NCBI RefSeq assembly: GCF_026342035.1
Contig: NZ_JAPENM010000006.1
Location: 248,001-312,000 of the forward strand
Length of the DNA: 64,000 nucleotides
Origin: Aldersonia sp. NBC_00410
Lineage (GTDB): Bacteria > Actinomycetota > Actinomycetes > Mycobacteriales > Mycobacteriaceae
Reading direction: 5' to 3'
Numbering within the stretch: position 1 is the first letter of the stretch; the number at the start of each line of letters is the position of its first letter. The translations under genes and the position numbers were made by a program. The notes beneath the pieces were generated by a model. That model did no database searches and was not told the origin of the DNA. It saw nothing but the letters and a program-made list of their open reading frames with translations. Shown piece by piece: positions 1-64,000 of the stretch.

Positions 1-2
1 GT

Positions 3-584
3 CTGCAGGTGCGGGTGCACAGTCCCCGTAAACGTGCCGGCGCCTCGTCGTTCCCGGCGATCGCCGCGGATGCACCGAAGGTGGTGTGGGCGCTGGATTT
101 CCAGTTCGATTCCACCATCGACGGCAAGGCGGTCAAGATCGCGTCGATGCTCGATGAGCACACGAGGCGGTCGCTGCTGAACATCGTGGAACGCTCGATC
201 GCCGCCGAGCGGCTCGTCACCGAACTCGACAAGGCGTTCGCATTGTGGGGTGGACCGCCGCTGGTCTTGCGGATGGACAACGGACCGGAGCTGATCTCCC
301 AAGCGTTGCAACAGTTCTGCCGTGATCGGGTCGGGATCAGCTACATCCCACCCGGGACACCGTGGAACAACGGCTACATCGAATCGTTCAACAACCGACT
401 CCGCAGGGAGTGCCTCAACCGCAACCACTGGACCAACCTGCTCGAGGCCCGCGTGGTCATCGGCGACTTCAAGGACGACAACAACCATCGACACCGGCAT
501 TCGGCGCTGGGCTACCTCACGCCGGCCGAGTACGCTGCCGGATGCACTCACACGCATCATCCCGTGGGCTGCGAGATCGGCTGA
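3..584 (+). CDS. IS3-family transposase (OrfB, DDE integrase core), 5' end outside the window
   Basis: This is the catalytic half of an IS3-type transposase, which cuts and joins the ends of its insertion sequence. The reading frame is open to the left edge, so the N-terminal part is missing. The RNase-H-like DDE core is visible: the first Asp in WALDF, the second in MDNGPE, and the Glu in YIESFNNRLRREC. A short C-terminal segment with the usual LGYLTPAEYA ending follows. The IS probably ends in the 600-640 region, right beside the 3' end of the next gene, but I could not define its terminal inverted repeat without the other end. Confidence 0.92.
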   Translation: MQVRVHSPRKRAGASSFPAIAADAPKVVWALDFQFDSTIDGKAVKIASMLDEHTRRSLLNIVERSIAAERLVTELDKAFALWGGPPLVLRMDNGPELISQALQQFCRDRVGISYIPPGTPWNNGYIESFNNRLRRECLNRNHWTNLLEARVVIGDFKDDNNHRHRHSALGYLTPAEYAAGCTHTHHPVGCEIG

Positions 585-626
585 ACCGAATCAATCACAA
601 CGTGGCTCCAGAACCACATGGGCCGA

Positions 627-1439
627 CTATCGGGGACCTTCCACGTGCACACGGCAGAACAACCCACCGCGAGGCCGCGTGCCGTACCAGAAGAGATCGC
701 CGCCATCGGGTGGGTGATTCTCGTCGAGGTGGTTCAGAATCTGCGAGAGAATGTTCTGATCGTCGGGGTCTTCGACGGCGGCGATGAAGCTCTGCCGAGT
801 CCATCGGTCGGACTGGCCGTCACCGTGTGCCGCCTTGGCTGCCGCGATCTCCCCGCCGAAGGTTGAAGGAACCAGTAGTTCAAGATCGTTATGGCGAGCA
901 TAGGAGAGTTGCAGGGCTGTCACCGAAATCGCGTCGTGGGTGATGCGGTTGAGGTACTCGACGAGCCGTTGCAACTCGCGGTCGATCCGGTCTACCGCAA
1001 GACACAGACCGATGGTTGCGTTGTCGATTCGCATGCGGAGTTCTTCAAGGCCTTCGGGTGCGATCCACGCACCCAGGTCCGGGCCACCGCGTGTTGTCCA
1101 GGCGGTGCGAAAGCTGTCGAACCCGTCGCCTGAAATGGCTGCGGCATAATCGATGACCTGCCCGATGACCATCCGGCGCTTCTCGGGGTTGGATTCAAGC
1201 TTGCATTCCACGACCGTCAACGCCCCGTCGGCGGTGACGATCACCACGTCGGCTGGTCCAGCAGAGGTGGGTAATTCGCGCACGCTCAGCGAACCCTCCG
1301 GTACGCCGGGAATCCAGTGCGGCGATGCCGCCAAGACTTCTTGCAGGTGCGCCTCGTTGGCATACGTGGACGACTCCGGGGCGCTCCACGGTCCTGGATC
1401 ACCGAAGCGGTGCACGAGAATCCTGTTGCTGTCGCTCAC
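627..1439 (-). CDS. PD-(D/E)XK-like nuclease-fold protein, possibly C-terminally truncated
   Basis: No characterised homologue is recognised. The central segment has a pattern typical of PD-(D/E)XK nuclease folds: an Asp in PADVVIV, a beta-turn, then ECK in VVECKLES and a helix containing QVIDYAA. This is the layout of restriction-like DNA-binding proteins. The frame opens at 1604, but a GTG at 1439 (protein starting MSDSNRIL) follows an AGGG element 8 bases upstream and avoids overlapping the divergent Mrr remnant. The C-terminus stops abruptly where the IS3 element ends, so the last part of the protein may have been lost to the insertion. Nuclease activity is inference. Confidence 0.55.
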   Translation of the reverse strand: MSDSNRILVHRFGDPGPWSAPESSTYANEAHLQEVLAASPHWIPGVPEGSLSVRELPTSAGPADVVIVTADGALTVVECKLESNPEKRRMVIGQVIDYAAAISGDGFDSFRTAWTTRGGPDLGAWIAPEGLEELRMRIDNATIGLCLAVDRIDRELQRLVEYLNRITHDAISVTALQLSYARHNDLELLVPSTFGGEIAAAKAAHGDGQSDRWTRQSFIAAVEDPDDQNILSQILNHLDENHPPDGGDLFWYGTRPRGGLFCRVHVEGPR

Positions 1440-1579
1440 TGCTTCTGCCCTGCGATGCTCACGAATGGTGAACCTACCGGCATCCCACCGCCCTGCGGAT
1501 GCGTTGTTGGCGATTCGAGCTTCCTTGCCTATACCCGATTCAACCCCCTGGGGTGAGAGGGTCTGGCTAGGGTCACGCC

Positions 1580-2489
1580 GTGGCGATACCTGACTTTCAG
1601 ACATTGATGCGGCCAGTGCTGGTTGCCGTTGATGGTCCGACCCCGAAGTCCCACGCGCAGATTCGCGACGTGGTCGCCCCCGTGCTCGGGGTCACCGACG
1701 AGGACCGCCAGGTGATGCTGCCCAGCGGCACCCAGGCCCTGTTCACCAACAGGGTGGCATGGGCGATCACTCACATGACTCAGGCCGGGCTACTGACCCG
1801 GCCCGAGCGGGGTCGCTATCTCCTCAGCGAAACGCGGTCGCACGGTGCTCAACGACAATCCGGAATCGGTTGATATGACCGTGCTGTCCAAATTTCCGGA
1901 GTATCAGGAGTTTCGTGCCCGCAAGAGAGGCAAGCCCGTTGAGCAGTCGGTGGCTGTGGTCGCTGATGAGGTTTCACCCAGTGAGTCAATCGGCCAGATT
2001 GTCGAGGACTCATACGACGAACTGGCGGCGGAGTTGCTCGACCGCATCCTGGCCCAACCGCCGACCTTCCTGGAGACCCTGTCGCTGAAGCTGCTGCGTG
2101 CCATGGGGTACGGCGGGAAGGAATCGCTGCTCGATCACACAGGGAAGCCAGGCGATAGTGGGTTGGACGGGATCGTGCGCCAGGATGCGCTGGCCCTCGA
2201 ACTGGTCGGGGTGCCGGCCAAGCGGTTTGACAAAGGCAATACCGTGCAGCGGCCCGATATTCAAGCGTTTGTCGGGGCGCTCCAGGGCGCTCAGACGACA
2301 CGCGGGGTGTTCGTGACAACGGGGAAGTTCTCGTTGGGTGCCCTGCAGTTCGCCGAGAACGTGCCAATGCGGCTGCGCCTCATCGATGGCAAGGAACTCA
2401 CCCGCCTGATGGTCCGCTACAACGTCGGCGTGCAGGTCCGAGAGACGTTTGAACTGAAGCAAATCGACGAGGAGACCTTCGAGGACTAG
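1580..2489 (+). pseudogene. Mrr-type restriction endonuclease, frameshifted and with an altered catalytic motif
   Basis: Mrr enzymes cut DNA carrying modified bases. The first 85 or so codons (from GTG 1580) encode the winged-helix Mrr N-terminal domain, recognisable as MLPSG followed by NRVAWA and AGLL. The frame then shifts by one base between about 1828 and 1845, and the rest (to 2489) encodes the catalytic domain with LRAMGYGG, GDSGLDG and GALQGA. The usual catalytic triad in Mrr is D followed by Q-x-K; here the position that is normally QAK reads PAK (VGVPAKRF). A frameshift and a replaced catalytic Gln together argue that the gene is dead. A sequencing error could explain the frameshift but not the second change. 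Confidence 0.8.
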
Positions 2490-2677
2490 CAGGATCGACC
2501 TCGTACCGGTTGGGCTGATATGGCCCGCGTAGCAGGTCGGCGATCTTCCAGATCAGGTTGGCATTGGTAGTTACCTGGTGTGGCCTGGCCCAGTGAGAAC
2601 ATCAACGGGTCTCTGCCCGGCCACCGTGTAACACGCCGCTGCGCACGGCGGCACCGTCTGTCGCGGGTTCTTCTACG

Positions 2678-3643
2678 ATGACTCAATTAGTCGAGCCACA
2701 TTCAGGGAGCGTCGATTTGGCTTACAGCGCGCTTGTTCTGCAACTACTGCTCTCGGCTCCGGGAGACCTCCCCGATGCCCATAAGTCGCAGATCCAACGG
2801 TCCATCCGGCTTTGGAACAACCAGCAGGCGCGGTTCTACGGCATTCATTTCAGCAGTGCCGATTGGAAGGAAGGTGGCACGCCTGAGTTTGGGGATTATG
2901 CCCAAGGTGTGCTGAACGAGCAGATCGTTGACGACTCAGATGCGGCTGTCGTGGTGTTCACGGATCGACTTGGAACACCCACCCGCGAGCACGAATCCGG
3001 CACAGCAGAGGAAATCGCGCTACTACGGGAAGTCGGCAAGGATGTCGCGCTCCTCCTAAACTACTGTCCTCGGCCTCCGCTGGCAGGTTCAGCCCTAGAG
3101 GAGAAGAAGCGGCTCGACACGTACATTGACAAGATCGGCAAGCAGGCATTCATCGGGCGATACGACTCTGAACAGCGCCTGGCGGAGGTCATTGGCGCGC
3201 TGTTGACACGTATTGCTGCCAAGTATCGGCGTGAGGCAGCACGGGATTTGACCACGCCCAGACCTGTAAGCGGAGTGCCCGGGGAGGACGAGCCGGAAGC
3301 CGACGCCAGAGGAGTTTGGCCGCGAATCGAGGTGACTCAATCCGTGTTAACGGACCTTCGGGGCGCTCGAACCCCGCGCCAATGGAGTCTGGTGCTGGAA
3401 AGCAACCTGGACGTCCCGGTCAACGACGTCACATTCCGGTACGAAGACGGTGACGGAAATGCCGTCGGAGACTTCGATCTGCGCTGGGACCGTCATAAAA
3501 CGGTGGACGTTCTCGGGCCACGCGGGTCGGTAAGGTTCCCGATCATCCAGTCATGGGGATCCCCAAATTCCGCATTGTGTGTCGTTGAGTGGACTGACTC
3601 GGCGGGCGAACGGCGCTCGACCCGAGCAACCGTGCGTACGTAG
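2678..3643 (+). CDS. TIR-like (DUF4062-type) protein with a C-terminal beta-sandwich
   Basis: Residues about 18-170 form a TIR-like Rossmann unit: a first strand ending LLLSAPGD, a helix with RSIRLWN, then DDSDAAVVVFTDRLG and SGTAEEI, and a strand DVALLLNY. This order is typical of the SEFIR/TIR-like proteins classed with DUF4062. In TIR NADases the Glu of the third block is catalytic, and the Glu pair in GTAEEI is a candidate here. Residues about 225-321 are beta-rich with Trp and Asp pairs and resemble an immunoglobulin-like ligand-binding module. No partner gene is adjacent on the same strand. An NAD-degrading or signalling defence effector is inferred from family knowledge and island context. 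Confidence 0.6.
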   Translation: MTQLVEPHSGSVDLAYSALVLQLLLSAPGDLPDAHKSQIQRSIRLWNNQQARFYGIHFSSADWKEGGTPEFGDYAQGVLNEQIVDDSDAAVVVFTDRLGTPTREHESGTAEEIALLREVGKDVALLLNYCPRPPLAGSALEEKKRLDTYIDKIGKQAFIGRYDSEQRLAEVIGALLTRIAAKYRREAARDLTTPRPVSGVPGEDEPEADARGVWPRIEVTQSVLTDLRGARTPRQWSLVLESNLDVPVNDVTFRYEDGDGNAVGDFDLRWDRHKTVDVLGPRGSVRFPIIQSWGSPNSALCVVEWTDSAGERRSTRATVRT

Positions 3644-3654
3644 AGGGCTACCGG

Positions 3655-4224
3655 TCACGCAGATAGCGGAACACTGTCGGAGAAGTAGCGGTACACAGTG
3701 GCACGGGACACTCCCAACATTTTCGCGATGTCGGTGGCCGGGATGCCCTTCTCCCGAAGTTGACGGGCTTTGGTGGCAGCGGCGTCGTCTACCTTGCGCG
3801 GGCGTCCACCCTTGCGCCCGTTCGCGGCGGCAGCGGCCAGCCCGGCGCGGGTGCGCTCAATCATGGTGTCGCGTTCAAGTTGGGCGAAGGCGGCCATGAT
3901 CGTCAACATCGCTTTGCCCATCGGACCCTCGGTATGCAGACCCTCGGTGAGACTGCGGAATCCGATTCCACGGGACGTCAACTGCTCCACCACCGCGAGT
4001 ACGTGTTGGGTGTTGCGACCGAGGCGGTCCAACTTCCAGACGGTCAGCACGTCGCCCTCGCGGAGGTGGTCAAGGCACGCATCGAGACCCGGTCGCTTCG
4101 CAGTCGAACCGCTGACCCCCTGATCGCGGAACACGCGCTCAACTCCGGCATCGCGCAGCCCGTGGAGTTGGAGCTTCATGTTCTGGTCGATGGTGCTGAC
4201 CCTTGCGTACCCAATGACTGCCAA
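3655..4224 (-). CDS. Serine resolvase/invertase (Tn3 resolvase family)
   Basis: A complete small serine recombinase of 189 residues. The N-terminal catalytic domain starts IGYARVST, with Ser10 of ARVST as the nucleophile, followed by LDRLGRN and the E-helix motif GKAMLTIMAAFAQLERD. The C-terminal helix-turn-helix (GIPATDIAKMLGVSRATVYRYF) binds DNA. Such proteins resolve transposition cointegrates or invert DNA at short res sites. Candidate sites lie directly upstream, between 4236 and 4387. No Tn3 transposase is in the window, so this may be a leftover of a larger transposon. Confidence 0.93.
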   Translation of the reverse strand: MAVIGYARVSTIDQNMKLQLHGLRDAGVERVFRDQGVSGSTAKRPGLDACLDHLREGDVLTVWKLDRLGRNTQHVLAVVEQLTSRGIGFRSLTEGLHTEGPMGKAMLTIMAAFAQLERDTMIERTRAGLAAAAANGRKGGRPRKVDDAAATKARQLREKGIPATDIAKMLGVSRATVYRYFSDSVPLSA

Positions 4225-4235
4225 CTACCGCTCTC

Positions 4236-4387
4236 GTCTCATAATCCCATAGTGATCTGGGTTTTGATACTACCAGGTTATGAGACTGGTTTTCAAGACA
4301 CTCGGGGTCCGGGTTACGCCAGGTGAGAAATCGATGGCCCGCGAGTCGTCACGTTCTCATCAACCCATCGTTTTCGAGACACCCGGA
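4236..4387. promoter_or_regulatory. Candidate res-like recombination region of the resolvase
   Basis: Upstream of the resolvase start there is a perfect 9-base inverted repeat, GTCTCATAA at 4236-4244 and TTATGAGAC at 4278-4286. A direct repeat follows: TTTTCAAGACACTCGGG at 4290-4306 and TTTTCGAGACACCCGGA at 4371-4387 (14 of 17 positions equal by eye). Paired subsites upstream of the recombinase gene are normal for Tn3-type resolvases, and the same sites usually repress the gene. The role is inferred. Confidence 0.4.
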
Positions 4388-4481
4388 TCGTCCTCATGAA
4401 TTCCTGGTATCTGCCGTCTTGGCCGTCGTATCGGTTCTGGCCTGATCGAGCTGGCCACCGATCCAGACTAGTTCGCGCTCA

Positions 4482-4865
4482 TCAGTACTCCCCTATCTGG
4501 ACAGGGCAGTAGTTCCAGATCGCGGCGCGTATCAGCAACGTGGCATTCTCTTCGGTCAGACCCCTGTCGACCACGGCCTGGTGCGCCGCGTTGTAGCCCC
4601 GCGTAGGGATCGCGGCGCAGGCGGTGTGCCCCTTCTCGATGGCCTCGTCGGGGGAGAAGACGCCGTAGTCGAGCATGATCCCCAGCGAAGGCGACTCCCG
4701 AAGCTGCCCGAGGTAGGAGCTGTCGACGGGCGAGAACGGTGGTCCGGGCAGCAGCGCCGCCGACCCCGAGTCCAGGAAGGCCGCGCTGGCGACAGCAGGG
4801 CACGCGGCGAGGCTGCCGATGGCGAGTGCGCCGATGGCGGCGAGTTTGGTGATAGTGATTTTCAT
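4482..4865 (-). CDS. Secreted DUF732 family protein
   Basis: A 127-residue exported protein. Residues 1-28 are a classical signal peptide (MKITITKLAAIGALAIGS, then a cleavage-like AVASAA). The mature part has the DUF732 pattern: a helix, a Gly-His-x-Ala-Cys segment (EKGHTACAA), then GLTEENATLLIRAAIWNYCP, so two Cys residues could form a disulfide. DUF732 proteins are common in mycobacteria and Nocardia and have no known function. A GGAG element 5 bases before ATG 4865 supports this start. Two further DUF732 genes occur near 43 and 47 kb. Confidence 0.85.
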   Translation of the reverse strand: MKITITKLAAIGALAIGSLAACPAVASAAFLDSGSAALLPGPPFSPVDSSYLGQLRESPSLGIMLDYGVFSPDEAIEKGHTACAAIPTRGYNAAHQAVVDRGLTEENATLLIRAAIWNYCPVQIGEY

Positions 4866-4984
4866 GAGTCTCCACCGTTGTTGTTGATCGTCGGTTGTAG
4901 TACCACCGCACCTGGAGCAAGGATGCGCGTTCCGGTCCCCCTCCAGCCCGAGCGACTGGCCCTGCTCCGATTGTTACGGGTCGT

Positions 4985-5563
4985 TCACCCGTTTCGACAC
5001 CTCGAAGCAGTCTCGGGATTCCGGTGGTTGATCGTGCAAAAGCCGTGTCTGTATGCCGACGAACTGCCATGTCGGATCGCGTAGACCGTTCCGGACTCCG
5101 CGAGTTCTTGCTCTTCCAGAGCACGGGCTTCAGCAAGTTCTTGCGCCTTCTGGGCGCGGGCCTCTGCCGCGAACGCGCGCTTATCCTTCGTCGCTACAAA
5201 CCAGACGATGGCACCGACGATGGGACCGACGATGTACAGCGCCTCAAACAGCCAACCAGCGACAGTCCGCACTGTCGATGGATTGTCGGCACCAAGCTGG
5301 ACGGCCAAGTAAGTGCCCAGGAGATAGGGGAAAGCCATCGCGAAGAAGACGTAGAGGGTACCGAACAATTGGACGTTTGCATCCTGTTCCGATCCTGATG
5401 ATTGGCTCCTGCTCCTGGATGGTCGCCTTCTTCTCCCTGATGATCGCCTTCTTCTCCGGGGCCAAGATGTGCTAGCCGAGAACGGACCCGCACCAATCCC
5501 GATCCCGCGTGTCGAGATGCCGCCACGGAGGCCGAATGCGCCTCCACTTATCCCTATGCGCAT
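4985..5563 (-). CDS. DUF4236-like membrane protein
   Basis: The N-terminus has the glycine-rich pattern of DUF4236 (GGISTRGIGIGAGPFSAS), a short beta-rich module of unknown function. A basic, Arg/Ser-rich linker follows (residues about 34-58), then two hydrophobic segments (about 66-88 and 100-122, the second containing YIVGPIVGAIVWFV), then a charged coiled-coil stretch rich in Ala, Glu and Arg. The last 35 residues look unlike the rest and may reflect a frameshift near the 3' end. Start at ATG 5563, without a clear ribosome binding site. Confidence 0.5.
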   Translation of the reverse strand: MRIGISGGAFGLRGGISTRGIGIGAGPFSASTSWPRRRRRSSGRRRRPSRSRSQSSGSEQDANVQLFGTLYVFFAMAFPYLLGTYLAVQLGADNPSTVRTVAGWLFEALYIVGPIVGAIVWFVATKDKRAFAAEARAQKAQELAEARALEEQELAESGTVYAIRHGSSSAYRHGFCTINHRNPETASRCRNG

Positions 5564-5849
5564 GACTACAGGCCCGCGCTGCGAACGCCAAACTCGGCCT
5601 GGTCGGGTGTGAATCCCTCGCCGCTGGCCAGGGCTGCGTTCCCTGCTGTGGTCGCGATGTTCTTGTACTTCAACTGACTACTCATTACGTGTGTTGTTGG
5701 TGATGAACGGGGTCGACTCGACCCCTGGGCCTCATTACGCGGCGCATAGGTGCTCGGCGACCACTGCCTGCGTTCCTCGTGCGGGTGTTGCGTTCGGCCC
5801 GCTTCGGAGATCTGTCGCCGAAGAGCATCGCGGCGTTACCGCAGGTGGC

Positions 5850-6175
5850 GGGGATCACGAATACGTTTTTGATCCCGATGCCAACCGACTGGTGTTCGGC
5901 GCGTGTTTTTGCGGGATACCGCACGGTGACGCGCAACGGCTGTGGAATCTGGCGCCACGCATCCCCGAAGCCCGACGCTTCAGCCGCAAATATCGGGGAC
6001 GCCCCGAACTGATCGACCACATCTTCGTCAGCCACGGCCCTGGTCGGAAGCATCGATCAAGACCACGTCACCACCAACGGTGTTGGACCGACGCCCTCCA
6101 TCGATGACGCCCCCCAGCAGGCGCGGCGCACCGGGATCTGATCACCGTCCCGTAGCATCGTTCGACCTGTAGCCG
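5850..6175 (+). pseudogene. Remnant of an endonuclease/exonuclease/phosphatase family protein (C-terminal part)
   Basis: Three reading frames in succession contain pieces of one family C-terminus. Near 5928-6040 one frame reads GDAQRLWNLA, then RFSRKYRGRPELIDHIFVSH. Around 6040-6140 a second frame reads TTNGVGPTPSIDD. At 6127-6172 a third frame ends GSDHRPVASFDL before a stop. The DHI and SDHRPV blocks are catalytic motifs of the EEP (DNase I-like) fold. At least two frameshifts separate them and the N-terminal half is not recognisable, so the gene is decayed. Confidence 0.7.
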
Positions 6176-6496
6176 GGTCGCGCTACTCGGGAATCCAGTC
6201 GGGCGCGCGATCACAACGGCGGGTTCGGCGAGGCGGCTCATCGCTACTGTCCGCCTGGTGGTGGTCCCGTCGCTGCTGGGCGTTCGCTAGGTCCGCAACT
6301 TCGGTGCGCTGGTCTTCATCTGTTGCTAGGCGCCAGAGTGATGGGGGGGTTGGGCGCGCGAATCGGCACGGAGCGAGTTCGGGCGCGACACCTGCTCCCA
6401 TTCAAGCGATCCCAGGCCACCCGTCGGTATCTTCAACCCACCCACCACGCCACCGGGACCGTCGCCGCCGCGTCCACCAAGGAAGGGACTCCGCCG
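6173..6496. other. Intergenic stretch, no gene seen
   Basis: Between the nuclease remnant and the pentapeptide gene I see no convincing coding pattern. The downstream reading frame is open back to 6323, but the sequence before ATG 6497 is low in protein character, so I treat it as a leader that ends in the ribosome binding site. Confidence 0.5.
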
Positions 6497-8617
6497 ATGG
6501 CCACCACCGAACTGGCAGAACTTCTCCCCGCCGAGCGACGCCTCCTCGACACAGCTCGAGCCGGTGAATCCTGCGACCTCATCGACCCAGAAGCTGAACC
6601 CACACCTGACGAAGTCGCGGATTGGAACGATCCCGACCGCGAGATCCGCGCAGTGTTCCTTGCCAAATTGATCACCCACCGACACCCCGGCCCACATTTA
6701 GAGAAAGTCGCAATGCGAGGCGCGATCATCACCGGCAGACTCGAAGTCATCGGACCGATAGCGATCGTCGAGATCGATTCCAGGTACTGCAGATTCGACG
6801 ATGATGTGAGCTTCCGCGACGAGGTGACGTTCAGCGGGCACGCGCGGTTCGACGCGGCGAGGTTCGACGGAGACGCGCGGTTCGACGCGAGGTTCAGCGG
6901 GGACGCGCGGTTCGACGCGGCGAGGTTCGACGGAGACGCGCGGTTCGACGCGGCGAGGTTCGACGGGCACGCCGGATTCGAGGCGGCGAGGTTCAACAGA
7001 GACGCGCGGTTCGACGCAGCGACGTTCAACGGGGACGCGCGGTTCGAGGCGTCGACGTTCAACGGAGACGCCGGGTTCGACACGGCGACGTTCAACGAGG
7101 TCGCCTTGTTTTACAAGGCGAGGTTCAGCGAGACCGCCTCGTTCGACGCATCGAGATTCAGCGAGGTCGCCTGGTTCCACTCGGCGACATTCAGCGCGGA
7201 CGCCTGGTTCCACTCGGCGACATTCGGCGCGGACGCGCGGTTCGACGCAGCGACGTTCAACGGGGACGCGCGGTTCGACGCGGCGACGTTCAACGGGGAC
7301 GCGCGGTTCGAGGCGTCGACGTTCACGGAACTGTCTTCACTGTCTCTCGATAAGACCCTTGGCGGGGTGGTGTCGTTTGAGCGGACGCGGTTCGGAGGCC
7401 CGATCAACGGTGTCTGGGCAGCACGGAGGGTCGTATTCGATGAAGTCCGATTCTTTGAGCCGGTCACTGTTCGGTTGTTCTGTCCGAGCCTGAGCCTTGT
7501 CAACGTCGAACTACGCTCGGGAGGCACACTCCAGGTACGCGGTGACATCGACGCAACCGCCGCGACGTTCGGTGCGCGAACAACGATCTCCGACCCGGGA
7601 ACCGGGGACTGGAACGACTGGCTGGCCGGGCCGCATCAAAGGAGGGTCGTAGGCGGGAAAGTTTCCCACGAGGAGCGTGCCGCTCTCGCGGAACATGTTC
7701 TCTCAGCCATCGCCAAACCGACGTCGGTGTGGTCGCTTAGACGGGCGACTGTTGCCGACCTTGAGCTGTCCGCGATCGACCTCACCGACTGCCGCTTCGC
7801 TGGCGCACACGGCCTCGACAGAATGCGGATCGACAGCGCCTGCACGCTGCCCACAACCCCCACCGGCACGGGGTTCCGTCGACCTCTGCGGTTCACACGC
7901 CGGGACGCTATCGCGGAGGAACGAATCTGGCGCGAACAGCACGCGACTTGGGAGAAGGCATCAACCTCCGCGCCGGACGATCCGGTCGTTGTGGCCACCG
8001 ATTCAGTGAACATGGACGACACCACCGACCCGTCCGCTCCCGACAGGGGCGCCGATACTGCTCCGCCGGACGCGACGCTGATCGCGGGAATCTACCGCTC
8101 GCTCCGTAAGGGCCTTGAGGACAGCAGCAATGAGCCTGGCGCTGCGGACTTTTACTACGGGGAAATGGAGATGCGCCGTCTCGCGCATCGCACAGCGAGC
8201 GCCACAGGACGTAAAACATCGCTCGCTGAGCACTGGCTGCTGACCGCGTACTGGGCAGTGTCTGGGTATGGCCTGCGTGCGTGGCGGGCGTTCGCTGCGA
8301 TAGCTGCCCTGATAATGCTTGGCGCGATCGTATTCGCGACGGTGGGGGTGAAGGACCCTCCCGGGTCGACTCGCGAGGTGTCACTGGTGGACCGGCCCAC
8401 CGGCGCGGTCTATTACGTGGACGTAGATAAGCCGTCGTTCAACTGGGGGGATGCGTTCGAGTTGGCGGGACGGAACAGCGTGGCGTTGCTACGGAACCCG
8501 AGCAACACGCCGGATCTCACCCCGATTGGAACCGCAACCGACATCGCGCTGCGGCTGTCGGTGCCCGTGCTGCTCGCGTTGGCGGTACTGGCGATTCGTG
8601 GTCGAACGAAACGCTGA
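6497..8617 (+). CDS. Pentapeptide-repeat membrane protein
   Basis: ATG 6497 is preceded by AAGGAAGGG. Residues about 111-278 form a repeat array built on units such as ARFDG-DARFD and ATFNG-DARFE, the ATF/ARF variant of pentapeptide repeats that folds into a right-handed beta-helix. One unit reads DARFDARFSG instead of DARFDAARFDG, a single-codon loss that breaks the register. The middle region contains more degenerate repeats. The C-terminal part has two hydrophobic segments (about 594-617 and 682-703) and should sit in the membrane. Related proteins from actinobacteria have the same layout but no established role. The gene may be co-transcribed with the HNH gene 53 bases downstream. Confidence 0.75.
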   Translation: MATTELAELLPAERRLLDTARAGESCDLIDPEAEPTPDEVADWNDPDREIRAVFLAKLITHRHPGPHLEKVAMRGAIITGRLEVIGPIAIVEIDSRYCRFDDDVSFRDEVTFSGHARFDAARFDGDARFDARFSGDARFDAARFDGDARFDAARFDGHAGFEAARFNRDARFDAATFNGDARFEASTFNGDAGFDTATFNEVALFYKARFSETASFDASRFSEVAWFHSATFSADAWFHSATFGADARFDAATFNGDARFDAATFNGDARFEASTFTELSSLSLDKTLGGVVSFERTRFGGPINGVWAARRVVFDEVRFFEPVTVRLFCPSLSLVNVELRSGGTLQVRGDIDATAATFGARTTISDPGTGDWNDWLAGPHQRRVVGGKVSHEERAALAEHVLSAIAKPTSVWSLRRATVADLELSAIDLTDCRFAGAHGLDRMRIDSACTLPTTPTGTGFRRPLRFTRRDAIAEERIWREQHATWEKASTSAPDDPVVVATDSVNMDDTTDPSAPDRGADTAPPDATLIAGIYRSLRKGLEDSSNEPGAADFYYGEMEMRRLAHRTASATGRKTSLAEHWLLTAYWAVSGYGLRAWRAFAAIAALIMLGAIVFATVGVKDPPGSTREVSLVDRPTGAVYYVDVDKPSFNWGDAFELAGRNSVALLRNPSNTPDLTPIGTATDIALRLSVPVLLALAVLAIRGRTKR

Positions 8618-8670
8618 TAAGGCCCTACCTTTCACCAGCGGGCGCTGGCGGGTTAAGTAGCGTCGCATGC

Positions 8671-9672
8671 GTGGAATCGAGAGCAACAGCGTCGGAGGAC
8701 TTCCGCAGCGTCGTCCTGCGGGGCGCCAACGTGGCGTCGTACAAGTTCGCGCTGGCCAAGTCGATCCTGACGCTCGCCGAGTCCGGCGCGACCTCGGCGT
8801 CACTGGAGGATCTCGCGGTTCCGTTCAGTCGCGAGCTGTGCGCGCACCTGGCCGAGGTGGATACGCAGTCCACGTCCCAGGGCAGCAGGTTCCTGGATGC
8901 CTGCCGTCACTTCAATGCCGGGGTGATCAGCGAGGACGAGCTGATCACCACGACGGCGCTGCTGGGCTTCAACAACGTCATCGACGCATTCCATGTGGTG
9001 GATCGCGCCGATGTCGGCACCCGGTTCTTCGTGGACGAACGGACCCAGACCCTGCGCGGTGTTCGGTTCACCGAGGAGCTACTGGAACTTGCCGCCGAAC
9101 TCGACCGCAACAACCTGCTCCTGGCGGAGGCCGAGTCGCGCTGGCGGCTGGTGGAGTCCGCATGGGATGAAAGGCGCGCTACAGGAGCGGTTCTGCGCGT
9201 GGCGTACGACCGGCCCAGCGAGATGATTGTGCGCGGAATGCTCGGGCACCGTCGCTCCATCACCTGGGTACGTCCGGGGTTGAGCGGCTACCAGGCCAGC
9301 CGCTGCTTCTACTGCTCGGCACCGATCACCCCACTCCTTGGCCTGGATCACTCCGCCGACGTGGACCACTTCTTCCCGCACATGTTGATGGCTCGAGGCG
9401 TCCTTCTCGACCTCGACGACGTATGGAATCTCGTGCTGGCGTGTTCGGTGTGCAACCGGGGAAGTGCAGGCAAGTTCGACCGACTGGCCCACGGAGACTT
9501 TCTGGAGCGGCTGTGGGATCGCAACGAACGCCTGATCAGTAGTCACCATCCGCTGCGGGAGTCGATCATCGCCACGACCGGGCGCTCGCCCGCAGCGCGA
9601 TTGAAATTCCTGCGCTCGGTGCAAACCCGCGCCACCGATTACGCCCGCGCCGATTGGAGACCGACGCAATGA
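8671..9672 (+). CDS. HNH endonuclease
   Basis: A 333-residue protein whose C-terminal third is a zinc-bound HNH nuclease. CFYC (C212, C215) and CSVCN (C258, C261) supply four zinc ligands, DVDHFFPH gives the catalytic Asp-His (D232, H233), and the Asn after C261 completes the HNH triad. The N-terminal two thirds are helical with no recognised domain. Start GTG 8671; the frame has no better start close by. The stop codon overlaps an ATG (ATGA at 9669-9672), a sign of a coupled downstream gene, but that gene is not intact. A nuclease of a defence or mobile system is inferred from the island context. Confidence 0.85.
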   Translation: MESRATASEDFRSVVLRGANVASYKFALAKSILTLAESGATSASLEDLAVPFSRELCAHLAEVDTQSTSQGSRFLDACRHFNAGVISEDELITTTALLGFNNVIDAFHVVDRADVGTRFFVDERTQTLRGVRFTEELLELAAELDRNNLLLAEAESRWRLVESAWDERRATGAVLRVAYDRPSEMIVRGMLGHRRSITWVRPGLSGYQASRCFYCSAPITPLLGLDHSADVDHFFPHMLMARGVLLDLDDVWNLVLACSVCNRGSAGKFDRLAHGDFLERLWDRNERLISSHHPLRESIIATTGRSPAARLKFLRSVQTRATDYARADWRPTQ

Positions 9673-10061
9673 GCGACGGCAAGCGCTCGTGCGCGACGGA
9701 TACCCGAGCTGATCCAGCGATCCTGGACGCACAGTTAGGCGTACTCACCGTTCGTCGAGATCGCTTCCCTTGCACTGCGATCCCAGCGGCGGCGTGTAGA
9801 CGGTCAGTCCGCGCGTCCTACAGAAGTGCGTCCGGTGGAGCCGTCCGCAGGCGCACCACTGCGACCCGACCAGCACGCGCCGGGGTCCGAGTCGGTGACC
9901 AGCGGGGCAATGCGTCGGGGCGTCTTTGGACCATCCACGTCGGGTTCGCCGGAATCACCAGCGCGAACATACATGGCGCTCCTCGGGTTTCAGTGGGCCG
10001 CTGACGACGGCCAGAGCCTTTTTTGGAAGCGGTTGACCAGCCCTGGATTAGGCTCCTGGAC
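9669..10061 (+). other. Probable decayed downstream gene or non-coding stretch
   Basis: An ATG overlapping the HNH stop opens a frame to 10004 (about 111 residues), but its translation is rich in Arg and Ala with no fold-like pattern. No other frame looks coding. I read this as the degraded start of a gene once coupled to the HNH endonuclease. Confidence 0.3.
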
Positions 10062-10775
10062 ATGGGACCTGGGAAGCCACCCACCATTGTTGGCTTGGTG
10101 ATCGGCTGCGCCGCCATGCTGACATTTGTCGGTTGTGAAGGAACGGAACTCGACGGCAATTCGTCAACGACCAGTTCGGCTGAAGCGAGTTCGACACCAT
10201 CCGAGCAGATTCTCAATCAACCGCTCGAATACAACGGAGAAACGAGGTTCGCCTCGTTGACACTGCCCCCGTTACCGGAACTGCCTTTGCCCGACAGCGA
10301 CGATGTCGGAGTATTCGAGTTCGGTGGGTCATGGGTCGGTACCCTGCGCCTACGCTCGGCATGCACCACCTCCGAGGGACACCGAAAGCAGAATCAGCCG
10401 CCGCTGTGGCGTTTCGTTGCTCAGTCCCCGATGTCCGACGATGTCTACTGGCCCAAAGTGGGAATCGACCGCTCGACCCTAGAAACAACCTCAGTCCCGA
10501 TCCAGGGAAAGATCGTTTTCGAGGACACGAACGACAACCTGATCGAGGCGAGCTATGTTGATACGGCGGGTCAAGTGTGGGGGCTGTCCCAGCAGGGTGT
10601 ATCGCAGATCAGCGATGACCGCCGTTCAATTTCCTTTAGCGGCATTACCTACAACGAGGAGATGTCCAGCGCACGCGGATCACGTGGGTCTATGACCGTT
10701 CGCGGCACGATTAAGTGCGCAGACCCCATGCCTACCACGCTGCCAACGCGGTGGACCGACGTGCCATGGAACTAG
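10062..10775 (+). CDS. Putative secreted lipoprotein, unknown function
   Basis: From ATG 10062 the protein starts with a short basic-polar region, a hydrophobic stretch (IVGLVIGCAAMLTF) and a lipobox-like FVGC, so Cys25 is likely lipidated and the protein anchored outside the membrane. A Ser/Thr-rich linker follows, then a beta-rich domain with three Trp-containing strands (FGGSWVGTLRL, VWGLSQ) and two Cys (SACTT and IKCAD) that could pair. No family is recognised. An in-frame upstream start at 10023 would bury the signal sequence and is less likely. Confidence 0.55.
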   Translation: MGPGKPPTIVGLVIGCAAMLTFVGCEGTELDGNSSTTSSAEASSTPSEQILNQPLEYNGETRFASLTLPPLPELPLPDSDDVGVFEFGGSWVGTLRLRSACTTSEGHRKQNQPPLWRFVAQSPMSDDVYWPKVGIDRSTLETTSVPIQGKIVFEDTNDNLIEASYVDTAGQVWGLSQQGVSQISDDRRSISFSGITYNEEMSSARGSRGSMTVRGTIKCADPMPTTLPTRWTDVPWN

Positions 10776-11039
10776 CGCGGCGTCAGTGGGCGATCCCGCC
10801 ATCGCTTCCTGCGCTTCGGGCTGGGCCAGCATCGACTCGATCACCTCGATGACCACCGCGTCGATGGCACCACCTTTGCGGCCCAGGTAGGACAGCGCCG
10901 AGTAGCCCGACACCCAGGGCAGCGGCACCACCGGCGGGCCAGCGGGTTCCCCCGACAGCCACTTAAGGGGACGCCCGTGTCACCGCCGAGATCGAGCACC
11001 AACTTCTATCCGCACCCGCCAATGCACGCCAGGATTCGG

Positions 11040-11480
11040 TCACCAGTCGTCGCTCGCTTCCTCATAGCCGTTGTCCGGTTCACAGTCCTCATCGAGATCG
11101 TCGGCGTCGGTGCCGACCGTCGTGTCGAGCGCCGGGGAGTCGTCGAGCTTGTCCAGGATCTGCGACCACATCGCAGGCGGCACCGTCGTCCGGACCGCCT
11201 CGCCGATCTGGGCCACCTGTTTCTGGAGGCGGGTCAGGTCCGGTTGCGCTTGCTGGGTGTCGAGCAGTGCCTGGAGTTTCCCGGCTGCGGCGATTCCGGT
11301 GGACATCGAGATGTCGCAGGTCGATCCCCCACTCGGTGCGAGCGGAGATAAGCGCGGCCACGCCATCGATCACAGCGTCGCCACCGACGAGGACTGTCTG
11401 TCAATCTTGATAAGGAACGTCTTGAAGGTCAGCGAGGAGTCAGGGAACACTGTTGTCTCGGACGTGAAATGAGTTTTGCC
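11040..11480 (-). pseudogene. Decayed gene of unknown family
   Basis: On the minus strand three frames in turn read like protein. Near 11480-11390 one gives FPDSSLTFKTFLIKIDRQ, then a second gives VIDGVAALISARTEWGIDLRHLD, then a third, open from 11366 to the stop at 11040, gives GIAAAGKLQALLDTQQ, RLQKQVAQIGEAV and an acidic tail. The switches suggest two frameshifts in one former gene. No family is recognised. Between 10776 and 11039 I see only short fragments, including a minus-strand frame with AIDAVVIEVIESMLAQPE. Confidence 0.35.
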
Positions 11481-11541
11481 GCATGCTGTCTCGGTCGCAA
11501 CGACGATTTCGCGACCTGTGGATAACCGTCATCTTGACTGT

Positions 11542-12432
11542 TCAGTCGATTCTGACGAGATGGGCCTGGTTATCGCTCGTACGGTCGCAACGCCAGAGAG
11601 CCACATCCGACCGCCGCTTGACGGCCTCGATCAAGCCGCGTGTGCACGAGTTACCCCAAACGATGTGACCCAGCCAGTTGCCGCCACGGTCGCGCCTGAG
11701 TCCTTCGAGGTAGCGATCGAGCTGGACGAGAGTCGCGCTGGTGGCCACCAACTTGAACTCAGCCACAGCTCGGTCCGGCTCGCTGAACAGGTCGTACCGG
11801 TCTTCAGTTCCCCACCCAACCTCCGCCTGTGGTTTCTGGCGGAACATACCTTGCCATGCTTCCGTATTCAGCACGACGTCCCGCATCGGTCCTTCCAAAC
11901 CCCAGACCTGACTGGCCCGGTTCCAGATCAATCCTTGGTCGGTGAAGTTCACTTCCGGCAGGAGGATCACCGGCGGAAGTGGATCGTCGAGGAGCGAGGC
12001 AATGCCTTCCGCTTGGCTGACCGATATGTTCTGGGTGCTTCGGGGCACACCCGGCTTGCCGAACAGTTTTTCCAGGCTGCCGAGCCTAGATAGCTCGGAC
12101 CGAGGCAAAGGACGACGCAGGGGGCGAAATATGCAGGGTGCGGAGCGGCCAAAATTCTCGGTGGGGAAAGTCGGCCCCTGGAAGTCCACCAGTGCAGTGA
12201 TTCCGTCGCCGCTCTCGTAGACGAACCCCCGCTCGCCACGGACGGTCCGCTTCAAGCAGGCCCCGATCCCCAAGGATTCCTCCCACCTCTTGGTGGGGAA
12301 GAAGTCCCAGTCTGTGTTCTCTGGTCGCCAAACCAAGAGTTGATCAGGCAGCATTCCGATGGTTCCCTGCGTCAATCCGCCCTGGGCGAGGAGAGCCTCC
12401 TCGAACTCTTGAATCTCTGCTCGGGTTGGCAC
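11542..12432 (-). CDS. Protein with a C-terminal NucS/DUF91-like PD-(D/E)XK motif
   Basis: About 296 residues from GTG 12432, which has a GAGG element seven bases upstream (the frame itself opens at 12477). The N-terminal two thirds match no family I know. The C-terminal part reads RYDLF, then AVAEFKL and QLDRYLEGL. An Asp, a strand with E-x-K and a helix with a Gln and Tyr form the DUF91/NucS-like nuclease core (usually R-x-D ... E-x-K ... QLLRY). The role could be restriction or repair, but activity is only inferred. It reads opposite to its neighbours and sits between decayed sequences. Confidence 0.5.
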   Translation of the reverse strand: MPTRAEIQEFEEALLAQGGLTQGTIGMLPDQLLVWRPENTDWDFFPTKRWEESLGIGACLKRTVRGERGFVYESGDGITALVDFQGPTFPTENFGRSAPCIFRPLRRPLPRSELSRLGSLEKLFGKPGVPRSTQNISVSQAEGIASLLDDPLPPVILLPEVNFTDQGLIWNRASQVWGLEGPMRDVVLNTEAWQGMFRQKPQAEVGWGTEDRYDLFSEPDRAVAEFKLVATSATLVQLDRYLEGLRRDRGGNWLGHIVWGNSCTRGLIEAVKRRSDVALWRCDRTSDNQAHLVRID

Positions 12433-12564
12433 TCGGCACCTCAACAATCTGTCTGCGGGATTTTGGTCAGAGCACAAGCTAGATCAGCCGTACGACAAGC
12501 ACTGGACCGCCTCCAAAAATGTCCCGCAGACGGTCATCGACACCGTGCTCGCCGTCACCGGAAC

Positions 12565-12860
12565 CCAGCTCGGCTATGGGGGGGTTAGCACGGCGCATTA
12601 GTCCCTCGACCAGCAGATGGATGCGCTGACAGCAGCGGGTGTTCACGCCGCCCGCATTTACTCGGACAAGCTGTGGGGAACTTCGACCCGCCAGCAGCGG
12701 CCTGGCTGCGCTCCTCGACTACGCAAGGCAAGGCGATGCCATCGTCGTGGTCGGTATTGACCGTCTTGGCCGCAACGCCGCCGAGGTCATGATGACGATC
12801 CGCGATCTTTGCGAGCGTGGCATCGTGCTGCGGTCAATCGCGACACCCCTTCGCGGTTGA
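12565..12860 (+). pseudogene. Serine recombinase, N-terminal fragment
   Basis: The sequence encodes a resolvase catalytic domain in pieces: [20 protein letters not shown], then after a one-base shift [27 protein letters not shown] and RGIVLRSI. The expected YARVST start is only hinted at near 12574 and is followed by an in-frame TAG. The reading frame then runs into sequence that is antisense to the 3' end of the GIY-YIG gene. The lesions (stop, frameshift, loss of the rest of the domain) show it is inactive. Confidence 0.8.
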
Positions 12861-13335
12861 GCAGATTCGGCGAGATGCCCCCGGCCACGCCTATGAGCAG
12901 GTACTCCAAGAATGACAACGAGGTCGGGCCGAACTCTTCCCACACCCCGACTTGCGACGAATCCCACGCGGTCGCCCAAAAGTACACAGGTCGGTGCAGC
13001 TTCGTCGTGCCGTCGATGAACAGACACTTAGCCCATGCCCGATACTTCGGCAACTTCTTGACTTCTTCATGGCCCGGTAGCACGCAAGCACTCAGGTCAC
13101 CGATGTGGTAGGCGTAATTGTCTCCCCAACGAGCGAAGAACGACTTGTTCTTGTGCAGGTTGATGATGTTGGCGGACAGGTTGCCGGAGTTCTTCCCAAC
13201 GGTTTCTGCCTTACCGATGTACAGAGGCACGAACCCGCCGTCCTCCTCCCACCCCATCATGTAAAGCATCCCGTCTAGATGATTGATGGCATCGCTTTCC
13301 CAGTCCCGGACTAGGTCGTCGGTGACAGACAGCAC
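12787..13335 (-). CDS. GIY-YIG-like nuclease domain protein, 3' end fused to recombinase antisense
   Basis: The protein has LYMMGW followed about 12 residues later by LYIGKA, the two strands of a GIY-YIG nuclease core, then a helix region ([15 protein letters not shown]) and Trp/Tyr-rich segments. The last 25 or so codons (below about 12857) read through the antisense of the recombinase fragment, so the natural C-terminus has been replaced. Recombinase pieces flank it on both sides (12565-12860 and 13340-13561), which suggests a foreign insertion. Family assignment rests on the YIG motif and is moderate. Confidence 0.5.
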
Positions 13336-13339
13336 TCGC

Positions 13340-13561
13340 AGTCAAGAAGTCTCAGGGCGTTCGGCCGGGACGTCGCTCCGCGCTGCCCAGCGCCGTCGTT
13401 GCGCGCATCGTCGCCGATCGAGGGGCGGGGAAGTCGTTGCGCGCCATCGCCGCTGACCTCGAACGCGTCGGCATCCGCGCCGGGCAGGGGGCACGCAGTG
13501 GCGCGCGTCGAGCGTGAAGGCAGTACTCGACTCCCAGGACGCGGCAGCGCTGCGCGACTAG
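13340..13561 (+). pseudogene. Serine recombinase, C-terminal fragment
   Basis: Plus-strand translation gives LPSAVVARIVADRGAGKSL, RAIAADLERVGI and, after a one-base shift near 13490, QWRASSVKAVLDSQDAAAL before a stop. This is the typical C-terminal helix-turn-helix tail of recombinase-family proteins, where Trp and Ser precede a VKAVL helix. It may be the far half of the gene whose N-terminal fragment lies at 12565-12860, or a second recombinase. Confidence 0.65.
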
Positions 13562-14302
13562 GCAGCGACCGCGTGATGACGGAGCGGGACGAGCGTGTAC
13601 GCCTCGACCGCCAGGCCGTACTGGAAGGGGGGACGCAGCGTCGCTGCACGCGGCTGGGTGCTGACGAGCAGCCGACCGAAGGTTGGCCTACGGATCAACA
13701 GGTAACCTGATTGCCATCACGCGGCGTGTTCGACTCGGTCATCCGCCGTCCGTTCAGTTTCAAGCTTGTACGTGCAGACGGGGTGTGCGGTGGGCATCCG
13801 GTCCTGGATCGCTGCGATCGGTAACTTGCGCTCGCGCCGGCGCGAGACCACGGATACCCAAAGCGGATAGGTCGTGGATCATCTCAAAGTATTCGAGCGG
13901 CGAAACCGGTGTGTCTCCCACATTTGCGAGCGTTCGGAATCCCAGCACCACACCGCGGGGGTGTCGGTGACGGGAGCATTGTTCCCGCGCAGTCGGCGAC
14001 GTTACGAGATCGAGTTGATCGCCGAATCGACAATGTCGGATGCATCGCCGAACTCTCCCAGCGGGACGATGATCGCATGCACGTCGAGGATGGAGAAAGG
14101 GAACGAGGGCGGGGCGCCGTCGCACGGCAGCCGCCATTGGCGTTCGTGTCGCCAATCGCTTCACGGTTTCTTGCCAGGTTCTGAGTTGTGGAGCTGTGTT
14201 CGAACGACCCAAGGCGTCGGCAAAGGATTACCGGAGGTACGGACTGCTTCGTATGATTCGTTGCGCGCGTACCACACTGGCCCTCCTCCACGATCGTAGA
14301 TA
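13562..14302. other. No intact gene; possible multiply frameshifted minus-strand remnant
   Basis: The minus strand holds several protein-like stretches in different frames: LRTWQETVKRLATRT near 14170, FSILDVHAIIVPLGEFGDA and DIVDSAINSIS near 14090-14005, and TLANVGDTPVSPLEYFEMI near 13940-13880. They follow each other in gene order but not in frame. I cannot name the family. No tRNA or repeat is seen. Confidence 0.35.
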
Positions 14303-14890
14303 GTGTCCTTGTTCTACGCCGCGCCGCGCCTGCCGCGGCTCTACGGCGGGGATCCTGACTTGCAGCAAGCGATCTTCGATGCGGTGAGCGCAGGCAGACT
14401 CAGCATTGTCGACGGCGCGGGGACCGAAGTTGCCGTGACCGCACCTGGGCAGGTCAACCTGACGAGTACGGGTTTGCGCATCGCGCGGCCGCAACTGGCG
14501 ACCTGCCCGAATTGCGGTCAGTCGGCACACGCCGGTGCTTGTGACACAGCGGGCGTGTCAGGTGGATCTACAGCGGCAGCTGATGAGCAAGGAACCAGTG
14601 CGGGCACAGGTGCAACCGGTACCGCGACCGGTTCGGGCACTAGTGGCGGCGGTCAAGTGGCTGCGGTCGAACAGCGGATTGAGTTCTCATTCACTAGTAA
14701 CCTACTAGCGGGTGCGGACGCTGCTGACCGGTACGCGGCACTCTTCAAGGCGCTCTACATGGTTCTGGACGAACGCCAGATCAGCTACCTCCAAGGCACA
14801 TTGAAACTGGTCGCGGACGCGGCAGCTGTCGAGCACCTCCGGCTGCTACTCGACGACCTCGGCGTTTCCGCGACCGTCAGGGACGTCTAA
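14303..14890 (+). CDS. Unknown protein with a zinc-ribbon-like CxxC and a Gly/Thr-rich linker
   Basis: Three parts are visible in 195 residues. The first (about 1-65) is a small alpha/beta unit ending with LTSTGLRIARP. The second has CPNC and a later Cys (HAGAC), enough for a partial zinc ribbon, followed by a low-complexity Gly/Thr/Ala linker (about 85-118). The third (about 120-195) is helical and ends LLLDDLGVSATVRDV. The composition resembles the tail of a larger ATPase-type protein, so it may be a C-terminal fragment started at a chance GTG (14303) or TTG (14309). It is the nearest complete same-strand frame upstream of the caspase operon, 850 bases away. Confidence 0.45.
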   Translation: MSLFYAAPRLPRLYGGDPDLQQAIFDAVSAGRLSIVDGAGTEVAVTAPGQVNLTSTGLRIARPQLATCPNCGQSAHAGACDTAGVSGGSTAAADEQGTSAGTGATGTATGSGTSGGGQVAAVEQRIEFSFTSNLLAGADAADRYAALFKALYMVLDERQISYLQGTLKLVADAAAVEHLRLLLDDLGVSATVRDV

Positions 14891-15069
14891 CGAACCGTTC
14901 GACGACACAGAATCCAACCAAGAGGTGTACGAACGGACACCTCCGAGCTCCGGGGGCCCGTGGTACTTCGGAAGAACCTGCGATAAGCGCGAGAGGCAGC
15001 ACACCGCACCTTCCGGCATTGCTGACACGGCATCGACGTCGCATCGTTCCGCGGGGTACTCAAAGTCCA

Positions 15070-15246
15070 TTGACTTAGCTCTATTTGAGCTGCCACGCGC
15101 GGATCTGCGTGGTGAGAACGTCGGTGCCCATGTGGTTCGTCCGGGCGACGTTCAGCGGTGAGATGACCTCGTTCTACAAGGCGACGTTCAGCGGCGAGGA
15201 CGCCGCGTTCGCATCGCCGCCGACGGCCTCCACTCGCCGCGGCTAA
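15070..15246 (+). pseudogene. Pentapeptide-repeat remnant
   Basis: One frame contains LPRADLRGENVG before running off, and the next frame contains FVRATFSGEMTSF and YKATFSGEDAAFAS before a TAA at 15244. The ATFSG units match the repeat style of the pentapeptide protein at 6497-8617. Only about 45 codons remain and a frameshift separates the two parts, so this is a fragment of a related gene. Confidence 0.6.
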
Positions 15247-15740
15247 CCAGCCAACCGGCCATCGTCCCAGCGTGCGTATCTCCCGACTCGTAGGCACGCA
15301 CATGCGGAAATAGACCGCCCGCAGCAGAGCCCGGCAGACCTAATGGAATCGTCATCGCGTCCTCCTTTCCGAGGAACAAGCCGACACTATCGACGCCTCG
15401 GCCACCGATAGCCAGGCCTCGGTCAAGGCCCTGGTTCATCGTTCGGCAATGCCTTAGCCAAACCCCTGTCAAGGGGCGTGTGCAAGATTGAGCTCGACGC
15501 AGGCGTATGTCCGTGGCGCAGCCACGATTACGTCGAACTCGCCACCGCGGAACGAGTCGACTGTTCGAATCTCCTCGACTCTGCGAATACTGCAGTGATG
15601 TCCACCGGTCAATTCGAAGAATGCCCACTACAGTCAGCACGAGCGTCAGCACCCTACTGAGGTCTCACACTCCTGAGTCTCCGGATATTTCGGGGCGGCT
15701 AAGACCGATTTGGTGCGTGTTCTCGATCGGAGGTCCTTCT
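15247..15740. other. Upstream region of the hydrolase-caspase operon, no gene seen
   Basis: No coding pattern is convincing here. The hydrolase frame is open back to 15507, but that leader has no protein-like character. A promoter for the operon is expected in this stretch; I could not place one with confidence. A GGAGG ribosome binding site at 15729-15733 marks the real start. Confidence 0.5.
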
Positions 15741-16580
15741 GTGGCGGTTGTGGTTGGTGTGCATGGGATCGCGCAGGGGCGGTCGACGCCGGAACGACAG
15801 TTGAAGGTTTGGATCGACTCGCTGCGGCTGGGTATGGGGCGAGTTCCTAATGGTTCGGTGCCGACGTTGGCTGTTCCTTTCTACGGTTGGCTGTTCCGCG
15901 AGGGGTCTCACTACCTAAGTCCGGATGGGGAGCCGGAGGTCTTTGTCTCGGCAGAGGAGGCATTCGTCGCCGACGCGCTGGAGGAAGATCTGCGGGGTTT
16001 GTCGGAATCGGAGCTAGCCGAGTTGGACGAGAGCACGGCGACGCTGGGGCCCCCCGCAGTTCTGCCGCCGGCGTTGCTGCGCGGTGTGGCGGCGGTCGAC
16101 CGCCGTTGGGGTGGTGGGAAAGGTCTGCTGCGGGTGGGGGTGTTGCGTGAGGTCTATGCGTATTTGCATCGCACAGGCGCGGGGGATGTGATCCGGCAGG
16201 CTGTCCTTCAAGAGGTGGAGGGTGAAACTCGGGTCCTTGTAGGGCATTCGCTGGGCAGTGTGGTGGTCTACGACCTCGTGCGGCGTGGCCAAGTTCCGCA
16301 GGTGACCACGCTCGTCACGTTGGGGTCGCCCTTGGGCTTGGGGACGGTGCGCCGCGCCCTCGACGTCTCGTTTGCTGGATCTGATACGGGTGCGACGAGT
16401 TGGTTCAATGTGTACGACGAGTGGGATGTTGTGACGGGTGGAAGCGGTCTAATGCCAGCAGCGCAGGAGGATTTTCCCGTCGACAACGGTCGGAGTGATC
16501 CGCACGCATTGACCCGGTATCTGCGACATGCGGAGACGGCTGCGGCCATCCTCTCGGGTGTACGGGGTTCGGCGTCGTGA
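15741..16580 (+). CDS. Alpha/beta hydrolase (lipase/esterase-like), coupled to the caspase-STAND gene
   Basis: GTG 15741 has GGAGG seven bases upstream and the protein begins directly with the first strand of a hydrolase fold (AVVVGVHGI, an HG oxyanion-type motif). The nucleophile elbow is GHSLGS about residues 160-165, followed by VTLGSPLG, the pattern of lipases and serine esterases. A late Asp (VYDEWDVV) and a His (DPHALTRYL) could complete the triad. No signal peptide, so it acts in the cytoplasm. Its stop overlaps the start of the next gene (GTGA at 16577-16580), so the two proteins are made together. A toxic lipase effector of a defence module is inferred. Confidence 0.75.
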   Translation: MAVVVGVHGIAQGRSTPERQLKVWIDSLRLGMGRVPNGSVPTLAVPFYGWLFREGSHYLSPDGEPEVFVSAEEAFVADALEEDLRGLSESELAELDESTATLGPPAVLPPALLRGVAAVDRRWGGGKGLLRVGVLREVYAYLHRTGAGDVIRQAVLQEVEGETRVLVGHSLGSVVVYDLVRRGQVPQVTTLVTLGSPLGLGTVRRALDVSFAGSDTGATSWFNVYDEWDVVTGGSGLMPAAQEDFPVDNGRSDPHALTRYLRHAETAAAILSGVRGSAS

Positions 16581-19500
16581 GTCAAGCGGGGGCGTACCGT
16601 CGCCGCCTAGTGACGATCTCGGTGCGCGACTACCCCGACGAGCCGGAGTCCTTCGCGGCGCGGATCGACGAGCAGGTCAAGGTTCTAGTGACTTGGCTGA
16701 CCGATTCCAGCCTCGGCGAACAAGCGTTTGAGCATAGCGGCGTCACCCCGAAAACCCGAGACGATATCGAGGATTTTGTTCGGATCAATCGGCTGCGTGA
16801 ACTCGATCCTGCTGATGTGGTGGTTATCTACGTTACGGGGCATGGCGTGGAGAGTGGCGGAGGGCGCCATTTCTTGTTGCTCGGTGACAGTGATGAGGAG
16901 CGTCTTGCCCCAACCGCGTATCGGACGTCTGACCTGCTGGCGGCAGTGTTGGGTACCGATGCCGACCATGTGCTGGTGCTGGTCGATTCGTGCCACGCGG
17001 GCGCCGTAAACGAGGAGTGGGCGTCGTTGCGGAAGGACCTCCCCCGTAGCCGCCGCAAGCTGTCGACCTTGGGCGTGTTGGCGAGTGGCGATTTCGACGA
17101 GAAATCTCGGATCGGGGAATTCGCTTCGTTGTTGGCTCTGGTATACGAGCGTCTGCGTGGACCCGCTCAAATCGTTCACCAGTTCCTCAGCTTCTATGAC
17201 CTGGTTACCGAGATCGGTGCGGTCCTGAAAGAGGATTGCAATCGAAACCTTCAGGCGCCGCTGTCGGTATGGCTGCCGAATCCGTTTCACGAACAGAGCC
17301 TCTGTCTGCCGAATCCCGGATACAGACCCCGCGTCGAGCTAGTCGAGCCGGCGCGGCAGCAGGTTGCCGTCGATTCGTCGGATTTGGATGACTACTGGGT
17401 GTCGCGTGCGAGCGGTCGCGTCGGTGCCGACGACGATACGTGGTACTTCTCGGGGCGCAAGAAACTCAACGAAGATGTGGTGTCATTCTTGCAATCCGGT
17501 TCCGGGGTGCTGGTGATCACCGGCGTTGCAGGGTCGGGAAAGTCGGCGGTGCTCGCTCGGGCGGTGACGTTGTCCGATCCGGGCTTCGTGGAGAAACACG
17601 TTGACATCATCGGCGGCGTCGACCAAGGCACTCGACCCCCGGTGCGCAGTATCGATGCTGCAGTGCTCGCCCGAGGAAAGCGCTCTGGTCAGATCATCGT
17701 TGATCTGATCATGGCTCTGGGGGGCGAGGTCGGGGCAGATGTGGATCCCGTTATTGACGATCTGCGCGGGCTGCTGACGTCCTCGGGTGTGCCGCGAACG
17801 CTGGTGATTGACGGTCTCGACGAGGCGCTGCATCCGAATCAGCTCGTCACGGATGTCCTCGTCCCGCTGATCAATCTTCGACACCCGCACACCGCGACAC
17901 GAATGGTGCGGTTGCTGCTCGGCTTACGTAGCGCAAAGCCAGAGCAGGACATCGAGGTGGATGACGTGGGACGCGCGCTGGTCGACCAACTCCACTGCGC
18001 AGCAGCGGAGTTAACACCCGTTCGGCTGGAGCGAACCGACGAAGCGCCAGCGGTGACCAGGGACATCGCGGCGTATGTCGCGGCGGTGCTGCGCCGCTCG
18101 GGACCGTACGAGGACGCCTCGACCGAGGTCGTCGGCGCGGCTGCCGGCGCGGTGGCGGAGAGGGTATCGCCGTCGTTTCTCGACGCACGACTCGCCGCAC
18201 AACAACTGCGCGACGCCGACATGCCGCAAGATCTGAATGACGAGGCATGGTTGGCAACGCTTACCCAGGGGACTGTGGCGTTGTTTCGGGACGATGTGGT
18301 CGACGTCGCCGCGGCCGTTGATTGCCGTGCGGTGGAGATCGTCGCGGTCTTGCGCGCGACCGCCTTCGCGTTGGGGCGCGGACTACCTTGGTCACAGGTA
18401 TGGCCCGCGGTCGCGGCAGCGGTTATAGGCCGCGAGATTCCTGACGCGGACCGCGTCATCGAGGTGGTGATCGCGAGTCGGCTTAGCGGTTACCTGTCCC
18501 GGGATGTAGAAGGGGAACGGGTGGTGTACCGGCCCAACCACGAACGGTTGACCGAAACGTTGCGAGATGACGCCGCATCCCTTGTCGCGGACGCCACCGA
18601 TTACGAACTGTTCGACATTGCGCGGCTGGATGACGATGCGGCGGATGTCCACCAGCGCATCACCGTCGAAATCATCAGTTCCGCAGAATATTTAGCGTCT
18701 ATCCCACCAAACCCATATCTAAGGCGTTACCTGGTCGAGCACGCCTACCGGGGCGGTGTTCTCGACGACGGCCACATTCCTTCTGCGTTTATACCGTGGG
18801 AGCAGGGATCAAGAATACGGGGCAGGCTAGGACTGCCGCCCCCTTTGGACGCGGCGAGCAGTAGGCTCGCGGCGTGGGCGCGGATCGAACCCTACCTACA
18901 CGACGCGGACGACATGTCACGTCATTCCAGCTACGCATTCGTCTGCGCCGCAGCAGGGTTGGATGCACACATAGACTCATCAAATCTTGCGCTGAAGCCT
19001 GTTTGGTCGAAGTGGCAACCGCCGGGAATTGTACTGGCGGCAGCCACCAACCCCGTCTTGAGTGCCGTTCCACTCCGTAGTGGACGATTCCTGCTCGCGA
19101 TCGGTGACCAAGACGGGCTGCGGTTGTGGGACCCGGAATCTGCCACCCCCGTCGGCAACCACTTTCGGACCGATGGCGCGATACGGAAGTTGGCGGCAAT
19201 CTCATTGCCGACTGGGCAAGTCTGGCTGGCCACCAGCGGAAACTTGGGTCAGGACGCGGTGCGTTTGTGGGATCCTGAAACCGGCCAGCAGCTAAAAGAA
19301 CTCGACACCAACGGCGGTGCAGTTGAGGCGCTCACTGGTTTCTCATTGTCTGGCGGGCAGGTCATGGTGGCCGCCAGTATCAACCAAAGGGGTGTGCGGT
19401 TGTGGGATCCTGAGACCGGCGACCACTTGCGGGATCTCGACGCTGGTGGCGGCGTAGTGCGAGCCTTGGCGACGGTGACCTTGCCGTGCGGGCAAGTCCT

Positions 19501-20920
19501 ATTGGCTGGTGGCGGCAGCATGGGGTCAAATGGTGTGCGATTGTGGGATCCCGGGACTGGCGAACAGTTGCGAGATCTCGACGCGAGCGGACTAATGGTG
19601 GGGAGTTTGGCGGCGATCTCGACGCTTGAAGGGCGAGTTCTGTTGGCAGGCGGGCTAGTTGGACATGTCGTGCGGTTGTGGGATCCAGGGACCGGGCGCC
19701 GGGTGCATGATTTCGGAGGCGACGGCGCCGGCCTGGTGGCGTTCTCGTTACCGAGCGGGCGACTCCTGTTGGCCGGCGGACAAGGTGGTCATGGTGTGCG
19801 GTTGTGGGATCCTGAGACCCGTCAGCACTTGCGAGATCTTGATGCTGGTGGCGGCGTGGTGTGGGCGTTGACGACGGTGACCTTGGCGAGCGGGCGGGTG
19901 ATGTTGGTTGGCGGAGGAGGCCTAGAGCGGTATGGCGTGCAACTGTGGGATCCCGAGAAGGCACTAGTCGAAGGTCGCTCCGCCGCTGTCGCCGGCAATG
20001 GTGCGGTGGGGGCCATAGCCGCAACCTCAACACGACGTGGACGGGCGCTCTTGGCTGGGACCTTAGAGGACGTGGTTCGGATTTGGGATCCCGAGAGCGG
20101 TCAGCAGGTGCGAGATCTCGCCAGCAGCGGAGGTGTGCGGACCTTGACGCCAATCATATTGCAGAGTGGACGGGCGCTCTTGGCTGGGACCTTAGAGGAC
20201 GTGGTTCGGATTTGGGATCCCGAGAGCGGTGAGCAGGTGCGAGATCTCGCCAGCAGCGGAGGTGTGCGGACCTTGACGCCAATCATATTGGAGGGTGGAC
20301 GGGCGCTCTTGGCGGGAAGTTCACTGCAGTACTACCGCAGACCGCAGTCGGGGTCACTTATTTGGGATCCCGAGAGCGGCCAGCCGGTGGAAGATCTCGG
20401 CCTAAGCGGAGACGGTGCGGCGTGGTCTGAGCTGCTTACCGCAACCACCTTACCGACCGGTCGCGTGCTGTTGGCCGGTGTTAGCACGTGGACATTGCGG
20501 TCATGGGATCTCGGAACCGGCCAGGGGGCACGGGATTTCGACACTGGCGGCAGCGCGATAAAAGCCTTAACGGTCGCGAAGCTGGCAAACGGACAATTCC
20601 TGTTGGTAGGTGGATGCACGGGGGGTTTGGTGCGGTTATGGGATCTCGAAACCGGCCAGCGGGTGCGAGATCTCAAACTCGGCGGCGGCGCGGTGCGGGC
20701 GTTGGCGGCTGTTAACATGCCGACTGGCCGTGTTCTATTGGCCGCAAGTGGTACTGACGGCGTACGGCTCGTGGATCCTGAGACCGGAGGTGAGGTACTC
20801 CGGCTGGTCACAGGGAGGGCCGCCACGACGATCATTCCGGTGACTGCAGCTACGGGAATCGGATTGGCGATTTCTGGCCCGGGGGGTGTCGCATATTTCT
20901 CGCTTGATAGCGGCCTGTAG
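16577..20920 (+). CDS. Caspase-like protease / STAND NTPase / WD40-like beta-propeller protein
   Basis: A 1447-residue, three-part protein. Residues about 10-230 are a caspase-like (C14) protease: the catalytic His lies in YVTGHG (H89) and the Cys in LVDSCHAG (C139), with normal spacing. Residues about 290-620 carry a STAND NTPase, with Walker A GVAGSGKS (316-323) and Walker B LVIDGLDEA (409-417). After a helical linker, residues about 815-1445 contain 13 propeller-type units, most ending RLWDPETG. In such proteins the repeats sense a trigger, the NTPase oligomerises and the protease is released. Start GTG overlaps the hydrolase stop. Two adjacent units are almost identical in DNA (20038-20296). 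Defence function is inferred from architecture and location. Confidence 0.88.
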   Translation: MSQAGAYRRRLVTISVRDYPDEPESFAARIDEQVKVLVTWLTDSSLGEQAFEHSGVTPKTRDDIEDFVRINRLRELDPADVVVIYVTGHGVESGGGRHFLLLGDSDEERLAPTAYRTSDLLAAVLGTDADHVLVLVDSCHAGAVNEEWASLRKDLPRSRRKLSTLGVLASGDFDEKSRIGEFASLLALVYERLRGPAQIVHQFLSFYDLVTEIGAVLKEDCNRNLQAPLSVWLPNPFHEQSLCLPNPGYRPRVELVEPARQQVAVDSSDLDDYWVSRASGRVGADDDTWYFSGRKKLNEDVVSFLQSGSGVLVITGVAGSGKSAVLARAVTLSDPGFVEKHVDIIGGVDQGTRPPVRSIDAAVLARGKRSGQIIVDLIMALGGEVGADVDPVIDDLRGLLTSSGVPRTLVIDGLDEALHPNQLVTDVLVPLINLRHPHTATRMVRLLLGLRSAKPEQDIEVDDVGRALVDQLHCAAAELTPVRLERTDEAPAVTRDIAAYVAAVLRRSGPYEDASTEVVGAAAGAVAERVSPSFLDARLAAQQLRDADMPQDLNDEAWLATLTQGTVALFRDDVVDVAAAVDCRAVEIVAVLRATAFALGRGLPWSQVWPAVAAAVIGREIPDADRVIEVVIASRLSGYLSRDVEGERVVYRPNHERLTETLRDDAASLVADATDYELFDIARLDDDAADVHQRITVEIISSAEYLASIPPNPYLRRYLVEHAYRGGVLDDGHIPSAFIPWEQGSRIRGRLGLPPPLDAASSRLAAWARIEPYLHDADDMSRHSSYAFVCAAAGLDAHIDSSNLALKPVWSKWQPPGIVLAAATNPVLSAVPLRSGRFLLAIGDQDGLRLWDPESATPVGNHFRTDGAIRKLAAISLPTGQVWLATSGNLGQDAVRLWDPETGQQLKELDTNGGAVEALTGFSLSGGQVMVAASINQRGVRLWDPETGDHLRDLDAGGGVVRALATVTLPCGQVLLAGGGSMGSNGVRLWDPGTGEQLRDLDASGLMVGSLAAISTLEGRVLLAGGLVGHVVRLWDPGTGRRVHDFGGDGAGLVAFSLPSGRLLLAGGQGGHGVRLWDPETRQHLRDLDAGGGVVWALTTVTLASGRVMLVGGGGLERYGVQLWDPEKALVEGRSAAVAGNGAVGAIAATSTRRGRALLAGTLEDVVRIWDPESGQQVRDLASSGGVRTLTPIILQSGRALLAGTLEDVVRIWDPESGEQVRDLASSGGVRTLTPIILEGGRALLAGSSLQYYRRPQSGSLIWDPESGQPVEDLGLSGDGAAWSELLTATTLPTGRVLLAGVSTWTLRSWDLGTGQGARDFDTGGSAIKALTVAKLANGQFLLVGGCTGGLVRLWDLETGQRVRDLKLGGGAVRALAAVNMPTGRVLLAASGTDGVRLVDPETGGEVLRLVTGRAATTIIPVTAATGIGLAISGPGGVAYFSLDSGL
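20038..20296 (+). repeat. Near-perfect 129-bp tandem duplication inside the propeller region
   Basis: Two consecutive units of 129 bases (20038-20166 and 20167-20295) are almost identical by eye, and a third unit beginning at 20296 keeps only the first part. Each encodes one 43-residue propeller unit with RIWDPESG. The remaining units of the protein differ much more, so this duplication is recent. Confidence 0.85.
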
Positions 20921-21427
20921 TTCGATAGCTGCTATCTTCCGGACCCCCGCGGCAAGGCGTTGCATTGCATCACCCCGAGAAGGGCCAAGTCGGTGTGCGG
21001 CCCCTCCGCCCGATCGGCCCAGACCAAGCCGCCCGAGACTGTCGCGCGAGACCGTTCGGCGTCGGTAAATTTGATGACTAGCCTCGACTTTTTCGCGCGG
21101 CCTGGTCTGGCTGACCAGCCAGCGCAATGATCTAGTCCCTCCCCGGGATGAACCGTCCCGGGATTGATGCCCTTCCTTCGGTGAGGAGAAGGAGCTTCGC
21201 GCCCGAACCCTATCCGGCCGAATACCGTGAGCGAATCAGCGGATGCTGTCTGCGCACTGCGCGGGCCTTGGTTCGCGCGCGGAAGGCAACGGTTTTGACC
21301 ATTCCGTTCGGAGCATGCCACGGGGTGTTTGGTTGGCACGCCCTTATCATCACCTTTTCACCGACACACGCCTCGCAAGGCCCCGTCGAAGGCGCCACAT
21401 CATGGCGGGCCATCAGTAGGCAGCGAC
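20921..21427. other. Intergenic region with a GC-rich inverted repeat
   Basis: No frame looks like a known protein. A 7-base inverted repeat, CCCGGGA at 21142-21148 and TCCCGGG at 21156-21162, may act as a terminator for the caspase operon, although no T-run follows. A minus-strand frame (20932-21339) has a few protein-like words but no recognised pattern. Confidence 0.4.
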
Positions 21428-22030
21428 TCAGTGGCCCCGCCGGGACGATGGGAGCCCGCCGAGCACCTGGCGTCGCGCCTGTTCCAGTCGGGGGCTGCCG
21501 ACGAGGCCAGCGGGAAGCACGGCGCGGAGACCTTCCATTTGTCGCGGTAAAGGCTTCGGCGGAGGGACTTTGCTCTTCTGGATGAGCTTCGCGCGCTGGT
21601 GCAGCCGCCGGTACATCTTGCTGTTGTCCGTCGCTGCGATCGTCCGCGTCTCCTCGACGACGTCGTCGAGTCGCTGAAGTTCCTCCGGCTTGAGTGGACG
21701 GGTGATCGCCGCAATCCGGTCGAGCTCGCTATAGATTCGCCCGAACCCCCTACCCTTTTTCTTCGCAGCCGGTGGCTCGCCCGTGTCATCCGGGTCAGCC
21801 TTCCCCGCAGGCTGTTGGATGTCGCGGAGGTCGCCGATGCGCGCCTGGACCGCCGTCGCGCGTTCGTAGAGGTTCCTGTACCGCTTGCCACCAGATGCCG
21901 AGGCGCGCAGTCGCGCGACGAGGTGGTCGACCTGCTGTACCTCCCCGGCGGTGGGCTCCCGATCAGCCGTTATCTCTTCGGCTCGGCCGACATCCTCCGA
22001 GAGCTGTTGGTACTTGGTCTTCTCTGCCAC
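21428..22030 (-). CDS. Unknown charged helical protein with an internal duplication
   Basis: About 200 residues, highly charged and predicted helical. The two halves look like copies: the first has VGRAEEITADREPTAGEVQQ and later YRNLYERATAVQ, the second has LDRIAAITRPLKPEELQR and later YRRLHQRAKLIQ. They are joined by a Lys/Gly-rich linker (AAKKKGRGFGRIYSEL). GTG 22030 is preceded by GAGAGG, which I prefer to the longer frame from 22123. No family is recognised. It is the last gene before the attachment site, a place where island integration or cargo genes often sit. Confidence 0.5.
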   Translation of the reverse strand: MAEKTKYQQLSEDVGRAEEITADREPTAGEVQQVDHLVARLRASASGGKRYRNLYERATAVQARIGDLRDIQQPAGKADPDDTGEPPAAKKKGRGFGRIYSELDRIAAITRPLKPEELQRLDDVVEETRTIAATDNSKMYRRLHQRAKLIQKSKVPPPKPLPRQMEGLRAVLPAGLVGSPRLEQARRQVLGGLPSSRRGH

Positions 22031-22226
22031 CGGCACCTCTCCCATTCGCGGTCGCGTCAGCGTAAACCTGGGGCTGACACGGGCGAATGTTTCGGAACGT
22101 TCGGGTGTCGCTTGCCTGTTCATGTGGGTGTGTTGATGCCATCAACACGATTCGCGTAGCCGCAGGTCGTTTCACGTCTTTTCGCGGCGTCGGTTTCAGC
22201 GTTTCCGCAGGTCAGCGTGATTTCTG

Positions 22227-22255
22227 GCCGAGTTCGATTCCCGGCAGCTCCACCA
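22227..22255 (+). other. Fragment matching the tmRNA (ssrA) 3' end: likely island attachment site
   Basis: The sequence runs from a T-arm-like GTTCGATTC through CCGGCAGCTCCACCA. CAGCTCCACCA is the classic tmRNA 3' end, paired in tmRNA with a GGGGCTG-type 5' end. No 5' half or tag-peptide region exists upstream, where an unrelated minus-strand gene lies. Genomic islands often integrate in the ssrA 3' end and leave such a copy next to the original terminator. The intact gene would be on the far side of the island, left of this window. Confidence 0.65.
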
Positions 22256-22258
22256 AAA

Positions 22259-22293
22259 CGAAGCCCGGGCCGGAATATCCGGCCCGGGCTTCG
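22259..22293. terminator. Bidirectional terminator hairpin, probably the ssrA terminator
   Basis: A perfect 16-base inverted repeat with a 3-base loop starts four bases after the CCA: the arms are CGAAGCCCGGGCCGGA (22259-22274) and its complement (22278-22293). It lies between the tmRNA fragment and the converging AveC-like gene and could stop transcription from both sides. Confidence 0.8.
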
Positions 22294-22317
22294 TCGTGTT
22301 CGGGGTGTGCCGTCAGC

Positions 22318-23496
22318 TCATTTCTCGAGCGGCACCATGTGGGGTAGCTCCGTACCCTCCCGCGGGACGAACTCGCCGTCGAAGTTCACGTATCCGGACC
22401 ACTTCGAAGGCATCGGCATCGAGGGATCGGGGCAAGGCACCGGCTTGCCGTCGGGCCCCTCGCTGCCTTCACCACAGATATTGCTGGTGAAGTACGAACG
22501 CTCCTGGACATCGGCCGGCCACGCGTCCGCATGCATGGCGAAGAACTGCACGGGGATGTTGTAGAAGCAGAAGAAGATCGCGCTGACCGCGCCGAAGATC
22601 GAGAGGAAGCGGATGAACTGCTGCTTGACGACTCCGCCCTTGACGTTGTCGAGTCCGCGCTCGACAACCGTGCGGCCGCGATCATCGGTGAAGTAACGCA
22701 GGCAGCAGAACGCGGCCTGGGCGCCGCCCCACATCAGCGCTTCGTAGAGCGGGTACTGGTAGTAGTGCCCAGCGAAGATTGTCAGTGACTGGATCGAACC
22801 GGGGTATACGTAGAGCCCGATCCGGAGGAGCAGACCCTCCATGACGACATCGAAGAAGATCGCATACACGAAAATCACGCCGATCAGACCGAGGTTGCTG
22901 ATCCCCGGCCACCGCGCCTTGACCTTGCGCATGACCGCACATCCGACGATCGTGCACAGCAGCACGCCGACCGCGTAGCCGGGGGCGTTCATGAGCAGCG
23001 GTTCGGAAACCTGCTTGCCGGGCTCCTCGGGCGAGAACCACCCGGGAATGTGCGAGGTCCACGCGCCGCGGTTCCACATCCAGGTGTTGTAGGTGCACCA
23101 CGTGTTGAAGAAGTTGAGCAGCGGATCCTGGAAGAACATCAGGCCCATTGCGCCGACGAGCATGCCGTCGAGAGTGATTCGCCGTTCCCGAATCCACGGT
23201 CGAACGATGAACCAATAGATGGCAATCGGGAAAATGAGCACGATCCCGGCCGTCCACACGGTGAGGACAGTCTTCATCGCCGTCGGCACCGGGGTTGGGC
23301 CGGGTTCGATCCGGACGAAATAGGGCCCGGTGACCCACCGGAACCACACGTATAGCTGCAGCGCCAGTACCGCCGCGCCGATGCAGGCCCAGATTCGGAC
23401 GCGCTTGCTCGACGGCTGGACCTGGGCACCGAGCGTGGCCGCGGCACCGATTGACTCTGTGGGTGGCGATTTCTTCTTCTGCGACAGGTCGCTCAT
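22318..23496 (-). CDS. AveC-like (spirocyclase AveC family) membrane protein, copy 1
   Basis: A 392-residue membrane protein with about seven hydrophobic segments, among them ACIGAAVLALQLYVWFRW, a second near residue 80 and GLIGVIFVYAIFFDVVMEG. It contains the family blocks FFQDPLLNFFNTW, YNTWMWNRG and FTDDRGRTVVERG. It is a clear paralogue of the protein at 50768-51934. AveC of the avermectin pathway acts on spiroketal formation, but actinobacterial relatives outside polyketide clusters have no established reaction. It is divergent from a TetR gene, as is the other copy. Confidence 0.75.
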   Translation of the reverse strand: MSDLSQKKKSPPTESIGAAATLGAQVQPSSKRVRIWACIGAAVLALQLYVWFRWVTGPYFVRIEPGPTPVPTAMKTVLTVWTAGIVLIFPIAIYWFIVRPWIRERRITLDGMLVGAMGLMFFQDPLLNFFNTWCTYNTWMWNRGAWTSHIPGWFSPEEPGKQVSEPLLMNAPGYAVGVLLCTIVGCAVMRKVKARWPGISNLGLIGVIFVYAIFFDVVMEGLLLRIGLYVYPGSIQSLTIFAGHYYQYPLYEALMWGGAQAAFCCLRYFTDDRGRTVVERGLDNVKGGVVKQQFIRFLSIFGAVSAIFFCFYNIPVQFFAMHADAWPADVQERSYFTSNICGEGSEGPDGKPVPCPDPSMPMPSKWSGYVNFDGEFVPREGTELPHMVPLEK

Positions 23497-23661
23497 AGCG
23501 CTGTCTCCTTCTGGACGGTGCAGTGCAGCTCTCGCGGAGTGGCTCGGCGCTGCGGCACGGATCGACGATGAGATCGACGTCGTACGGGGTCGTAGGCGTC
23601 TGGAACAGGTTGCAGATCACGCGTTGTTGACTTGCTGGCGTGCGTGAATATACCCGTGAGA

Positions 23662-23689
23662 ATCTAAACATCCTAATAGTTTCTTAGAT
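23662..23689. promoter_or_regulatory. Candidate TetR operator between copy-1 AveC and TetR genes
   Basis: An imperfect dyad with arms ATCTAA (23662-23667) and TTAGAT (23684-23689) and further pairing of AAAC with GTTT lies 20 bases before the TetR start, in the divergent promoter region. Size and position fit autoregulation by the TetR protein. Confidence 0.4.
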
Positions 23690-23708
23690 CCTATGGCAGA
23701 ATGCCGGT

Positions 23709-24308
23709 ATGGCTGAGCGCTGGACGCGGGACCGACGGCTCGAGCGCACCCGTTCGCTGCTGTTGGACGCCGCCGAAGAGGTATTCGCGGAGAAGGGCTT
23801 CACGACCGCGACTCTCGACGACATCGCCCATGCCGCCGGGTACACCAAGGGCGCCATCTACAAGCACTTCGCTACGAAGGAAGGCCTCTTCCTCGCCGTC
23901 AGCGACCGATATTGGCGACGCTACTTCGACAACTTCGCCGAGGTGCTGTCGGCGAAGCAGATCGGCGCGCGTGAACTCGACGAGATCGCGGAGCGCTGGC
24001 GGCAACTGAGCCGGGACCGCGGCGCCGAGCATGCTGCGCTGGGCCACGAGTTCACCCTCTACCTACTCCGCAACCCCGATGCGCGAGAGCGAGTGGCGGA
24101 CAAGCGAAGAGAGGTCGTCGAAGCGCTCAGCGAATTCATCGTGCAGGGCGTCGAGCGAATCGGCGGCACGCTGCTGATATCGCCATTGGCCTTCGCGCAC
24201 GCGCTCGTCGCGACCAGCGACTCCGTCGTGCTGGCCAGCGAAATCGATGATGTCGATCTGTTCCGGCCGATCATCGAGATGTACGTGTCGATGATCAAGC
24301 TGCCTTGA
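23709..24308 (+). CDS. TetR family transcriptional regulator
   Basis: A 199-residue repressor. The N-terminal helix-turn-helix is typical: LLLDAAEEVFAEKGF, TLDDIAHAAGYTKGAIYKHF. The C-terminal ligand-binding part shares ELDEIAERWRQLS and FTLYLLRNPDARERV with the TetR proteins at 50053 and 60738, so the three are paralogues. The gene reads away from the AveC-like gene and likely controls it and itself. Confidence 0.93.
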   Translation: MAERWTRDRRLERTRSLLLDAAEEVFAEKGFTTATLDDIAHAAGYTKGAIYKHFATKEGLFLAVSDRYWRRYFDNFAEVLSAKQIGARELDEIAERWRQLSRDRGAEHAALGHEFTLYLLRNPDARERVADKRREVVEALSEFIVQGVERIGGTLLISPLAFAHALVATSDSVVLASEIDDVDLFRPIIEMYVSMIKLP

Positions 24309-24309
24309 G

Positions 24310-25662
24310 TCAGCCGACCGGACCGAGCACTCGGTCGGTGTAGGCATTCGAGAACAATCCGCCGGGGTCCAGTTGCTTGCGCATCTCGGCGAAGCGATCC
24401 CATTCGGGGTAGCGCCAGCGCAAGGTGTCCGCGGTCTGGAAATGCAGCTTGCCCCAGTGTGGCCGGCCGTCGTAGCCCTCCAGTACTTCCTCGACCGCGT
24501 GGAAGTAGCCCTCCCAAGGCATTCCGGCATACATATGCACCGCGATGTAGCAGGTCTCCCGGCCCGTCGCGGGGGAGAGGAATGCGTCGTCGGGTGCGAC
24601 CCAGCGCACCTCCATCGGGAACGGCACGGCGAAATCGTCGCGCTCGGCGACCTCCTTGACCCGCGCGACCGCCTCGGCGGCATCCTCGCGGGGAATCGCG
24701 TATTCCATCTCGTTCATCCGCACGTGCCGCGGCGTGGAGAACACCCGATACGAGCGGTCGACCGCGTTGTTGTACCCGCCTACCCGCGCCGCGAAGCGGT
24801 TGATGCTCGGGATGAGCGACGGTCGCGCCTGCCCGATCCGGCACAGCACCTCGAAGGTGTAGTTCTGCAGCAGTATCGAGTTCACCCACTCGAGTGCCGC
24901 GGGTGCCGGCTTCTCGGGCCGGTCGGTCCGGTTGTTGCACTTGGTCAGCGCGAGCGGGCTGTGCGGAAAGGCGTAGAACTCGAAGTGGTCGTTGCCGTCG
25001 ACGTAGGAGTCGAGGTCGGCCAGGACTGCATCGATTTGATACGGCCGGTCGACCGCTTCGAGTACGAACGAGGGAACGGCCTGCAACGTTATTGCGGTGA
25101 CGATGCCGAGCGTGCCGATGCTGACTCGGGCGGCGCGCCAGATATCGGGCTCGGACTCCGCGCTCACCTCGATCGTCGAGCCGTCGGCCAGCATCAACTC
25201 GATGGAGTGCATGGCGGCAGAGAGGTTCATCAGCGTTGCGCCCGTGCCGTGCGTTCCAGTAGCCGTCGCGCCGCCGAGCGACTGCACGTTGATATCGCCC
25301 ATGTTCGGAAATGCCAGGCCGTGCCCGTGCATCGCTTCGCTCAGTTCGTTGAGCGAGATGCCCGCCTCGACGCGGACCAGTCCGCGGGATCGGTCGACCT
25401 CGAGCACCCGATTCATGCGCTCGAGCGACACCATGACGCCATCGGTGAGCGCCGCGCCGGTGAAGGAATGGCCGGCCCCGACGGCCCGGACGCGGTGGTC
25501 GGCCGACGACGCATCGGCCAGCACACGACGCAACTCGTCCGTCGTGCGCGGGCGCGCGATGACGGCTGGGCGGCACAGCTGAGAACCCGCCCAATTCCCC
25601 CAAGTATTGGTCATCCGTCCAACTATAGGCAAAGTGCTGCACGAGTTATGCAGGTCGCCCAT
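24310..25662 (-). CDS. FAD-linked oxidase (D-arabinono-/L-gulono-1,4-lactone oxidase type)
   Basis: Residues about 35-200 form the FAD-binding PCMH domain (RVRAVGAGHSFTG, where the His is the usual flavin attachment site, then TATGTHGTG), and the rest is the aldonolactone-oxidase domain ending HWGKLHF and the family-typical DPGGLFSN near the C-terminus. Such enzymes oxidise sugar lactones or other alcohols. The frame is open far upstream, but GGGAGG four bases before ATG 25662 sets the start at about 450 residues. It follows a secreted lipase on the same strand with 26 bases between. Confidence 0.88.
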   Translation of the reverse strand: MGDLHNSCSTLPIVGRMTNTWGNWAGSQLCRPAVIARPRTTDELRRVLADASSADHRVRAVGAGHSFTGAALTDGVMVSLERMNRVLEVDRSRGLVRVEAGISLNELSEAMHGHGLAFPNMGDINVQSLGGATATGTHGTGATLMNLSAAMHSIELMLADGSTIEVSAESEPDIWRAARVSIGTLGIVTAITLQAVPSFVLEAVDRPYQIDAVLADLDSYVDGNDHFEFYAFPHSPLALTKCNNRTDRPEKPAPAALEWVNSILLQNYTFEVLCRIGQARPSLIPSINRFAARVGGYNNAVDRSYRVFSTPRHVRMNEMEYAIPREDAAEAVARVKEVAERDDFAVPFPMEVRWVAPDDAFLSPATGRETCYIAVHMYAGMPWEGYFHAVEEVLEGYDGRPHWGKLHFQTADTLRWRYPEWDRFAEMRKQLDPGGLFSNAYTDRVLGPVG

Positions 25663-25688
25663 AGAACCTCCCTTCGATGTGCGATGTG

Positions 25689-26930
25689 TCAGCAGTTGCT
25701 CGGGGCCGGCAGACCCGCGAACCGATCGCCGAGATAGCTCACGGCCCGAATCGCGCCCGGCACGATCGCACCGCCGTGGTCCGCGCCGGGAATGACATCG
25801 AGCTGCACCGGTGTGCCCGCTGCGCAATAGCGGCCCGTGGTCTGCCGGACCAGATCGAGGCGAACCGGATCGTTGGCGCCGTGCCACTCGTAGATCGGCG
25901 TGCGCGGTACGCCCGGGTAGAGCTGCAGGCTGTTCTCGTTCAGCACGGCCTCTCCCGCCGGGTCGGCCTGCAGCGGACCGTTCGCGACGTCGGAGTAGCT
26001 CTTGTTGGCTCCGGCCGCCACGATCTGATCGGTGCACGCGTTGGCGATCTGGCCGCGCAACTGCACACCCTCGGGCTTGAGCCGGTCGCTGATGTTGGCC
26101 GTCTGCGGATATTCGCGTTCTATGCCCAACGCTGCCGCGAACCCGAGCCCGAACAGCGGCGAACTGGTATTGCCCAGGTCGAGCGCGAGCTGACCGATGT
26201 TCACCGGAACCCCACCCTGCGCCGCGCCGACGATCCGCAGCTCCGGCGCATAGCTCGGCGCGAGTGCAGCGGCCCAACCGGTCGCCATGCCACCGCCCGA
26301 GTAACCCGCCATGCCGACCGGACTATTGCCGAGCGCGGCTGCGGGGAACCGTTGCACCGCGCGAATCCCGTCGAGCACCAGCCGGCCACCGAGCGCGGCG
26401 GCACCGTAGGAACTCTGCGGGCCGAGGTGATCGGGAACGGCCACCGCCCAGCCGCGGGCGAGCAGCGCGTTGAGCGCCGGCGCTTCCTGCAGGGTTCCGT
26501 TGAACAGGCTGTGCGATGGAGCGCATTGCAGGCCGAGCGAGTTGATGAACGGCTGATACGACACCAGCGGCCGGTTCGGGCCCCCGACCGCGGGGACCAG
26601 CAGCGTGGTCACGGCGGCGATCGGGGCGCCGGCGGAGTTGGTGGAGCGGTACTTCAGCTGCCAGGCCGTGGATCCCGGGAACCCGGGCGCGGGCACCTGA
26701 CGCGAGGCGAGGACGTCCCCGTTCGCGTGCGCGGCCATATCCGGAGTCTGGGCGTAGAAGGCGTCTGTGTCGGGCGCCGGGTAGATCGGCACCGCGACGG
26801 CGGTGCCTGCCGTTGGGAGGGCGGCGAACAGCGGAAATAGCACGGTGGCGAGGGTCGCCAAAGCTCGTCTACGCGTGTCGTGCATGGGTCCGTGCCGCTT
26901 CCGAACCGTCATCGGTGTGACCTCCGTCAT
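25689..26930 (-). CDS. Secreted lipase (LIP family)
   Basis: The protein has a signal sequence (RRRALATLATVLFPLFAALPTAG) and belongs to the secretory lipase family found in actinobacteria and Candida. The nucleophile motif is GYSGGG, the acid is probably in HGANDPV and the His in GADHGG. Four Cys residues in the mature part fit an extracellular enzyme. The longer frame starts at 26969, but GAGGGGG precedes ATG 26930. The enzyme would release fatty acids outside the cell. Confidence 0.9.
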   Translation of the reverse strand: MTEVTPMTVRKRHGPMHDTRRRALATLATVLFPLFAALPTAGTAVAVPIYPAPDTDAFYAQTPDMAAHANGDVLASRQVPAPGFPGSTAWQLKYRSTNSAGAPIAAVTTLLVPAVGGPNRPLVSYQPFINSLGLQCAPSHSLFNGTLQEAPALNALLARGWAVAVPDHLGPQSSYGAAALGGRLVLDGIRAVQRFPAAALGNSPVGMAGYSGGGMATGWAAALAPSYAPELRIVGAAQGGVPVNIGQLALDLGNTSSPLFGLGFAAALGIEREYPQTANISDRLKPEGVQLRGQIANACTDQIVAAGANKSYSDVANGPLQADPAGEAVLNENSLQLYPGVPRTPIYEWHGANDPVRLDLVRQTTGRYCAAGTPVQLDVIPGADHGGAIVPGAIRAVSYLGDRFAGLPAPSNC

Positions 26931-27036
26931 ATTGTCCCCCTCTTTGTGCCCGGTCGGATCACCTTTCAATCGGGAGTACGACCCAGGCCGAGGATTCGGT
27001 CGTCCATCGGGCTATTCGGCACGGCATGCTGGATGG

Positions 27037-27684
27037 ATGGCCGTCATTCCGATGTTTCCGCTCGGGGTTGCGCTCCTGCCCGGCGAGCGACTGCCGCTGC
27101 AAATCTTCGAACCCCGCTACCTCGCGCTGGTCGACGAATGCCTGAACCGGAGTCCGCAACCGGAGTTCGGTGTTGTGCTGATTTCGCACGGTCATGAGGT
27201 GGGCGGGGGCGACCAGCGCACCGACGTGGGCGTGCTCGCCCGGATCATCTCCGCCTACGACCTGCCCGGCGGCCGGCAGCGGCTCGAGTGCGTCGGGACC
27301 GAACGCTTTCGGGTGCAGGAATGGCTGCCCGACGACCCGTACCCCCGGGCCGAAGTCGAGAGTTGGCCCGATGACGCCGGCAGCGATATCGACGAAGATG
27401 CCGACGCCCTCGTCAATGGTCGGGTGACGGGACTGGCGCAGTTGGCGGCCGAGTTGGCCCAGCGATCCGGTGGACCGCCGCCCGGCGATCCACTCGCAGA
27501 CCTGCCCACCGACCCGATGCGGCGTTGCTTCGCGCTGGCCGCGCGACTTCCGCTCGGTCAGGCCGACCGGTATGCCCTGCTGGCTGCACCCGATGCGCAG
27601 GCCGGGTTCGCCGTTTTGGCCACCGCGCTCGATGACCTCACGGCGGCCGTGAAGTTCCGGATGATGGACCCCGATTTGCCCTGA
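27037..27684 (+). CDS. LON N-terminal (substrate-binding) domain protein
   Basis: A stand-alone LON-substrate-binding domain of about 215 residues without ATPase or protease parts. The signature IPMFPLGVALLPGERLPLQI and FEPRYLALVDECL opens the protein, and GVLARIISAYDLPGG and GTERFRV follow. Such proteins are widespread in actinobacteria; their substrate is unknown. ATG 27037 gives the natural N-terminus of the domain, and the longer frame from 26803 has no sense as protein. Confidence 0.9.
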   Translation: MAVIPMFPLGVALLPGERLPLQIFEPRYLALVDECLNRSPQPEFGVVLISHGHEVGGGDQRTDVGVLARIISAYDLPGGRQRLECVGTERFRVQEWLPDDPYPRAEVESWPDDAGSDIDEDADALVNGRVTGLAQLAAELAQRSGGPPPGDPLADLPTDPMRRCFALAARLPLGQADRYALLAAPDAQAGFAVLATALDDLTAAVKFRMMDPDLP

Positions 27685-27759
27685 CCAGCACGCCGCGATC
27701 GTGATCGAATGAAGTCGGCGGGGATCTCCGCCGGAGATTTGCTCGAAGAGGAGACCGAC

Positions 27760-29415
27760 GTGGCTCACGAACGGGCCGGCCAGCTTGCTGGGCCGGAAGA
27801 CCTGGAAGACCTCGCCCACCTGGTGACGGCCTATTACAGCCTGACCCCGGATCCGTCGGTTCCGGAGCAGATGGTGGTTTTCGGTACGTCCGGACACCGC
27901 GGCTCCAGCCTCAATCGGGCGTTCAACGAGGCGCATATTCTCGCGACCACCCAGGCGATCGTCGAGTACCGCGCCGGTGAGGGCATCACCGGTCCGCTGT
28001 TCATCGGCCGGGACACGCATGCGCTTTCCGAGCCGGCGTGGGTGACCGCCCTCGAGGTGCTCGCCGCCAACGACGTCCTCGTCGCGATCGACGCACGCGA
28101 CCGCTTCACCCCGACCCCCGGAGTGAGCCATGCGATCTTGCGGCACAACCGATCCGGTGCGGCGGCGCAGGCCGACGGCATCGTCGTCACCCCGTCGCAC
28201 AACCCGCCACGCGACGGTGGTTTCAAGTACAACCCACCCGACGGCGGTCCGGCCGGCGGTGATGCCACCGGCACGATCGCGGCGCGGGCAAACGAGTTGC
28301 TGCGCAACGGACTCGACGGCGTTCGACGCACCTCGCTGGACAAGGCGCTCGCCGTTGCCGAGCGCTACGACTACCTCGAGCACTACGTCGGCGATCTGCC
28401 CAACGTGGTGAATATGGATGCGATCAAGTCCGCCGGTGTGCGTATCGGCGCCGACCCGCTCGGCGGCGCGAGCGTCGACTACTGGGGTGCGATCGGTGAG
28501 CGCTACGGCTTGTCGCTCGAGGTGGTGAATCCGTTGGTGGACGGCACCTTCCGGTTCATGACCCTCGATACCGACGGCAAGATCCGGATGGACTGCTCGT
28601 CCCCGAACGCGATGGCTTCGCTGATCGCCTCGCGTGATCGTTACGACGTGGCCACCGGCAACGACGCGGACTCGGACCGGCACGGCATCGTCACCCCGGA
28701 CGGTGGACTGTTGAACCCGAACCACTATCTCGCGGTGGCAATCGACTATCTGGTCTCGAACCGTTCGGGTTGGCCTGCGGCGGGCAAGGTCGGCAAGACG
28801 CTGGTCAGCTCGTCGATGATCGATCGCGTGGTCGCCAGCCTGGGACGCGACCTGTACGAGGTGCCGGTCGGGTTCAAGTGGTTCGTGCCCGGACTCGTCG
28901 ACGCCGGCCTGGTCTTCGGTGGCGAGGAGAGCGCGGGTGCCTCGTTCTTGCGTCACGACGGCACCGTATGGACCACGGACAAGGACGGCATCATCCTCGC
29001 CCTGCTGGCCTCGGAGATTATCGCGGTCACCGGCCAGACGCCGTCACAGCGGTACGCCGAATTCGAGCAGCGATACGGCAGTCCGGCGTACGCCCGGATC
29101 GACGCGCCGGCGAGCAGGGAGCAGAAGGCGGAGTTGGCCAAGCTGTCGCCCGATCAGGTGCGTGCGACTTCGCTTGCGGGCGAACCGATCACCGGCATGC
29201 TCACCACGGCGCCCGGCAATGGCGCCGCGCTGGGTGGGCTGAAGGTCACCACCGAGAATGCCTGGTTCGCCGCGCGACCATCCGGCACCGAGGACGTGTA
29301 CAAGATCTACGCCGAATCGTTCAAGGGTGCGGAGCATCTCGCCGAAGTACAGTCCGCGGCACGGGAACTGGTGAGCGAAACGCTTGGAAGCGGGAGCAGC
29401 GCGACCGGTGGCTGA
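27760..29415 (+). CDS. pgm: Phosphoglucomutase (alpha-D-glucose phosphate-specific)
   Basis: Interconverts glucose 1-phosphate and glucose 6-phosphate, feeding trehalose, glycogen and cell-wall sugar synthesis. The family blocks are all visible: [10 protein letters not shown], the catalytic phosphoserine loop [11 protein letters not shown], the metal-binding DADSDRHG, the sugar-binding GGEESAG and the phosphate-binding [12 protein letters not shown]. From GTG 27760, preceded by GAAGAGGAG, the protein has about 551 residues, close to the usual 546-547. Its stop overlaps the next gene by 8 bases. Confidence 0.96.
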
Positions 29416-30637
29416 GCGGGCCGCGCCGGCCGACACGACGCAGGATCGGCCCGAGCTACCGCCCGAGATCTGGGTGTTGGTGACGGCCAGTTTCGTCATC
29501 GCGCTCGGATTCGGCATCGTGGCACCGGCTTTGCCGCAGTTCGCCCGTAGCTTCGATGTGGGCGTCACCGCCGCCTCCGCGGTGATCAGCGCGTTCGCCC
29601 TGATGCGGCTGTGCTTCGCGCCGCTGTCCGGACGGCTGGTGCAGCGGATGGGTGAGCGGCCGGTCTACCTGATCGGTCTGATCGTCGTCGCGCTGTCGAC
29701 CGGTCTCTGCGCGTTCGCGCAGGGCTATTGGCAGTTGCTCGCGTTCCGGTCGCTCGGCGGTATCGGTTCGACGATGTTCACCGTGTCGTCGCTCGGGCTA
29801 GTGATCCGGTTGTCGCCGCCGAAGCGTCGCGGGCGGGTGGCAGGCCTGTACGCGACGAGCTTCCTGATGGGCACGGTCAGCGGCCCACTGGTCGGTGGCG
29901 CGCTGACCGGGTTGGGTTTGCGGGCACCGTTCGCGATCTATGCGGTCGCGTTGCTGATCGCCGCGGCCGTCGTGTACTTCAGTTTGCGGAATTCCGCGAT
30001 CGCAGCGCCGGATTCGAACACCGACGTCGAGACGATGACGTTCCGACAGGGCCTGGCGGTGCCCGCGTACCGCGCCGCGCTCGTGTCGAGTCTTGCCAAC
30101 GGCTGGGCGCTGTTCGGCGTGCGGATGGCGATCGTGCCGCTGTTCGTGGTCGAGGTGCTCGACCGGGACGCAGCGGTGAGCGGGATCGCGCTGACGGCGT
30201 TCGCCGCTGGCAATGCGCTCGTGTTGTTCGCTGCCGGGCGGTACTCGGACCGCTACGGTCGGCGGGCGTTCGTCGTTGCGGGCACGGCGATCTCGGGTGT
30301 CACCACGGCCGTGCTCGGGTTGGCCGACACGCTGCCCGCGTTTCTGGGGATGTGTCTGATCGCCGGCCTCGGATCGGGACTGATCAACCCCGCCCAGCAG
30401 GCCGCCGTGGCGGACATCATCGGGCATGCCCGTGGCGGGCCCGTGCTCGCCGCCTTTCAGATGGCCACCGACGTCGGCACGGTGATCGGTCCGGTTTGCG
30501 CCGGCATTCTCGCGCAACACTTCTCCTACGAAGTCGGGTTCGCCGTCACGGGTTCCGTGCTGCTCATCGCGATGGTGGCCTGGTTGGTTGTGGACGACAC
30601 GCTCGTTCGGTCGATAGGGGAGCAGGCGGACGGCTGA
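29408..30637 (+). CDS. MFS transporter
   Basis: Twelve hydrophobic segments and the loop 2-3 motif [16 protein letters not shown], with a second copy [13 protein letters not shown] in the other half, identify a major facilitator exporter of drug or small-molecule type. GTG 29408 lies within the last codons of pgm, so translation is likely coupled; the function of the pair is probably unrelated. The substrate is unknown. Confidence 0.88.
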
Positions 30638-30647
30638 CGAGCGACTT

Positions 30648-32054
30648 ATGTCGGTGGCCATAGATAGACTTTCGAATATGAGTTCGAAGGCGGAAGCTGT
30701 GGGAGTGCTGGCGGCGCTTCGTGCTGCGGTGTCCGCTGCCTCGGGCCTGGACTTCGGCGGCATGTCGAATCAGGAGCGGCTCGACATGCTGCGAGAGCTG
30801 GAGGCCGTTGCTCGCAAGCAAGCGGGTATCGCTCACGAGTTGTTGTCCCTGTTCGCGGAGCAGCGGATCCCGGACGAGTTCGGCTGCGAGCACACGCATC
30901 AGGTTGTCGCGGATGCGTTGCGGATCAATCGGAGTGAGGCCAAGAAACGGTTCGCCACAGCCGACCAGCTGGCGACTCGATCGTCGTTCACTGGTGAACC
31001 GCTCGAACCCGAACTTCCCGCTACGGCCGCCGGGGTGCGCGAGGGTGTGCTTGGGGATCCGCATGTGCAGGTGATCCGGTCGTTTTTGCAGCACCTCCCG
31101 GCGGCGGTGGATGTGGGGACGCGGGAGCAGGCCGAGGCGCAGCTCGCGGGGTTCGCGGCCACGATGCGCCCGGATGAATTGAAGAAGATCGCGGACCGGC
31201 TTGCGGTGTACTTGAATCCGGATGGGGAGTTCTCCGATGACGATCGCGCCCGAAAGCGGGGGATCTGGCTCGGTAAGCAAGGTCCGGATCTGATGAGCCG
31301 CATCGACGGACTGATCGATCCGGAGTTGCGGGCGTATCTGGAACCGATCTTCGCCAAGCTTGCCGCGCCCGGGATGTGCAACCCCGACGACGAAACACCC
31401 ACTGTCGATGGTGAACCCGATGCGGAGGCTGCTCGCCGCGATGCCCGCTCGATCGGGCAGCGGCAGCATGACGCGGTGCAGGCGATGTGTCGCGGACTGC
31501 TCGCCTCCGGCGAGTTGGGGCAACACCGCGGACTCCCGGTCACGGTGATCGCGTCCACGACGGTGCGTGAGCTCGCCGATCTGGCCGGCTCCGCCACCAC
31601 CGCGGGCGGATCGCTGCTGCCGATCCGCGACCTGATCCGGATGGCCGGCCACGCGAACCACTACCTCGCGGTGTTCGACGACATCGACAACCGCCCGCTC
31701 TACCTGGGCCGTGCCAAGCGGATCGCGAGCCCGGATCAGCGAATTGTGCTGCACGCCCGCGACATCGGCTGCTCGCACCCGGGCTGCACCGTTCCGGGAT
31801 ACCTGACCGAGGCCCACCACATCCGTGAATGGTCGGATGGCGGAGCGACCGATATCGACAACCTGACCTTCGCCTGCCCCGAACACCACAAACTCGTCGG
31901 TTCAGCAGGCGATCAGTGGCACACTCGCACGAGGCGGGGCAGCCGGACTGTGTGGACCCCGCCGTTCCACGTCGATCCCCGACAACGCCCTCGTATCAAC
32001 AGGTTCCATCACTCGAGCGAGATCCTGGTCGGCGGCGACACCGACCCGCCCTGA
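30648..32054 (+). CDS. HNH endonuclease of the DUF222 / 13E12 repeat family
   Basis: The helical N-terminal two thirds belong to DUF222 (MLRELEAVARKQA, RINRSEAKKRF, LPAAVDVGTREQAEAQL). The C-terminus carries the HNH nuclease core CSHPGCTVPGYLTEAHHI followed by EWSDGGATDIDNLTFAC and PEHHKL. These multicopy genes are typical of Mycobacteriales and probably mobile, but their function is unsettled. It follows the MFS gene by 10 bases. The DNA alone does not show an element boundary. Confidence 0.92.
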   Translation: MSVAIDRLSNMSSKAEAVGVLAALRAAVSAASGLDFGGMSNQERLDMLRELEAVARKQAGIAHELLSLFAEQRIPDEFGCEHTHQVVADALRINRSEAKKRFATADQLATRSSFTGEPLEPELPATAAGVREGVLGDPHVQVIRSFLQHLPAAVDVGTREQAEAQLAGFAATMRPDELKKIADRLAVYLNPDGEFSDDDRARKRGIWLGKQGPDLMSRIDGLIDPELRAYLEPIFAKLAAPGMCNPDDETPTVDGEPDAEAARRDARSIGQRQHDAVQAMCRGLLASGELGQHRGLPVTVIASTTVRELADLAGSATTAGGSLLPIRDLIRMAGHANHYLAVFDDIDNRPLYLGRAKRIASPDQRIVLHARDIGCSHPGCTVPGYLTEAHHIREWSDGGATDIDNLTFACPEHHKLVGSAGDQWHTRTRRGSRTVWTPPFHVDPRQRPRINRFHHSSEILVGGDTDPP

Positions 32055-32078
32055 CGCGCCTGGCGCCCAATTCATCTG

Positions 32079-32822
32079 CTACCCCCCGATCCCGACTCCG
32101 ATCGCGGAGCCGACCGCATAGGTCGCGCCGATCGCGATGGCGCCGAGGATGAGCTGCCGGATCGCAGCCCGCCACGCCGATCGCGCGGTGAAGCGCGCGG
32201 TGAGGGCGCCCACCAGGAGCAGCCCGGCGCATCCGGTGAGCAGGCCCGCGGTCAGCGAGGAGAAGCCGAGCAGGTAGGGGATGAGCGGGATGAGGGCGCC
32301 GACGGAAAACAACGCGAATGACGAGATGGCCGCGACGTAGGGCGAGGGCTCCGCGTCGGGGTCGATACCGAGTTCCTGGGTGACGTGCACGTCCAGCGCC
32401 CGCTCCGTATCGGTACTGACCTCGGCCGCCGCGCGGGCAGCAGTCTCGGGTGTCATCCCCATCGAAACGAATTGGGCGGTGAGTTCATTGAGCTCGGCCT
32501 CCGGGTGGCGCTGCAGCGCGCCACGCTCCACGTTCACCTCCGCGGCGAATTGCTCGTTCTGCGTCGTGACAGAGGTGTACTCGCCGAGTGCCATCGAGAA
32601 CGCGCCGGCGACCAGCCCGGCGACGCCGGTGAGGACGACGGTGTGCGCGTCGACGCTGGCCGCGCCGACCCCCGCGATCAGCGAGGTATTGCTTACCAGA
32701 CCGTCCATTGCGCCGAATGTCGCCGCGCGCAGCCAGCCGCCCGAAACATCGGAATGGCGGTGGTCGTACTCGTGGGGGAGTCGGTCGTCGTCCCGCTGCG
32801 GGGCAGCCGACGGTTCGTTCAC
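32079..32822 (-). CDS. VIT1/CCC1 family transporter (iron/manganese)
   Basis: A 247-residue membrane protein. The first helix region carries GAMDGLVSNTSLIAGV, the hallmark of VIT1/CCC1 Fe2+/Mn2+ transporters, followed by FSMALGEYTSVTTQNE. Then comes a cytoplasmic helical domain with conserved Glu residues and three further helices. It probably stores or exports iron or manganese. The gene diverges from the MauE-like gene 17 bases away. Confidence 0.93.
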   Translation of the reverse strand: MNEPSAAPQRDDDRLPHEYDHRHSDVSGGWLRAATFGAMDGLVSNTSLIAGVGAASVDAHTVVLTGVAGLVAGAFSMALGEYTSVTTQNEQFAAEVNVERGALQRHPEAELNELTAQFVSMGMTPETAARAAAEVSTDTERALDVHVTQELGIDPDAEPSPYVAAISSFALFSVGALIPLIPYLLGFSSLTAGLLTGCAGLLLVGALTARFTARSAWRAAIRQLILGAIAIGATYAVGSAIGVGIGG

Positions 32823-32839
32823 ATCGGTAAAACTACGCT

Positions 32840-33364
32840 GTGCGATCGGTAGGCTCGAATGCTGTGTGGATTCGATGGGTCAGCCTGGCCGCCCGGCTCG
32901 GCCTTGCCGGGATCTGGCTGGTGTCCGGATGGCTGAAGGCATCGGATCCGACGCAAACCACGGTCGCGGTCGGCGCTTACCAACTGCTCTCCGACGACCT
33001 CGTTCGCCCGGTCGCGAACACCCTGCCGTTCGTCGAGATCGGCCTCGGGCTGTTCTTGCTGCTCGGGCTCGGCGTGCGCGTGGTCTCCGCAGCATCGGCG
33101 GCGTTGCTTGTCGTGCTGATCGCTGCGGTTGCCTCCGCCTGGGCACGGGGCCTGTCGATCGACTGCGGATGCTTCGGCGGCGGTGGCCCGGCTGCGGGGG
33201 TAACCGCCTGGGACTACCTGCGCGAGATCCTGCGCGACGTCGGGTTCCTATGTTTGGCGGCGTGGCTGATGGTGTTTCCGCGCAGTCCGTTCGCGTTGGG
33301 GCCGGGCTCGCGTCCGTTCGACGTCGAACCTGAGCAGACGTCTCAGGAAACGCTGGCACAGTAG
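32840..33364 (+). CDS. DoxX/MauE-like membrane protein
   Basis: Four hydrophobic helices; the first has the LGLAGIWLVSGWLKASDP pattern and the last loop carries DCGCFGGGG, the Cys pair of MauE-type quinone/thiol oxidoreductase partners. MauE proteins help deliver disulfide bonds with a DsbD/DsbA partner, and a DsbA-like gene follows 35 bases downstream. The start may be GTG 32840 or GTG 32864. Confidence 0.88.
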   Translation: MRSVGSNAVWIRWVSLAARLGLAGIWLVSGWLKASDPTQTTVAVGAYQLLSDDLVRPVANTLPFVEIGLGLFLLLGLGVRVVSAASAALLVVLIAAVASAWARGLSIDCGCFGGGGPAAGVTAWDYLREILRDVGFLCLAAWLMVFPRSPFALGPGSRPFDVEPEQTSQETLAQ

Positions 33365-33399
33365 CGCTCGAGAGCATCACCCACGACCACTAGAAGACA

Positions 33400-34158
33400 G
33401 TGAGGACACCCGAGTTGAGCCAGAAGCCGACCCGATCCAAGAACCTGCCGCAACCGAAGTCGGATCGTTCGACCTACCTGCTCGGTGGGCTCGCAATCGT
33501 GGTGGTTGCAGTGATCGTCATCGGCGGCGTGATCTGGCAGAGCAATCGCACCGAGACGCGCAACGAGGGGTACGGCAGCGTGCAGAACTCCGACGTCACC
33601 GCCACGCTCGAGGACAGCGGCGCGGTCCTGCTCGGCCTGCCCGGTGCGGCGAAGACGATCGACCTGTTCGAGGACCCGATGTGTCCCTACTGTGCGCAGC
33701 TCGAGGAAACACACGGTCAGGAAGTCGCGCAGGCGATCGACGACGGCAAGCTCGCGGTGCGGTATCACCTGCTGAACTTCCTGAACCGGCTGTCGGCATC
33801 GGGTGACTACTCCACCCGCGCAGTGGCCGCGAGCCAGTGCGTGGCGCAGACGGGTGACGGCCCGGCCTACTCGGCGTTCCACGCCGCACTGTTCTCGCCC
33901 GAGGGTCAGCCGAAGGAAAACGGCTCGTCCGACCACTCCAACGACGACCTGGCCACCATGGCAAAGGACGCGGGAGCGAACGACGACGCGCAACAGTGCA
34001 TCAAGGACGGCACGAACGTGCAGTCCGCCGCGGAAGCCGCGACCGCGGGCCAGCAGGCGATGAACGATCTCGGTGCCAACGGCACCCCCGCGGTCTTCGA
34101 CGGCACGGACGCCGTCGAAACGAATGATCCCGGCTGGGTCGCCGCCCTCATCCAGTAG
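33400..34158 (+). CDS. Membrane-anchored DsbA-like thiol oxidoreductase
   Basis: One N-terminal membrane anchor (residues about 26-46, LLGGLAIVVVAVIVIGGVIW) and an extracellular DsbA/thioredoxin-4 domain with CPYC at C95 and C98, preceded by IDLFEDPM. A cis-Pro loop fits NGTPAVF. The helical insert contains two further Cys (C147-like QCVAQ and QQCIKD). With the MauE-like protein it probably forms a disulfide-forming pair for exported proteins. Confidence 0.9.
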   Translation: MRTPELSQKPTRSKNLPQPKSDRSTYLLGGLAIVVVAVIVIGGVIWQSNRTETRNEGYGSVQNSDVTATLEDSGAVLLGLPGAAKTIDLFEDPMCPYCAQLEETHGQEVAQAIDDGKLAVRYHLLNFLNRLSASGDYSTRAVAASQCVAQTGDGPAYSAFHAALFSPEGQPKENGSSDHSNDDLATMAKDAGANDDAQQCIKDGTNVQSAAEAATAGQQAMNDLGANGTPAVFDGTDAVETNDPGWVAALIQ

Positions 34159-34239
34159 GCGACGGGCCGCGATTTGTTGGCGTCACCGGCGATGGTGTAA
34201 CTTCGTTCGAGCAGCCGGGGCCACCCGGAAGCGAAGTTA

Positions 34240-34312
34240 GGGGCTATGGCGCAGCTGGTAGCGCACCACACTGGCAGTGTGGGGGTCAGGGGTTCGAGTC
34301 CCCTTAGCTCCA
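34240..34312 (+). tRNA. tRNA-Ala (anticodon GGC)
   Basis: The acceptor arms GGGGCTA (34240-34246) and TAGCTCC (34305-34311) pair with one G-T wobble, the anticodon loop is CTGGCAG, and the T-loop GTTCGAG is standard. The discriminator is A34312 and CCA is not encoded. Copies of its 3' half recur at 40503 and 41738. Confidence 0.95.
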
Positions 34313-34434
34313 CCGAAACCGCAGGTCAGCGGGTTACGGCAAGATTCAACTAAGGGCGACGTCCCTATAGTGTCCCAAGCGGGTCGGATAATCGCTCCGA
34401 AATCCGGCGCAGGGCATCCCATTTCTGCAGGTCG
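34271..34434 (+). repeat. tRNA-Ala 3'-half repeat, copy 1 (native)
   Basis: The 3' half of tRNA-Ala plus its downstream flank (through CTGCAGGTCGG near 34434). About 85 bases from CTGGCAGTG to CTAAGGGC differ from copy 2 at only about three positions by eye, and weaker similarity continues further. Confidence 0.85.
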
Positions 34435-34491
34435 GGCGTCGACCGGTGCACGGCAACCAACACCGAAATGTGGGGGTCTGGGCCAACGTGA

Positions 34492-34833
34492 TTACTCGTC
34501 GCCGTGACTACCTTCGAGGCGTTTCGACGGAGCGGGAGCGATCTGTGTCTTGCTGCTTTGCAGGGATTGTGATCCGGTCACGGTAGGTTCCTTGGCGAAG
34601 ATTTCGTAGGGGGAGACTTCAGCAGTGGCATCGGGGCTCGAGACACCGAAGACGTGGAACCGCCCCGCCTCGCGGACGGCCTTCAGTCCGTCCTCGAACC
34701 CGCCGAGCGACCCGGTGGCCTCGATGACGACCCCCCATCCCTCCCCGCTGATCGAGTCCGGGGATATTTTCGGCGGCGCGCTGGGCACCGATTCTCGACG
34801 AGCCGTTTGCCTGCGGATTGAATTGCGTAGCAA
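34492..34833 (-). pseudogene. Fragment of a zinc-binding (MDR) dehydrogenase
   Basis: The translation contains WGVVIEATGSLGGFEDGL, VREAGRFHVFGVSSPDA and PYEIFAKEPTVTGSQS, the strand-helix order around the last part of an MDR alcohol dehydrogenase Rossmann fold. The N-terminal catalytic domain and zinc sites are missing, and both ends run into unrelated sequence. It lies just inside the repeat-bounded module. Confidence 0.75.
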
Positions 34834-34863
34834 TATCTCGACGAGGGTGCCGATCCCGAAAGG

Positions 34864-35259
34864 TCATGACCGGTATTCGTCCTCGGCTACGTGTTCGAGC
34901 CAGGTAACGACGCGGCCCTCGTTGTCGGCTTCCTGAATAGCGACGTGTGCCATGAATCGGTCGGGTGTCGCACCATGCCAGTGCTCTTCGCCCGGTTCGA
35001 TGTAGACGACGTCGCCTGGCCGGATCTCCTGGACTTCGCCGCCGCGCCGGGCCACGAGACCGACCCCGTCGGTCACGTACAACGTTTGGCCCTTGGGGTG
35101 GGTGTGCCAGGCGGTGCGGGCACCGGGTGTGAAGCGGACGTGTGCGCACCCAACCGCAGACTGATCATCGGGATCGCGGAGGCCGTCGATGTAGACGGCG
35201 CCGGTGAACCACTCCGGGGGTCCGGTGACGGTTCGACGGTCGGTTTTCGTGACCTTCAT
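34864..35259 (-). CDS. Small cupin-domain protein
   Basis: A 131-residue single-domain cupin. Cupin motif 1 is [14 protein letters not shown] (with His-x-His and Glu replaced by Gln) and motif 2 is [17 protein letters not shown]. The family binds a metal and includes mandelonitrile lyase-like and decarboxylase-like enzymes. AAAGGA before ATG 35259 supports this start rather than 35316. The upstream promoter region adjoins the MmyB-like regulator and both lie in the repeat-bounded module. Confidence 0.85.
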
Positions 35260-35411
35260 TTCCTTTACCAACTTTTCTCTGTGGCGCGCTGGGATGTCAA
35301 AGATGTTGTGATACAAACGAATACGTCGAGATCAGCCAGCAACCAGGGATTGGCAGGTTGATCGGCTTTCGGTGTCGTCGCTAGCGTTCGGCGATGCCGC
35401 CATCGTTGCGG

Positions 35412-36365
35412 TCAGGGCTCTTTTGTTTGTGTCGCGTTGGGTAGGTGATCCGCAGAACGCCCCGGTTCCCCCGATTGGGTCCCGGAGGCGACGATGTCCA
35501 GGGTGGGGTGCTGTGCGGTCCATGATGCGAGCAGTCGAAGTCGTTCGGCCGACGGGGAGCCGGGTTCAGCGGCGTATATCAGCATCACGTGGCCGGGTTC
35601 GGCGGTGAGCGCGAGTTCCTCGTAGGACAGTACGAGTTCACCGACGATCGGGTGGTGGAATCGTTTCGTGCCGGCGCCGTGGGTGCGGACGTTGTGTGCG
35701 GCCCACAGGGTACGGAAGGTCTCGCTGCAGGTGGATAGTTCGCCGACGAGGTCTTGGAGGGCCTTGTCGTGCGGGTCGCGGCCGGCTTCGGCGCGCATGA
35801 TGGCCACGCACATCTCCGCGAATCGCTCCCAGTCCGGGTAGAAGTCACGCGCGGCGGGGTCCAGGAACTGAAAGCGGGCCAGATTGGGGATCCGGCCGCC
35901 GTCGCCGATGACGGGTGAGTAGAAAGCGCGTCCGAGATCGTTTGTGGCGAGGAGGTTTTGGCGTTGATCGCGCACGAAGGCGATGGCATCGGTGATCGAC
36001 GCGAGTGCCCATTGCAAGCTGGGCCGAGGTGTTGCCGGCTTGGTTGCGCGGCGCCGGGCGCGGCCGCTCGCGGGGATACCGTCGGCGGCACGCGCAAGGT
36101 CGAGCAGATGTGCCTGCTCGGTGTCGTCGAGTTGCAGCGCCCGGGCGATGGCATCGAGCACCGATGCGGATGCGCCGGCGATCGCGCCGCGTTCGAGTTT
36201 GGCGTAGTACTCGACGCTGACGCCGGCGAGCGCGGCGACCTCGCTGCGTCGTAGTCCGGCCACGCGCCGGTTGGCGCCTGCGGTGATCCCGGCCGTGTCG
36301 GGGGTGATCCGGGCGCGGCGAGTCATCAAGAACTCGCGTACCTCGGCTCGGTTGTCCACACCCAC
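35412..36365 (-). CDS. Helix-turn-helix regulator of the MmyB-like family
   Basis: The N-terminal XRE domain (RRVAGLRRSEVAALAGVS, EYYAKLERG) is followed by the MmyB-like ligand-binding domain with RQNLLATNDLGRAFY, LARFQFLDPAARDFY and a C-terminal acidic part. These regulators often control an adjacent transporter or reductase; here the divergent efflux gene begins 91 bases away. The frame is open far upstream into the antisense of the efflux gene, so a GTG at 36359 or 36365 is taken as start. Confidence 0.9.
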   Translation of the reverse strand: MGVDNRAEVREFLMTRRARITPDTAGITAGANRRVAGLRRSEVAALAGVSVEYYAKLERGAIAGASASVLDAIARALQLDDTEQAHLLDLARAADGIPASGRARRRATKPATPRPSLQWALASITDAIAFVRDQRQNLLATNDLGRAFYSPVIGDGGRIPNLARFQFLDPAARDFYPDWERFAEMCVAIMRAEAGRDPHDKALQDLVGELSTCSETFRTLWAAHNVRTHGAGTKRFHHPIVGELVLSYEELALTAEPGHVMLIYAAEPGSPSAERLRLLASWTAQHPTLDIVASGTQSGEPGRSADHLPNATQTKEP

Positions 36366-36455
36366 GAGGTTAGGACGAACGCGCGGGGTGAGGGGTGCCC
36401 TAGTGGTACACCCCTTGTCAGGGACTCCCGCGCCCGCGAACGCCGGGACAGGCTT

Positions 36456-37709
36456 GTGTCCATGACTCCACCGACATCTCCGGCAAACGTGAGCCGCTCG
36501 CTTCCGACCCTGCTGCTGGTGTTGACGGTGTTCGGCCCGATTTCGATGGACCTGTACCTGCCCGCTCTGCCCGCGCTGAGTGTCGATCTGGGCGCGGTGA
36601 CGTCGGTCGCGCAACTGACGGTCACCGCCTGCCTCGTCGGCCTGGCTGCCGGGCAACTTGTTGCGGGACCGGTCTCGGATCGGTTCGGGCGGCGCGGTGT
36701 TCTCCTTGCCGGCACCGTTGCCTACATCGTCACGTCGGCGCTGTGCGCGGTCAGTCCGACCGTCGAGCTGCTGGTGCTCGCGCGGCTCGTGCAGGGCATC
36801 GCTGGTGGAGTGGGGATCGTCATCGCTCAAGCTGCAGGCCGTGACATCTACTCCGGGGGCGCACTGATCCGCTTCTACGGGCGGCTGACCGTGGTTGGCG
36901 GGTTTGCCGCCATCGTCGGACCACTGCTCGGCGGTCTTCTCAACACCATCACCGACTGGCGCGGCCTGTTCGCCTTTCTGGCCGCGATCGGCGCGGGCAT
37001 CCTTGTCACCACGTGCGTTGTGTTTCGCGAGACGCTTCCGCTTGGCCAACGTACTCGTGGCGGATTCGCCTACGCCGTGCGGGACTTCGGCTCGTTGCTC
37101 GCGGATCGGGTCTTCGTCGGCGCGATCCTCACTCAGGGTTTTCTGTACGCGGCGCTGTTCGCCTACCTGTCCGGGGCGACGTTTGTGTTCCAAGACATCT
37201 ACGGGCTGTCCGCGCAGCAATACGCGCTCGCATTCGGACTCAATTCGGCTGGGTTCATGACCTTCGGCTACCTCGCCGGACGTGCCTCGGAATCGTGGAG
37301 TGTTCCCGGCACACTGGCCGTCGGCGTCGTCTTCGCCGGCGTCGGCGCCGTAAGCCTGCTCACCTGCGGATGGGCGGGGGCGCCCCTGTGGGTGGTGATC
37401 GTCTCGTTTTTCGCCCTCGTCGGTGGCGTCGCAGTGTCTTCGCCTCCCGCCACCACACTCGCGCTCTCCGGGTATCCACAGTTGGCCGGAACCGCCTCGT
37501 CCTTGATGGGAATGGTGCGGTTCGGTTTGGGTGCTATCGCGGCGCCGCTCGTCGGGGTGGCCGGCGCCACCAGCATCCTTCCCCTCGGCGCGGTGACGAC
37601 CATCGCAGTCCTGCTCGCCGGTGCCACGGCCCTGGTCCTCGTCGACCGCTCGGCAACCACGACGCCGACCCAAGCCGTGCCACCGATTCCTGTGAAAGTC
37701 AATCAGTAA
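36456..37709 (+). CDS. Bcr/CflA-type MFS drug exporter
   Basis: A 12-helix exporter. FGPISMDLYLPALPAL in helix 1 and GPVSDRFGRRGVLLAG in loop 2-3 mark the Bcr/CflA subfamily, which exports antibiotics such as bicyclomycin and chloramphenicol. The divergent MmyB-type regulator probably controls it, and the alcohol dehydrogenase that follows 14 bases after the stop likely shares the transcript. GTG 36456 or ATG 36462 can start it. Confidence 0.92.
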   Translation: MSMTPPTSPANVSRSLPTLLLVLTVFGPISMDLYLPALPALSVDLGAVTSVAQLTVTACLVGLAAGQLVAGPVSDRFGRRGVLLAGTVAYIVTSALCAVSPTVELLVLARLVQGIAGGVGIVIAQAAGRDIYSGGALIRFYGRLTVVGGFAAIVGPLLGGLLNTITDWRGLFAFLAAIGAGILVTTCVVFRETLPLGQRTRGGFAYAVRDFGSLLADRVFVGAILTQGFLYAALFAYLSGATFVFQDIYGLSAQQYALAFGLNSAGFMTFGYLAGRASESWSVPGTLAVGVVFAGVGAVSLLTCGWAGAPLWVVIVSFFALVGGVAVSSPPATTLALSGYPQLAGTASSLMGMVRFGLGAIAAPLVGVAGATSILPLGAVTTIAVLLAGATALVLVDRSATTTPTQAVPPIPVKVNQ

Positions 37710-37723
37710 AGGAGAACACCACC

Positions 37724-38743
37724 ATGCGTGGAGTCGTCATGTACGCCCCCGGCGATGTCCGGGTCGAGGAACGGGAGAATCCGGCAATCGTCGAGCCCAC
37801 CGACGCGATCATCCGTGTCGCGGCATCCTGCATCTGCGGATCCGACCTCTGGCCGTATCGAGGTGCTGAAGAGGTCGACCACACCCCGATGGGCCACGAG
37901 TACGTCGGCGTCGTCACCGAGATCGGCGACGAGGTGACCAACGTCAAGGTCGGCGACTTCGTCGTTGGGTCGTTCTTCGCTTCCGACAACACGTGCGAGA
38001 TCTGCCAGGCCGGGTATCAGTCGCGGTGCGTACACGCCCATCCGATGGGTGCCATCGGCACCCAGTCCGAGTACGCCCGCATCCCGCTGGCAGACGGTAC
38101 TCTCGTCGCGACTCCGGGACAGCCCGACGCCGATCTGATTCCGTCGCTACTGGCGGCATCCGACGTGCTGGGCACCGGCTGGTTTGCCGCCGTCGCAGCC
38201 GAAGCCGGCCCCGGAAAGACCGTCGCGGTGGTCGGCGACGGCGCGGTGGGACTGCTTGCAATCCTGGCCGCCAAGGAACTCGGCGCGGAGCGGATCATAG
38301 CGATGAGCCGGCATGCCGACCGGCAAGCCCTCGCCCGTGAGTTTGGGGCCACCGACATAGTCGAGGAGCGCGGCGACGCCGGGGTCGCGAAAATCCAGGA
38401 GCTCACCAGTGGGCTCGGTGCGCACAGTGTCATCGAGGCAGTCGGCACTCAGGAGTCGATGATGCAGGCCATCAACGCGACACGTCCGGGCGGGCACGTC
38501 GGCTATGTGGGTGTCTCCCACGGGGTGTCCCTCGACGGGCTCGGGCTGTTCTTCTCCGGCGTGCACCTGCACGGCGGTCCGGCACCGGTGCGGCGGTTCC
38601 TGCCCGACTTGATCACGTTGATCTGGGATCGAAAGATCGACCCGGGCAAGGTGTTCGATCTGACCATCCCCCTCGACCAGGCACCCGCGGGTTACCGGGC
38701 CATGGACGAGCGTCGCGCCACAAAAGTCCTGCTCACCGTCTGA
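37724..38743 (+). CDS. Zinc-dependent alcohol dehydrogenase (MDR family)
   Basis: AAAGGAG precedes ATG 37724, so the much longer upstream frame is not used. The N-terminal catalytic domain has CICGSD (catalytic zinc Cys38), GHEYVGVV and a second Cys-rich lobe (NTCEICQAGYQSRC) for structural zinc. The nucleotide-binding Rossmann motif is VVGDGAVGLLA. The substrate is unknown. The coupling to an exporter suggests detoxification of an alcohol or aldehyde. Confidence 0.93.
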   Translation: MRGVVMYAPGDVRVEERENPAIVEPTDAIIRVAASCICGSDLWPYRGAEEVDHTPMGHEYVGVVTEIGDEVTNVKVGDFVVGSFFASDNTCEICQAGYQSRCVHAHPMGAIGTQSEYARIPLADGTLVATPGQPDADLIPSLLAASDVLGTGWFAAVAAEAGPGKTVAVVGDGAVGLLAILAAKELGAERIIAMSRHADRQALAREFGATDIVEERGDAGVAKIQELTSGLGAHSVIEAVGTQESMMQAINATRPGGHVGYVGVSHGVSLDGLGLFFSGVHLHGGPAPVRRFLPDLITLIWDRKIDPGKVFDLTIPLDQAPAGYRAMDERRATKVLLTV

Positions 38744-38870
38744 CCCGGCCGGCGCCTGGGTGCACGCGAAACCCAGCCGCCGCCAAAGGGTTACCGATGA
38801 CCATCGACCCGAAGCACTTTCCGGGTGGCCACGTACGAGAAGCGATGCTCGCACTCGACGGACCGAACCG

Positions 38871-39584
38871 ATGACTCGATGGATTCACATTGGCATCAGT
38901 ACCAGGGTGCTTGTCGCGCTACTCGCCGGGTGCGGCACCATGAGCGGCAGCGAAGTATCGACAACCGCAACGAGCGCCGCCGCTGCCTCCGCCGCGACCG
39001 CGGACGCTGGTGAACCGATTGTCGGGACGGTCGTGCGGTTCACCTCCGACCGGACCAGGGTCGAGGTCACCATCGGCGACGACTCGACAGCTGTTCGCGA
39101 TTTCTTCGGTCTCCCCGACAAGTTGCTGCAGACGGGGACCGGAGTCGCGTCTACCGGTGCGCAGGCGCGTTTCCGTGAGCTCACGGCGAGGCTGGTCGGT
39201 GTGTTGAGAGGCCTCGGAATCGATGCGCGGATCGGCGCGGTTCCCGGCGAGTACTGTCCCGGCGGGTGGTCCATCAATGGTGCCGGCCGAGTGAAGCTCG
39301 CCGGAACCGCGCAACGCATCATCTCTGGCGCTTGCCTTTTCGGCGCCGAGCTCGTCGTCACCGACCCGGATCCGATCCGGGCCGTGCTGGCCGACGTCAA
39401 TGCGGCACTCGACGTGGAATTCGACCCCCGCACCGCGTCGGTGCTCACCGACCTCAACCCGGCTGTCACGCTTGACAAAACGCGGGCGGGCATCCGCACT
39501 GCTCTGGGAGCGGTACACGAGGTGACCGCAGGCCCTGACGTCATGGCGGAGGCAATCAAGGCGCGTGAATCGCACGCACCATGA
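38871..39584 (+). CDS. Chimeric ORF: cyclophilin-like lipoprotein N-terminus fused to a lipoate-ligase C-terminus
   Basis: From ATG 38871 the first 80 or so residues are a lipoprotein (hydrophobic leader, lipobox LAGC, Ser/Ala linker) followed by GTVVRFTSDRTRVEVTIGDD and AVRDF, the opening of a secreted cyclophilin-like domain. From about residue 85 the sequence changes to the C-terminal part of lipoate/biotin ligase relatives (RFRELTARLVGVLRGLG, PGEYCPGG, RVKLAGTAQRIISGA). Neither part is complete: the cyclophilin-like domain lacks its second half and the ligase lacks its catalytic N-terminal domain. A recombination-made, probably non-functional gene is the simplest reading. Confidence 0.7.
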   Translation: MTRWIHIGISTRVLVALLAGCGTMSGSEVSTTATSAAAASAATADAGEPIVGTVVRFTSDRTRVEVTIGDDSTAVRDFFGLPDKLLQTGTGVASTGAQARFRELTARLVGVLRGLGIDARIGAVPGEYCPGGWSINGAGRVKLAGTAQRIISGACLFGAELVVTDPDPIRAVLADVNAALDVEFDPRTASVLTDLNPAVTLDKTRAGIRTALGAVHEVTAGPDVMAEAIKARESHAP

Positions 39585-39863
39585 CAGGCGCGGCGAGCGC
39601 TCGCAGATTATGTGGGGAGCTGACCGAACGTCTTGGGAGCGTGTAAGGCGTGTAGCGCGTCCAGTCCTCGATCCCGTCGTGTCCTTCGTGACAACGTCGA
39701 CGAAATCGACTGCGGTGCAGCTGTCATCGTCGAAGGAGCTAGGAACCGCCTGCCGATTGCCACGAACTTTGTCCGGCCGCGTGAACCGTCATCACCGTGT
39801 CCGTTACCAACCACCGCAGGAGCGTCGCGGTTCAGCGCAGTGCGGGGGGTGGCGGCGCGTCGG

Positions 39864-40154
39864 TCAGCAAGGGAGTGATCCGACGATGCACGCCGCGAGG
39901 CCCAACGGCATTGTGATGACAACGGGCAGTTGGATCGTCAGCGGTGCTGGTCCACTGCACAGCCACAGTGCCTCGGTGAACATCAACGTGACGATGGTCG
40001 AAATGAGGCCCGTCAGTACGCCGCAGACCGCGCCGGTGTTGTTGAACCGGCGCCAGTTCGGGCTGAGCAGCAGGCTCGGCAGGTGTGCGCTGCCGGCGAC
40101 CATGAACGCCACGCCCATGAAGTAGGTGATATTGGTGGTGTCGCCGGTGGCCAT
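39864..40154 (-). pseudogene. C-terminal fragment of a sodium/solute (acetate) symporter
   Basis: From ATG 40154 the 96-residue frame contains a helix MGVAFMVAGSAHLPSLLLS, then PNWRRFNNTGAVCGVLTGLIS and VVITMPLGLAACIVGS. That order (SANLPALLxSLFWKRF, GAVWG, IPLG) is the end of ActP/SSS symporters. The transport core is absent, so the start codon is probably a chance internal Met and the gene is dead. Confidence 0.65.
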
Positions 40155-40502
40155 GGTTTCTCGAAGACCCTCCGACCTGACGTTCCGACCGATCGAACTG
40201 CGGCGTGCGCACAGCGCTTCGCCACGATCCCTCAAAGGTTCGCCTGTGCACCTGGAGACAACGGTTGTGCGGCATCGATCGGGCACGCCGCCGCTGCTAT
40301 CGCCCGCGTGGCGGGAGAATGGTGGAATCGGTTTATGCGCCGGCCGGGGGAGGGAAAAGTGCAGTGTCCCAAGAAAGTCCCCGATGCCGCCGAAACGCTG
40401 CGAAGCAGGTGAGACGGCGCGAAACGTGATCTGCCCGCTGAGCTGGGCACATCGGTATGCAGCGAAACAGGCCCGGAACAGCCGAGATTGGCTGCATACA
40501 TT
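40155..40502. other. No gene seen; leads into tRNA repeat copy 2
   Basis: No convincing coding pattern. The last 30 bases (TTGGCTGCATACATTC near 40487-40502) recur before copy 3 at about 41722-41737, so the repeat unit of copies 2 and 3 extends upstream of the tRNA-like part. Confidence 0.5.
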
Positions 40503-40668
40503 CTGGCAGTGTGGGGGTCAGGGGTTCGAGGTCCCCTTAGCTCCACCGAAACCGCAGGCCAGCGGGGTACGGCAAGATTCAACTAAGGGCAGTGCCCCTA
40601 TAGTGGGCCAAGAGCGTCGCGTGACGGGCCCGAAATGGTCCTCGGGGAGTTCATTTTCTGCAGGTCGG
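40503..40668 (+). repeat. tRNA-Ala 3'-half repeat, copy 2
   Basis: CTGGCAGTGTGGGGGTCAGG through CTAAGGGC copies positions 34271-34357 with an extra G in the T-arm and about two substitutions; weaker similarity runs on to CTGCAGGTCGG near 40668. The 5' half of the tRNA is absent, so it is not a functional tRNA. Confidence 0.85.
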
Positions 40669-40847
40669 CTGTGGGTCGGCGCGCGAGTCATGGTCGTCAT
40701 ATGAACGACGCGCGGATACGCCGTCGGTGTCGGCGACGAATGCCATGGCGGCTTTCCCCCGCGTGATCCGCACGACCGCGGAGTTGATCGCAGCGGCCGT
40801 TTGGAACACGACGTTGGTGGCGGTGGATTCCGGTCTGCTGTGTTGAT

Positions 40848-41495
40848 TCAGTCGGCGGCGGCGGTGGTGCCGTCGACGGGGATGGCGCCGTCTACGGCCG
40901 TCCGAAAGTCGACGAGCGCCCGCTCGAGATGGTCCGGACTGGTGACGACCACGGCGCCGGTGGCGTGCCGAGCGGTCAGGAGTTTGCTCGTGAACGTGGC
41001 GTTTTCCACGGTCGAGCGGGAGGCGCCTTCCTCGGTGATGCGCTGCGGGGACACGCCATTGGCGACGAGCCAGCGTCGCATCGCGGCGGCTTCGGTGACA
41101 CCGGAGCGGGGAACGCCACCGGTAACGATGATTGGGGCGGTCGGGTACGTGCGCGCCAGAAGCAGGGCCGCTTGCAGTCGCGATTCTAGGACCGGTCGGA
41201 TCGATCCGTCGGGTAATAGTCCGGCACCGAGCACGACGATATGGGTGCCGGTCGGATTCAGGGTGAGCATCAGCGGCGTCTGGGATGAATTTATGTGCAG
41301 CCCGGTGCACAGTCTGATCAGTTGCGGGGTGGTGGATCGGCAGCCACCGACCGTGGATTGGACTGCCTCGGAGTCCGTGGTCGGCGCGACCGTCGGTTGG
41401 CTGTGCGCAACCCCGGCCCCGGCGGCGGTCAGTGTGATGGCGACGACGGCGGCGGCGGTGGCGGCGGTCGAGAACTTGCGAATGAACATCGGCAT
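40848..41495 (-). CDS. Secreted DUF218 (YdcF/SanA/ElyC-like) protein
   Basis: A signal peptide (residues 1-32, FSTAATAAAVVAITLTAAG) is followed by a DUF218 domain: HIVVLGAGLLPDG, SRLQAALLLARTYP, IIVTGG and GVTEAAAMRRWLVANGV, then VVTSPDHLERA. DUF218 proteins such as SanA and ElyC influence envelope and peptidoglycan processes; a nucleophile or metal role is not settled. It is the only intact gene between repeat copies 2 and 3. Confidence 0.9.
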   Translation of the reverse strand: MPMFIRKFSTAATAAAVVAITLTAAGAGVAHSQPTVAPTTDSEAVQSTVGGCRSTTPQLIRLCTGLHINSSQTPLMLTLNPTGTHIVVLGAGLLPDGSIRPVLESRLQAALLLARTYPTAPIIVTGGVPRSGVTEAAAMRRWLVANGVSPQRITEEGASRSTVENATFTSKLLTARHATGAVVVTSPDHLERALVDFRTAVDGAIPVDGTTAAAD

Positions 41496-41737
41496 TGGTG
41501 TCCAGGGTTTCTGCGCTCGAGGGTTTTGGGGTTGTTGGGCGGGCAGTGGATGGTGTAGTTCCAGTCGGTGGGGTTGGCACCGGTGAACCGGATGTTTGCC
41601 GCGTTATCGAGTCAGTTGACCAGTTCGTTACCGGATTGCGAGTTTGGGTTGCCGAATGGCTCGCCAGTGCCGCGCCTGTAAGCCCGACGACACACGCGCC
41701 AGGCACCGCGGAACAGGTGACGTTGGCTGCATACACT

Positions 41738-41850
41738 CCGGCAGCTCGGGCCAGGGTCCGAGTCCCCTTGGCTCCCCGGAAACCGCAGGTCATCGGATTG
41801 CAGAAAGACTCAACTAGGGGCAGTGGCCTGTAGCGGGATGTGAGAGTCGG
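41738..41850 (+). repeat. tRNA-Ala 3'-half repeat, copy 3 (diverged)
   Basis: The copy reads CCGGCAGCTCGGGCCAGGG, then AGTCCCCTTGGCTCC, GGAAACCGCAGGTCA and CTCAACTA. It has many more changes than copy 2 and so looks older. It keeps the upstream TTGGCTGCATACA that copy 2 has. Confidence 0.75.
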
Positions 41851-41930
41851 ATGCTCGCGCTCGCACCACACAAGGGTGGTTCGAAATTTGCCGTATTGCA
41901 GCGAAGCGGTCAGCCCAGCGGCTTCGACCC

Positions 41931-42245
41931 CTAGTCTCGGTGTCGCTGCTCGCGTCGGTATTGCGATGCGCTGCGACGTGCCGACGCCTTCATGACGAAC
42001 GTAGGTGGTAGGCCGAGCCGCAGCTGTTGCAACATCGTCGGGATGTCCTCGCAGTGCCAGGCCTCAGCGAGTTTGCCGTCGGTGACCTTGAAGATCTCTT
42101 GGCCACCCATCGTGACCGGCCTGCCGGTGGGTGGAATACCGAACAGCTCGATTGGGCCGGTGTTGGATGCGGTCATCGGCCATCGTCTGGTCACGTATCC
42201 TTCGTCGGCAAACACGACGTCTTTGTCGAAGTGCATGTCCAGCAA
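41931..42245 (-). pseudogene. N-terminally truncated SnoaL-like (NTF2-fold) protein
   Basis: The frame contains FDKDVVFADEGYVTRRW, GRPVTMGGQEIFKVTDGKL and AEAWHCEDIPTMLQQL, the second half of a SnoaL/polyketide-cyclase fold. Upstream in the same frame an in-frame stop follows after about 15 codons, without the first helix and without a plausible start. It is therefore a fragment. Basic residues at the C-terminus look unusual for the family. Confidence 0.6.
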
Positions 42246-42527
42246 TGCTTTTCGGATCTGGTCGGCCGCCCATGGTCACCGGCTGCCGCGTTCGACTGCC
42301 CCGGAATCGGTGTGTGATCGACCAAGCCGTCGGCGAGGATTTCGGGCTTGCACTGGACCCATTCGGCCAGTGCCGGATGCGGCCCGCCGAATCCGTCCCG
42401 CTCGCACGTCGGCTCAGACCTGCCAGGCCGGTTCGCGGGGTGGTCCTCGCTCAATCGTTCGTCGGGATGAGCGGAAGCGTGCAGAGGCGGTACCCGCCGC
42501 GGGGTGCGGGTACCGCCCGTATCGCGA

Positions 42528-42743
42528 TCAGGCGGCCGGTACAGCCGCCAGCCCGTGAGCAATGCCGAGCACTGCGTGCAGCGCGGCGCTTGTGATGTCG
42601 GGCTGCGTCGCCGCAGTACCGGCGACCGAGAAGATGAGGATCAGTATCTTCCAGAGCTGTTTCGTGGTCAGTGTGCAGCGGAACGATGCGGAGCTTCCCT
42701 CCACGCTGAACGTGACTTTGCCCTTGCGTGCTTTTCGGGTCAT
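42528..42743 (-). CDS. Small membrane-associated protein, unknown
   Basis: A 71-residue protein with a basic N-terminus, a possible beta unit (KGKVTFSVEGSSASFRCTL) and a hydrophobic segment around QLWKILILIFSVAGTAA. GGAGGG eight bases before the ATG makes it a real gene candidate. No family is recognised. Confidence 0.5.
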   Translation of the reverse strand: MTRKARKGKVTFSVEGSSASFRCTLTTKQLWKILILIFSVAGTAATQPDITSAALHAVLGIAHGLAAVPAA

Positions 42744-43040
42744 GTCGGCCCTCCGATGAGATCGGAAGGTGCGATGTTTCTAGATATCAACGTGCCCTCG
42801 TAGGAGGGCGTCCATACAACCCAGTTCGCGCCTTCGGGTGTGAACTGCTGTTGTGGCCGAGCCGTCGCCGGACCGACCGGATGAAACCGGACGCCGACCC
42901 CGCCGGACATTCGGTCTCCGTAGGCCCCGGTGGGCCTATCTCCAGTAGGCCACGCGCTGCCACTGAAGTCGAGAGTGCATTCGCCGGACTGTCAGCGTGT
43001 ATGCGCCGAAACGGGGTGCAAGCGGAACAGCCGAGCGCCT

Positions 43041-43531
43041 GCTCAGCCTGCGAAGTCGGGGCACAGGTTCGTGGTCGCTGCGCTGACGAACAAGGTGCCC
43101 TGGTTGAAGTGGTAGGTCTGTTCGACCGCGCTCATCTCGTCGAGGACCGAGGTTCCGTGGCGGAGGTGGTCGCACGTGGCGTACCCGGCCGCGACCATCT
43201 CGTCGGCGGTCTTACCGGGCAACCCGGCGTTGTTGATGCTGATCTCGTCGAGAAACGATGCGGGGGTTGCCGATGCCGTGCCGGCGCCGATGATGCCGGC
43301 GCTGAGGCCGGCGACGGTGAGGGCGAAGGTGGCGGCGATGGTGTTGCGGCGAATGCGGGTGGTGAACACGTTGTGGTCCTTTGCTCGGTCGCGATGATCG
43401 GGGTTGGGATGTTCTGCACACCGTTTCTCGGTATGGCTCTAACATTGCCCCGTCACGTGGGCCGCGGATACCCACCCTGGGGGTGCGGAGACCGCCCTGC
43501 GGGTGGCTCATTGCCGACACCCTGGATGCGG
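43041..43531. repeat. Direct repeat A (about 490 bp) left of the arsenic module
   Basis: The segment is repeated at 46994-47484 with a constant offset of 3953 bases and no gaps by eye; mismatches are few and mostly in the first 100 bases and at the very ends. Both copies contain a DUF732 gene and its promoter region. Confidence 0.9.
43043..43369 (-). CDS. Secreted DUF732 family protein, copy A
   Basis: A 108-residue exported protein with a signal peptide (MFTTRIRRNTIAATFALTV, then GAGTASATP) and a DUF732 domain with GYATCDHL and a Cys near the C-terminus (TNLCPDF). Copy B at 46996 differs at only a few residues (EQTYHF against EHTYNF). GTG start with AAAGGA seven bases upstream. Confidence 0.88.
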   Translation of the reverse strand: MFTTRIRRNTIAATFALTVAGLSAGIIGAGTASATPASFLDEISINNAGLPGKTADEMVAAGYATCDHLRHGTSVLDEMSAVEQTYHFNQGTLFVSAATTNLCPDFAG

Positions 43532-43650
43532 GTTCTGGGGGCCAGGCTCGCTCCCCGGGCGTGCACGACATAGCTGATCCGGCCGCGCCATCCATGCAAG
43601 GCGAAGGCCGAGGCGTATTGCGCGATCGATTCCGATCTGCCACCGTCCGG

Positions 43651-44010
43651 TCAGGTGCAGCAGTTCGGGTCGAGTACGACGCACAGCGCGCTGAGGGCGT
43701 CGCGGCGGGGCTGGTGGTAGACGTTCATGCCGCGGCGCTCGGACGTCAGCAGCCCAGCGTTGCGCAGCTGGCCCAGGTGGTGGCTGACGGTGGACTCCGA
43801 CAGGGTCAGGGCGGTGGCGAGATCGCCAGTGGTCAACTCCTCAGCGGGGGTGGTGAGCAGCATCGACATCAGCTTCACCCGCGTCGGGTCGGCGATCGCC
43901 TTGAGCCGCAGCGCCACTTCCAGCGCGGCGCCGTCATCGATCGGACCCGCCGCGACCGGGGCGCAGCAAACGGGCGCAGACATATCGACCACCGGCAGCG
44001 TCTTCGGCAT
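43651..44010 (-). CDS. arsR: ArsR-family arsenic-responsive repressor
   Basis: A 119-residue winged-helix repressor. LKAIADPTRVKLMSML and TLSESTVSHHLGQLRNAGL are the DNA-binding part. Two cysteine pairs stand out: C15-C16 in PVCCAP at the N-terminus, the position of the As(III) site of corynebacterial ArsR, and C117-C118 at the C-terminus. The third ligand of that site (Cys55) is not present, so the terminal pair may take part instead. Start at ATG 44010, in frame with a longer open frame to 44160. Divergent from arsI, with a palindrome between. Confidence 0.93.
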   Translation of the reverse strand: MPKTLPVVDMSAPVCCAPVAAGPIDDGAALEVALRLKAIADPTRVKLMSMLLTTPAEELTTGDLATALTLSESTVSHHLGQLRNAGLLTSERRGMNVYHQPRRDALSALCVVLDPNCCT

Positions 44011-44077
44011 GAAGTCAGCATAGCTGATCTTTGACTTATATCGAAAAGGTGGCATCATGGGCCACGGCAGATAGTTC

Positions 44078-44087
44078 GACATATGTC
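44078..44087. promoter_or_regulatory. Candidate ArsR operator
   Basis: A perfect 10-base palindrome, GACATATGTC, lies 21 bases before the arsI start in the 97-base space between divergent arsR and arsI. A related TTGACTTATATCGAA stands 45 bases to the left. ArsR sites are usually AT-rich dyads in this position. Confidence 0.5.
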
Positions 44088-44107
44088 TCACAGGTGGAGG
44101 TCCGGTC

Positions 44108-44521
44108 ATGTCCCGTGTGCAGCTCGCGCTCAACGTCGATGACCTCGACGCGTCGATCACGTTCTATTCCAAGCTATTCGGTGTCGAACCGGCCAAGGTC
44201 AAGGACGGGTATGCGAACTTCGCGATTGCCGAACCCCCGTTGAAACTGGTGCTGATCGAAAACCCCAGCAAAGGGGGCTCGATCAACCATCTCGGTGTCG
44301 AGGTCGAGTCCAGCGACACCGTGCAGGCCGAGATCACCCGGCTCACCGACGCCGGGTTATTCACCCAGGAGCAGATCAACACGACATGTTGTTTCGCCAC
44401 CCAGGACAAAGTCTGGGTCACCGGTCCGGCCGGTGAGCAGTGGGAGGTCTACACCGTGCTCGCCGACGCCGACACCTTCGGCACCTCTCCGGAGTCGCTC
44501 GCCGCGTCACCGTGCTGTTGA
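44108..44521 (+). CDS. arsI: ArsI/CadI-type vicinal-oxygen-chelate protein
   Basis: A 137-residue glyoxalase/VOC-fold protein, opening SRVQLALNVDDLDASITFYS. Positions C94-C95 in NTTCCFATQDK form the pair that binds methylarsenite in ArsI C-As lyases; the His in INHLGVEV and Glu in QWEVYTV are the expected metal ligands. The family was first called cadmium-induced protein CadI. In this operon, a role in breaking down methylated arsenicals is the best guess. Confidence 0.88.
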   Translation: MSRVQLALNVDDLDASITFYSKLFGVEPAKVKDGYANFAIAEPPLKLVLIENPSKGGSINHLGVEVESSDTVQAEITRLTDAGLFTQEQINTTCCFATQDKVWVTGPAGEQWEVYTVLADADTFGTSPESLAASPCC

Positions 44522-45621
44522 GCACCGGCACCGATCCCCGCGGCGTGGTCGGGAAACTCCCCGTCCTGGACCGGTTGCTGCCGGTATGGATCGGCGTCGC
44601 AATGGCCGCCGGTCTGCTGCTCGGAGGCGTGATTCCGGGCCTGGGTGACGTGCTCGGCGCCGTGGAGATCGACGGCATCTCCCTGCCGATCGCGCTGGGC
44701 CTGCTGATCATGATGTATCCGGTGCTGGCGAAGGTTCGCTACGACCGTCTCGACGCTGTCACCGGCGACCGCAAACTCCTGATCGGCTCGCTGGTCCTGA
44801 ACTGGATCGTCGGTCCAGCGCTGATGTTCACACTGGCCTGGCTGTTTCTGGCCGACCTGCCCGAATACCGCACCGGACTGATCATCGTCGGACTGGCCCG
44901 TTGCATCGCGATGGTGATCATCTGGAACGACCTCGCCTGCGGCGACCGGGAAGCTGCCGCGGTGCTGGTGGCGATCAACTCGGTGTTCCAGGTGCTCATG
45001 TTCGGCGTCCTGGGCTGGTTCTACCTCTCGGTGCTGCCGGGCTGGCTCGGCCTCGAGCAGACCACGATCGACACCTCGCCGTGGCAGATCGCCAAATCGG
45101 TGCTGATCTTCCTCGGCATCCCTCTTCTCGCGGGCTACCTCACCCGGCGATACGGGGAGAAGGCGAAGGGCCGGGACTGGTACGAGTCGAGGTTCCTGCC
45201 GAGGATCGGTCCGTGGGCGCTGTACGGGCTGCTGTTCACGATCGTGATTCTCTTTGCGCTGCAAGGTGAGCAGATCACCTCGAACCCGGTTGACGTGGTC
45301 CGGATCGCGATCCCGCTGCTGGCGTACTTCGCGGTCATGTGGGGCGGCGGCTACCTGCTCGGCATCACCCTTCGCCTCGGATACGCGCGCACCACGACTC
45401 TCGCGTTCACCGCCGCGGGCAACAACTTCGAACTCGCCATCGCCGTCGCGATCGCCACCTACGGTGCCACCTCCGGGCAGGCGCTCGCCGGTGTCGTCGG
45501 TCCACTGATCGAGGTCCCCGTCCTCGTGGCCCTGGTCTACGTATCCCTCGCGCTTCGCCGTCGGCTGTTCCCCAGCGAAGCGGCCGAATCCGCCACCCCG
45601 ACAAGGAGTTTCCGCCGATGA
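44512..45621 (+). CDS. acr3: ACR3 arsenite efflux transporter
   Basis: Ten hydrophobic segments and the ACR3 signatures: GLARCIAMVIIWNDLACGD, with the essential Cys in GLARC, and the C-terminal FTAAGNNFELAIAVAIA. It exports As(III) at the cell membrane. The GTG at 44512 overlaps the end of arsI by 10 bases and gives 369 residues, the usual length. ArsC follows with a 4-base overlap. Confidence 0.95.
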   Translation: MLLSTGTDPRGVVGKLPVLDRLLPVWIGVAMAAGLLLGGVIPGLGDVLGAVEIDGISLPIALGLLIMMYPVLAKVRYDRLDAVTGDRKLLIGSLVLNWIVGPALMFTLAWLFLADLPEYRTGLIIVGLARCIAMVIIWNDLACGDREAAAVLVAINSVFQVLMFGVLGWFYLSVLPGWLGLEQTTIDTSPWQIAKSVLIFLGIPLLAGYLTRRYGEKAKGRDWYESRFLPRIGPWALYGLLFTIVILFALQGEQITSNPVDVVRIAIPLLAYFAVMWGGGYLLGITLRLGYARTTTLAFTAAGNNFELAIAVAIATYGATSGQALAGVVGPLIEVPVLVALVYVSLALRRRLFPSEAAESATPTRSFRR

Positions 45622-46064
45622 CGCACGTCCCGAGCGTCCTGTTCGTCTGCGTGCACAACGCCGGCCGCTCGCAGATGGCCGCCGGATTGCTTGCCCACCT
45701 CGCCGGCGACCGCATCGAGGTTCGATCCGCCGGCTCATCGCCGGCCGGCGAGGTCAACCCGGCTGCGGTCACCGTCATGGCCGAACTCGGCATCGATATC
45801 TCCACGCAGACACCGAAAATCCTCACCACCAACTCCGTCGAGGCCTCCGACGTGGTGATCACCATGGGCTGTGGCGACACCTGCCCCGTGTTCCCCGGCA
45901 AGCGCTACCGCGACTGGATCCTCGACGACCCGGCGGGGCAAGGCGTCGATGCGGTGCGCGCGATCCGTGACGAGATCAGAGACAAGGTGGAGGCATTGAT
46001 CACCGAACTGGCCCAGGGCCCAGTGCGTCGAATCGCAAGCCGTGAGCCTGACACTCGTGGTTAG
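45618..46064 (+). CDS. arsC: Arsenate reductase (LMW-phosphatase type, ArsC)
   Basis: Reduces arsenate to arsenite for export by ACR3. The P-loop is VCVHNAGRSQMA with the nucleophile C11; two further Cys (C85 and C89 in MGCGDTCPVF) fit the thiol relay, which in actinobacteria may use mycothiol. The C-terminal DPAGQGVDAVR follows the family pattern. AAGGAG precedes ATG 45618; the start overlaps the acr3 stop. Confidence 0.95.
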   Translation: MTHVPSVLFVCVHNAGRSQMAAGLLAHLAGDRIEVRSAGSSPAGEVNPAAVTVMAELGIDISTQTPKILTTNSVEASDVVITMGCGDTCPVFPGKRYRDWILDDPAGQGVDAVRAIRDEIRDKVEALITELAQGPVRRIASREPDTRG

Positions 46065-46111
46065 GATTCGAGTCAGGGAGATGACCGGAAACGTGCGCGG
46101 AGGAATTCGCT

Positions 46112-46573
46112 ATGCCCCACACAGTGGACTTCAAGACCGTATCGACAGTCGGCCTGGAAACATCACCGGTCGCATCGGCGCTCGCCGGTCTACGAGCGAA
46201 CGAGGCCCGATATTTCAAGAACAAGTACGACCACGTCTTCACGGTGGAGCCTGCCGAGGACGCTGAGTCGACCATCAAGTGGGTGAGCCGAATCCTGGAG
46301 GACGAGCGCGGCATCGTCATCGCCTCCCGCCCACTCGAGGCCACGGCATTCGAGGTAGCGGGCATACGTTTCGCCTACGTCTTCTACGAGGACGGTCTGT
46401 CGATCAACGTCATGTACTCGGTCGACGAGTCCGGCAAGCGGGCGGTTGGGTTCAAGCTCTCCGAGGAGATGGAAATCCCCGCGGAACTTTCCTCGTTCAA
46501 GTTCGCGAGGCAGAAGTCGAAGCTGGCGGGCACGATTCGCGGGTCCTACTTCGTCATCAAGAGTCAGTACTGA
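46112..46573 (+). CDS. Unknown protein in the arsenic module
   Basis: A 153-residue soluble protein with a long alternating pattern (IKWVSRILEDERGIVIAS, RFAYVFYEDGLSINVMYSVDE, FKFARQKSKLAGTIRG). It looks like an alpha/beta domain, possibly DNA- or peptide-binding. No family is recognised and no Cys residues suggest arsenic chemistry. It begins 47 bases after arsC and may be part of the same transcript or an unrelated passenger. Confidence 0.55.
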   Translation: MPHTVDFKTVSTVGLETSPVASALAGLRANEARYFKNKYDHVFTVEPAEDAESTIKWVSRILEDERGIVIASRPLEATAFEVAGIRFAYVFYEDGLSINVMYSVDESGKRAVGFKLSEEMEIPAELSSFKFARQKSKLAGTIRGSYFVIKSQY

Positions 46574-46993
46574 CCTCGAATTGCAGAGCCCGAGCGCGGT
46601 ATTAGGGAGCGGTTCGGCGACCGTTCACGCCTGGACAGGCGTAGGCTCGAACCACGGATCCACAGCAGACCAAGGTCGGACCGGAAGAAAAGATTCCTCC
46701 TCTCGGTTGTGGCGCCCAGCACGAGTACTAGGCACCCACGCGAAGCGAGGCCCATCAACTGGGCACAGCGCGGTGGGCCTGCGTCGGGGCCGGTGACATG
46801 GCTTCCGACGCCGAGGCCACATTTCACGGCGCAAACATGCACGCTTGGTAACCAAAGTGGTTCATGCTTCGGACGGCTCTCCTTTTAATTGGGAGCGCCG
46901 TCCGACTCGCGTTTGCCGACGTCGCGGGCGAGGGTAGCGATACGGCTCAGCCCGACTGCGGCATGACCTTCACGCTTTTCGCCGGTGGCTCCC
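46574..46993. other. Intergenic region before repeat B
   Basis: No coding pattern. It contains the inverted repeat listed separately and no tRNA-like sequence. Confidence 0.5.
46871..46903. terminator. Terminator-like hairpin
   Basis: Arms GGACGGC-CTCC and GGGAG-GCCGTCC pair with one bulge on each side around a TTTTAATT loop. There is no T-run after it. It lies after the last gene of the arsenic module. Confidence 0.55.
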
Positions 46994-47484
46994 GCTCAGC
47001 CTGCGAAGTCGGGGCACAGGTTCGTCGTCGCTGCGCTGACGAACAAGGTGCCCTGATTGAAGTTGTAGGTGTGCTCGACCGCGCTCATCTCGTCGAGGAC
47101 CGAGGTTCCGTGGCGGAGGTGGTCGCACGTGGCGTACCCGGCCGCCACCATCTCGTCGGCGGTCTTGCCGGGCAACCCGGCGTTGTTGATGCTGATCTCG
47201 TCGAGAAACGATGCGGGGGTTGCCGATGCCGTGCCGGCGCCGATGATGCCGGCGCTGAGGCCGGCGACGGTGAGGGCGAAGGTGGCGGCGATGGTGTTGC
47301 GGCGAATGCGGGTGGTGAACACGTTGTGGTCCTTTGCTCGGTCGCGATGATCGGGGTTGGAATGTTCTGCACACCGTTTCTCGGTATGGCTCAAACATTG
47401 CCCCGTCACGTGGGCCGCGGATACCCACCCTGGGGGTGTGGAGACCGCCCTGCGGGTGGCGCATTGCCGACACCCTGGATGCGG
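46994..47484. repeat. Direct repeat B (about 490 bp) right of the arsenic module
   Basis: Gap-free copy of 43041-43531 (offset 3953). The two repeats point in the same direction, so recombination between them would remove the arsenic genes and leave one DUF732 gene. Confidence 0.9.
46996..47322 (-). CDS. Secreted DUF732 family protein, copy B
   Basis: Almost identical to copy A, with the same signal peptide and the same GTG start and AAAGGA element. Residue changes are confined to the region around the third helix (VEHTYNF). Two copies that stay this similar at the DNA level indicate a recent duplication or gene conversion. Confidence 0.88.
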   Translation of the reverse strand: MFTTRIRRNTIAATFALTVAGLSAGIIGAGTASATPASFLDEISINNAGLPGKTADEMVAAGYATCDHLRHGTSVLDEMSAVEHTYNFNQGTLFVSAATTNLCPDFAG

Positions 47485-47751
47485 CTCGTGTCGTCGTGGG
47501 CGACGGCGCGCTAGGTACTCGGCGAGTTCGCGGTTCCCGCGAGGCGGTGGTGTCACATCCCGCTGTGGACCAAGTGATACGAAAAATCGGTAGCTCGGGT
47601 CATCTCGTTCGGGTGCGTAGTGCCGATCGGTCATTGGAGTAGGCAACTACTCGCGATTCTTGCTCTCGGGTCGGCGACAGTTGGACGGCGGAAACCGACC
47701 AGCCGACGTGATTGTTTCGACGCATGCTCGGCGAACAGATCCGAGGACGAC

Positions 47752-49290
47752 ATGACATCCGTATCAACCGACGAGGTCGCGGTCCGGCCCGTACCCGCAC
47801 CAATCGACGCGGCGCCGACTCGACGCTGGTGGGCGCTGGGCGTGATAGCGATGGCCCAGCTCATGGTGGTTCTCGATGGAACCATCGTGACTATCGCGTT
47901 GCCCTATGCGCAGGATGACCTGGCTATCTCCGACGCCAACCGGCAATGGGCGTTGACCTCCTACGCGCTGATGTTCGGTGGACTGCTGTTGCTCGGGGGA
48001 CGGCTCGCCGACTACCGCGGCCGTCGCCGCATGTTCCTCATCGGCTTGGGCGGGTTCGCGGCATCATCGGCCTTGGCCGGGCTCGCCTGGGACGGCATGT
48101 CGTTTTTCGCCGGCCGAGCCCTGCAGGGCGTGTTCGCCGCCGTCCTGGCGCCGGCCGCGCTGGCGCTCATCACCGTCACGTTCGTCGAGCACCGCGAACG
48201 TGCCCGTGCCTTCGCGGTGTACGCGGCGGTGTCTGCGGGCGGCGCGGCGATTGGCCTGATCGCCGGCGGTGCGCTCACCGAGTACGTCTCCTGGCGCTGG
48301 ACGCTGCTGATCAATACCCCGATCGCCGTCGTCGCCGCGATCGGCGGCCTGCTCCTGGTGATCCGCGATCGGCCCGCACAGGTACGTGGCAGCTACGATC
48401 TGCCCGGTGCGGTTACGGTGGCCCTCGGCTTGGTCAGCCTGGTCTACGGTTTCACTCGCGCCGCCGAAGCCGGGTGGGGCGCGGCATCCACGGTGATGTT
48501 CTTCGGGATTGCGGCCGTCCTGTTGACGATGTTTGTCGTCATCGAGTCACGCGTCACGAATCCGCTGCTGCCCCTGCACATCCCCGGGGAGATCAACCGC
48601 GGCGGCGCCTTTCTGACGGCGTTCGTCATCCCGATCCCGCTCTTCGCGATGTTCCTGTTCCTGAGCTACTACTTCCAGAACACGCTGGGCTATACGCCAC
48701 TGCGCACCGGAGTGTTGTTCCTGCCTTTCCCGCTCGCGATCGTGGTATCCGCCGGCTTTGCGAGCTCGCTGTTGCCGCGGGTCGGGCCACGACCGTTAAT
48801 GGCGGTCGGAAGCGGTTTGGGTGCAATAGGTCTGGTCTATCTGGCACAGCTGCAGCCCGGATCGACGTGGCTGAGTCTCGTACTGCCGAGTCAGGTACTC
48901 ATCGCCCTGGGGCTGGGCCTGGTCTTCGTTCCCATGCAGGCAGTCGCGCTGCACCGCATCGAGGAGCGCGACGCCGGAGTTGCCAGCGCACTGCTCAACA
49001 CGGCCCAACAGATTGGCGGTGCCGTGGGACTGGCTCTGCTGAGCACTGTCGTCGCGCAGGTCTTCGCCCGTCATCCGGGCAGTGCGATCGCGCTCAATCC
49101 TGCCACTGGGCAACCGGTCCCGATCGATCCGAACGGATTCACCGCCGCGAACATCCACAGCTACGACGTCGCCTTCTACTGGGGTGCCGGATTCCTGCTG
49201 CTCGCGATGGTGGTGAGTCTGGTGACGGTACGGCTGGGGCGAAACGGCCTCGGCGACGAGACCCAGAACGCCGCACATCTCGTGGCCTAG
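47752..49290 (+). CDS. DHA2-family (EmrB/QacA) MFS drug exporter
   Basis: A 512-residue, 14-helix exporter. MVVLDGTIVTIALPYAQDDL is the helix 1 motif of the 14-TM drug/H+ antiporters and GGRLADYRGRRRMFLIG the loop 2-3 motif; NTAQQIGGAVGLALL lies in a later helix. ATG 47752 begins a sensible N-terminus, although the frame is open to 47620. No adjacent regulator on the same strand. The substrate is unknown. Confidence 0.9.
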   Translation: MTSVSTDEVAVRPVPAPIDAAPTRRWWALGVIAMAQLMVVLDGTIVTIALPYAQDDLAISDANRQWALTSYALMFGGLLLLGGRLADYRGRRRMFLIGLGGFAASSALAGLAWDGMSFFAGRALQGVFAAVLAPAALALITVTFVEHRERARAFAVYAAVSAGGAAIGLIAGGALTEYVSWRWTLLINTPIAVVAAIGGLLLVIRDRPAQVRGSYDLPGAVTVALGLVSLVYGFTRAAEAGWGAASTVMFFGIAAVLLTMFVVIESRVTNPLLPLHIPGEINRGGAFLTAFVIPIPLFAMFLFLSYYFQNTLGYTPLRTGVLFLPFPLAIVVSAGFASSLLPRVGPRPLMAVGSGLGAIGLVYLAQLQPGSTWLSLVLPSQVLIALGLGLVFVPMQAVALHRIEERDAGVASALLNTAQQIGGAVGLALLSTVVAQVFARHPGSAIALNPATGQPVPIDPNGFTAANIHSYDVAFYWGAGFLLLAMVVSLVTVRLGRNGLGDETQNAAHLVA

Positions 49291-49309
49291 GGTGCGAGTC
49301 TCAGGAAGT

Positions 49310-50056
49310 TCAGTCGAGCCCATCCCAAAACCCGGTGAGCACGGCCGCCCCACGGGCGGGGTCTTGCACCATCCACCAGTGCCCCAATCCGTCGAGGACC
49401 TCGGTACGGGCGCCGGCTCGGCCGGCCGCGCGCCGCCGCATTTCGGCGGAGCCGACGTAGGGGTCGTCGGTGGCCGACACGGAGAGGCCGGGCCGAACCG
49501 CCGCATTCTCGAGATCGAGTCCGGCTTGCTCCAACGCGGGCTGGCGCGCCGATCGGTACAACTCCAGGATCGCGCGCCCCATTTCCGGGCTCTGGGCTGC
49601 GGCGATCCGCTTGCCGATGTCCTCGGGCAAGCCGACCATGGCGTACTGAGCGGCCCGTTCCTCGGGCGTACCGCTCAGCATCATCTCGACCAACTGCTCA
49701 CCCTCGCCGGGCGCCTGAAACACCCGGGCCATGTCGTGCCACTCATATTCTGGGTCGAACATTCCGACGACGTCGCTGGCCCAACTGCGCACGAGTTCGG
49801 GGCGATGCATCACCACGTTCACCACGTGGATGCCGCCGAAGTCGTGCCCGACAAGGTCGACCGGCCGGTCGAGACTTTCCAGCTGAGTTTCGAGCCAGTC
49901 ACGGTAGGCGAGGTATGTCGCAGAGAAGTCCTCGGGCAGCGGGGAACCGAATCCCGGCGGTGACAACCGCAGCACGTCGTCCCGACCGAGCGCGTCGACG
50001 AGCGGGTTCCAGATCGCATCGGTCTCCGGATTTCCGTGCACCAGAACAACTGTCAT
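49310..50056 (-). CDS. Alpha/beta hydrolase
   Basis: A 248-residue hydrolase-fold protein. VLVHGNPET is the oxyanion loop, GHDFGG the nucleophile elbow with Asp in place of Ser, as in haloalkane dehalogenases and epoxide hydrolases, SATDDPYVG holds a candidate acid and LGHWWMV the catalytic His. Its ATG overlaps the stop of the TetR gene (ATGA at 50053-50056), so the two are co-translated. A dehalogenase or epoxide-hydrolase reaction is inferred. Confidence 0.85.
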   Translation of the reverse strand: MTVVLVHGNPETDAIWNPLVDALGRDDVLRLSPPGFGSPLPEDFSATYLAYRDWLETQLESLDRPVDLVGHDFGGIHVVNVVMHRPELVRSWASDVVGMFDPEYEWHDMARVFQAPGEGEQLVEMMLSGTPEERAAQYAMVGLPEDIGKRIAAAQSPEMGRAILELYRSARQPALEQAGLDLENAAVRPGLSVSATDDPYVGSAEMRRRAAGRAGARTEVLDGLGHWWMVQDPARGAAVLTGFWDGLD

Positions 50057-50655
50057 GGCAGCTTGATCGCAGATAGGTAGAACCCGACAAAGGTGCGGTA
50101 GAGGTCGATGTCGTTGAGTTGGCTGTTGAGTTCGACCGAGTCGCTGCTCGCGATGATTGCGTGGGCGAAGGTCATCGGCGGGATCAGCAGGGTGCCGCCG
50201 AGTCGGTCGATGCCCTCGACGATGAACTTCGCCAGCGCCTCGACGGCCTCGGTCCGCCTGGCCTCGACCCGTTCCCGCGCCTCGGGGTTGCGAAGGAGAT
50301 AGAGGTTGAACTCGAGTCCCAGTGCAGCGTTCTCGGGGCCGCGGGCATCGCTCAATTGGCGCCACCGCTCGGCGATCTCATCGATCTCGCGCGCCCCGAC
50401 CTCCGTCTCCGACGCCATGACCTCGGCAAACTTGTCGAAGTAGCTGCGCCAGTACCGGTCGCTCACGGCAAGAAACAAGTCCTCTTTCGTGGCGAAGTAC
50501 TTGTAGATCGCCCCCTTGGAGTAGCCGGCGGCCTTGGCGATGTCGTCGAGGGTGGCCGGAACGAATCCCTTCTCCGCGAACACCTGCTCGGCGGCGTCCA
50601 CGAAAAGCCCGCGAGTGCGTTCGAGGCGTCGCTGTCGCGTCCATGTCTCAACCAC
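50053..50655 (-). CDS. TetR family transcriptional regulator
   Basis: A paralogue of the regulators at 23709 and 60738 (shared RTRGLFVDAAEQVFAEKGF, TLDDIAKAAGYSKGAIYKYF, EIDEIAERWRQLS). GTG 50655 gives an N-terminus (MVETWTRQRRLERTR) like that of its relatives, so the frame back to 50703 is not needed. It diverges from the AveC-like operon and is coupled to a hydrolase. Likely represses the divergent operon in the absence of a hydrophobic ligand. Confidence 0.92.
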   Translation of the reverse strand: MVETWTRQRRLERTRGLFVDAAEQVFAEKGFVPATLDDIAKAAGYSKGAIYKYFATKEDLFLAVSDRYWRSYFDKFAEVMASETEVGAREIDEIAERWRQLSDARGPENAALGLEFNLYLLRNPEARERVEARRTEAVEALAKFIVEGIDRLGGTLLIPPMTFAHAIIASSDSVELNSQLNDIDLYRTFVGFYLSAIKLP

Positions 50656-50767
50656 AAGGCGAATATTGCCACAGAAAAGGTCTTCCGTCAGCCGATCGGT
50701 CACTCATATACTCACGGGGATCTCTTCGGACAACTAGCCGCTCACCCGCGCATGGGGAAGGACAGTC

Positions 50768-51934
50768 GTGAGCATGTTGGGTAAGAAGGACTCCACCGTC
50801 ACCGAGTCGCTCGGCGGATCCGCCGGGCTGGGCACAGCAGTAAAACCATCTTCCAAGCCCGTGCTGATCTGGGCCACCATCGGCGGCGCACTGCTGGCCT
50901 TCCAGCTGTACGTCTGGCTCAAATGGATGACCGGACCCAATTTCGAGCGTGTGCTGCCCGGTGTCAGCGATCCACCGATGTTCATGAAAACGATCCTGAC
51001 CATCTGGACCGCCGTCATCTGTATCGGCCTGCCGATCAGCCTGTATTACTTCATCGTCCGGCCGTGGCGGCGGGAGCGGCGAATCACGCTCGACGGCATG
51101 CTGCTGGTGTCGATGGGCCTGATGTTCTTCCAGGACCCGCTGCTGAACTACTTCAACACCTGGAGCACCTACAACACCTGGATGTGGAACCGCGGTTCCT
51201 GGGTCCAGGACATTCCGGGTTGGCAGTCCTACGGTGAACCGGGCGCCATGATGGCCGAGCCCGTGCTGATGAACGCACCCGGCTACTCCTTCGGTGTCCT
51301 GCTGTGCACGATTCTCGGCTGCTGGGTGATGCGTAAGGCCAAGTCGCGCTGGCCGAATATCAGCACGCTGAGTCTGATCGGCATCGTCGTGGTGTGGGCG
51401 TTCTTCTTCGACCTGGTGATCGAAGGCCTCTTCCTCATGCCGATGGGCCTGTTCACCTACCCGGGCGCCATCCAATCGCTGTCGATCAACGCCGGCACCT
51501 ACTACCAGTGGCCCCTCTACGAAGGGCTCATGTGGGGGGGCGTCCAAGCCGGCCTGTGCTGCCTGCGCTTCTTCACCGACGACCGTGGCCGAACAATTGT
51601 CGAGCGGGGACTCGATAACGTCCGAGGTGGCGTGATCAAGCAGCAGTTCATCCGCTTCCTGGCGATCTTCGCCGCGGTGAGCGCGATCTTCTTCGTCTTC
51701 TACAACCTGCCCGCGCAGTTCTTCGCCATGCACACCGACCCGTGGCCCGAGGACCTGTTGAAGCGCTCGTACTTCACGATGAACATCTGTGGTGACGGGA
51801 CCGACCGCCTCTGCCCCGACCCGACGATTCCTATGCATCGCAACGGGTCCGGCTACATCAACACCGAGGGGCAACTCGTGATGCCGCCGGGTGTCGAGCT
51901 TCCAAAAGTAGTTCCGTTCGAGAAGGGAAACTGA
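50768..51934 (+). CDS. AveC-like (spirocyclase AveC family) membrane protein, copy 2
   Basis: A 388-residue paralogue of the protein at 22318 with the same blocks FFQDPLLNYFNTW, YNTWMWNRG, FTDDRGRTIVERG and the same membrane-helix pattern. AAGGA precedes GTG 50768. It starts a run of genes (MoxR, VWA, epimerase, flavoprotein) that point the same way, which suggests that AveC works with this oxidative pathway rather than with a polyketide synthase. Confidence 0.75.
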   Translation: MSMLGKKDSTVTESLGGSAGLGTAVKPSSKPVLIWATIGGALLAFQLYVWLKWMTGPNFERVLPGVSDPPMFMKTILTIWTAVICIGLPISLYYFIVRPWRRERRITLDGMLLVSMGLMFFQDPLLNYFNTWSTYNTWMWNRGSWVQDIPGWQSYGEPGAMMAEPVLMNAPGYSFGVLLCTILGCWVMRKAKSRWPNISTLSLIGIVVVWAFFFDLVIEGLFLMPMGLFTYPGAIQSLSINAGTYYQWPLYEGLMWGGVQAGLCCLRFFTDDRGRTIVERGLDNVRGGVIKQQFIRFLAIFAAVSAIFFVFYNLPAQFFAMHTDPWPEDLLKRSYFTMNICGDGTDRLCPDPTIPMHRNGSGYINTEGQLVMPPGVELPKVVPFEKGN

Positions 51935-51938
51935 AACG

Positions 51939-52751
51939 TTGACTGCCACATCTGAAGTCGCGAGTTCCGCGGTGGACGCGCCGTCGTACTGGGCGGTCGG
52001 GGACGAAGTGGAGATCTTCCGCGCGGCCGCCAGCCGTGGCGTCCCGGTTCTGCTGAAAGGCCCGACGGGCTGCGGCAAGACCCGCTTCGTCGAGTCGATG
52101 GCCCACGCACTCGGTCGGGAACTGATCACCGTTGCCGGCCACGAGGACATGACGTCCGCGGACCTCGTCGGCCGGTTCCTGCTCAAGGGCGGCGAGACCG
52201 TATGGGTGGACGGGCCGCTGACGCGGGCCGTACGTGAGGGCGCGATCTGCTACCTCGACGAAATCGTCGAGGCGCGCCAGGACACCACCGTCGTCATCCA
52301 TCCGCTGACCGATCACCGTCGGCTGCTTCCGATCGATCGACTCGGCACCTCGTTGACCGCCGCACCTGGTTTTCAGCTGGTGATGTCCTACAACCCCGGC
52401 TATCAGAGCGTGCTGAAGAACATCAAGGAATCGACCCGGCAAAGGTTTGTTGCCATCGAGCTCGGCTTCCCGCCCGCGGATATCGAAACCGAAATCGTCG
52501 CCCACGAATCGGGGGTGGACCTCGCGACTGCACGGGCAATCGTCCGGGTGGGACAGGCAATTCGGAACATCGAGGCATCGCCGCTGCGCGAAGTGTCGTC
52601 GACCCGAATGCTGATTCTGGCCGGTGTGCTCGCCAACGAGGGGCTGCCCTTGCGCACCGCGGTCCAGTCCGCCGTCGTGCAGGCGCTGACCGACGATGCC
52701 GACATCATCCGCGCGCTCGGCGAACTCGTGAACGCGGTCTTGCCCGAATGA
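51939..52751 (+). CDS. MoxR-type AAA+ ATPase (NirQ/NorQ/CbbQ-like)
   Basis: A 270-residue AAA+ chaperone with Walker A GPTGCGKT (residues 41-48), Walker B ICYLDEI (D107, E108), and the arginine-finger region KESTRQRF. This subfamily works with a VWA partner to insert cofactors or reactivate metalloenzymes such as NO reductase and Rubisco. The partner follows with an ATGA overlap. The TTG start at 51939 has GAGAAGGGA ten bases upstream, inside the end of the AveC-like gene. Confidence 0.9.
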   Translation: MTATSEVASSAVDAPSYWAVGDEVEIFRAAASRGVPVLLKGPTGCGKTRFVESMAHALGRELITVAGHEDMTSADLVGRFLLKGGETVWVDGPLTRAVREGAICYLDEIVEARQDTTVVIHPLTDHRRLLPIDRLGTSLTAAPGFQLVMSYNPGYQSVLKNIKESTRQRFVAIELGFPPADIETEIVAHESGVDLATARAIVRVGQAIRNIEASPLREVSSTRMLILAGVLANEGLPLRTAVQSAVVQALTDDADIIRALGELVNAVLPE

Positions 52752-54445
52752 CCGAAACCGCGCCGGTGGGGCCGGAGCGTTTCCGGCTCCTCGCCAACTA
52801 CATCGCCGGCATGGCGATCGATGTCGCCGTGGCACCCGCCGGCCAGCCGGCGCATATCAACAAAGACGCGATTCTCGTGTCGGCGGGTGGCACGGTTGAG
52901 GAACAGCGTCGCGAGGTGCTGGTGCAGAGCGCCCTGCTGGGCGCCGGGAGTTTCGACCCTCGCCTGATGAAGGGTTTGCGCGCTCGTCCTGCGATCGCGC
53001 GCCGTTACCTCTCGCTCGAGGGGCGGCGCGTGTTGGCCGAGTTGGCCGAACGTATGCCGATCGCGTCCGCGGCGCTTCCTGTCGACGGGACACGCAGAAC
53101 AGCGAGCTCGGATGAATCACTCGAAATAGCCAAGGGGGACGCCGAAGTCGCCGATCCACCGGCCTGGTTCGGCGTCCTCAAGCCCGCGCAATTGGTGACT
53201 GTCTCGGGGCCCGGCACCAAAGCCACGGACAAAGATTTGCGTCTGGAGTTCGACCTCGCCGACATTCCCGAGACCGAGGACGAGGACGAGGAAGACACCG
53301 CGAAGTCCGGGGAAAGCAAGATACTCAAGCTGTTCGACAATCCGCTGTTCAGCAACAAGACCATGTCCGACTTCCTTCGCAAGCTGATGGGCAACTCGCG
53401 AAGCCCCGGCGAGGAGGCCGCCGGCGGCGAACTCCAGATTCGTTCGATACGGCGCAGCTCGAAGGCCGGCCCCGATGCCCGACCGCTCGCCACCCCCATC
53501 CACTTCACCGATGACGGCAAGCCCGCCGCCGCGTTGGGGGTGCGCGGAGTGCTGCACCCGGAGTGGGACACGTTCAACAATTGCTACAAAGAAGACTGGT
53601 GCCGGGTTCTCGACTTCCCGCTGGCGGTCCCCGCCGATGTCGCCGACGCGGCCGTGGTTCACGATGAGGTGCTTCGGCGGCGCCTGTCTCGGGTTGGTTT
53701 GGGCCCCAAGCTACTTCGCAGTCGCGCCGATGGCGACGACCTCGACATCGAAGCCCTCATCGACCTGTTCGTCGATCTGCGCTCCGGCTACTCGCCGCCC
53801 GAACATATCTACACCGAGCGCCGCAAACTTGCGCGCAATCTCGGGGTGCTCATCCTTCTCGATTCGTCGGGGTCGGTCACGGAATCCGATTCCGACGGCC
53901 TCGCTGTCCACGAACACCAACGACGCGCGGCCGCAACCATCGCGGCCACCCTCGAAGAACTCGGTGACCGGGTGGCGGTCTATGGGTTCCGGTCCGAAGG
54001 CCGGCGCGCGGTTCACCTGCCGGCGATCAAGACGTTCGGGCAGCGGTTCGGCGCGCTCAGCCGCGCTCGTCTGAACCAGCTCCAACCCACCGGCTACACG
54101 CGGCTCGGTGCTGCCATCCGTGGCGCGGCCAAGATACTCGAGACCGAAGCGGGGACTCCGAACCGGCTGCTGCTCGTCCTGTCGGACGGCTATCCCTACG
54201 ACCAGGACTACGAAGGCCGCTACGCCGAAGCCGACACACACAAGGCCTTCGAAGAGGTCCGCGCGGATGGTATTGCGTGCCTGTGCCTTTCGATCGGCGC
54301 CACAGCGGACAGCGATGCGCTCGCACGCGTATTCGGTTCCGCCAGCCACGCCAGTGCCGAGAAACTGTCCGAGTTGAGTCCGCGGATGGACGAGTTGTTC
54401 CTCTCGTCCCTGAAGGAACTCTCCGTGTCCAGGTCGCGGGGGTAA
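52748..54445 (+). CDS. NorD/CbbO-like VWA-domain protein
   Basis: About 565 residues. The N-terminal part is helical with an acidic stretch (ETEDEDEEDTAKSGE), and the C-terminal third (from about residue 365) is a von Willebrand A domain with MIDAS DSSGS at 372-376 and a later Thr and Asp (GYTRLGAAIRG, LLLVLSDGYP). Overlap with the ATPase gene shows they act as a pair. The target enzyme is not identified; candidates in the cluster are the Rieske oxygenase and the P450s. Confidence 0.88.
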   Translation: MTETAPVGPERFRLLANYIAGMAIDVAVAPAGQPAHINKDAILVSAGGTVEEQRREVLVQSALLGAGSFDPRLMKGLRARPAIARRYLSLEGRRVLAELAERMPIASAALPVDGTRRTASSDESLEIAKGDAEVADPPAWFGVLKPAQLVTVSGPGTKATDKDLRLEFDLADIPETEDEDEEDTAKSGESKILKLFDNPLFSNKTMSDFLRKLMGNSRSPGEEAAGGELQIRSIRRSSKAGPDARPLATPIHFTDDGKPAAALGVRGVLHPEWDTFNNCYKEDWCRVLDFPLAVPADVADAAVVHDEVLRRRLSRVGLGPKLLRSRADGDDLDIEALIDLFVDLRSGYSPPEHIYTERRKLARNLGVLILLDSSGSVTESDSDGLAVHEHQRRAAATIAATLEELGDRVAVYGFRSEGRRAVHLPAIKTFGQRFGALSRARLNQLQPTGYTRLGAAIRGAAKILETEAGTPNRLLLVLSDGYPYDQDYEGRYAEADTHKAFEEVRADGIACLCLSIGATADSDALARVFGSASHASAEKLSELSPRMDELFLSSLKELSVSRSRG

Positions 54446-54447
54446 CG

Positions 54448-55413
54448 ATGAAAGTATTGCTGACAGGGGCGATGGGCAACATCGGCTATTCCACTCTGAA
54501 GGGGTTGCTCGCCGAAGGGCACGACGTCGTCGCCTTCGATCTCGAATCCAAGCGGGCGCGCAAGCTTGCTTCGGGCCTCGATGAGCGGGTTCGCGTCGTG
54601 TGGGGTGACATCACCGACCGGGACGGGCTCCGGCAAGCACTCGACGGCGTGGACGCGGTGATCCATCTCGCGGCCATCATCCCCCCGCTTGCGGACCGCG
54701 CCCCGGAACTTGCCCAACGAGTGAACGTCGATGCGACCCTCGGCTTGATTGCCGAAATGGAGGCGTCACCGACGGCGAAACGACTGATCTTCGCGTCGTC
54801 GATGGGCATCTTCGGCGATGTCCAGGATCGTGAACCACCGCTTCGTGTCGACACGCCGGTTTCGCCCACCGACGAGTATGGGCGCCAAAAGATCAAGTGT
54901 GAGGAAGCGATTCGGGCCTCGGGTTTGCAGTGGAGCATTCTGCGGCTGGCAGCGGTGACGCCGATTCAGTTGCAGGTGCAGGACCCAAGCATCCTGTTCG
55001 AGTTCAGCCCCGACGCACGCATGGAGTTCCTCCATCCGGATGATGCCGGCACGGCATTCGCACGCGCTGTCGCCTGCGCGGAATCGATCGGGAAGGTGCT
55101 GTACCTCGGCGGTGGCGCCAATTGCCAAACGACCTATCTGGAATTCGCGACCGCACTGATGAAGACGATCGGAATTGGCCCGGTGCCGATCGACGCGTTC
55201 CCGCGGACGACACCGCCCCGTTTCTACGGCGACTGGCTGGACACCGAGGAGAGCCAGCGCCTCCTCGGGTTCCAATCGCGAGGAATCGACGAGCAAATCG
55301 CGGACATGAAGAAGCACTTCGGTCTGATCGCACCACTCGTCCGCCTCGTGCGCCCGCTCGCGACGTGGTTCGTGGTTCGCAAGTCTCCCTTCCTCGCGGA
55401 GAACAGGCGCTGA
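54448..55413 (+). CDS. NAD-dependent epimerase/dehydratase (extended SDR)
   Basis: A 321-residue extended short-chain dehydrogenase. The N-terminal Rossmann motif is TGAMGNIG (Gly7, Gly10, Gly13), the active site has YGRQK (Y144, K148), and SSMGIFG precedes it. It starts two bases after the VWA gene. Such enzymes oxidise sterol-like or sugar-like alcohols, and 3-beta-hydroxysteroid dehydrogenases belong to the same superfamily. Substrate unknown. Confidence 0.88.
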   Translation: MKVLLTGAMGNIGYSTLKGLLAEGHDVVAFDLESKRARKLASGLDERVRVVWGDITDRDGLRQALDGVDAVIHLAAIIPPLADRAPELAQRVNVDATLGLIAEMEASPTAKRLIFASSMGIFGDVQDREPPLRVDTPVSPTDEYGRQKIKCEEAIRASGLQWSILRLAAVTPIQLQVQDPSILFEFSPDARMEFLHPDDAGTAFARAVACAESIGKVLYLGGGANCQTTYLEFATALMKTIGIGPVPIDAFPRTTPPRFYGDWLDTEESQRLLGFQSRGIDEQIADMKKHFGLIAPLVRLVRPLATWFVVRKSPFLAENRR

Positions 55414-55497
55414 TAGCGTCACCTCGCGGCCGACGATATGTGGCACGGGAAAAGGTAGACGGAAACCTCGATGTGCAGGGAGAGGTTTTCTTCAGTC

Positions 55498-57144
55498 GTG
55501 AAGCCTATTGACGAGTCGACTCCGGTCGTCACCACCGACGTTGTTGTTATCGGGTTCGGCGCAGCCGGCGCGTGCGCGGCCATCACCGCCCGCGAGCAGG
55601 GCGCGGATGTGATCGCACTCGATCGGGCCAACGGTGGCGGCGCGACCGCGTTGTCCGGTGGCATCATCTACGCCGGTGCCGGGACGTCCGTGCAAGCCGC
55701 GGCCGGTGTCGAGGACACCGTCGAGCAGATGATGGCCTATCTGCGCCTCGAGGTCGGCGACGCCGTCAGCGAAGAGACGCTGGAGAAGTTCGTACGCACG
55801 AGCCCCGAGATGATTCAGTGGCTGAGCGACCAGGGCGTGCCATTCGACTCCTCGCTGTGCCCCTACAAGACGTCGTTCCCGAACAACAGCTACTACCTGT
55901 ACTTCTCGGGCAGCGAGAATTCCGGGGCGTACCGCCGCCGCACCCCGCCGGTGCAGCGCGGCCACCGGGTCAAGGGCAAGGGCACCTCGGGCAAGCAGCT
56001 CTACAAGCCGCTGGCGAAATCCGCGCAGAACAAGGGCGTTCAACTCCTGCCGCACACGATGGCGACGGAATTGATTCAGGACGAGTCGGGCCGGGTCACC
56101 GGTGTGGTCGCACGGACGATGCAATATGCCCCGGCCCGGATCCGCCGGCTCTACACCGCGGCGTGCGCGGTTTCGGCAAAGCCCGGCATCTACTACCCGC
56201 CGCTTCGCAAGCAGATGGAGCGATACCGCGCATCCCTCGAGGAGCGCTATGCGCGCCCGATCCGGGTCATGGCGCGCCGCGGGGTCGTTATCGGCGCGGG
56301 CGGCTTCATCGCGAACACAGACTGGGTCAACGAGTTCGCGCCGCAATATGCGAACGGCCTTCCGCTGGGCACCAGTGGCGACGACGGCAGCGGTATCGCA
56401 CTTGGGCAGAGTGTCGGGGCGATCGCCGAGCGCATGGACAACGTCTCCGCGTGGCGTTTCATCACGCCGCCGAGTGCCTTCATCGGCAGCATCGTTGTCG
56501 ATGCCAAGGGCCGGCGGATCATCGACGAAAGCCGGTACGGCGCGGCCCTTGGCCAGGCCATTGTGCGGAACCACGACGCCAAGGCATGGATCCTCGCGGA
56601 TGCCGACCTGATGTCCGAGGCTCGCCGCAATCTCATCAAGCAGACCCTGTGGTTCCAGCGCGCCCAGGTCTCCGCCCTCATGACGCTCGACTCGGTGCGC
56701 GGTAAGTCGTTACGCGACGTTGCTGAGGCCGCCGGTATCGACGCCGAGGGACTGATTGCGACTGTCGAGGCCCACAACGACGCCATCGACAGCGGCACGG
56801 AAGACCCGGTAGGAAAGCCCGCCGAACTGACTCGGCGGGCCGTTCGAGCGCCCTTCACCTTGCTGAACATCTCCGTCCGGCCGAGCGTCATCAACCCGAC
56901 CCCGATGCTCACGCTCGGCGGCGTGCGAGTCGACGAGAACAGCAGTGCCGTCCTCGACGAAAGCGGCGATCCGATTCCGGGTCTCTACGCCGCGGGCCGG
57001 ACGGCCATCGGCGTCTGTTCCGACTCGTACGTCAGTGGGCTGTCGATCGCGGATTGCGTCTTCTCCGGTCGGCGCGCCGGGCGCCATGCCGCACAGCAGG
57101 CCTCGGATCTGGCCGACAGCTGGCCGGATCGCGAGTCTGCGTAG
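55498..57144 (+). CDS. FAD-dependent dehydrogenase (fumarate reductase / ketosteroid dehydrogenase type)
   Basis: The dinucleotide-binding fold VVVIGFGAAGACAA lies near the N-terminus, GGGATALSGGIIYAG follows, and the C-terminal FAD part has GVRVDENSSAVLDESGDPIPG and LYAAGRTA. This flavoprotein family includes fumarate reductase flavoproteins and 3-ketosteroid-delta1-dehydrogenases, which introduce double bonds. Starts at GTG 55498 or ATG 55471, with GGGAGAGG between them. A terminator hairpin 14 bases after the stop ends the transcript. Confidence 0.85.
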   Translation: MKPIDESTPVVTTDVVVIGFGAAGACAAITAREQGADVIALDRANGGGATALSGGIIYAGAGTSVQAAAGVEDTVEQMMAYLRLEVGDAVSEETLEKFVRTSPEMIQWLSDQGVPFDSSLCPYKTSFPNNSYYLYFSGSENSGAYRRRTPPVQRGHRVKGKGTSGKQLYKPLAKSAQNKGVQLLPHTMATELIQDESGRVTGVVARTMQYAPARIRRLYTAACAVSAKPGIYYPPLRKQMERYRASLEERYARPIRVMARRGVVIGAGGFIANTDWVNEFAPQYANGLPLGTSGDDGSGIALGQSVGAIAERMDNVSAWRFITPPSAFIGSIVVDAKGRRIIDESRYGAALGQAIVRNHDAKAWILADADLMSEARRNLIKQTLWFQRAQVSALMTLDSVRGKSLRDVAEAAGIDAEGLIATVEAHNDAIDSGTEDPVGKPAELTRRAVRAPFTLLNISVRPSVINPTPMLTLGGVRVDENSSAVLDESGDPIPGLYAAGRTAIGVCSDSYVSGLSIADCVFSGRRAGRHAAQQASDLADSWPDRESA

Positions 57145-57158
57145 CCGAGCTTCGAAAG

Positions 57159-57196
57159 GGACGTCGCGACGCATATCGCGTCCGACGTCCTTTTTT
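57159..57196 (+). terminator. Rho-independent terminator
   Basis: GGACGTCGCGACGC and GCGTCCGACGTCC form a long stem with one bulge around an ATAT loop, followed by TTTTTT at 57191-57196. It separates the AveC-flavoprotein transcript from the Rieske promoter. Confidence 0.85.
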
Positions 57197-57247
57197 CGTT
57201 GGCAGGGTTCTCGGCTGCTTGCCGGCTGACAGTTCGCCGCCGCCATT

Positions 57248-57286
57248 GAGATACGTACTTGTATCTCAAATACAGCTCCGTATAGT
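57248..57286 (+). promoter_or_regulatory. Promoter-operator block A before the Rieske gene
   Basis: TGTATCTCAAATACA (57260-57274) is a palindrome of type TGTATYTNARATACA, followed six bases later by a -10-like TATAGT (57281-57286) and then GTTGTGG. A second dyad, GAGATAC (57248-57254) with GTATCTC (57261-57267), overlaps it. Block B at 61409-61435 has the same palindrome, spacing, -10 and downstream GTTGTGG. Confidence 0.75.
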
Positions 57287-57327
57287 TGTGGTCGAGGTCA
57301 CTGGACAGCCACGCGAGGAGGACCGAC

Positions 57328-58689
57328 ATGCAGTCGACGAAGCCGGGCGAGTGGGTGGATACCGGAACGCGCCTCGACGAAATCGACTTCACGCGGTGGC
57401 GGATGAACATTCCGACCGACCGCTACACGTCTCCCGAGATCGCCGAGCAGGAGCACGAGCGGATCTGGATGCGGGTCTGGCGGGTGGTCGGCCGGGAGAA
57501 CGAGCTGCCGAACGTGGGGGACTGGAAGGAATACAAGATCGGTGACCAGGCCTACGTGATCGTGCGCGGAAAGGACGGGGTGATCCGCGGTTTCGTCAAC
57601 GCGTGCCGGCATCGGGGCAACCAGCTGTGTACCGGCGGCAGCGGCAACGTGAAGCGCTTCCTCTGCCCGTACCACCTGTGGTCCTACGACCTCGACGGTC
57701 GGCTGCGGGGCGTGCTGCGGGAGACCGAGAACGTGGTCACCCCGCCCGAGAAGGAGGGGCTCTCCCTGCTGCCGATCCCGGTCGAATGCTTCGCCGGATT
57801 CATCTTCCTCAACCCCGATCCCGCCGCGGAACCGCTCTCCGAGTACCTCGGACCCGAAGTCGCGGACCTCCTCGCGCCTTATCGTCTCGATGAGATGTAC
57901 ACGGTCATGGACGTGCGAGAGTCGTTGAACTGCAACTGGAAAGTCGTGATGGATGCCTTCGAGGAGGGTTATCACATCTCGGGCATCCATCCGGAGTTGC
58001 TGCGGGTGATCACGATCGATCCGAGCACGAGCCGGTACAAGTTCTTCGATAAGCACAGCGTGTCGATGGCGCCGTTCGACGTCGCGAATGCCTCGACGTA
58101 CGGACCGCAGGAACAGGTCGACGGAATTCTGGAGTTGCCCGGGACCTTCCCATCAGTGCAGGCGCATCTGCCGCGGTTCTCCGAACTGGTCGACGGATAT
58201 CGCTCTGCCGATGGCGAATTGGAGTTTCCCGAGGGTGTCACCGCGCGCACGCTGCTGCAGCGCGCGACCCGTGAGACGTTGACCGGAATGGGCCTCGACG
58301 TCAGCGACCTCACCGATGCGCAGATGAGTGACAACCACGGCTGGGTGTTGTTCCCGAACTTCTTCATGACCATTCGCGCCGGCGAGGCGACGATCATCAT
58401 GGCCGAGCCGCATCCCGACGGCGATCCGAACAGGTGCTTCTGGCACATCAAGAGCTTCATGTGGCTGCCCGAAGAATTCCGCGAGTCCTTCAAGGTTGAG
58501 CCGGTCGAGGTTGAGGAGCCGGGGAGCTATCCGTACTTCCTCGCGCTGCAGCAGGACTACGAGCAGATGCCGCGGCAGCAGGTCGGATTGCGCAACAACC
58601 GGCTCGAGTTCATGTCGCTGGTGAAGGAGGAGATCGTGATCGCGCACTATCACTCCGTGGTGGACCGTTACCTCGAGGGCGCGGTGTAA
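57328..58689 (+). CDS. Rieske ring-hydroxylating oxygenase, large subunit
   Basis: Adds oxygen to an aromatic or other ring with electrons passed from a reductase. The Rieske 2Fe-2S site is C93-R-H95 and C113-P-Y-H116. The mononuclear iron site uses H216 and H221 (EEGYHISGIHPEL) and probably an Asp further on (the usual facial triad). GAGGAGG precedes ATG 57328. There is no small subunit next to it, so it is probably an alpha-only (steroid/phthalate-like) type. The reductase partner is not obvious; the 3Fe-4S ferredoxin downstream is P450-type. Confidence 0.93.
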   Translation: MQSTKPGEWVDTGTRLDEIDFTRWRMNIPTDRYTSPEIAEQEHERIWMRVWRVVGRENELPNVGDWKEYKIGDQAYVIVRGKDGVIRGFVNACRHRGNQLCTGGSGNVKRFLCPYHLWSYDLDGRLRGVLRETENVVTPPEKEGLSLLPIPVECFAGFIFLNPDPAAEPLSEYLGPEVADLLAPYRLDEMYTVMDVRESLNCNWKVVMDAFEEGYHISGIHPELLRVITIDPSTSRYKFFDKHSVSMAPFDVANASTYGPQEQVDGILELPGTFPSVQAHLPRFSELVDGYRSADGELEFPEGVTARTLLQRATRETLTGMGLDVSDLTDAQMSDNHGWVLFPNFFMTIRAGEATIIMAEPHPDGDPNRCFWHIKSFMWLPEEFRESFKVEPVEVEEPGSYPYFLALQQDYEQMPRQQVGLRNNRLEFMSLVKEEIVIAHYHSVVDRYLEGAV

Positions 58690-58735
58690 TTCTCGGATCC
58701 CCGCAGTGAATCAACGTACTTCGAGTGGAGCGAAA

Positions 58736-59200
58736 TTGAGCGAAATCGCGGACCTGATCGGCAACTACTCGGGCCATCGGCGCACGGTGCTCGAATACAG
58801 CCAGGTCGTCGGGCGGTTGGTGGCGGCCGCCAAAGGACCAGGTTTTGGCGTGGACGGCTGGGCGCCGCTGGGCAAGCTCGTGGCGGTCGAGGACTTCGTG
58901 CGCGTGGGGAACTTCAAAGAGGTGATGAACTGGCACGAATACACCTCATTCCTCACAAACTGGGCGACTTCGGCTGAATGGGACTGCTCCTTCAAACGGA
59001 TCAGCGAGACTGGCGACGTCGTGTTCCTCGAGCTCGAGGAACGCAGCAAGATGGGAGCGTTCGAGAGCGTGGTGAATTCGCTGAGCGTCTACGAGTTCGA
59101 TGCCGCGGGACTGATCAAGCGCATCGACGTCTACCTGCAGATGGAATTGCCGAGCAGTGAACTGCTCCAGGGTTACGAAGGGGTGGACATTTCGCAATGA
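58736..59200 (+). CDS. NTF2/SnoaL-like protein, copy 1
   Basis: An alpha+beta-barrel-type protein of about 154 residues starting at TTG 58736 (GGAG five bases upstream); the frame is open to GTG 58706. The pattern YSQVVGRLVAAAKG, FKEVMNWHEYTSFL and LIKRIDVYLQM resembles the NTF2-like fold of SnoaL cyclases and ketosteroid isomerases. The stop overlaps the P450 ATG (ATGA). The length matches small enzymes or accessory proteins. A second such gene lies at 61483. Confidence 0.6.
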   Translation: MSEIADLIGNYSGHRRTVLEYSQVVGRLVAAAKGPGFGVDGWAPLGKLVAVEDFVRVGNFKEVMNWHEYTSFLTNWATSAEWDCSFKRISETGDVVFLELEERSKMGAFESVVNSLSVYEFDAAGLIKRIDVYLQMELPSSELLQGYEGVDISQ

Positions 59201-60516
59201 CCGACACTGCCAGCACCGCAAAGGGAACCGGCGCGCCGGACGACCTCGATTCGGTCGATTTCTTCACGAATAGCAAGATCCTGCACGATCCGTACGACTA
59301 TCTGGCCGCGCTGCGCAACGAGTGCCCGGTGCGCCGGGAGACACATCACGACGTAGTCATGGTGACCGGTTACCAGGAAGCACTCGCGATCTACAACGAC
59401 ACCGAGCGCTTCTCGTCGTGCACCTCGGTCACGGGCCCGTTCCCCGGTTTGCCGGTCCCACTCGTTGGTGATGACATCAGCGACATCATCGCGGCGCACG
59501 CCGACGAGTTGCCGTTCAGCGATCAATTGCCGACGTTCGATCCGCCCAAGCACACCGCGCACCGGTCGCTGCTGTCGCGGATGATCACGCCGAAGCGGCT
59601 CAAGGAAAACGAAGACTTCATGTGGCGACTGGCCGACAGCCAGTACGACACCGCGCTGGCCACTGGCACATGCGAGTTCGTCGCCGACTTTGCGGCGCCG
59701 TTCGCGATGCTGGTGATTGCCGATCTGCTCGGCGTGCCCGAAGCCGACCATATCGAGTTCAGCAAAGCCCTCTTGACGTCGACCGGCTCGCTCGGCAGCA
59801 GCGAGGGCGAATCCTTGAACCACACGCCGCTCGAGTTTCTCTATCAGAAGTTCGCGGCCTATATCGACGACCGGCGAGCCGAGCCGCGCGGCGACGTGCT
59901 CACCGGCGTCGCGTCGGCGAAGTTCCCCGATGGCAGCACCCCCGAGGTGATCGACGCGGTGCGGGTCGCGGCGAATCTCTTCGCCGCCGGCCAGGAGACC
60001 ACCGTGCGGTTGCTCAGTGCGGCCGTGATGATTCTTGCCGAGGATCAACAGTTGCAGACACGACTGCGTGAAGACCGTTCCCTCATAGCGAATTTCATCG
60101 AGGAGTCGCTGCGATTCGAGAGTCCGGTACGCGGTGACTTCCGGCTCTCCAAGGTGCCCGTGAACGTCGGCGGCGTCGACCTCCCCGCCGGCACCACGGT
60201 GATGTTGGTCAACGCGGCGATCAATCGCGACCCGCGTCAGTTCGAGAATCCGGACGCGTTCGATATTGCGCGCGGCAACGTGCGCACACAGGTGGCCTTC
60301 GGTAGGGGAGTGCACACCTGCCCCGGCGCTCCGCTCGCGCGCACGGAGGCCCGGGTGAGCCTCGAGCGATTGTTCGATCGGACCTCGCGGTTCTGGATCG
60401 ACGAGGAGTTCCATGGCCCGGCCGATCAGCGTGAGTACCGCTACCTGCCCACGTTCATCCTGCGCGGCCTGACCAAGCTGCATATCAGGTTCGATCCGGC
60501 GGGCGATCGATCGTGA
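59197..60516 (+). CDS. Cytochrome P450 (copy 1)
   Basis: A soluble bacterial P450 of 439 residues. The heme-binding loop is FGRGVHTCPG with C375, the I-helix has AGQETTVRLL with the oxygen-activating Glu-Thr, and ExxR is in EESLRFES. The ferredoxin gene overlaps its stop (GTGA), so the pair transfers electrons together. Substrate unknown. Confidence 0.96.
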   Translation: MTDTASTAKGTGAPDDLDSVDFFTNSKILHDPYDYLAALRNECPVRRETHHDVVMVTGYQEALAIYNDTERFSSCTSVTGPFPGLPVPLVGDDISDIIAAHADELPFSDQLPTFDPPKHTAHRSLLSRMITPKRLKENEDFMWRLADSQYDTALATGTCEFVADFAAPFAMLVIADLLGVPEADHIEFSKALLTSTGSLGSSEGESLNHTPLEFLYQKFAAYIDDRRAEPRGDVLTGVASAKFPDGSTPEVIDAVRVAANLFAAGQETTVRLLSAAVMILAEDQQLQTRLREDRSLIANFIEESLRFESPVRGDFRLSKVPVNVGGVDLPAGTTVMLVNAAINRDPRQFENPDAFDIARGNVRTQVAFGRGVHTCPGAPLARTEARVSLERLFDRTSRFWIDEEFHGPADQREYRYLPTFILRGLTKLHIRFDPAGDRS

Positions 60517-60707
60517 GAGTCCGGGTCGACGACGACATCTGCGCTGGGCACGGTGTCTGCGTTGCGACCTGCCCGGAGGTATTTCGGCTGACTGCCGATG
60601 GGTTTTCGGAGGTCCTCGTCGACGTGGTCCCGGCCGAGCACGTCGAGGCCGCAAGGACTGCCGTCGAGCAGTGTCCCGAGCACGCCATCGAAATGGAAAT
60701 CGACTGA
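60513..60707 (+). CDS. 3Fe-4S ferredoxin
   Basis: A 64-residue electron carrier. The cluster ligands are in CAGHGVCVATCP and, near the C-terminus, QCPEHAI, with His replacing the second Cys of the usual pattern, typical of actinobacterial P450 partners. GTG start overlaps the P450 stop. Confidence 0.93.
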   Translation: MRVRVDDDICAGHGVCVATCPEVFRLTADGFSEVLVDVVPAEHVEAARTAVEQCPEHAIEMEID

Positions 60708-60737
60708 GCCAGTGGGATTCGGCTCAGGGGGTTCGGC

Positions 60738-61343
60738 TCAGTGGGGTTTGGGGGCCACGTTCGCCATCACCATTTGCAGATACGGCCCGTAGAGGTCCAC
60801 TCCGTCGATCTGCCCGTTGATCGTAATGCCCTCATTGGCGGCGATGAGAAGTCGCGCGAGTGCCTCCGCCGGCATCAGCAGCGAGCCGCCCAACCGGTCG
60901 ACGTGCGTGGTGATGTACTCCGCGAGCGACCGAATCGTTTCCGCGCGTTGCGCTGCAAGCCGTTCTCGCGCATCGGGATTGCGCAGGAGGAACAGCGAGA
61001 ACTCGTAGCCGAGTGCAGCGCTGTCCGGGCCGGACATGGTCAGCTCACGCCATCTTTCGGCCAGCTTCTCGACATCGAGGTTGTCGAGGCGCTCGAATGA
61101 GGTGATGACGCCCGCGAAACTGTCCAGGAAACGCCGCTGGTGTCGCTCGATCACCGCGAGGAAGAGATCTTCCTTGGTTCCGAAATTCGAGTAGATGGCG
61201 CCGCGGGTGTAGCCGGCGACATCGGCGATGTCCTCGAGCGCGGCGCCGCCGAAGCCCTGCTTGGCGAAGACCTCTTCCGCCGCATCCAGCAGCAGGCTAC
61301 GGGTGTGCTCGACTCGTCGTTGCCGCGTCCATCGTTCCGCCAC
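60738..61343 (-). CDS. TetR family transcriptional regulator, likely controller of blocks A and B
   Basis: A TetR repressor with helix-turn-helix (LLLDAAEEVFAKQGF, LEDIADVAGYTRGAIYSNF) and a ligand domain related to the regulators at 23709 and 50053. The frame is open to 61502, but GGGAGG nine bases before GTG 61343 gives an N-terminus (MAERWTRQRR) like those of its relatives. It reads away from the SnoaL-P450 genes and adjoins promoter-operator block B, so autoregulation and control of block A are inferred. Confidence 0.9.
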   Translation of the reverse strand: MAERWTRQRRVEHTRSLLLDAAEEVFAKQGFGGAALEDIADVAGYTRGAIYSNFGTKEDLFLAVIERHQRRFLDSFAGVITSFERLDNLDVEKLAERWRELTMSGPDSAALGYEFSLFLLRNPDARERLAAQRAETIRSLAEYITTHVDRLGGSLLMPAEALARLLIAANEGITINGQIDGVDLYGPYLQMVMANVAPKPH

Positions 61344-61408
61344 GAGACTCATCCTCCCAGGCGGTCTGCGGAGTGCGGAACTGTGTGGCCAAACCGGACA
61401 TACATCGT

Positions 61409-61435
61409 TGTATTTTAGATACACACTTGTATAGT
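61409..61435 (+). promoter_or_regulatory. Promoter-operator block B between tetR and the second SnoaL gene
   Basis: TGTATTTTAGATACA (61409-61423) is the same palindrome type as in block A, with TATAGT (61430-61435) six bases later and GTTGTGG next. It lies between the TetR gene and the divergent SnoaL gene. Confidence 0.75.
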
Positions 61436-61482
61436 TGTGGGCGAATGGCCGGTATCGGCACCCGCGGAAGGAATCGCCTGCA

Positions 61483-62007
61483 ATGAAGCTGGAAGACCGC
61501 ATTGCGAAGCATCGCCGGATGGCCGAGAGCTACCGCGACAAGTACGTATTGCAGAAGGTGGCCGAGGGTGAGACCTACGACGAGTGGGAGTTCACCGATG
61601 ACGCGGTCTACACCTCGCCGTACTTTGTCGCCGAGCAAGAGCTCGTCCTCGCCGACGTCGCGACGCATTGGGACATTGCTGCCACGATCGAGGCGAAGGC
61701 CTACGGCAACGAGTTTCCTGATTGGCGCCCGGTCGGCCACAAATTCTGGCCGGCCGAGAACGGCTTCGTCATGCGGTATCGCTGGGAGGGGACATCGGTC
61801 TCCACCGGAAAGGTGATGGGCTTCTACTCGATCAGCTTCGTCGAGACCAACGACGATGCACAGATCGTGCACTGGTCCACCTACGTCAATGACGAGGAGT
61901 ACGGCCCGTTTCTGGAGTTGGCGATCGGCGCTCGGGGGCCGTTCTACAACGACGAGTACATGCAGGCGCTTTCACGTCATTTCGAAAAGCACGGCCTGAC
62001 GATGTGA
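61483..62007 (+). CDS. NTF2/SnoaL-like protein, copy 2
   Basis: A 174-residue protein with an N-terminal helix and Trp/Tyr-rich strands (ATHWDIAATIEA, FVMRYRWEGTSV, VMGFYSISFVETND). The general fold pattern fits the SnoaL/NTF2 superfamily, as does the first copy at 58736, although direct similarity between the two is weak. GGAAGGA precedes ATG 61483. Its position at the head of a P450 transcript suggests an isomerase or dehydratase role, but this is inference. Confidence 0.65.
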   Translation: MKLEDRIAKHRRMAESYRDKYVLQKVAEGETYDEWEFTDDAVYTSPYFVAEQELVLADVATHWDIAATIEAKAYGNEFPDWRPVGHKFWPAENGFVMRYRWEGTSVSTGKVMGFYSISFVETNDDAQIVHWSTYVNDEEYGPFLELAIGARGPFYNDEYMQALSRHFEKHGLTM

Positions 62008-62044
62008 TTCACCCCCGATGCCAGCCTGCGAAGAGGAACCGCGC

Positions 62045-63247
62045 ATGACGATCAGTGCAACCGACGCCGCGTATTACGACCCCTGGGACGTCGCCCTCAA
62101 CGTGGATCCCTATCCGATGTTCAAGCGGTTCCGGGACGAAGTGCCGTTGTACTACAACGAGGCCCACGACTTCTATGCGGTCAGCCGCTTCGACGACGTG
62201 AACCGCACTCTGGTGGACAGCGAATCCTTCAGCTCGGGGCGCGGTTCCGTCCTCGAAATCATCAAGTCGGGCATGGAGATACCTTCGGGCGTGCTGGTTT
62301 TCGAGGATCCGCCGATCCACGACATCCACCGAAAGCTACTCTCACGGGCCTTCACACCCCGCAAGATCAACTCGCTCGAGCCGCATATTCGCGAGTTCAC
62401 CCGCACCTGCCTGGATGCGGTGGCAGGGGGTGGCAGCTTCGATTTCGTCGCCGATCTCGGCTCGGTGATGCCGATGCGGGTGATCGGCATGCTGTTCGGC
62501 ATTCCGGAGGATCATCAGCGCCGGGTGGCGGCCGACGGCGACAAGTTCGTGCGGACCGAGCGCGGCGGGCAGATGACCGACAACCCCGACGGTCCGATCA
62601 CCGACGGCGAGGTGTTCGCCGATTTCATCGACTGGCGCAGAGAACATCCCGCGGACGACCTCACCACCGAACTCCTCGAGGCCGAATTCACCGACGAATT
62701 CGGCGTCACCCGCAGACTCCGTCGTGACGAACTGCTCATGTTCATGAATGTCGTCGCAGTGGCGGGTGCCGAGACGACTACCCGGCTGCTCGGCTGGATC
62801 GGCAAACTGCTGTCCGAACATCCGGACCAGCGCGCGCTCTTGGCTGCTGATCGATCGCTGCTTCTCGGGGCGATCGAAGAGATCCTTCGGTTCGAGCCTC
62901 CCGCGCTGCAGATCGCTCGCTATGTCACTCGCGATGTCGAGTTCCATGGCACGACTGTCCCGCAGGGCAGCGCGCTCCTCACGCTCGTCGGTGCCGCGAA
63001 CCGCGACGAACGCCGATTCGGTGACGATGCCGACCGCTTCGACATCACGCGGGCGCCCAAGCAGCACATCACGTTCGGTGTCGGCGCGCACTTCTGCCTC
63101 GGGAATGCGCTCGCGCGCCTCGAGGGTCAAGTCGCGTTGGACGAGATCCTGAACCGTTTCCCGGAATGGACGGTCGACCTCGACCACGCTGTCTTCTCGT
63201 CGGCGTCGGCCGTGCGCGGCTGGGATAGCATGCCGGCGCGCGTCTAG
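62045..63247 (+). CDS. Cytochrome P450 (copy 2)
   Basis: A 400-residue bacterial P450. Heme loop FGVGAHFCLG with C351, I-helix AGAETTTRLLG, and ExxR in EEILRFEP. GAAGAGGAA precedes ATG 62045. No ferredoxin follows; it may share the one at 60513. It lacks close similarity to the first P450 outside the motifs, so the two probably act at different steps. Confidence 0.96.
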   Translation: MTISATDAAYYDPWDVALNVDPYPMFKRFRDEVPLYYNEAHDFYAVSRFDDVNRTLVDSESFSSGRGSVLEIIKSGMEIPSGVLVFEDPPIHDIHRKLLSRAFTPRKINSLEPHIREFTRTCLDAVAGGGSFDFVADLGSVMPMRVIGMLFGIPEDHQRRVAADGDKFVRTERGGQMTDNPDGPITDGEVFADFIDWRREHPADDLTTELLEAEFTDEFGVTRRLRRDELLMFMNVVAVAGAETTTRLLGWIGKLLSEHPDQRALLAADRSLLLGAIEEILRFEPPALQIARYVTRDVEFHGTTVPQGSALLTLVGAANRDERRFGDDADRFDITRAPKQHITFGVGAHFCLGNALARLEGQVALDEILNRFPEWTVDLDHAVFSSASAVRGWDSMPARV

Positions 63248-63278
63248 CGACGAGTGATGCACGGGTGGGCGGATTTGC

Positions 63279-64000
63279 TCAGCCCGTAGCCACGGATATC
63301 GACTTCGTTTCGGTGTAGCCGGCGATGCCTTCGCTTCCGAGTTCGCGGCCGTAGCCGCTGTCCTTGACGCCCCCGAAAGGTGCGAAGGGGTCCATGGTGT
63401 AACCCTGGTTGATTCCGAAGGTGCCGGTGTGGATTCGCGCAGCGACGCCGAGGCCACGCTCGACGTCGGCGGTGAACACCGATCCGGCCAGGCCGTAGTC
63501 GGAGTCGTTGGCGATGGCCACCGCATCCTCCTCGTCGCGGTAGGGGATGACCGTCAGCACCGGGCCGAAAATCTCCTCGCGCGCGATGCGCATTGCGTTG
63601 TCGCCGTTGCCGAACAACGTCGGGCGAACGTACCAACCGGTGTCGAGGCCTTCGGGGCGCTCGGTTCCGCCGACCACCAGCTTCGCCCCTGCGTCGGAGC
63701 CGATGCCGATGTAGTCGAGCACCCGGCTCTGCTGGCGCTGGGACACCAGTGGGCCGAGTTGGGTTGCGGGGTCGGCGGGGTCGCCGACGACGAGTGCGGT
63801 CATCTCGTCGGCAAGCGCGTCGACGACCGCGTCGTGTCGGTGCGCGGGGACGAGAACGCGGGTGAGCGCATTGCAGATCTGTCCACTGTTGGACAGGCTC
63901 GCCGAGCGCACCGCGGCCGCGACCGCCTGCGGATCGGCATCATCGAGCACGATCGCCGCGGACTTGCCGCCGAGTTCCAGGGTGACCTTGGTGAGGTTCG
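63279..64000 (-). CDS. NAD(P)-dependent aldehyde dehydrogenase, N-terminal part outside the window
   Basis: The visible C-terminal part (about 240 residues) has LTKVTLELGGKSAA with the general-base Glu, the catalytic Cys in SGQICNALTR, EEIFGPVL and PFAPFGGVKDSGYGRELG. Start lies to the right of base 64000. It reads on the opposite strand to the P450 transcript and may be the first or last gene of a neighbouring operon. Confidence 0.95.
   Translation of the reverse strand, partial: NLTKVTLELGGKSAAIVLDDADPQAVAAAVRSASLSNSGQICNALTRVLVPAHRHDAVVDALADEMTALVVGDPADPATQLGPLVSQRQQSRVLDYIGIGSDAGAKLVVGGTERPEGLDTGWYVRPTLFGNGDNAMRIAREEIFGPVLTVIPYRDEEDAVAIANDSDYGLAGSVFTADVERGLGVAARIHTGTFGINQGYTMDPFAPFGGVKDSGYGRELGSEGIAGYTETKSISVATG

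Follow-up and report, generated by a model that had tools for sequence, protein, structure and literature searches.

Partial copies of a tRNA-Ala gene

The 64,000-nt stretch of the Aldersonia sp. NBC_00410 genome analyzed here (hereafter the window) carries a single tRNA gene, an intact tRNA-Ala(GGC) at 34240..34314 on the plus strand. The gene is recognized by both ARAGORN and Rfam, and its sequence is identical to that of the tRNA at the corresponding locus (L039) of the congener Aldersonia kunmingensis. A whole-genome search with positions 34271-34400 as the query gave 22 matches at E ≤ 10, including one at 40503-40619 (91%, E 1e-39) and another at 41754-41821 (84%, E 3e-14). These values exclude chance, and they bear out a preliminary description of the window in which three copies of the tRNA-Ala 3' half were reported as direct repeats in one direction. 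No further Ala-type att site was found in the window at E < 1.

All three copies lie on the plus strand and start exactly where the anticodon loop begins (CTGGCAG in copies 1 and 2, CCGGCAG in copy 3), with repeat spacings of 6233 and 1231. Copy 1, in the position of attL, is the 3' half of the intact gene itself, and its core runs from the anticodon loop to the tRNA 3' end (34271..34313). The core of copy 2, an internal att site (40503..40546), differs from the tRNA by one inserted base and by none of 43 substitutions, and that of copy 3 (41738..41777) is decayed, with 9 substitutions in 40 positions plus gaps.

The equation of the repeat with the tRNA 3' half holds for all three copies, but its extent was underestimated, since the copies share a downstream arm that continues 43-123 nt beyond the tRNA end. 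The downstream arm of copy 1 (34313..34435), which resembles a P' arm, is 77% identical over 123 nt to that of copy 2 (40546..40668). The arm of copy 3 (41778..41837; E about 1e-6) matches copy 2 at 78% over 60 nt and copy 1 at 84% over 43 nt. Copies 2 and 3 are also preceded by upstream arms. That of copy 2 is P-like and long (40303..40502), and its last part (40474-40500) is matched at 85% over 27 nt by the upstream arm of copy 3 (41709..41737), a similarity that is weak by itself (E 0.02-0.03). Shared sequence upstream of these two copies had been noted before as a sign that they probably arose in separate events. The similarity, of about 27 nt, stands, but it is more than such a sign, because the stretch is part of an att arm found again at the ends of elements inserted at a tRNA-Val gene of the same genome. 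An intact tRNA gene followed by 3'-half copies with arms is the att-site layout left by tyrosine-integrase elements in a tRNA gene.

Segments between and beyond the repeats

The genes between the copies correspond to those listed in the preliminary description, and Pfam searches agree with their assignment. Behind the first downstream arm lies a relic of a Zn-dehydrogenase (ADH) gene, a C-terminal fragment on the minus strand (34492..34833) that covers positions 55-116 of the 129 in PF00107. The remainder of this 6.2-kb segment encodes a cupin protein (34864..35316, minus; PF07883), an MmyB-type HTH regulator (35412..36362, minus; PF17765), a Bcr/CflA-type MFS exporter (36456..37709, plus; PF07690, with TIGR00710 above its cut-off), a Zn-dependent dehydrogenase (37724..38743, plus; PF08240/PF00107), and an open reading frame with no Pfam match (38760..39584, plus). 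It ends with a probable relic of a sodium:solute symporter gene (39864..40286, minus), a C-terminal fragment that matches positions 364-406 of the 406 in PF00474 with a score of 20.2 bits, which does not reach the cut-off of 22.8. The 1.2-kb segment between copies 2 and 3 contains a gene for a DUF218 protein (40848..41495, minus; PF02698).

The earlier statement that this cargo comes without an integrase likewise holds. With 11 integrase sequences as tblastn queries, only scattered short matches were obtained within 34300-49320 (best E 0.010), and a possible integrase relic in the window was rejected on this ground. Whole-genome profile searches with PF00589 and PF00239 gave no match in the same interval at E ≤ 0.001. 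Transfer genes are also absent among the Pfam matches of the cargo proteins. The G+C content of the island (0.650) differs little from that of the upstream flank (0.673), which counts against an element origin.

Copy 3 was initially taken as the outer end of the island, such that an empty site would be restored by joining 34312 directly to the sequence after 41850. This prediction proved wrong, because what comes after copy 3 is an arm of the element type (41778..41837) and not the hairpin-type flank seen in relatives. Copy 3 is therefore rejected as the outer boundary: at least one older element lay beyond it, and the chromosomal edge of the island is farther out. A possible third segment (41838..49308, no strand assigned), with an arsenic-resistance cluster inside, is not syntenic with the congener, and the match to the congener begins again, inverted, at 49309. 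No distal att site was found for this segment. A search of the organism's own genome for the displaced chromosomal flank did not recover it; the best match, on contig C1, has 76% identity across 74 nt (E 7e-6).

The tRNA-Ala locus in relatives

We compared 28 named loci from relatives. The tRNA is present in 26 of them, and the sequence that follows it there ranges in length from 94 bases to 9.8 kb. In A. kunmingensis the tRNA-Ala gene is bare: no second copy was seen behind it, and a terminator-like hairpin of -34.1 kcal/mol follows directly. Because this is the only congener available, and is itself rearranged just behind the tRNA, where a hydrolase gene is inverted, it does not provide a perfect empty site. 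Folding comparison indicates that the downstream arm of copy 1 lies at the place of the terminator-like hairpin found behind the tRNA in most relatives.

In three relatives (G008, G009, and G031), tyrosine integrase genes are located directly behind tRNA-Ala. Two of these retain a hairpin behind the tRNA as well (-21.9 in G008 and -38.2 in G031), which weakens the absence of a hairpin as a strict mark of an occupied tRNA-Ala gene.

A related stack at tRNA-Val

The same genome holds a much longer series at tRNA-Val(CAC), where 11 att units extend over 252 kb of contig C10. All 11 share the orientation of the native gene and are spaced 2.2-98 kb apart, and in nine of them the 42-nt tRNA half is identical to that gene. 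Among seven units, pairwise identities average 99.3% for the core, 86% for the upstream arm, and 59% for the downstream arm. An integrase gene (PF00589) adjoins the tRNA, and the element next to the tRNA also encodes a MobF relaxase and a TraG/D coupling protein. This head element thus combines the three features scored for an ICE or IME, namely a relaxase, a coupling protein, and an integrase encoded next to the att site. The integrase is the single intact one in an array of about a dozen elements. Contig C18 may continue C10, with 880 identical bases at the contig ends. A search of genome contigs with an exact pattern of the Val arm gave no match.

A 9.5-kb duplicate within the array was considered as clean proof of integrase-driven copying, and this was not upheld. 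Only one of its edges fits, at about 20 nt from the crossover. The other extends some 450 nt beyond the next core, so that homologous recombination may have produced the duplicate.

The two loci are linked by their arms. Positions 40290-40502, which include the upstream arm of copy 2 and no tRNA sequence, match C10:114573-114379 (E 2.8e-28) and C10:66085-65892 (E 2.2e-23), and comparison of 40303-40599 with the tRNA-Val element ends gave an nhmmer value of 1.6e-22. The upstream arm of copy 3 also matches this contig (C10:185042-185012, E 1.3e-4). Some element ends carry tRNA-Ala and tRNA-Val att sites together, one nested with the other. The motif AAACCGCAGGTCA occurs at 24 places in the genome at ≤1 mismatch (control 3), of which 11 are att sites and 13 are elsewhere. 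The non-att places viewed look coding or unrelated by eye, and the value of this motif as a specific att marker is weakened accordingly.

Origin of the repeats

The repeats in the window are most readily understood as attachment sites of a family of tyrosine-integrase elements that target the tRNA anticodon loop and have accumulated stepwise at tRNA-Ala (probability about 0.85). Each element would bring an att site composed of an upstream arm, a tRNA 3' half, and a downstream arm. On insertion, the tRNA gene would be rebuilt with the element's own 3' half, the element's downstream arm would come to lie behind the rebuilt gene (as at copy 1), and the old 3' half would be pushed out behind an upstream arm (as at copies 2 and 3). 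Three or more successive events probably took place, leaving the oldest element, represented by the arm behind copy 3, then the 1.2-kb DUF218 remnant, and then the 6.2-kb exporter and dehydrogenase remnant. The number of elements lost along the way, this order, and the recombination chemistry are inferred. Stepwise integration with decay of older copies, as proposed in the preliminary description, is thus the best reading, with a core that is unchanged in copy 2 and eroded in copy 3.

Local duplication would provide another origin. The tRNA 3' half and some of the sequence downstream could have been copied in place by slippage or unequal crossing over, leaving ordinary chromosomal genes in between. 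Three copies do lie within 7.5 kb, and whole tRNA-Ala genes are duplicated 0.15-0.18 kb apart in five relatives (L164, L173, L178, L179, and L182). Unlike those whole-gene duplicates, the copies in the window have no tRNA 5' half and start at the anticodon loop. Copies 2 and 3 also have an upstream arm that is missing at the native gene and is homologous to element ends elsewhere. The preliminary description had named one arrangement that would speak for local duplication, namely relatives with all intervening genes in the same order and only one tRNA copy, and the cargo genes occur in the window's order in none of the 28 loci compared. A further observation is the contrast between core and flank in copies 1 and 2, where 0 of 43 core positions but 15 of 80 flank positions are substituted (Fisher p 0.001). 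Local duplication does not predict an unchanged core beside a diverged flank, and it is rejected on this basis as highly improbable.

The segments might instead be leftovers of temperate phages, for which tRNA-Ala is a common attB among actinophages. At E ≤ 1, 531 phage records show a match to the tRNA-Ala 3' region (345 named for Mycobacterium and 94 for Gordonia by first word), and the match adjoins a tyrosine integrase gene in phages Violac and TPA4 and in the M. abscessus prophage prophiGD12-2. In the best 20 of these 531 matches, the similarity continues beyond the tRNA through 13-22 nt of the downstream arm, and that part of the arm is therefore not particular to the element family. Against a phage origin, none of the phage records aligns over 80% of the 150-nt query, four exact arm patterns found no match in viral contigs, and the PHROGs families listed for 98 proteins of the tRNA-Val array (25 of 50) include no phage structural gene. 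We therefore reject prophage remnants as the main reading. The head element at tRNA-Val, with its relaxase and coupling protein, also argues against a phage, and phage origin is unlikely overall, being less likely than ICE/CIME-type accretion.

The window thus holds a decayed outpost of an accretion family of ICE/CIME type, and the mechanism is of a known kind. Two features are unusual: a tRNA-Val stack of this length, and element ends with both tRNA-Ala and tRNA-Val att sites. Integrase and transfer genes have been lost from the two segments or were never present in them, which makes the segments CIME-like remnants. The tRNA-Val head element could supply these functions to others, and its integrase, or a relative, may have acted at tRNA-Ala. 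We also entertain, with considerable doubt, a broader role for this integrase as the keeper of an integron-like store. Such a store would hold at least 11 integrase-less cassettes that remain competent for recombination, with interchangeable metabolic and defence cargo, and probably more across a neighboring contig. The nested tRNA-Ala att sites of some elements would then allow a second locus, such as the window, to be seeded. The C10 integrase itself falls far short of the NCBIfam cut-offs for integron integrases, with 43 bits against 265 for TIGR02249.

Comparison with known systems

Successive insertion of mobile DNA behind a tRNA gene, marked by partial copies of that gene, is a known route by which bacteria gather genes. 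The text covered by our literature search yielded no published description of the tRNA-Val array, and the name Aldersonia is absent from the papers listed in one such search.

Long stacks at a single tRNA gene are rarely catalogued. According to the part of the Islander report used here (PMC4383910), 3919 islands include 125 tandems of at least two and four of at least three, and an integrase is demanded of each island. The island at tRNA-Ala has the intact tDNA and same-orientation downstream 3' fragment used in that catalogue and shows no integrase gene, and its 6.2-kb segment falls inside the 2-200 kb length range, with the 1.2-kb segment below it. Under the integrase rule, most of both loci would be missed. 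One element family tied to two tRNA genes by nested att sites offers a testable case of how an integrase lineage changes its tRNA target.

One close parallel is the tandem accretion of CIMEs and ICEs, on which the original work concerned Streptococcus thermophilus. In the portion of the review drawn upon (PMC5704250), it also involves integrase-less, att-bounded elements lined up at one gene end and headed, as at tRNA-Val, by a mobile element that encodes both an integrase and a relaxase; more elements stand in the row here than in that portion. The cargo segments of the window agree with the features of a CIME, being bounded by attL/attR of a related mobile element (with arms in common with the tRNA-Val element ends) and carrying neither integration nor transfer genes in the Pfam scan and integrase searches. 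An AICE of Frankia, Fean6303 at tRNA-Arg, is described in the relevant section of PMC3218068 with three direct repeats past the tRNA 3' end and nested excision units, as here. AICEs there have integrase, replication, and translocation genes, whereas integrase, replication, and FtsK-like translocase genes are absent among the window cargo proteins scanned.

The additive island of Methylopumilus, to the extent given in PMC10872708, similarly has flexible metabolic cargo together with tRNA 3' fragments that occur repeatedly; its marker is the last 20 bp of tRNA-Lys, a shorter repeat than that in the window, and the text consulted describes no arms. The Dehalococcoides ssrA islands, as presented in the sections of PMC3146451 consulted, resemble the Aldersonia loci in that numerous islands follow a single RNA gene in tandem. 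Copies of the 3' end of that gene, each preceded immediately by a conserved motif, delimit the islands, which carry metabolic cargo and in some cases are devoid of integration genes. They rely on a serine recombinase, with an integration module in 16 of 31 islands, whereas the array described here has a single tyrosine integrase, crossover takes place within the anticodon loop, and two tRNA genes are occupied by one element family.

Repeated tRNA-Ala halves and their arms

The sole tRNA gene of the 64-kb window is tRNA-Ala(GGC) at 34240-34314. Its 3′ half, beginning with the first base of the anticodon loop (34271, CTGGCAG), is repeated directly at 40503 and 41738, as the preliminary description had claimed. 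When positions 34271-34400 were searched against the whole 5.7-Mb genome, copies 2 and 3 were the second- and third-best of 22 matches (E = 1e-39 and 3e-14). The repeats reach further than was claimed, however, because shared arms continue past the tRNA end. Downstream of it, copy 1 (the intact tRNA plus downstream arm) and copy 2 are 77% identical over 123 nt, and the downstream arm of copy 3 is common to the other copies over 43-60 nt at 84-78%. Copies 2 and 3 each comprise an upstream arm, a tRNA half (the core), and a downstream arm. Sequence shared ahead of their cores, also reported earlier, was recovered as ~27 nt at 85% identity, which is weak taken alone (E = 0.02-0.03).

Duplication of the tRNA half in place would also yield direct repeats. 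A copy made in this manner would have no cause to conserve its core, whereas copies 1 and 2 differ by no substitution and one inserted base in the 43-nt core and by 15 substitutions in the next 80 nt (Fisher p = 0.001). Insertion accounts for this pattern because an inserting element must match the tRNA. The core of copy 3 carries substitutions at nine of 40 positions as well as gaps, and its lack of contrast between core and flank (p = 0.40) is expected of an old, idle copy. The start of the repeat at the anticodon loop also fits insertion, because the part of PMC4383910 on such sites places tRNA-gene crossovers there or further 3′. Read from the sequence, the three-copy anatomy is that of a putative attL followed by mixed internal sites, as successive tyrosine integrase insertions would leave.

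Copy 3 is followed by an element arm (E about 1e-6) where an outermost attR would have the old chromosomal flank, and thus at least one more putative element must formerly have lain beyond it. The empty-site edge proposed just past copy 3 (after 41850) is therefore untenable. The ancestral flank displaced from tRNA-Ala was searched for in the same genome and was not found.

Cargo and integrase genes

The 6.2 kb between copies 1 and 2 encode a dehydrogenase fragment, a cupin, an MmyB-type regulator, a Bcr/CflA-type exporter, a Zn-dehydrogenase, an ORF without assignment, and a symporter fragment, and the 1.2 kb between copies 2 and 3 encode a DUF218 protein, in agreement with the cargo first described. 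Among the eight matches listed from a plasmid collection (query 34320-41900), all from Streptomyces and Kitasatospora, 25%-26% of the query was covered at 69%-70% identity.

The island's lack of an integrase was likewise borne out by 11 integrase queries (best E = 0.010) and by genome-wide searches with PF00589 (eight matches, seven over the cut-off, none in the island) and PF00239 (eight matches, two in the window yet outside the island). Elsewhere in the genome, PF00589 genes include one beside tRNA-Val on contig C10 and the single match on the window's own contig, C8, at 209483, about 72 kb before tRNA-Ala. The latter belongs to a tyrosine integrase gene directly behind tmRNA (C8:208513-210094, locus L061), so that tmRNA probably joins tRNA-Ala and tRNA-Val as an occupied site of this strain.

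Separately, a 497-bp direct repeat (97%) around DUF732 genes, at 43035-43531 and 46988-47484, flanks an arsenic-resistance cluster at 43651-46064. ArsR, ArsI/CadI, and ACR3 score over NCBIfam cut-offs and an arsenate-reductase-like protein below them. The cluster could be lost by recombination between the repeats.

The tRNA-Ala locus in relatives and phages

In the one congener genome compared, that of Aldersonia kunmingensis DSM 45001, which is rearranged behind tRNA-Ala, the same upstream genes precede tRNA-Ala, a strong hairpin (-34.1 kcal/mol) follows directly, and no second copy with arms was seen at the locus. Thirty distinct 60-nt sequences behind tRNA-Ala were folded, including our strain's and two from a single genome. 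A free energy of -20 kcal/mol or lower was obtained for 25, and the five weaker ones comprise our strain's, at -17.0, and four more. Of 28 named loci that contain the upstream gene, some from organisms also represented among these 30, 26 have the tRNA pattern; 25 of these fold at -28 to -47, and the odd one lies 94 nt before a contig end. The missing hairpin was rejected as a strict sign of occupancy, because the three relatives with a tyrosine integrase directly behind tRNA-Ala fold at -11.8 (G009), -21.9 (G008), and -38.2 (G031).

The arrangement that the preliminary description took to favor local duplication, with all cargo genes in order behind a single tRNA copy, was seen in none of the 28 loci (94 bases to 9.8 kb of sequence behind the tRNA). 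Six cargo matches at E ≤ 1e-10 each involve a single dehydrogenase or exporter at 30%-35% identity. A second complete tRNA-Ala lies 0.15-0.18 kb away in five of the 28, and in one, Rhodococcus marinonascens, a 26-nt fragment of the tRNA-Ala 3′ end recurs 1.9 kb beyond the intact gene (L158:12848). This fragment is followed by CCGAAATCGCGGCAGGTC, which resembles the window's downstream arm.

Additional tRNA-Ala 3′-half copies occur in relatives G015, G026, and G032. In the last two, which represent two other genera, such halves enclose segments of 1.1 kb (L051:1612-2709) and 1.6 kb (L053:60-1800) in which no integrase was seen. They have in common an upstream arm of about 110 nt that differs from the window's, an arrangement found in two of 401 family genomes.

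The tRNA-Ala 3′ region matches 531 phage records at E ≤ 1. The 20 matches listed extend 13-22 nt beyond the tRNA end, into the first part of the downstream arm, and an integrase gene adjoins the match in Violac, TPA4, and prophiGD12-2. Thus, tRNA-Ala serves phage integrases, and the start of the downstream arm is common to phages. Four exact arm patterns had no match in viral contigs.

A related stack behind tRNA-Val

Without any tRNA sequence, the upstream arm of copy 2 (40290-40502) matches C10 at 114573-114379 (E = 2.8e-28), 66085-65892 (2.2e-23), and 165836-165711 (8.7e-16), and elsewhere. These three sites are ends of elements stacked behind the native tRNA-Val(CAC) at C10:282285-282357. 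Eleven units, all in native orientation, lie at 184629, 165476, 153349, 113990, 104922, 102743, 83184, 74116, 65545, 51904, and 30125, at spacings of 2179 to 97,698 bases; partial units lie at 50893, 32969, and 3659. Each unit has an upstream arm of about 240 nt, a 42-nt tRNA-Val half, and a downstream arm, with the arm match beginning only at position 49-56 of 239 in those at 104922, 74116, and 30125.

In nine of the 11 units the tRNA half matches the native gene exactly, and the remaining two show one and two base differences. When seven of the units were aligned, their cores averaged 99.3% pairwise identity, compared with 86% for the upstream arms and 59% for the downstream arms. Because near-identical cores adjoin diverged arms, the units look like separate arrivals rather than copies made in place. 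A recent exception is a 9.5-kb duplicate (C10 104473-114007 versus 73667-83201; two mismatches in 9535 bases), whose tRNA-side edge lies about 20 nt from the crossover and whose other edge lies about 450 nt beyond the following core.

Contig C18 carries more partial units, oriented like those on C10, and its last 880 bases are identical to the first 880 of C10, with no other match in the set. The stack may therefore span about 383 kb across these draft contigs, whose join we infer. A Val-type unit (part of arm plus core) also lies apart from the main stack at C20:58587-58784, plus strand.

The 11-unit row (C10:30125-282357, L090-L102) has one intact tyrosine integrase, whose gene ends about 0.3 kb from tRNA-Val in a 97.7-kb head element that also encodes a MobF relaxase, a TraG/D-type coupling protein, and defense genes, e.g., a type I restriction system. 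Farther into the stack are two integrase relics (27 aa at 89% and 47 aa at 45%). Cargo at C10 30-184 kb is mostly metabolic among the first 25 families listed, a tally of 98 of 105 called proteins in which five of the seven omitted are second copies in the duplicate. One tRNA-Val element carries what we take to be a GroEL-like ORF with a long C-terminal extension, beside a papain-type protease-like ORF (L056:13221-15955, C10).

A profile built from the three window copies picks out tRNA-Ala-type att remnants (E = 2.4e-15 to 5e-4) that precede the Val core by a few hundred bases in five of the 11 units, and another remnant lies at C18 63965 with no Val unit near. Among the matches listed from a search of 251 family genomes, which counted our strain's and scored two candidates in each, the Val arm is confined to the two Aldersonia, and those from other genomes cover the tRNA half plus the bases immediately after it. 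At E ≤ 1e-3 the congener has eight Val-type matches, of which two comprise arm and core and two the arm alone, and an Ala-type arm was sought there and found absent. With the Val arm in both Aldersonia and the Ala-type arm missing from the congener, the Ala-type end seems particular to our strain's lineage. The window island and the tRNA-Val stack seem to represent one element family.

Most likely, members of an ICE-like family entered tRNA genes in succession and would then have shed their integrase and transfer genes, decaying to CIME-like remnants. By this account tRNA-Val would retain a single better-equipped head element, and at tRNA-Ala, where none survives, the copies would decay.

Comparison with known systems

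The Dehalococcoides ssrA islands, in the portion of PMC3146451 that describes them, are laid out in the same way: their repeats number more than a dozen and are preceded by a conserved 15-bp motif. CIMEs, as defined in an excerpt of PMC5704250, keep their att sites and have lost integration and transfer genes, and a Frankia AICE, as outlined in a section of PMC3218068, has three repeats beyond the tRNA end and is excised in two sizes. By these likenesses, the window island belongs to a kind already described. The tRNA-Val stack is less usual in its size, as is the nesting of Ala and Val sites.
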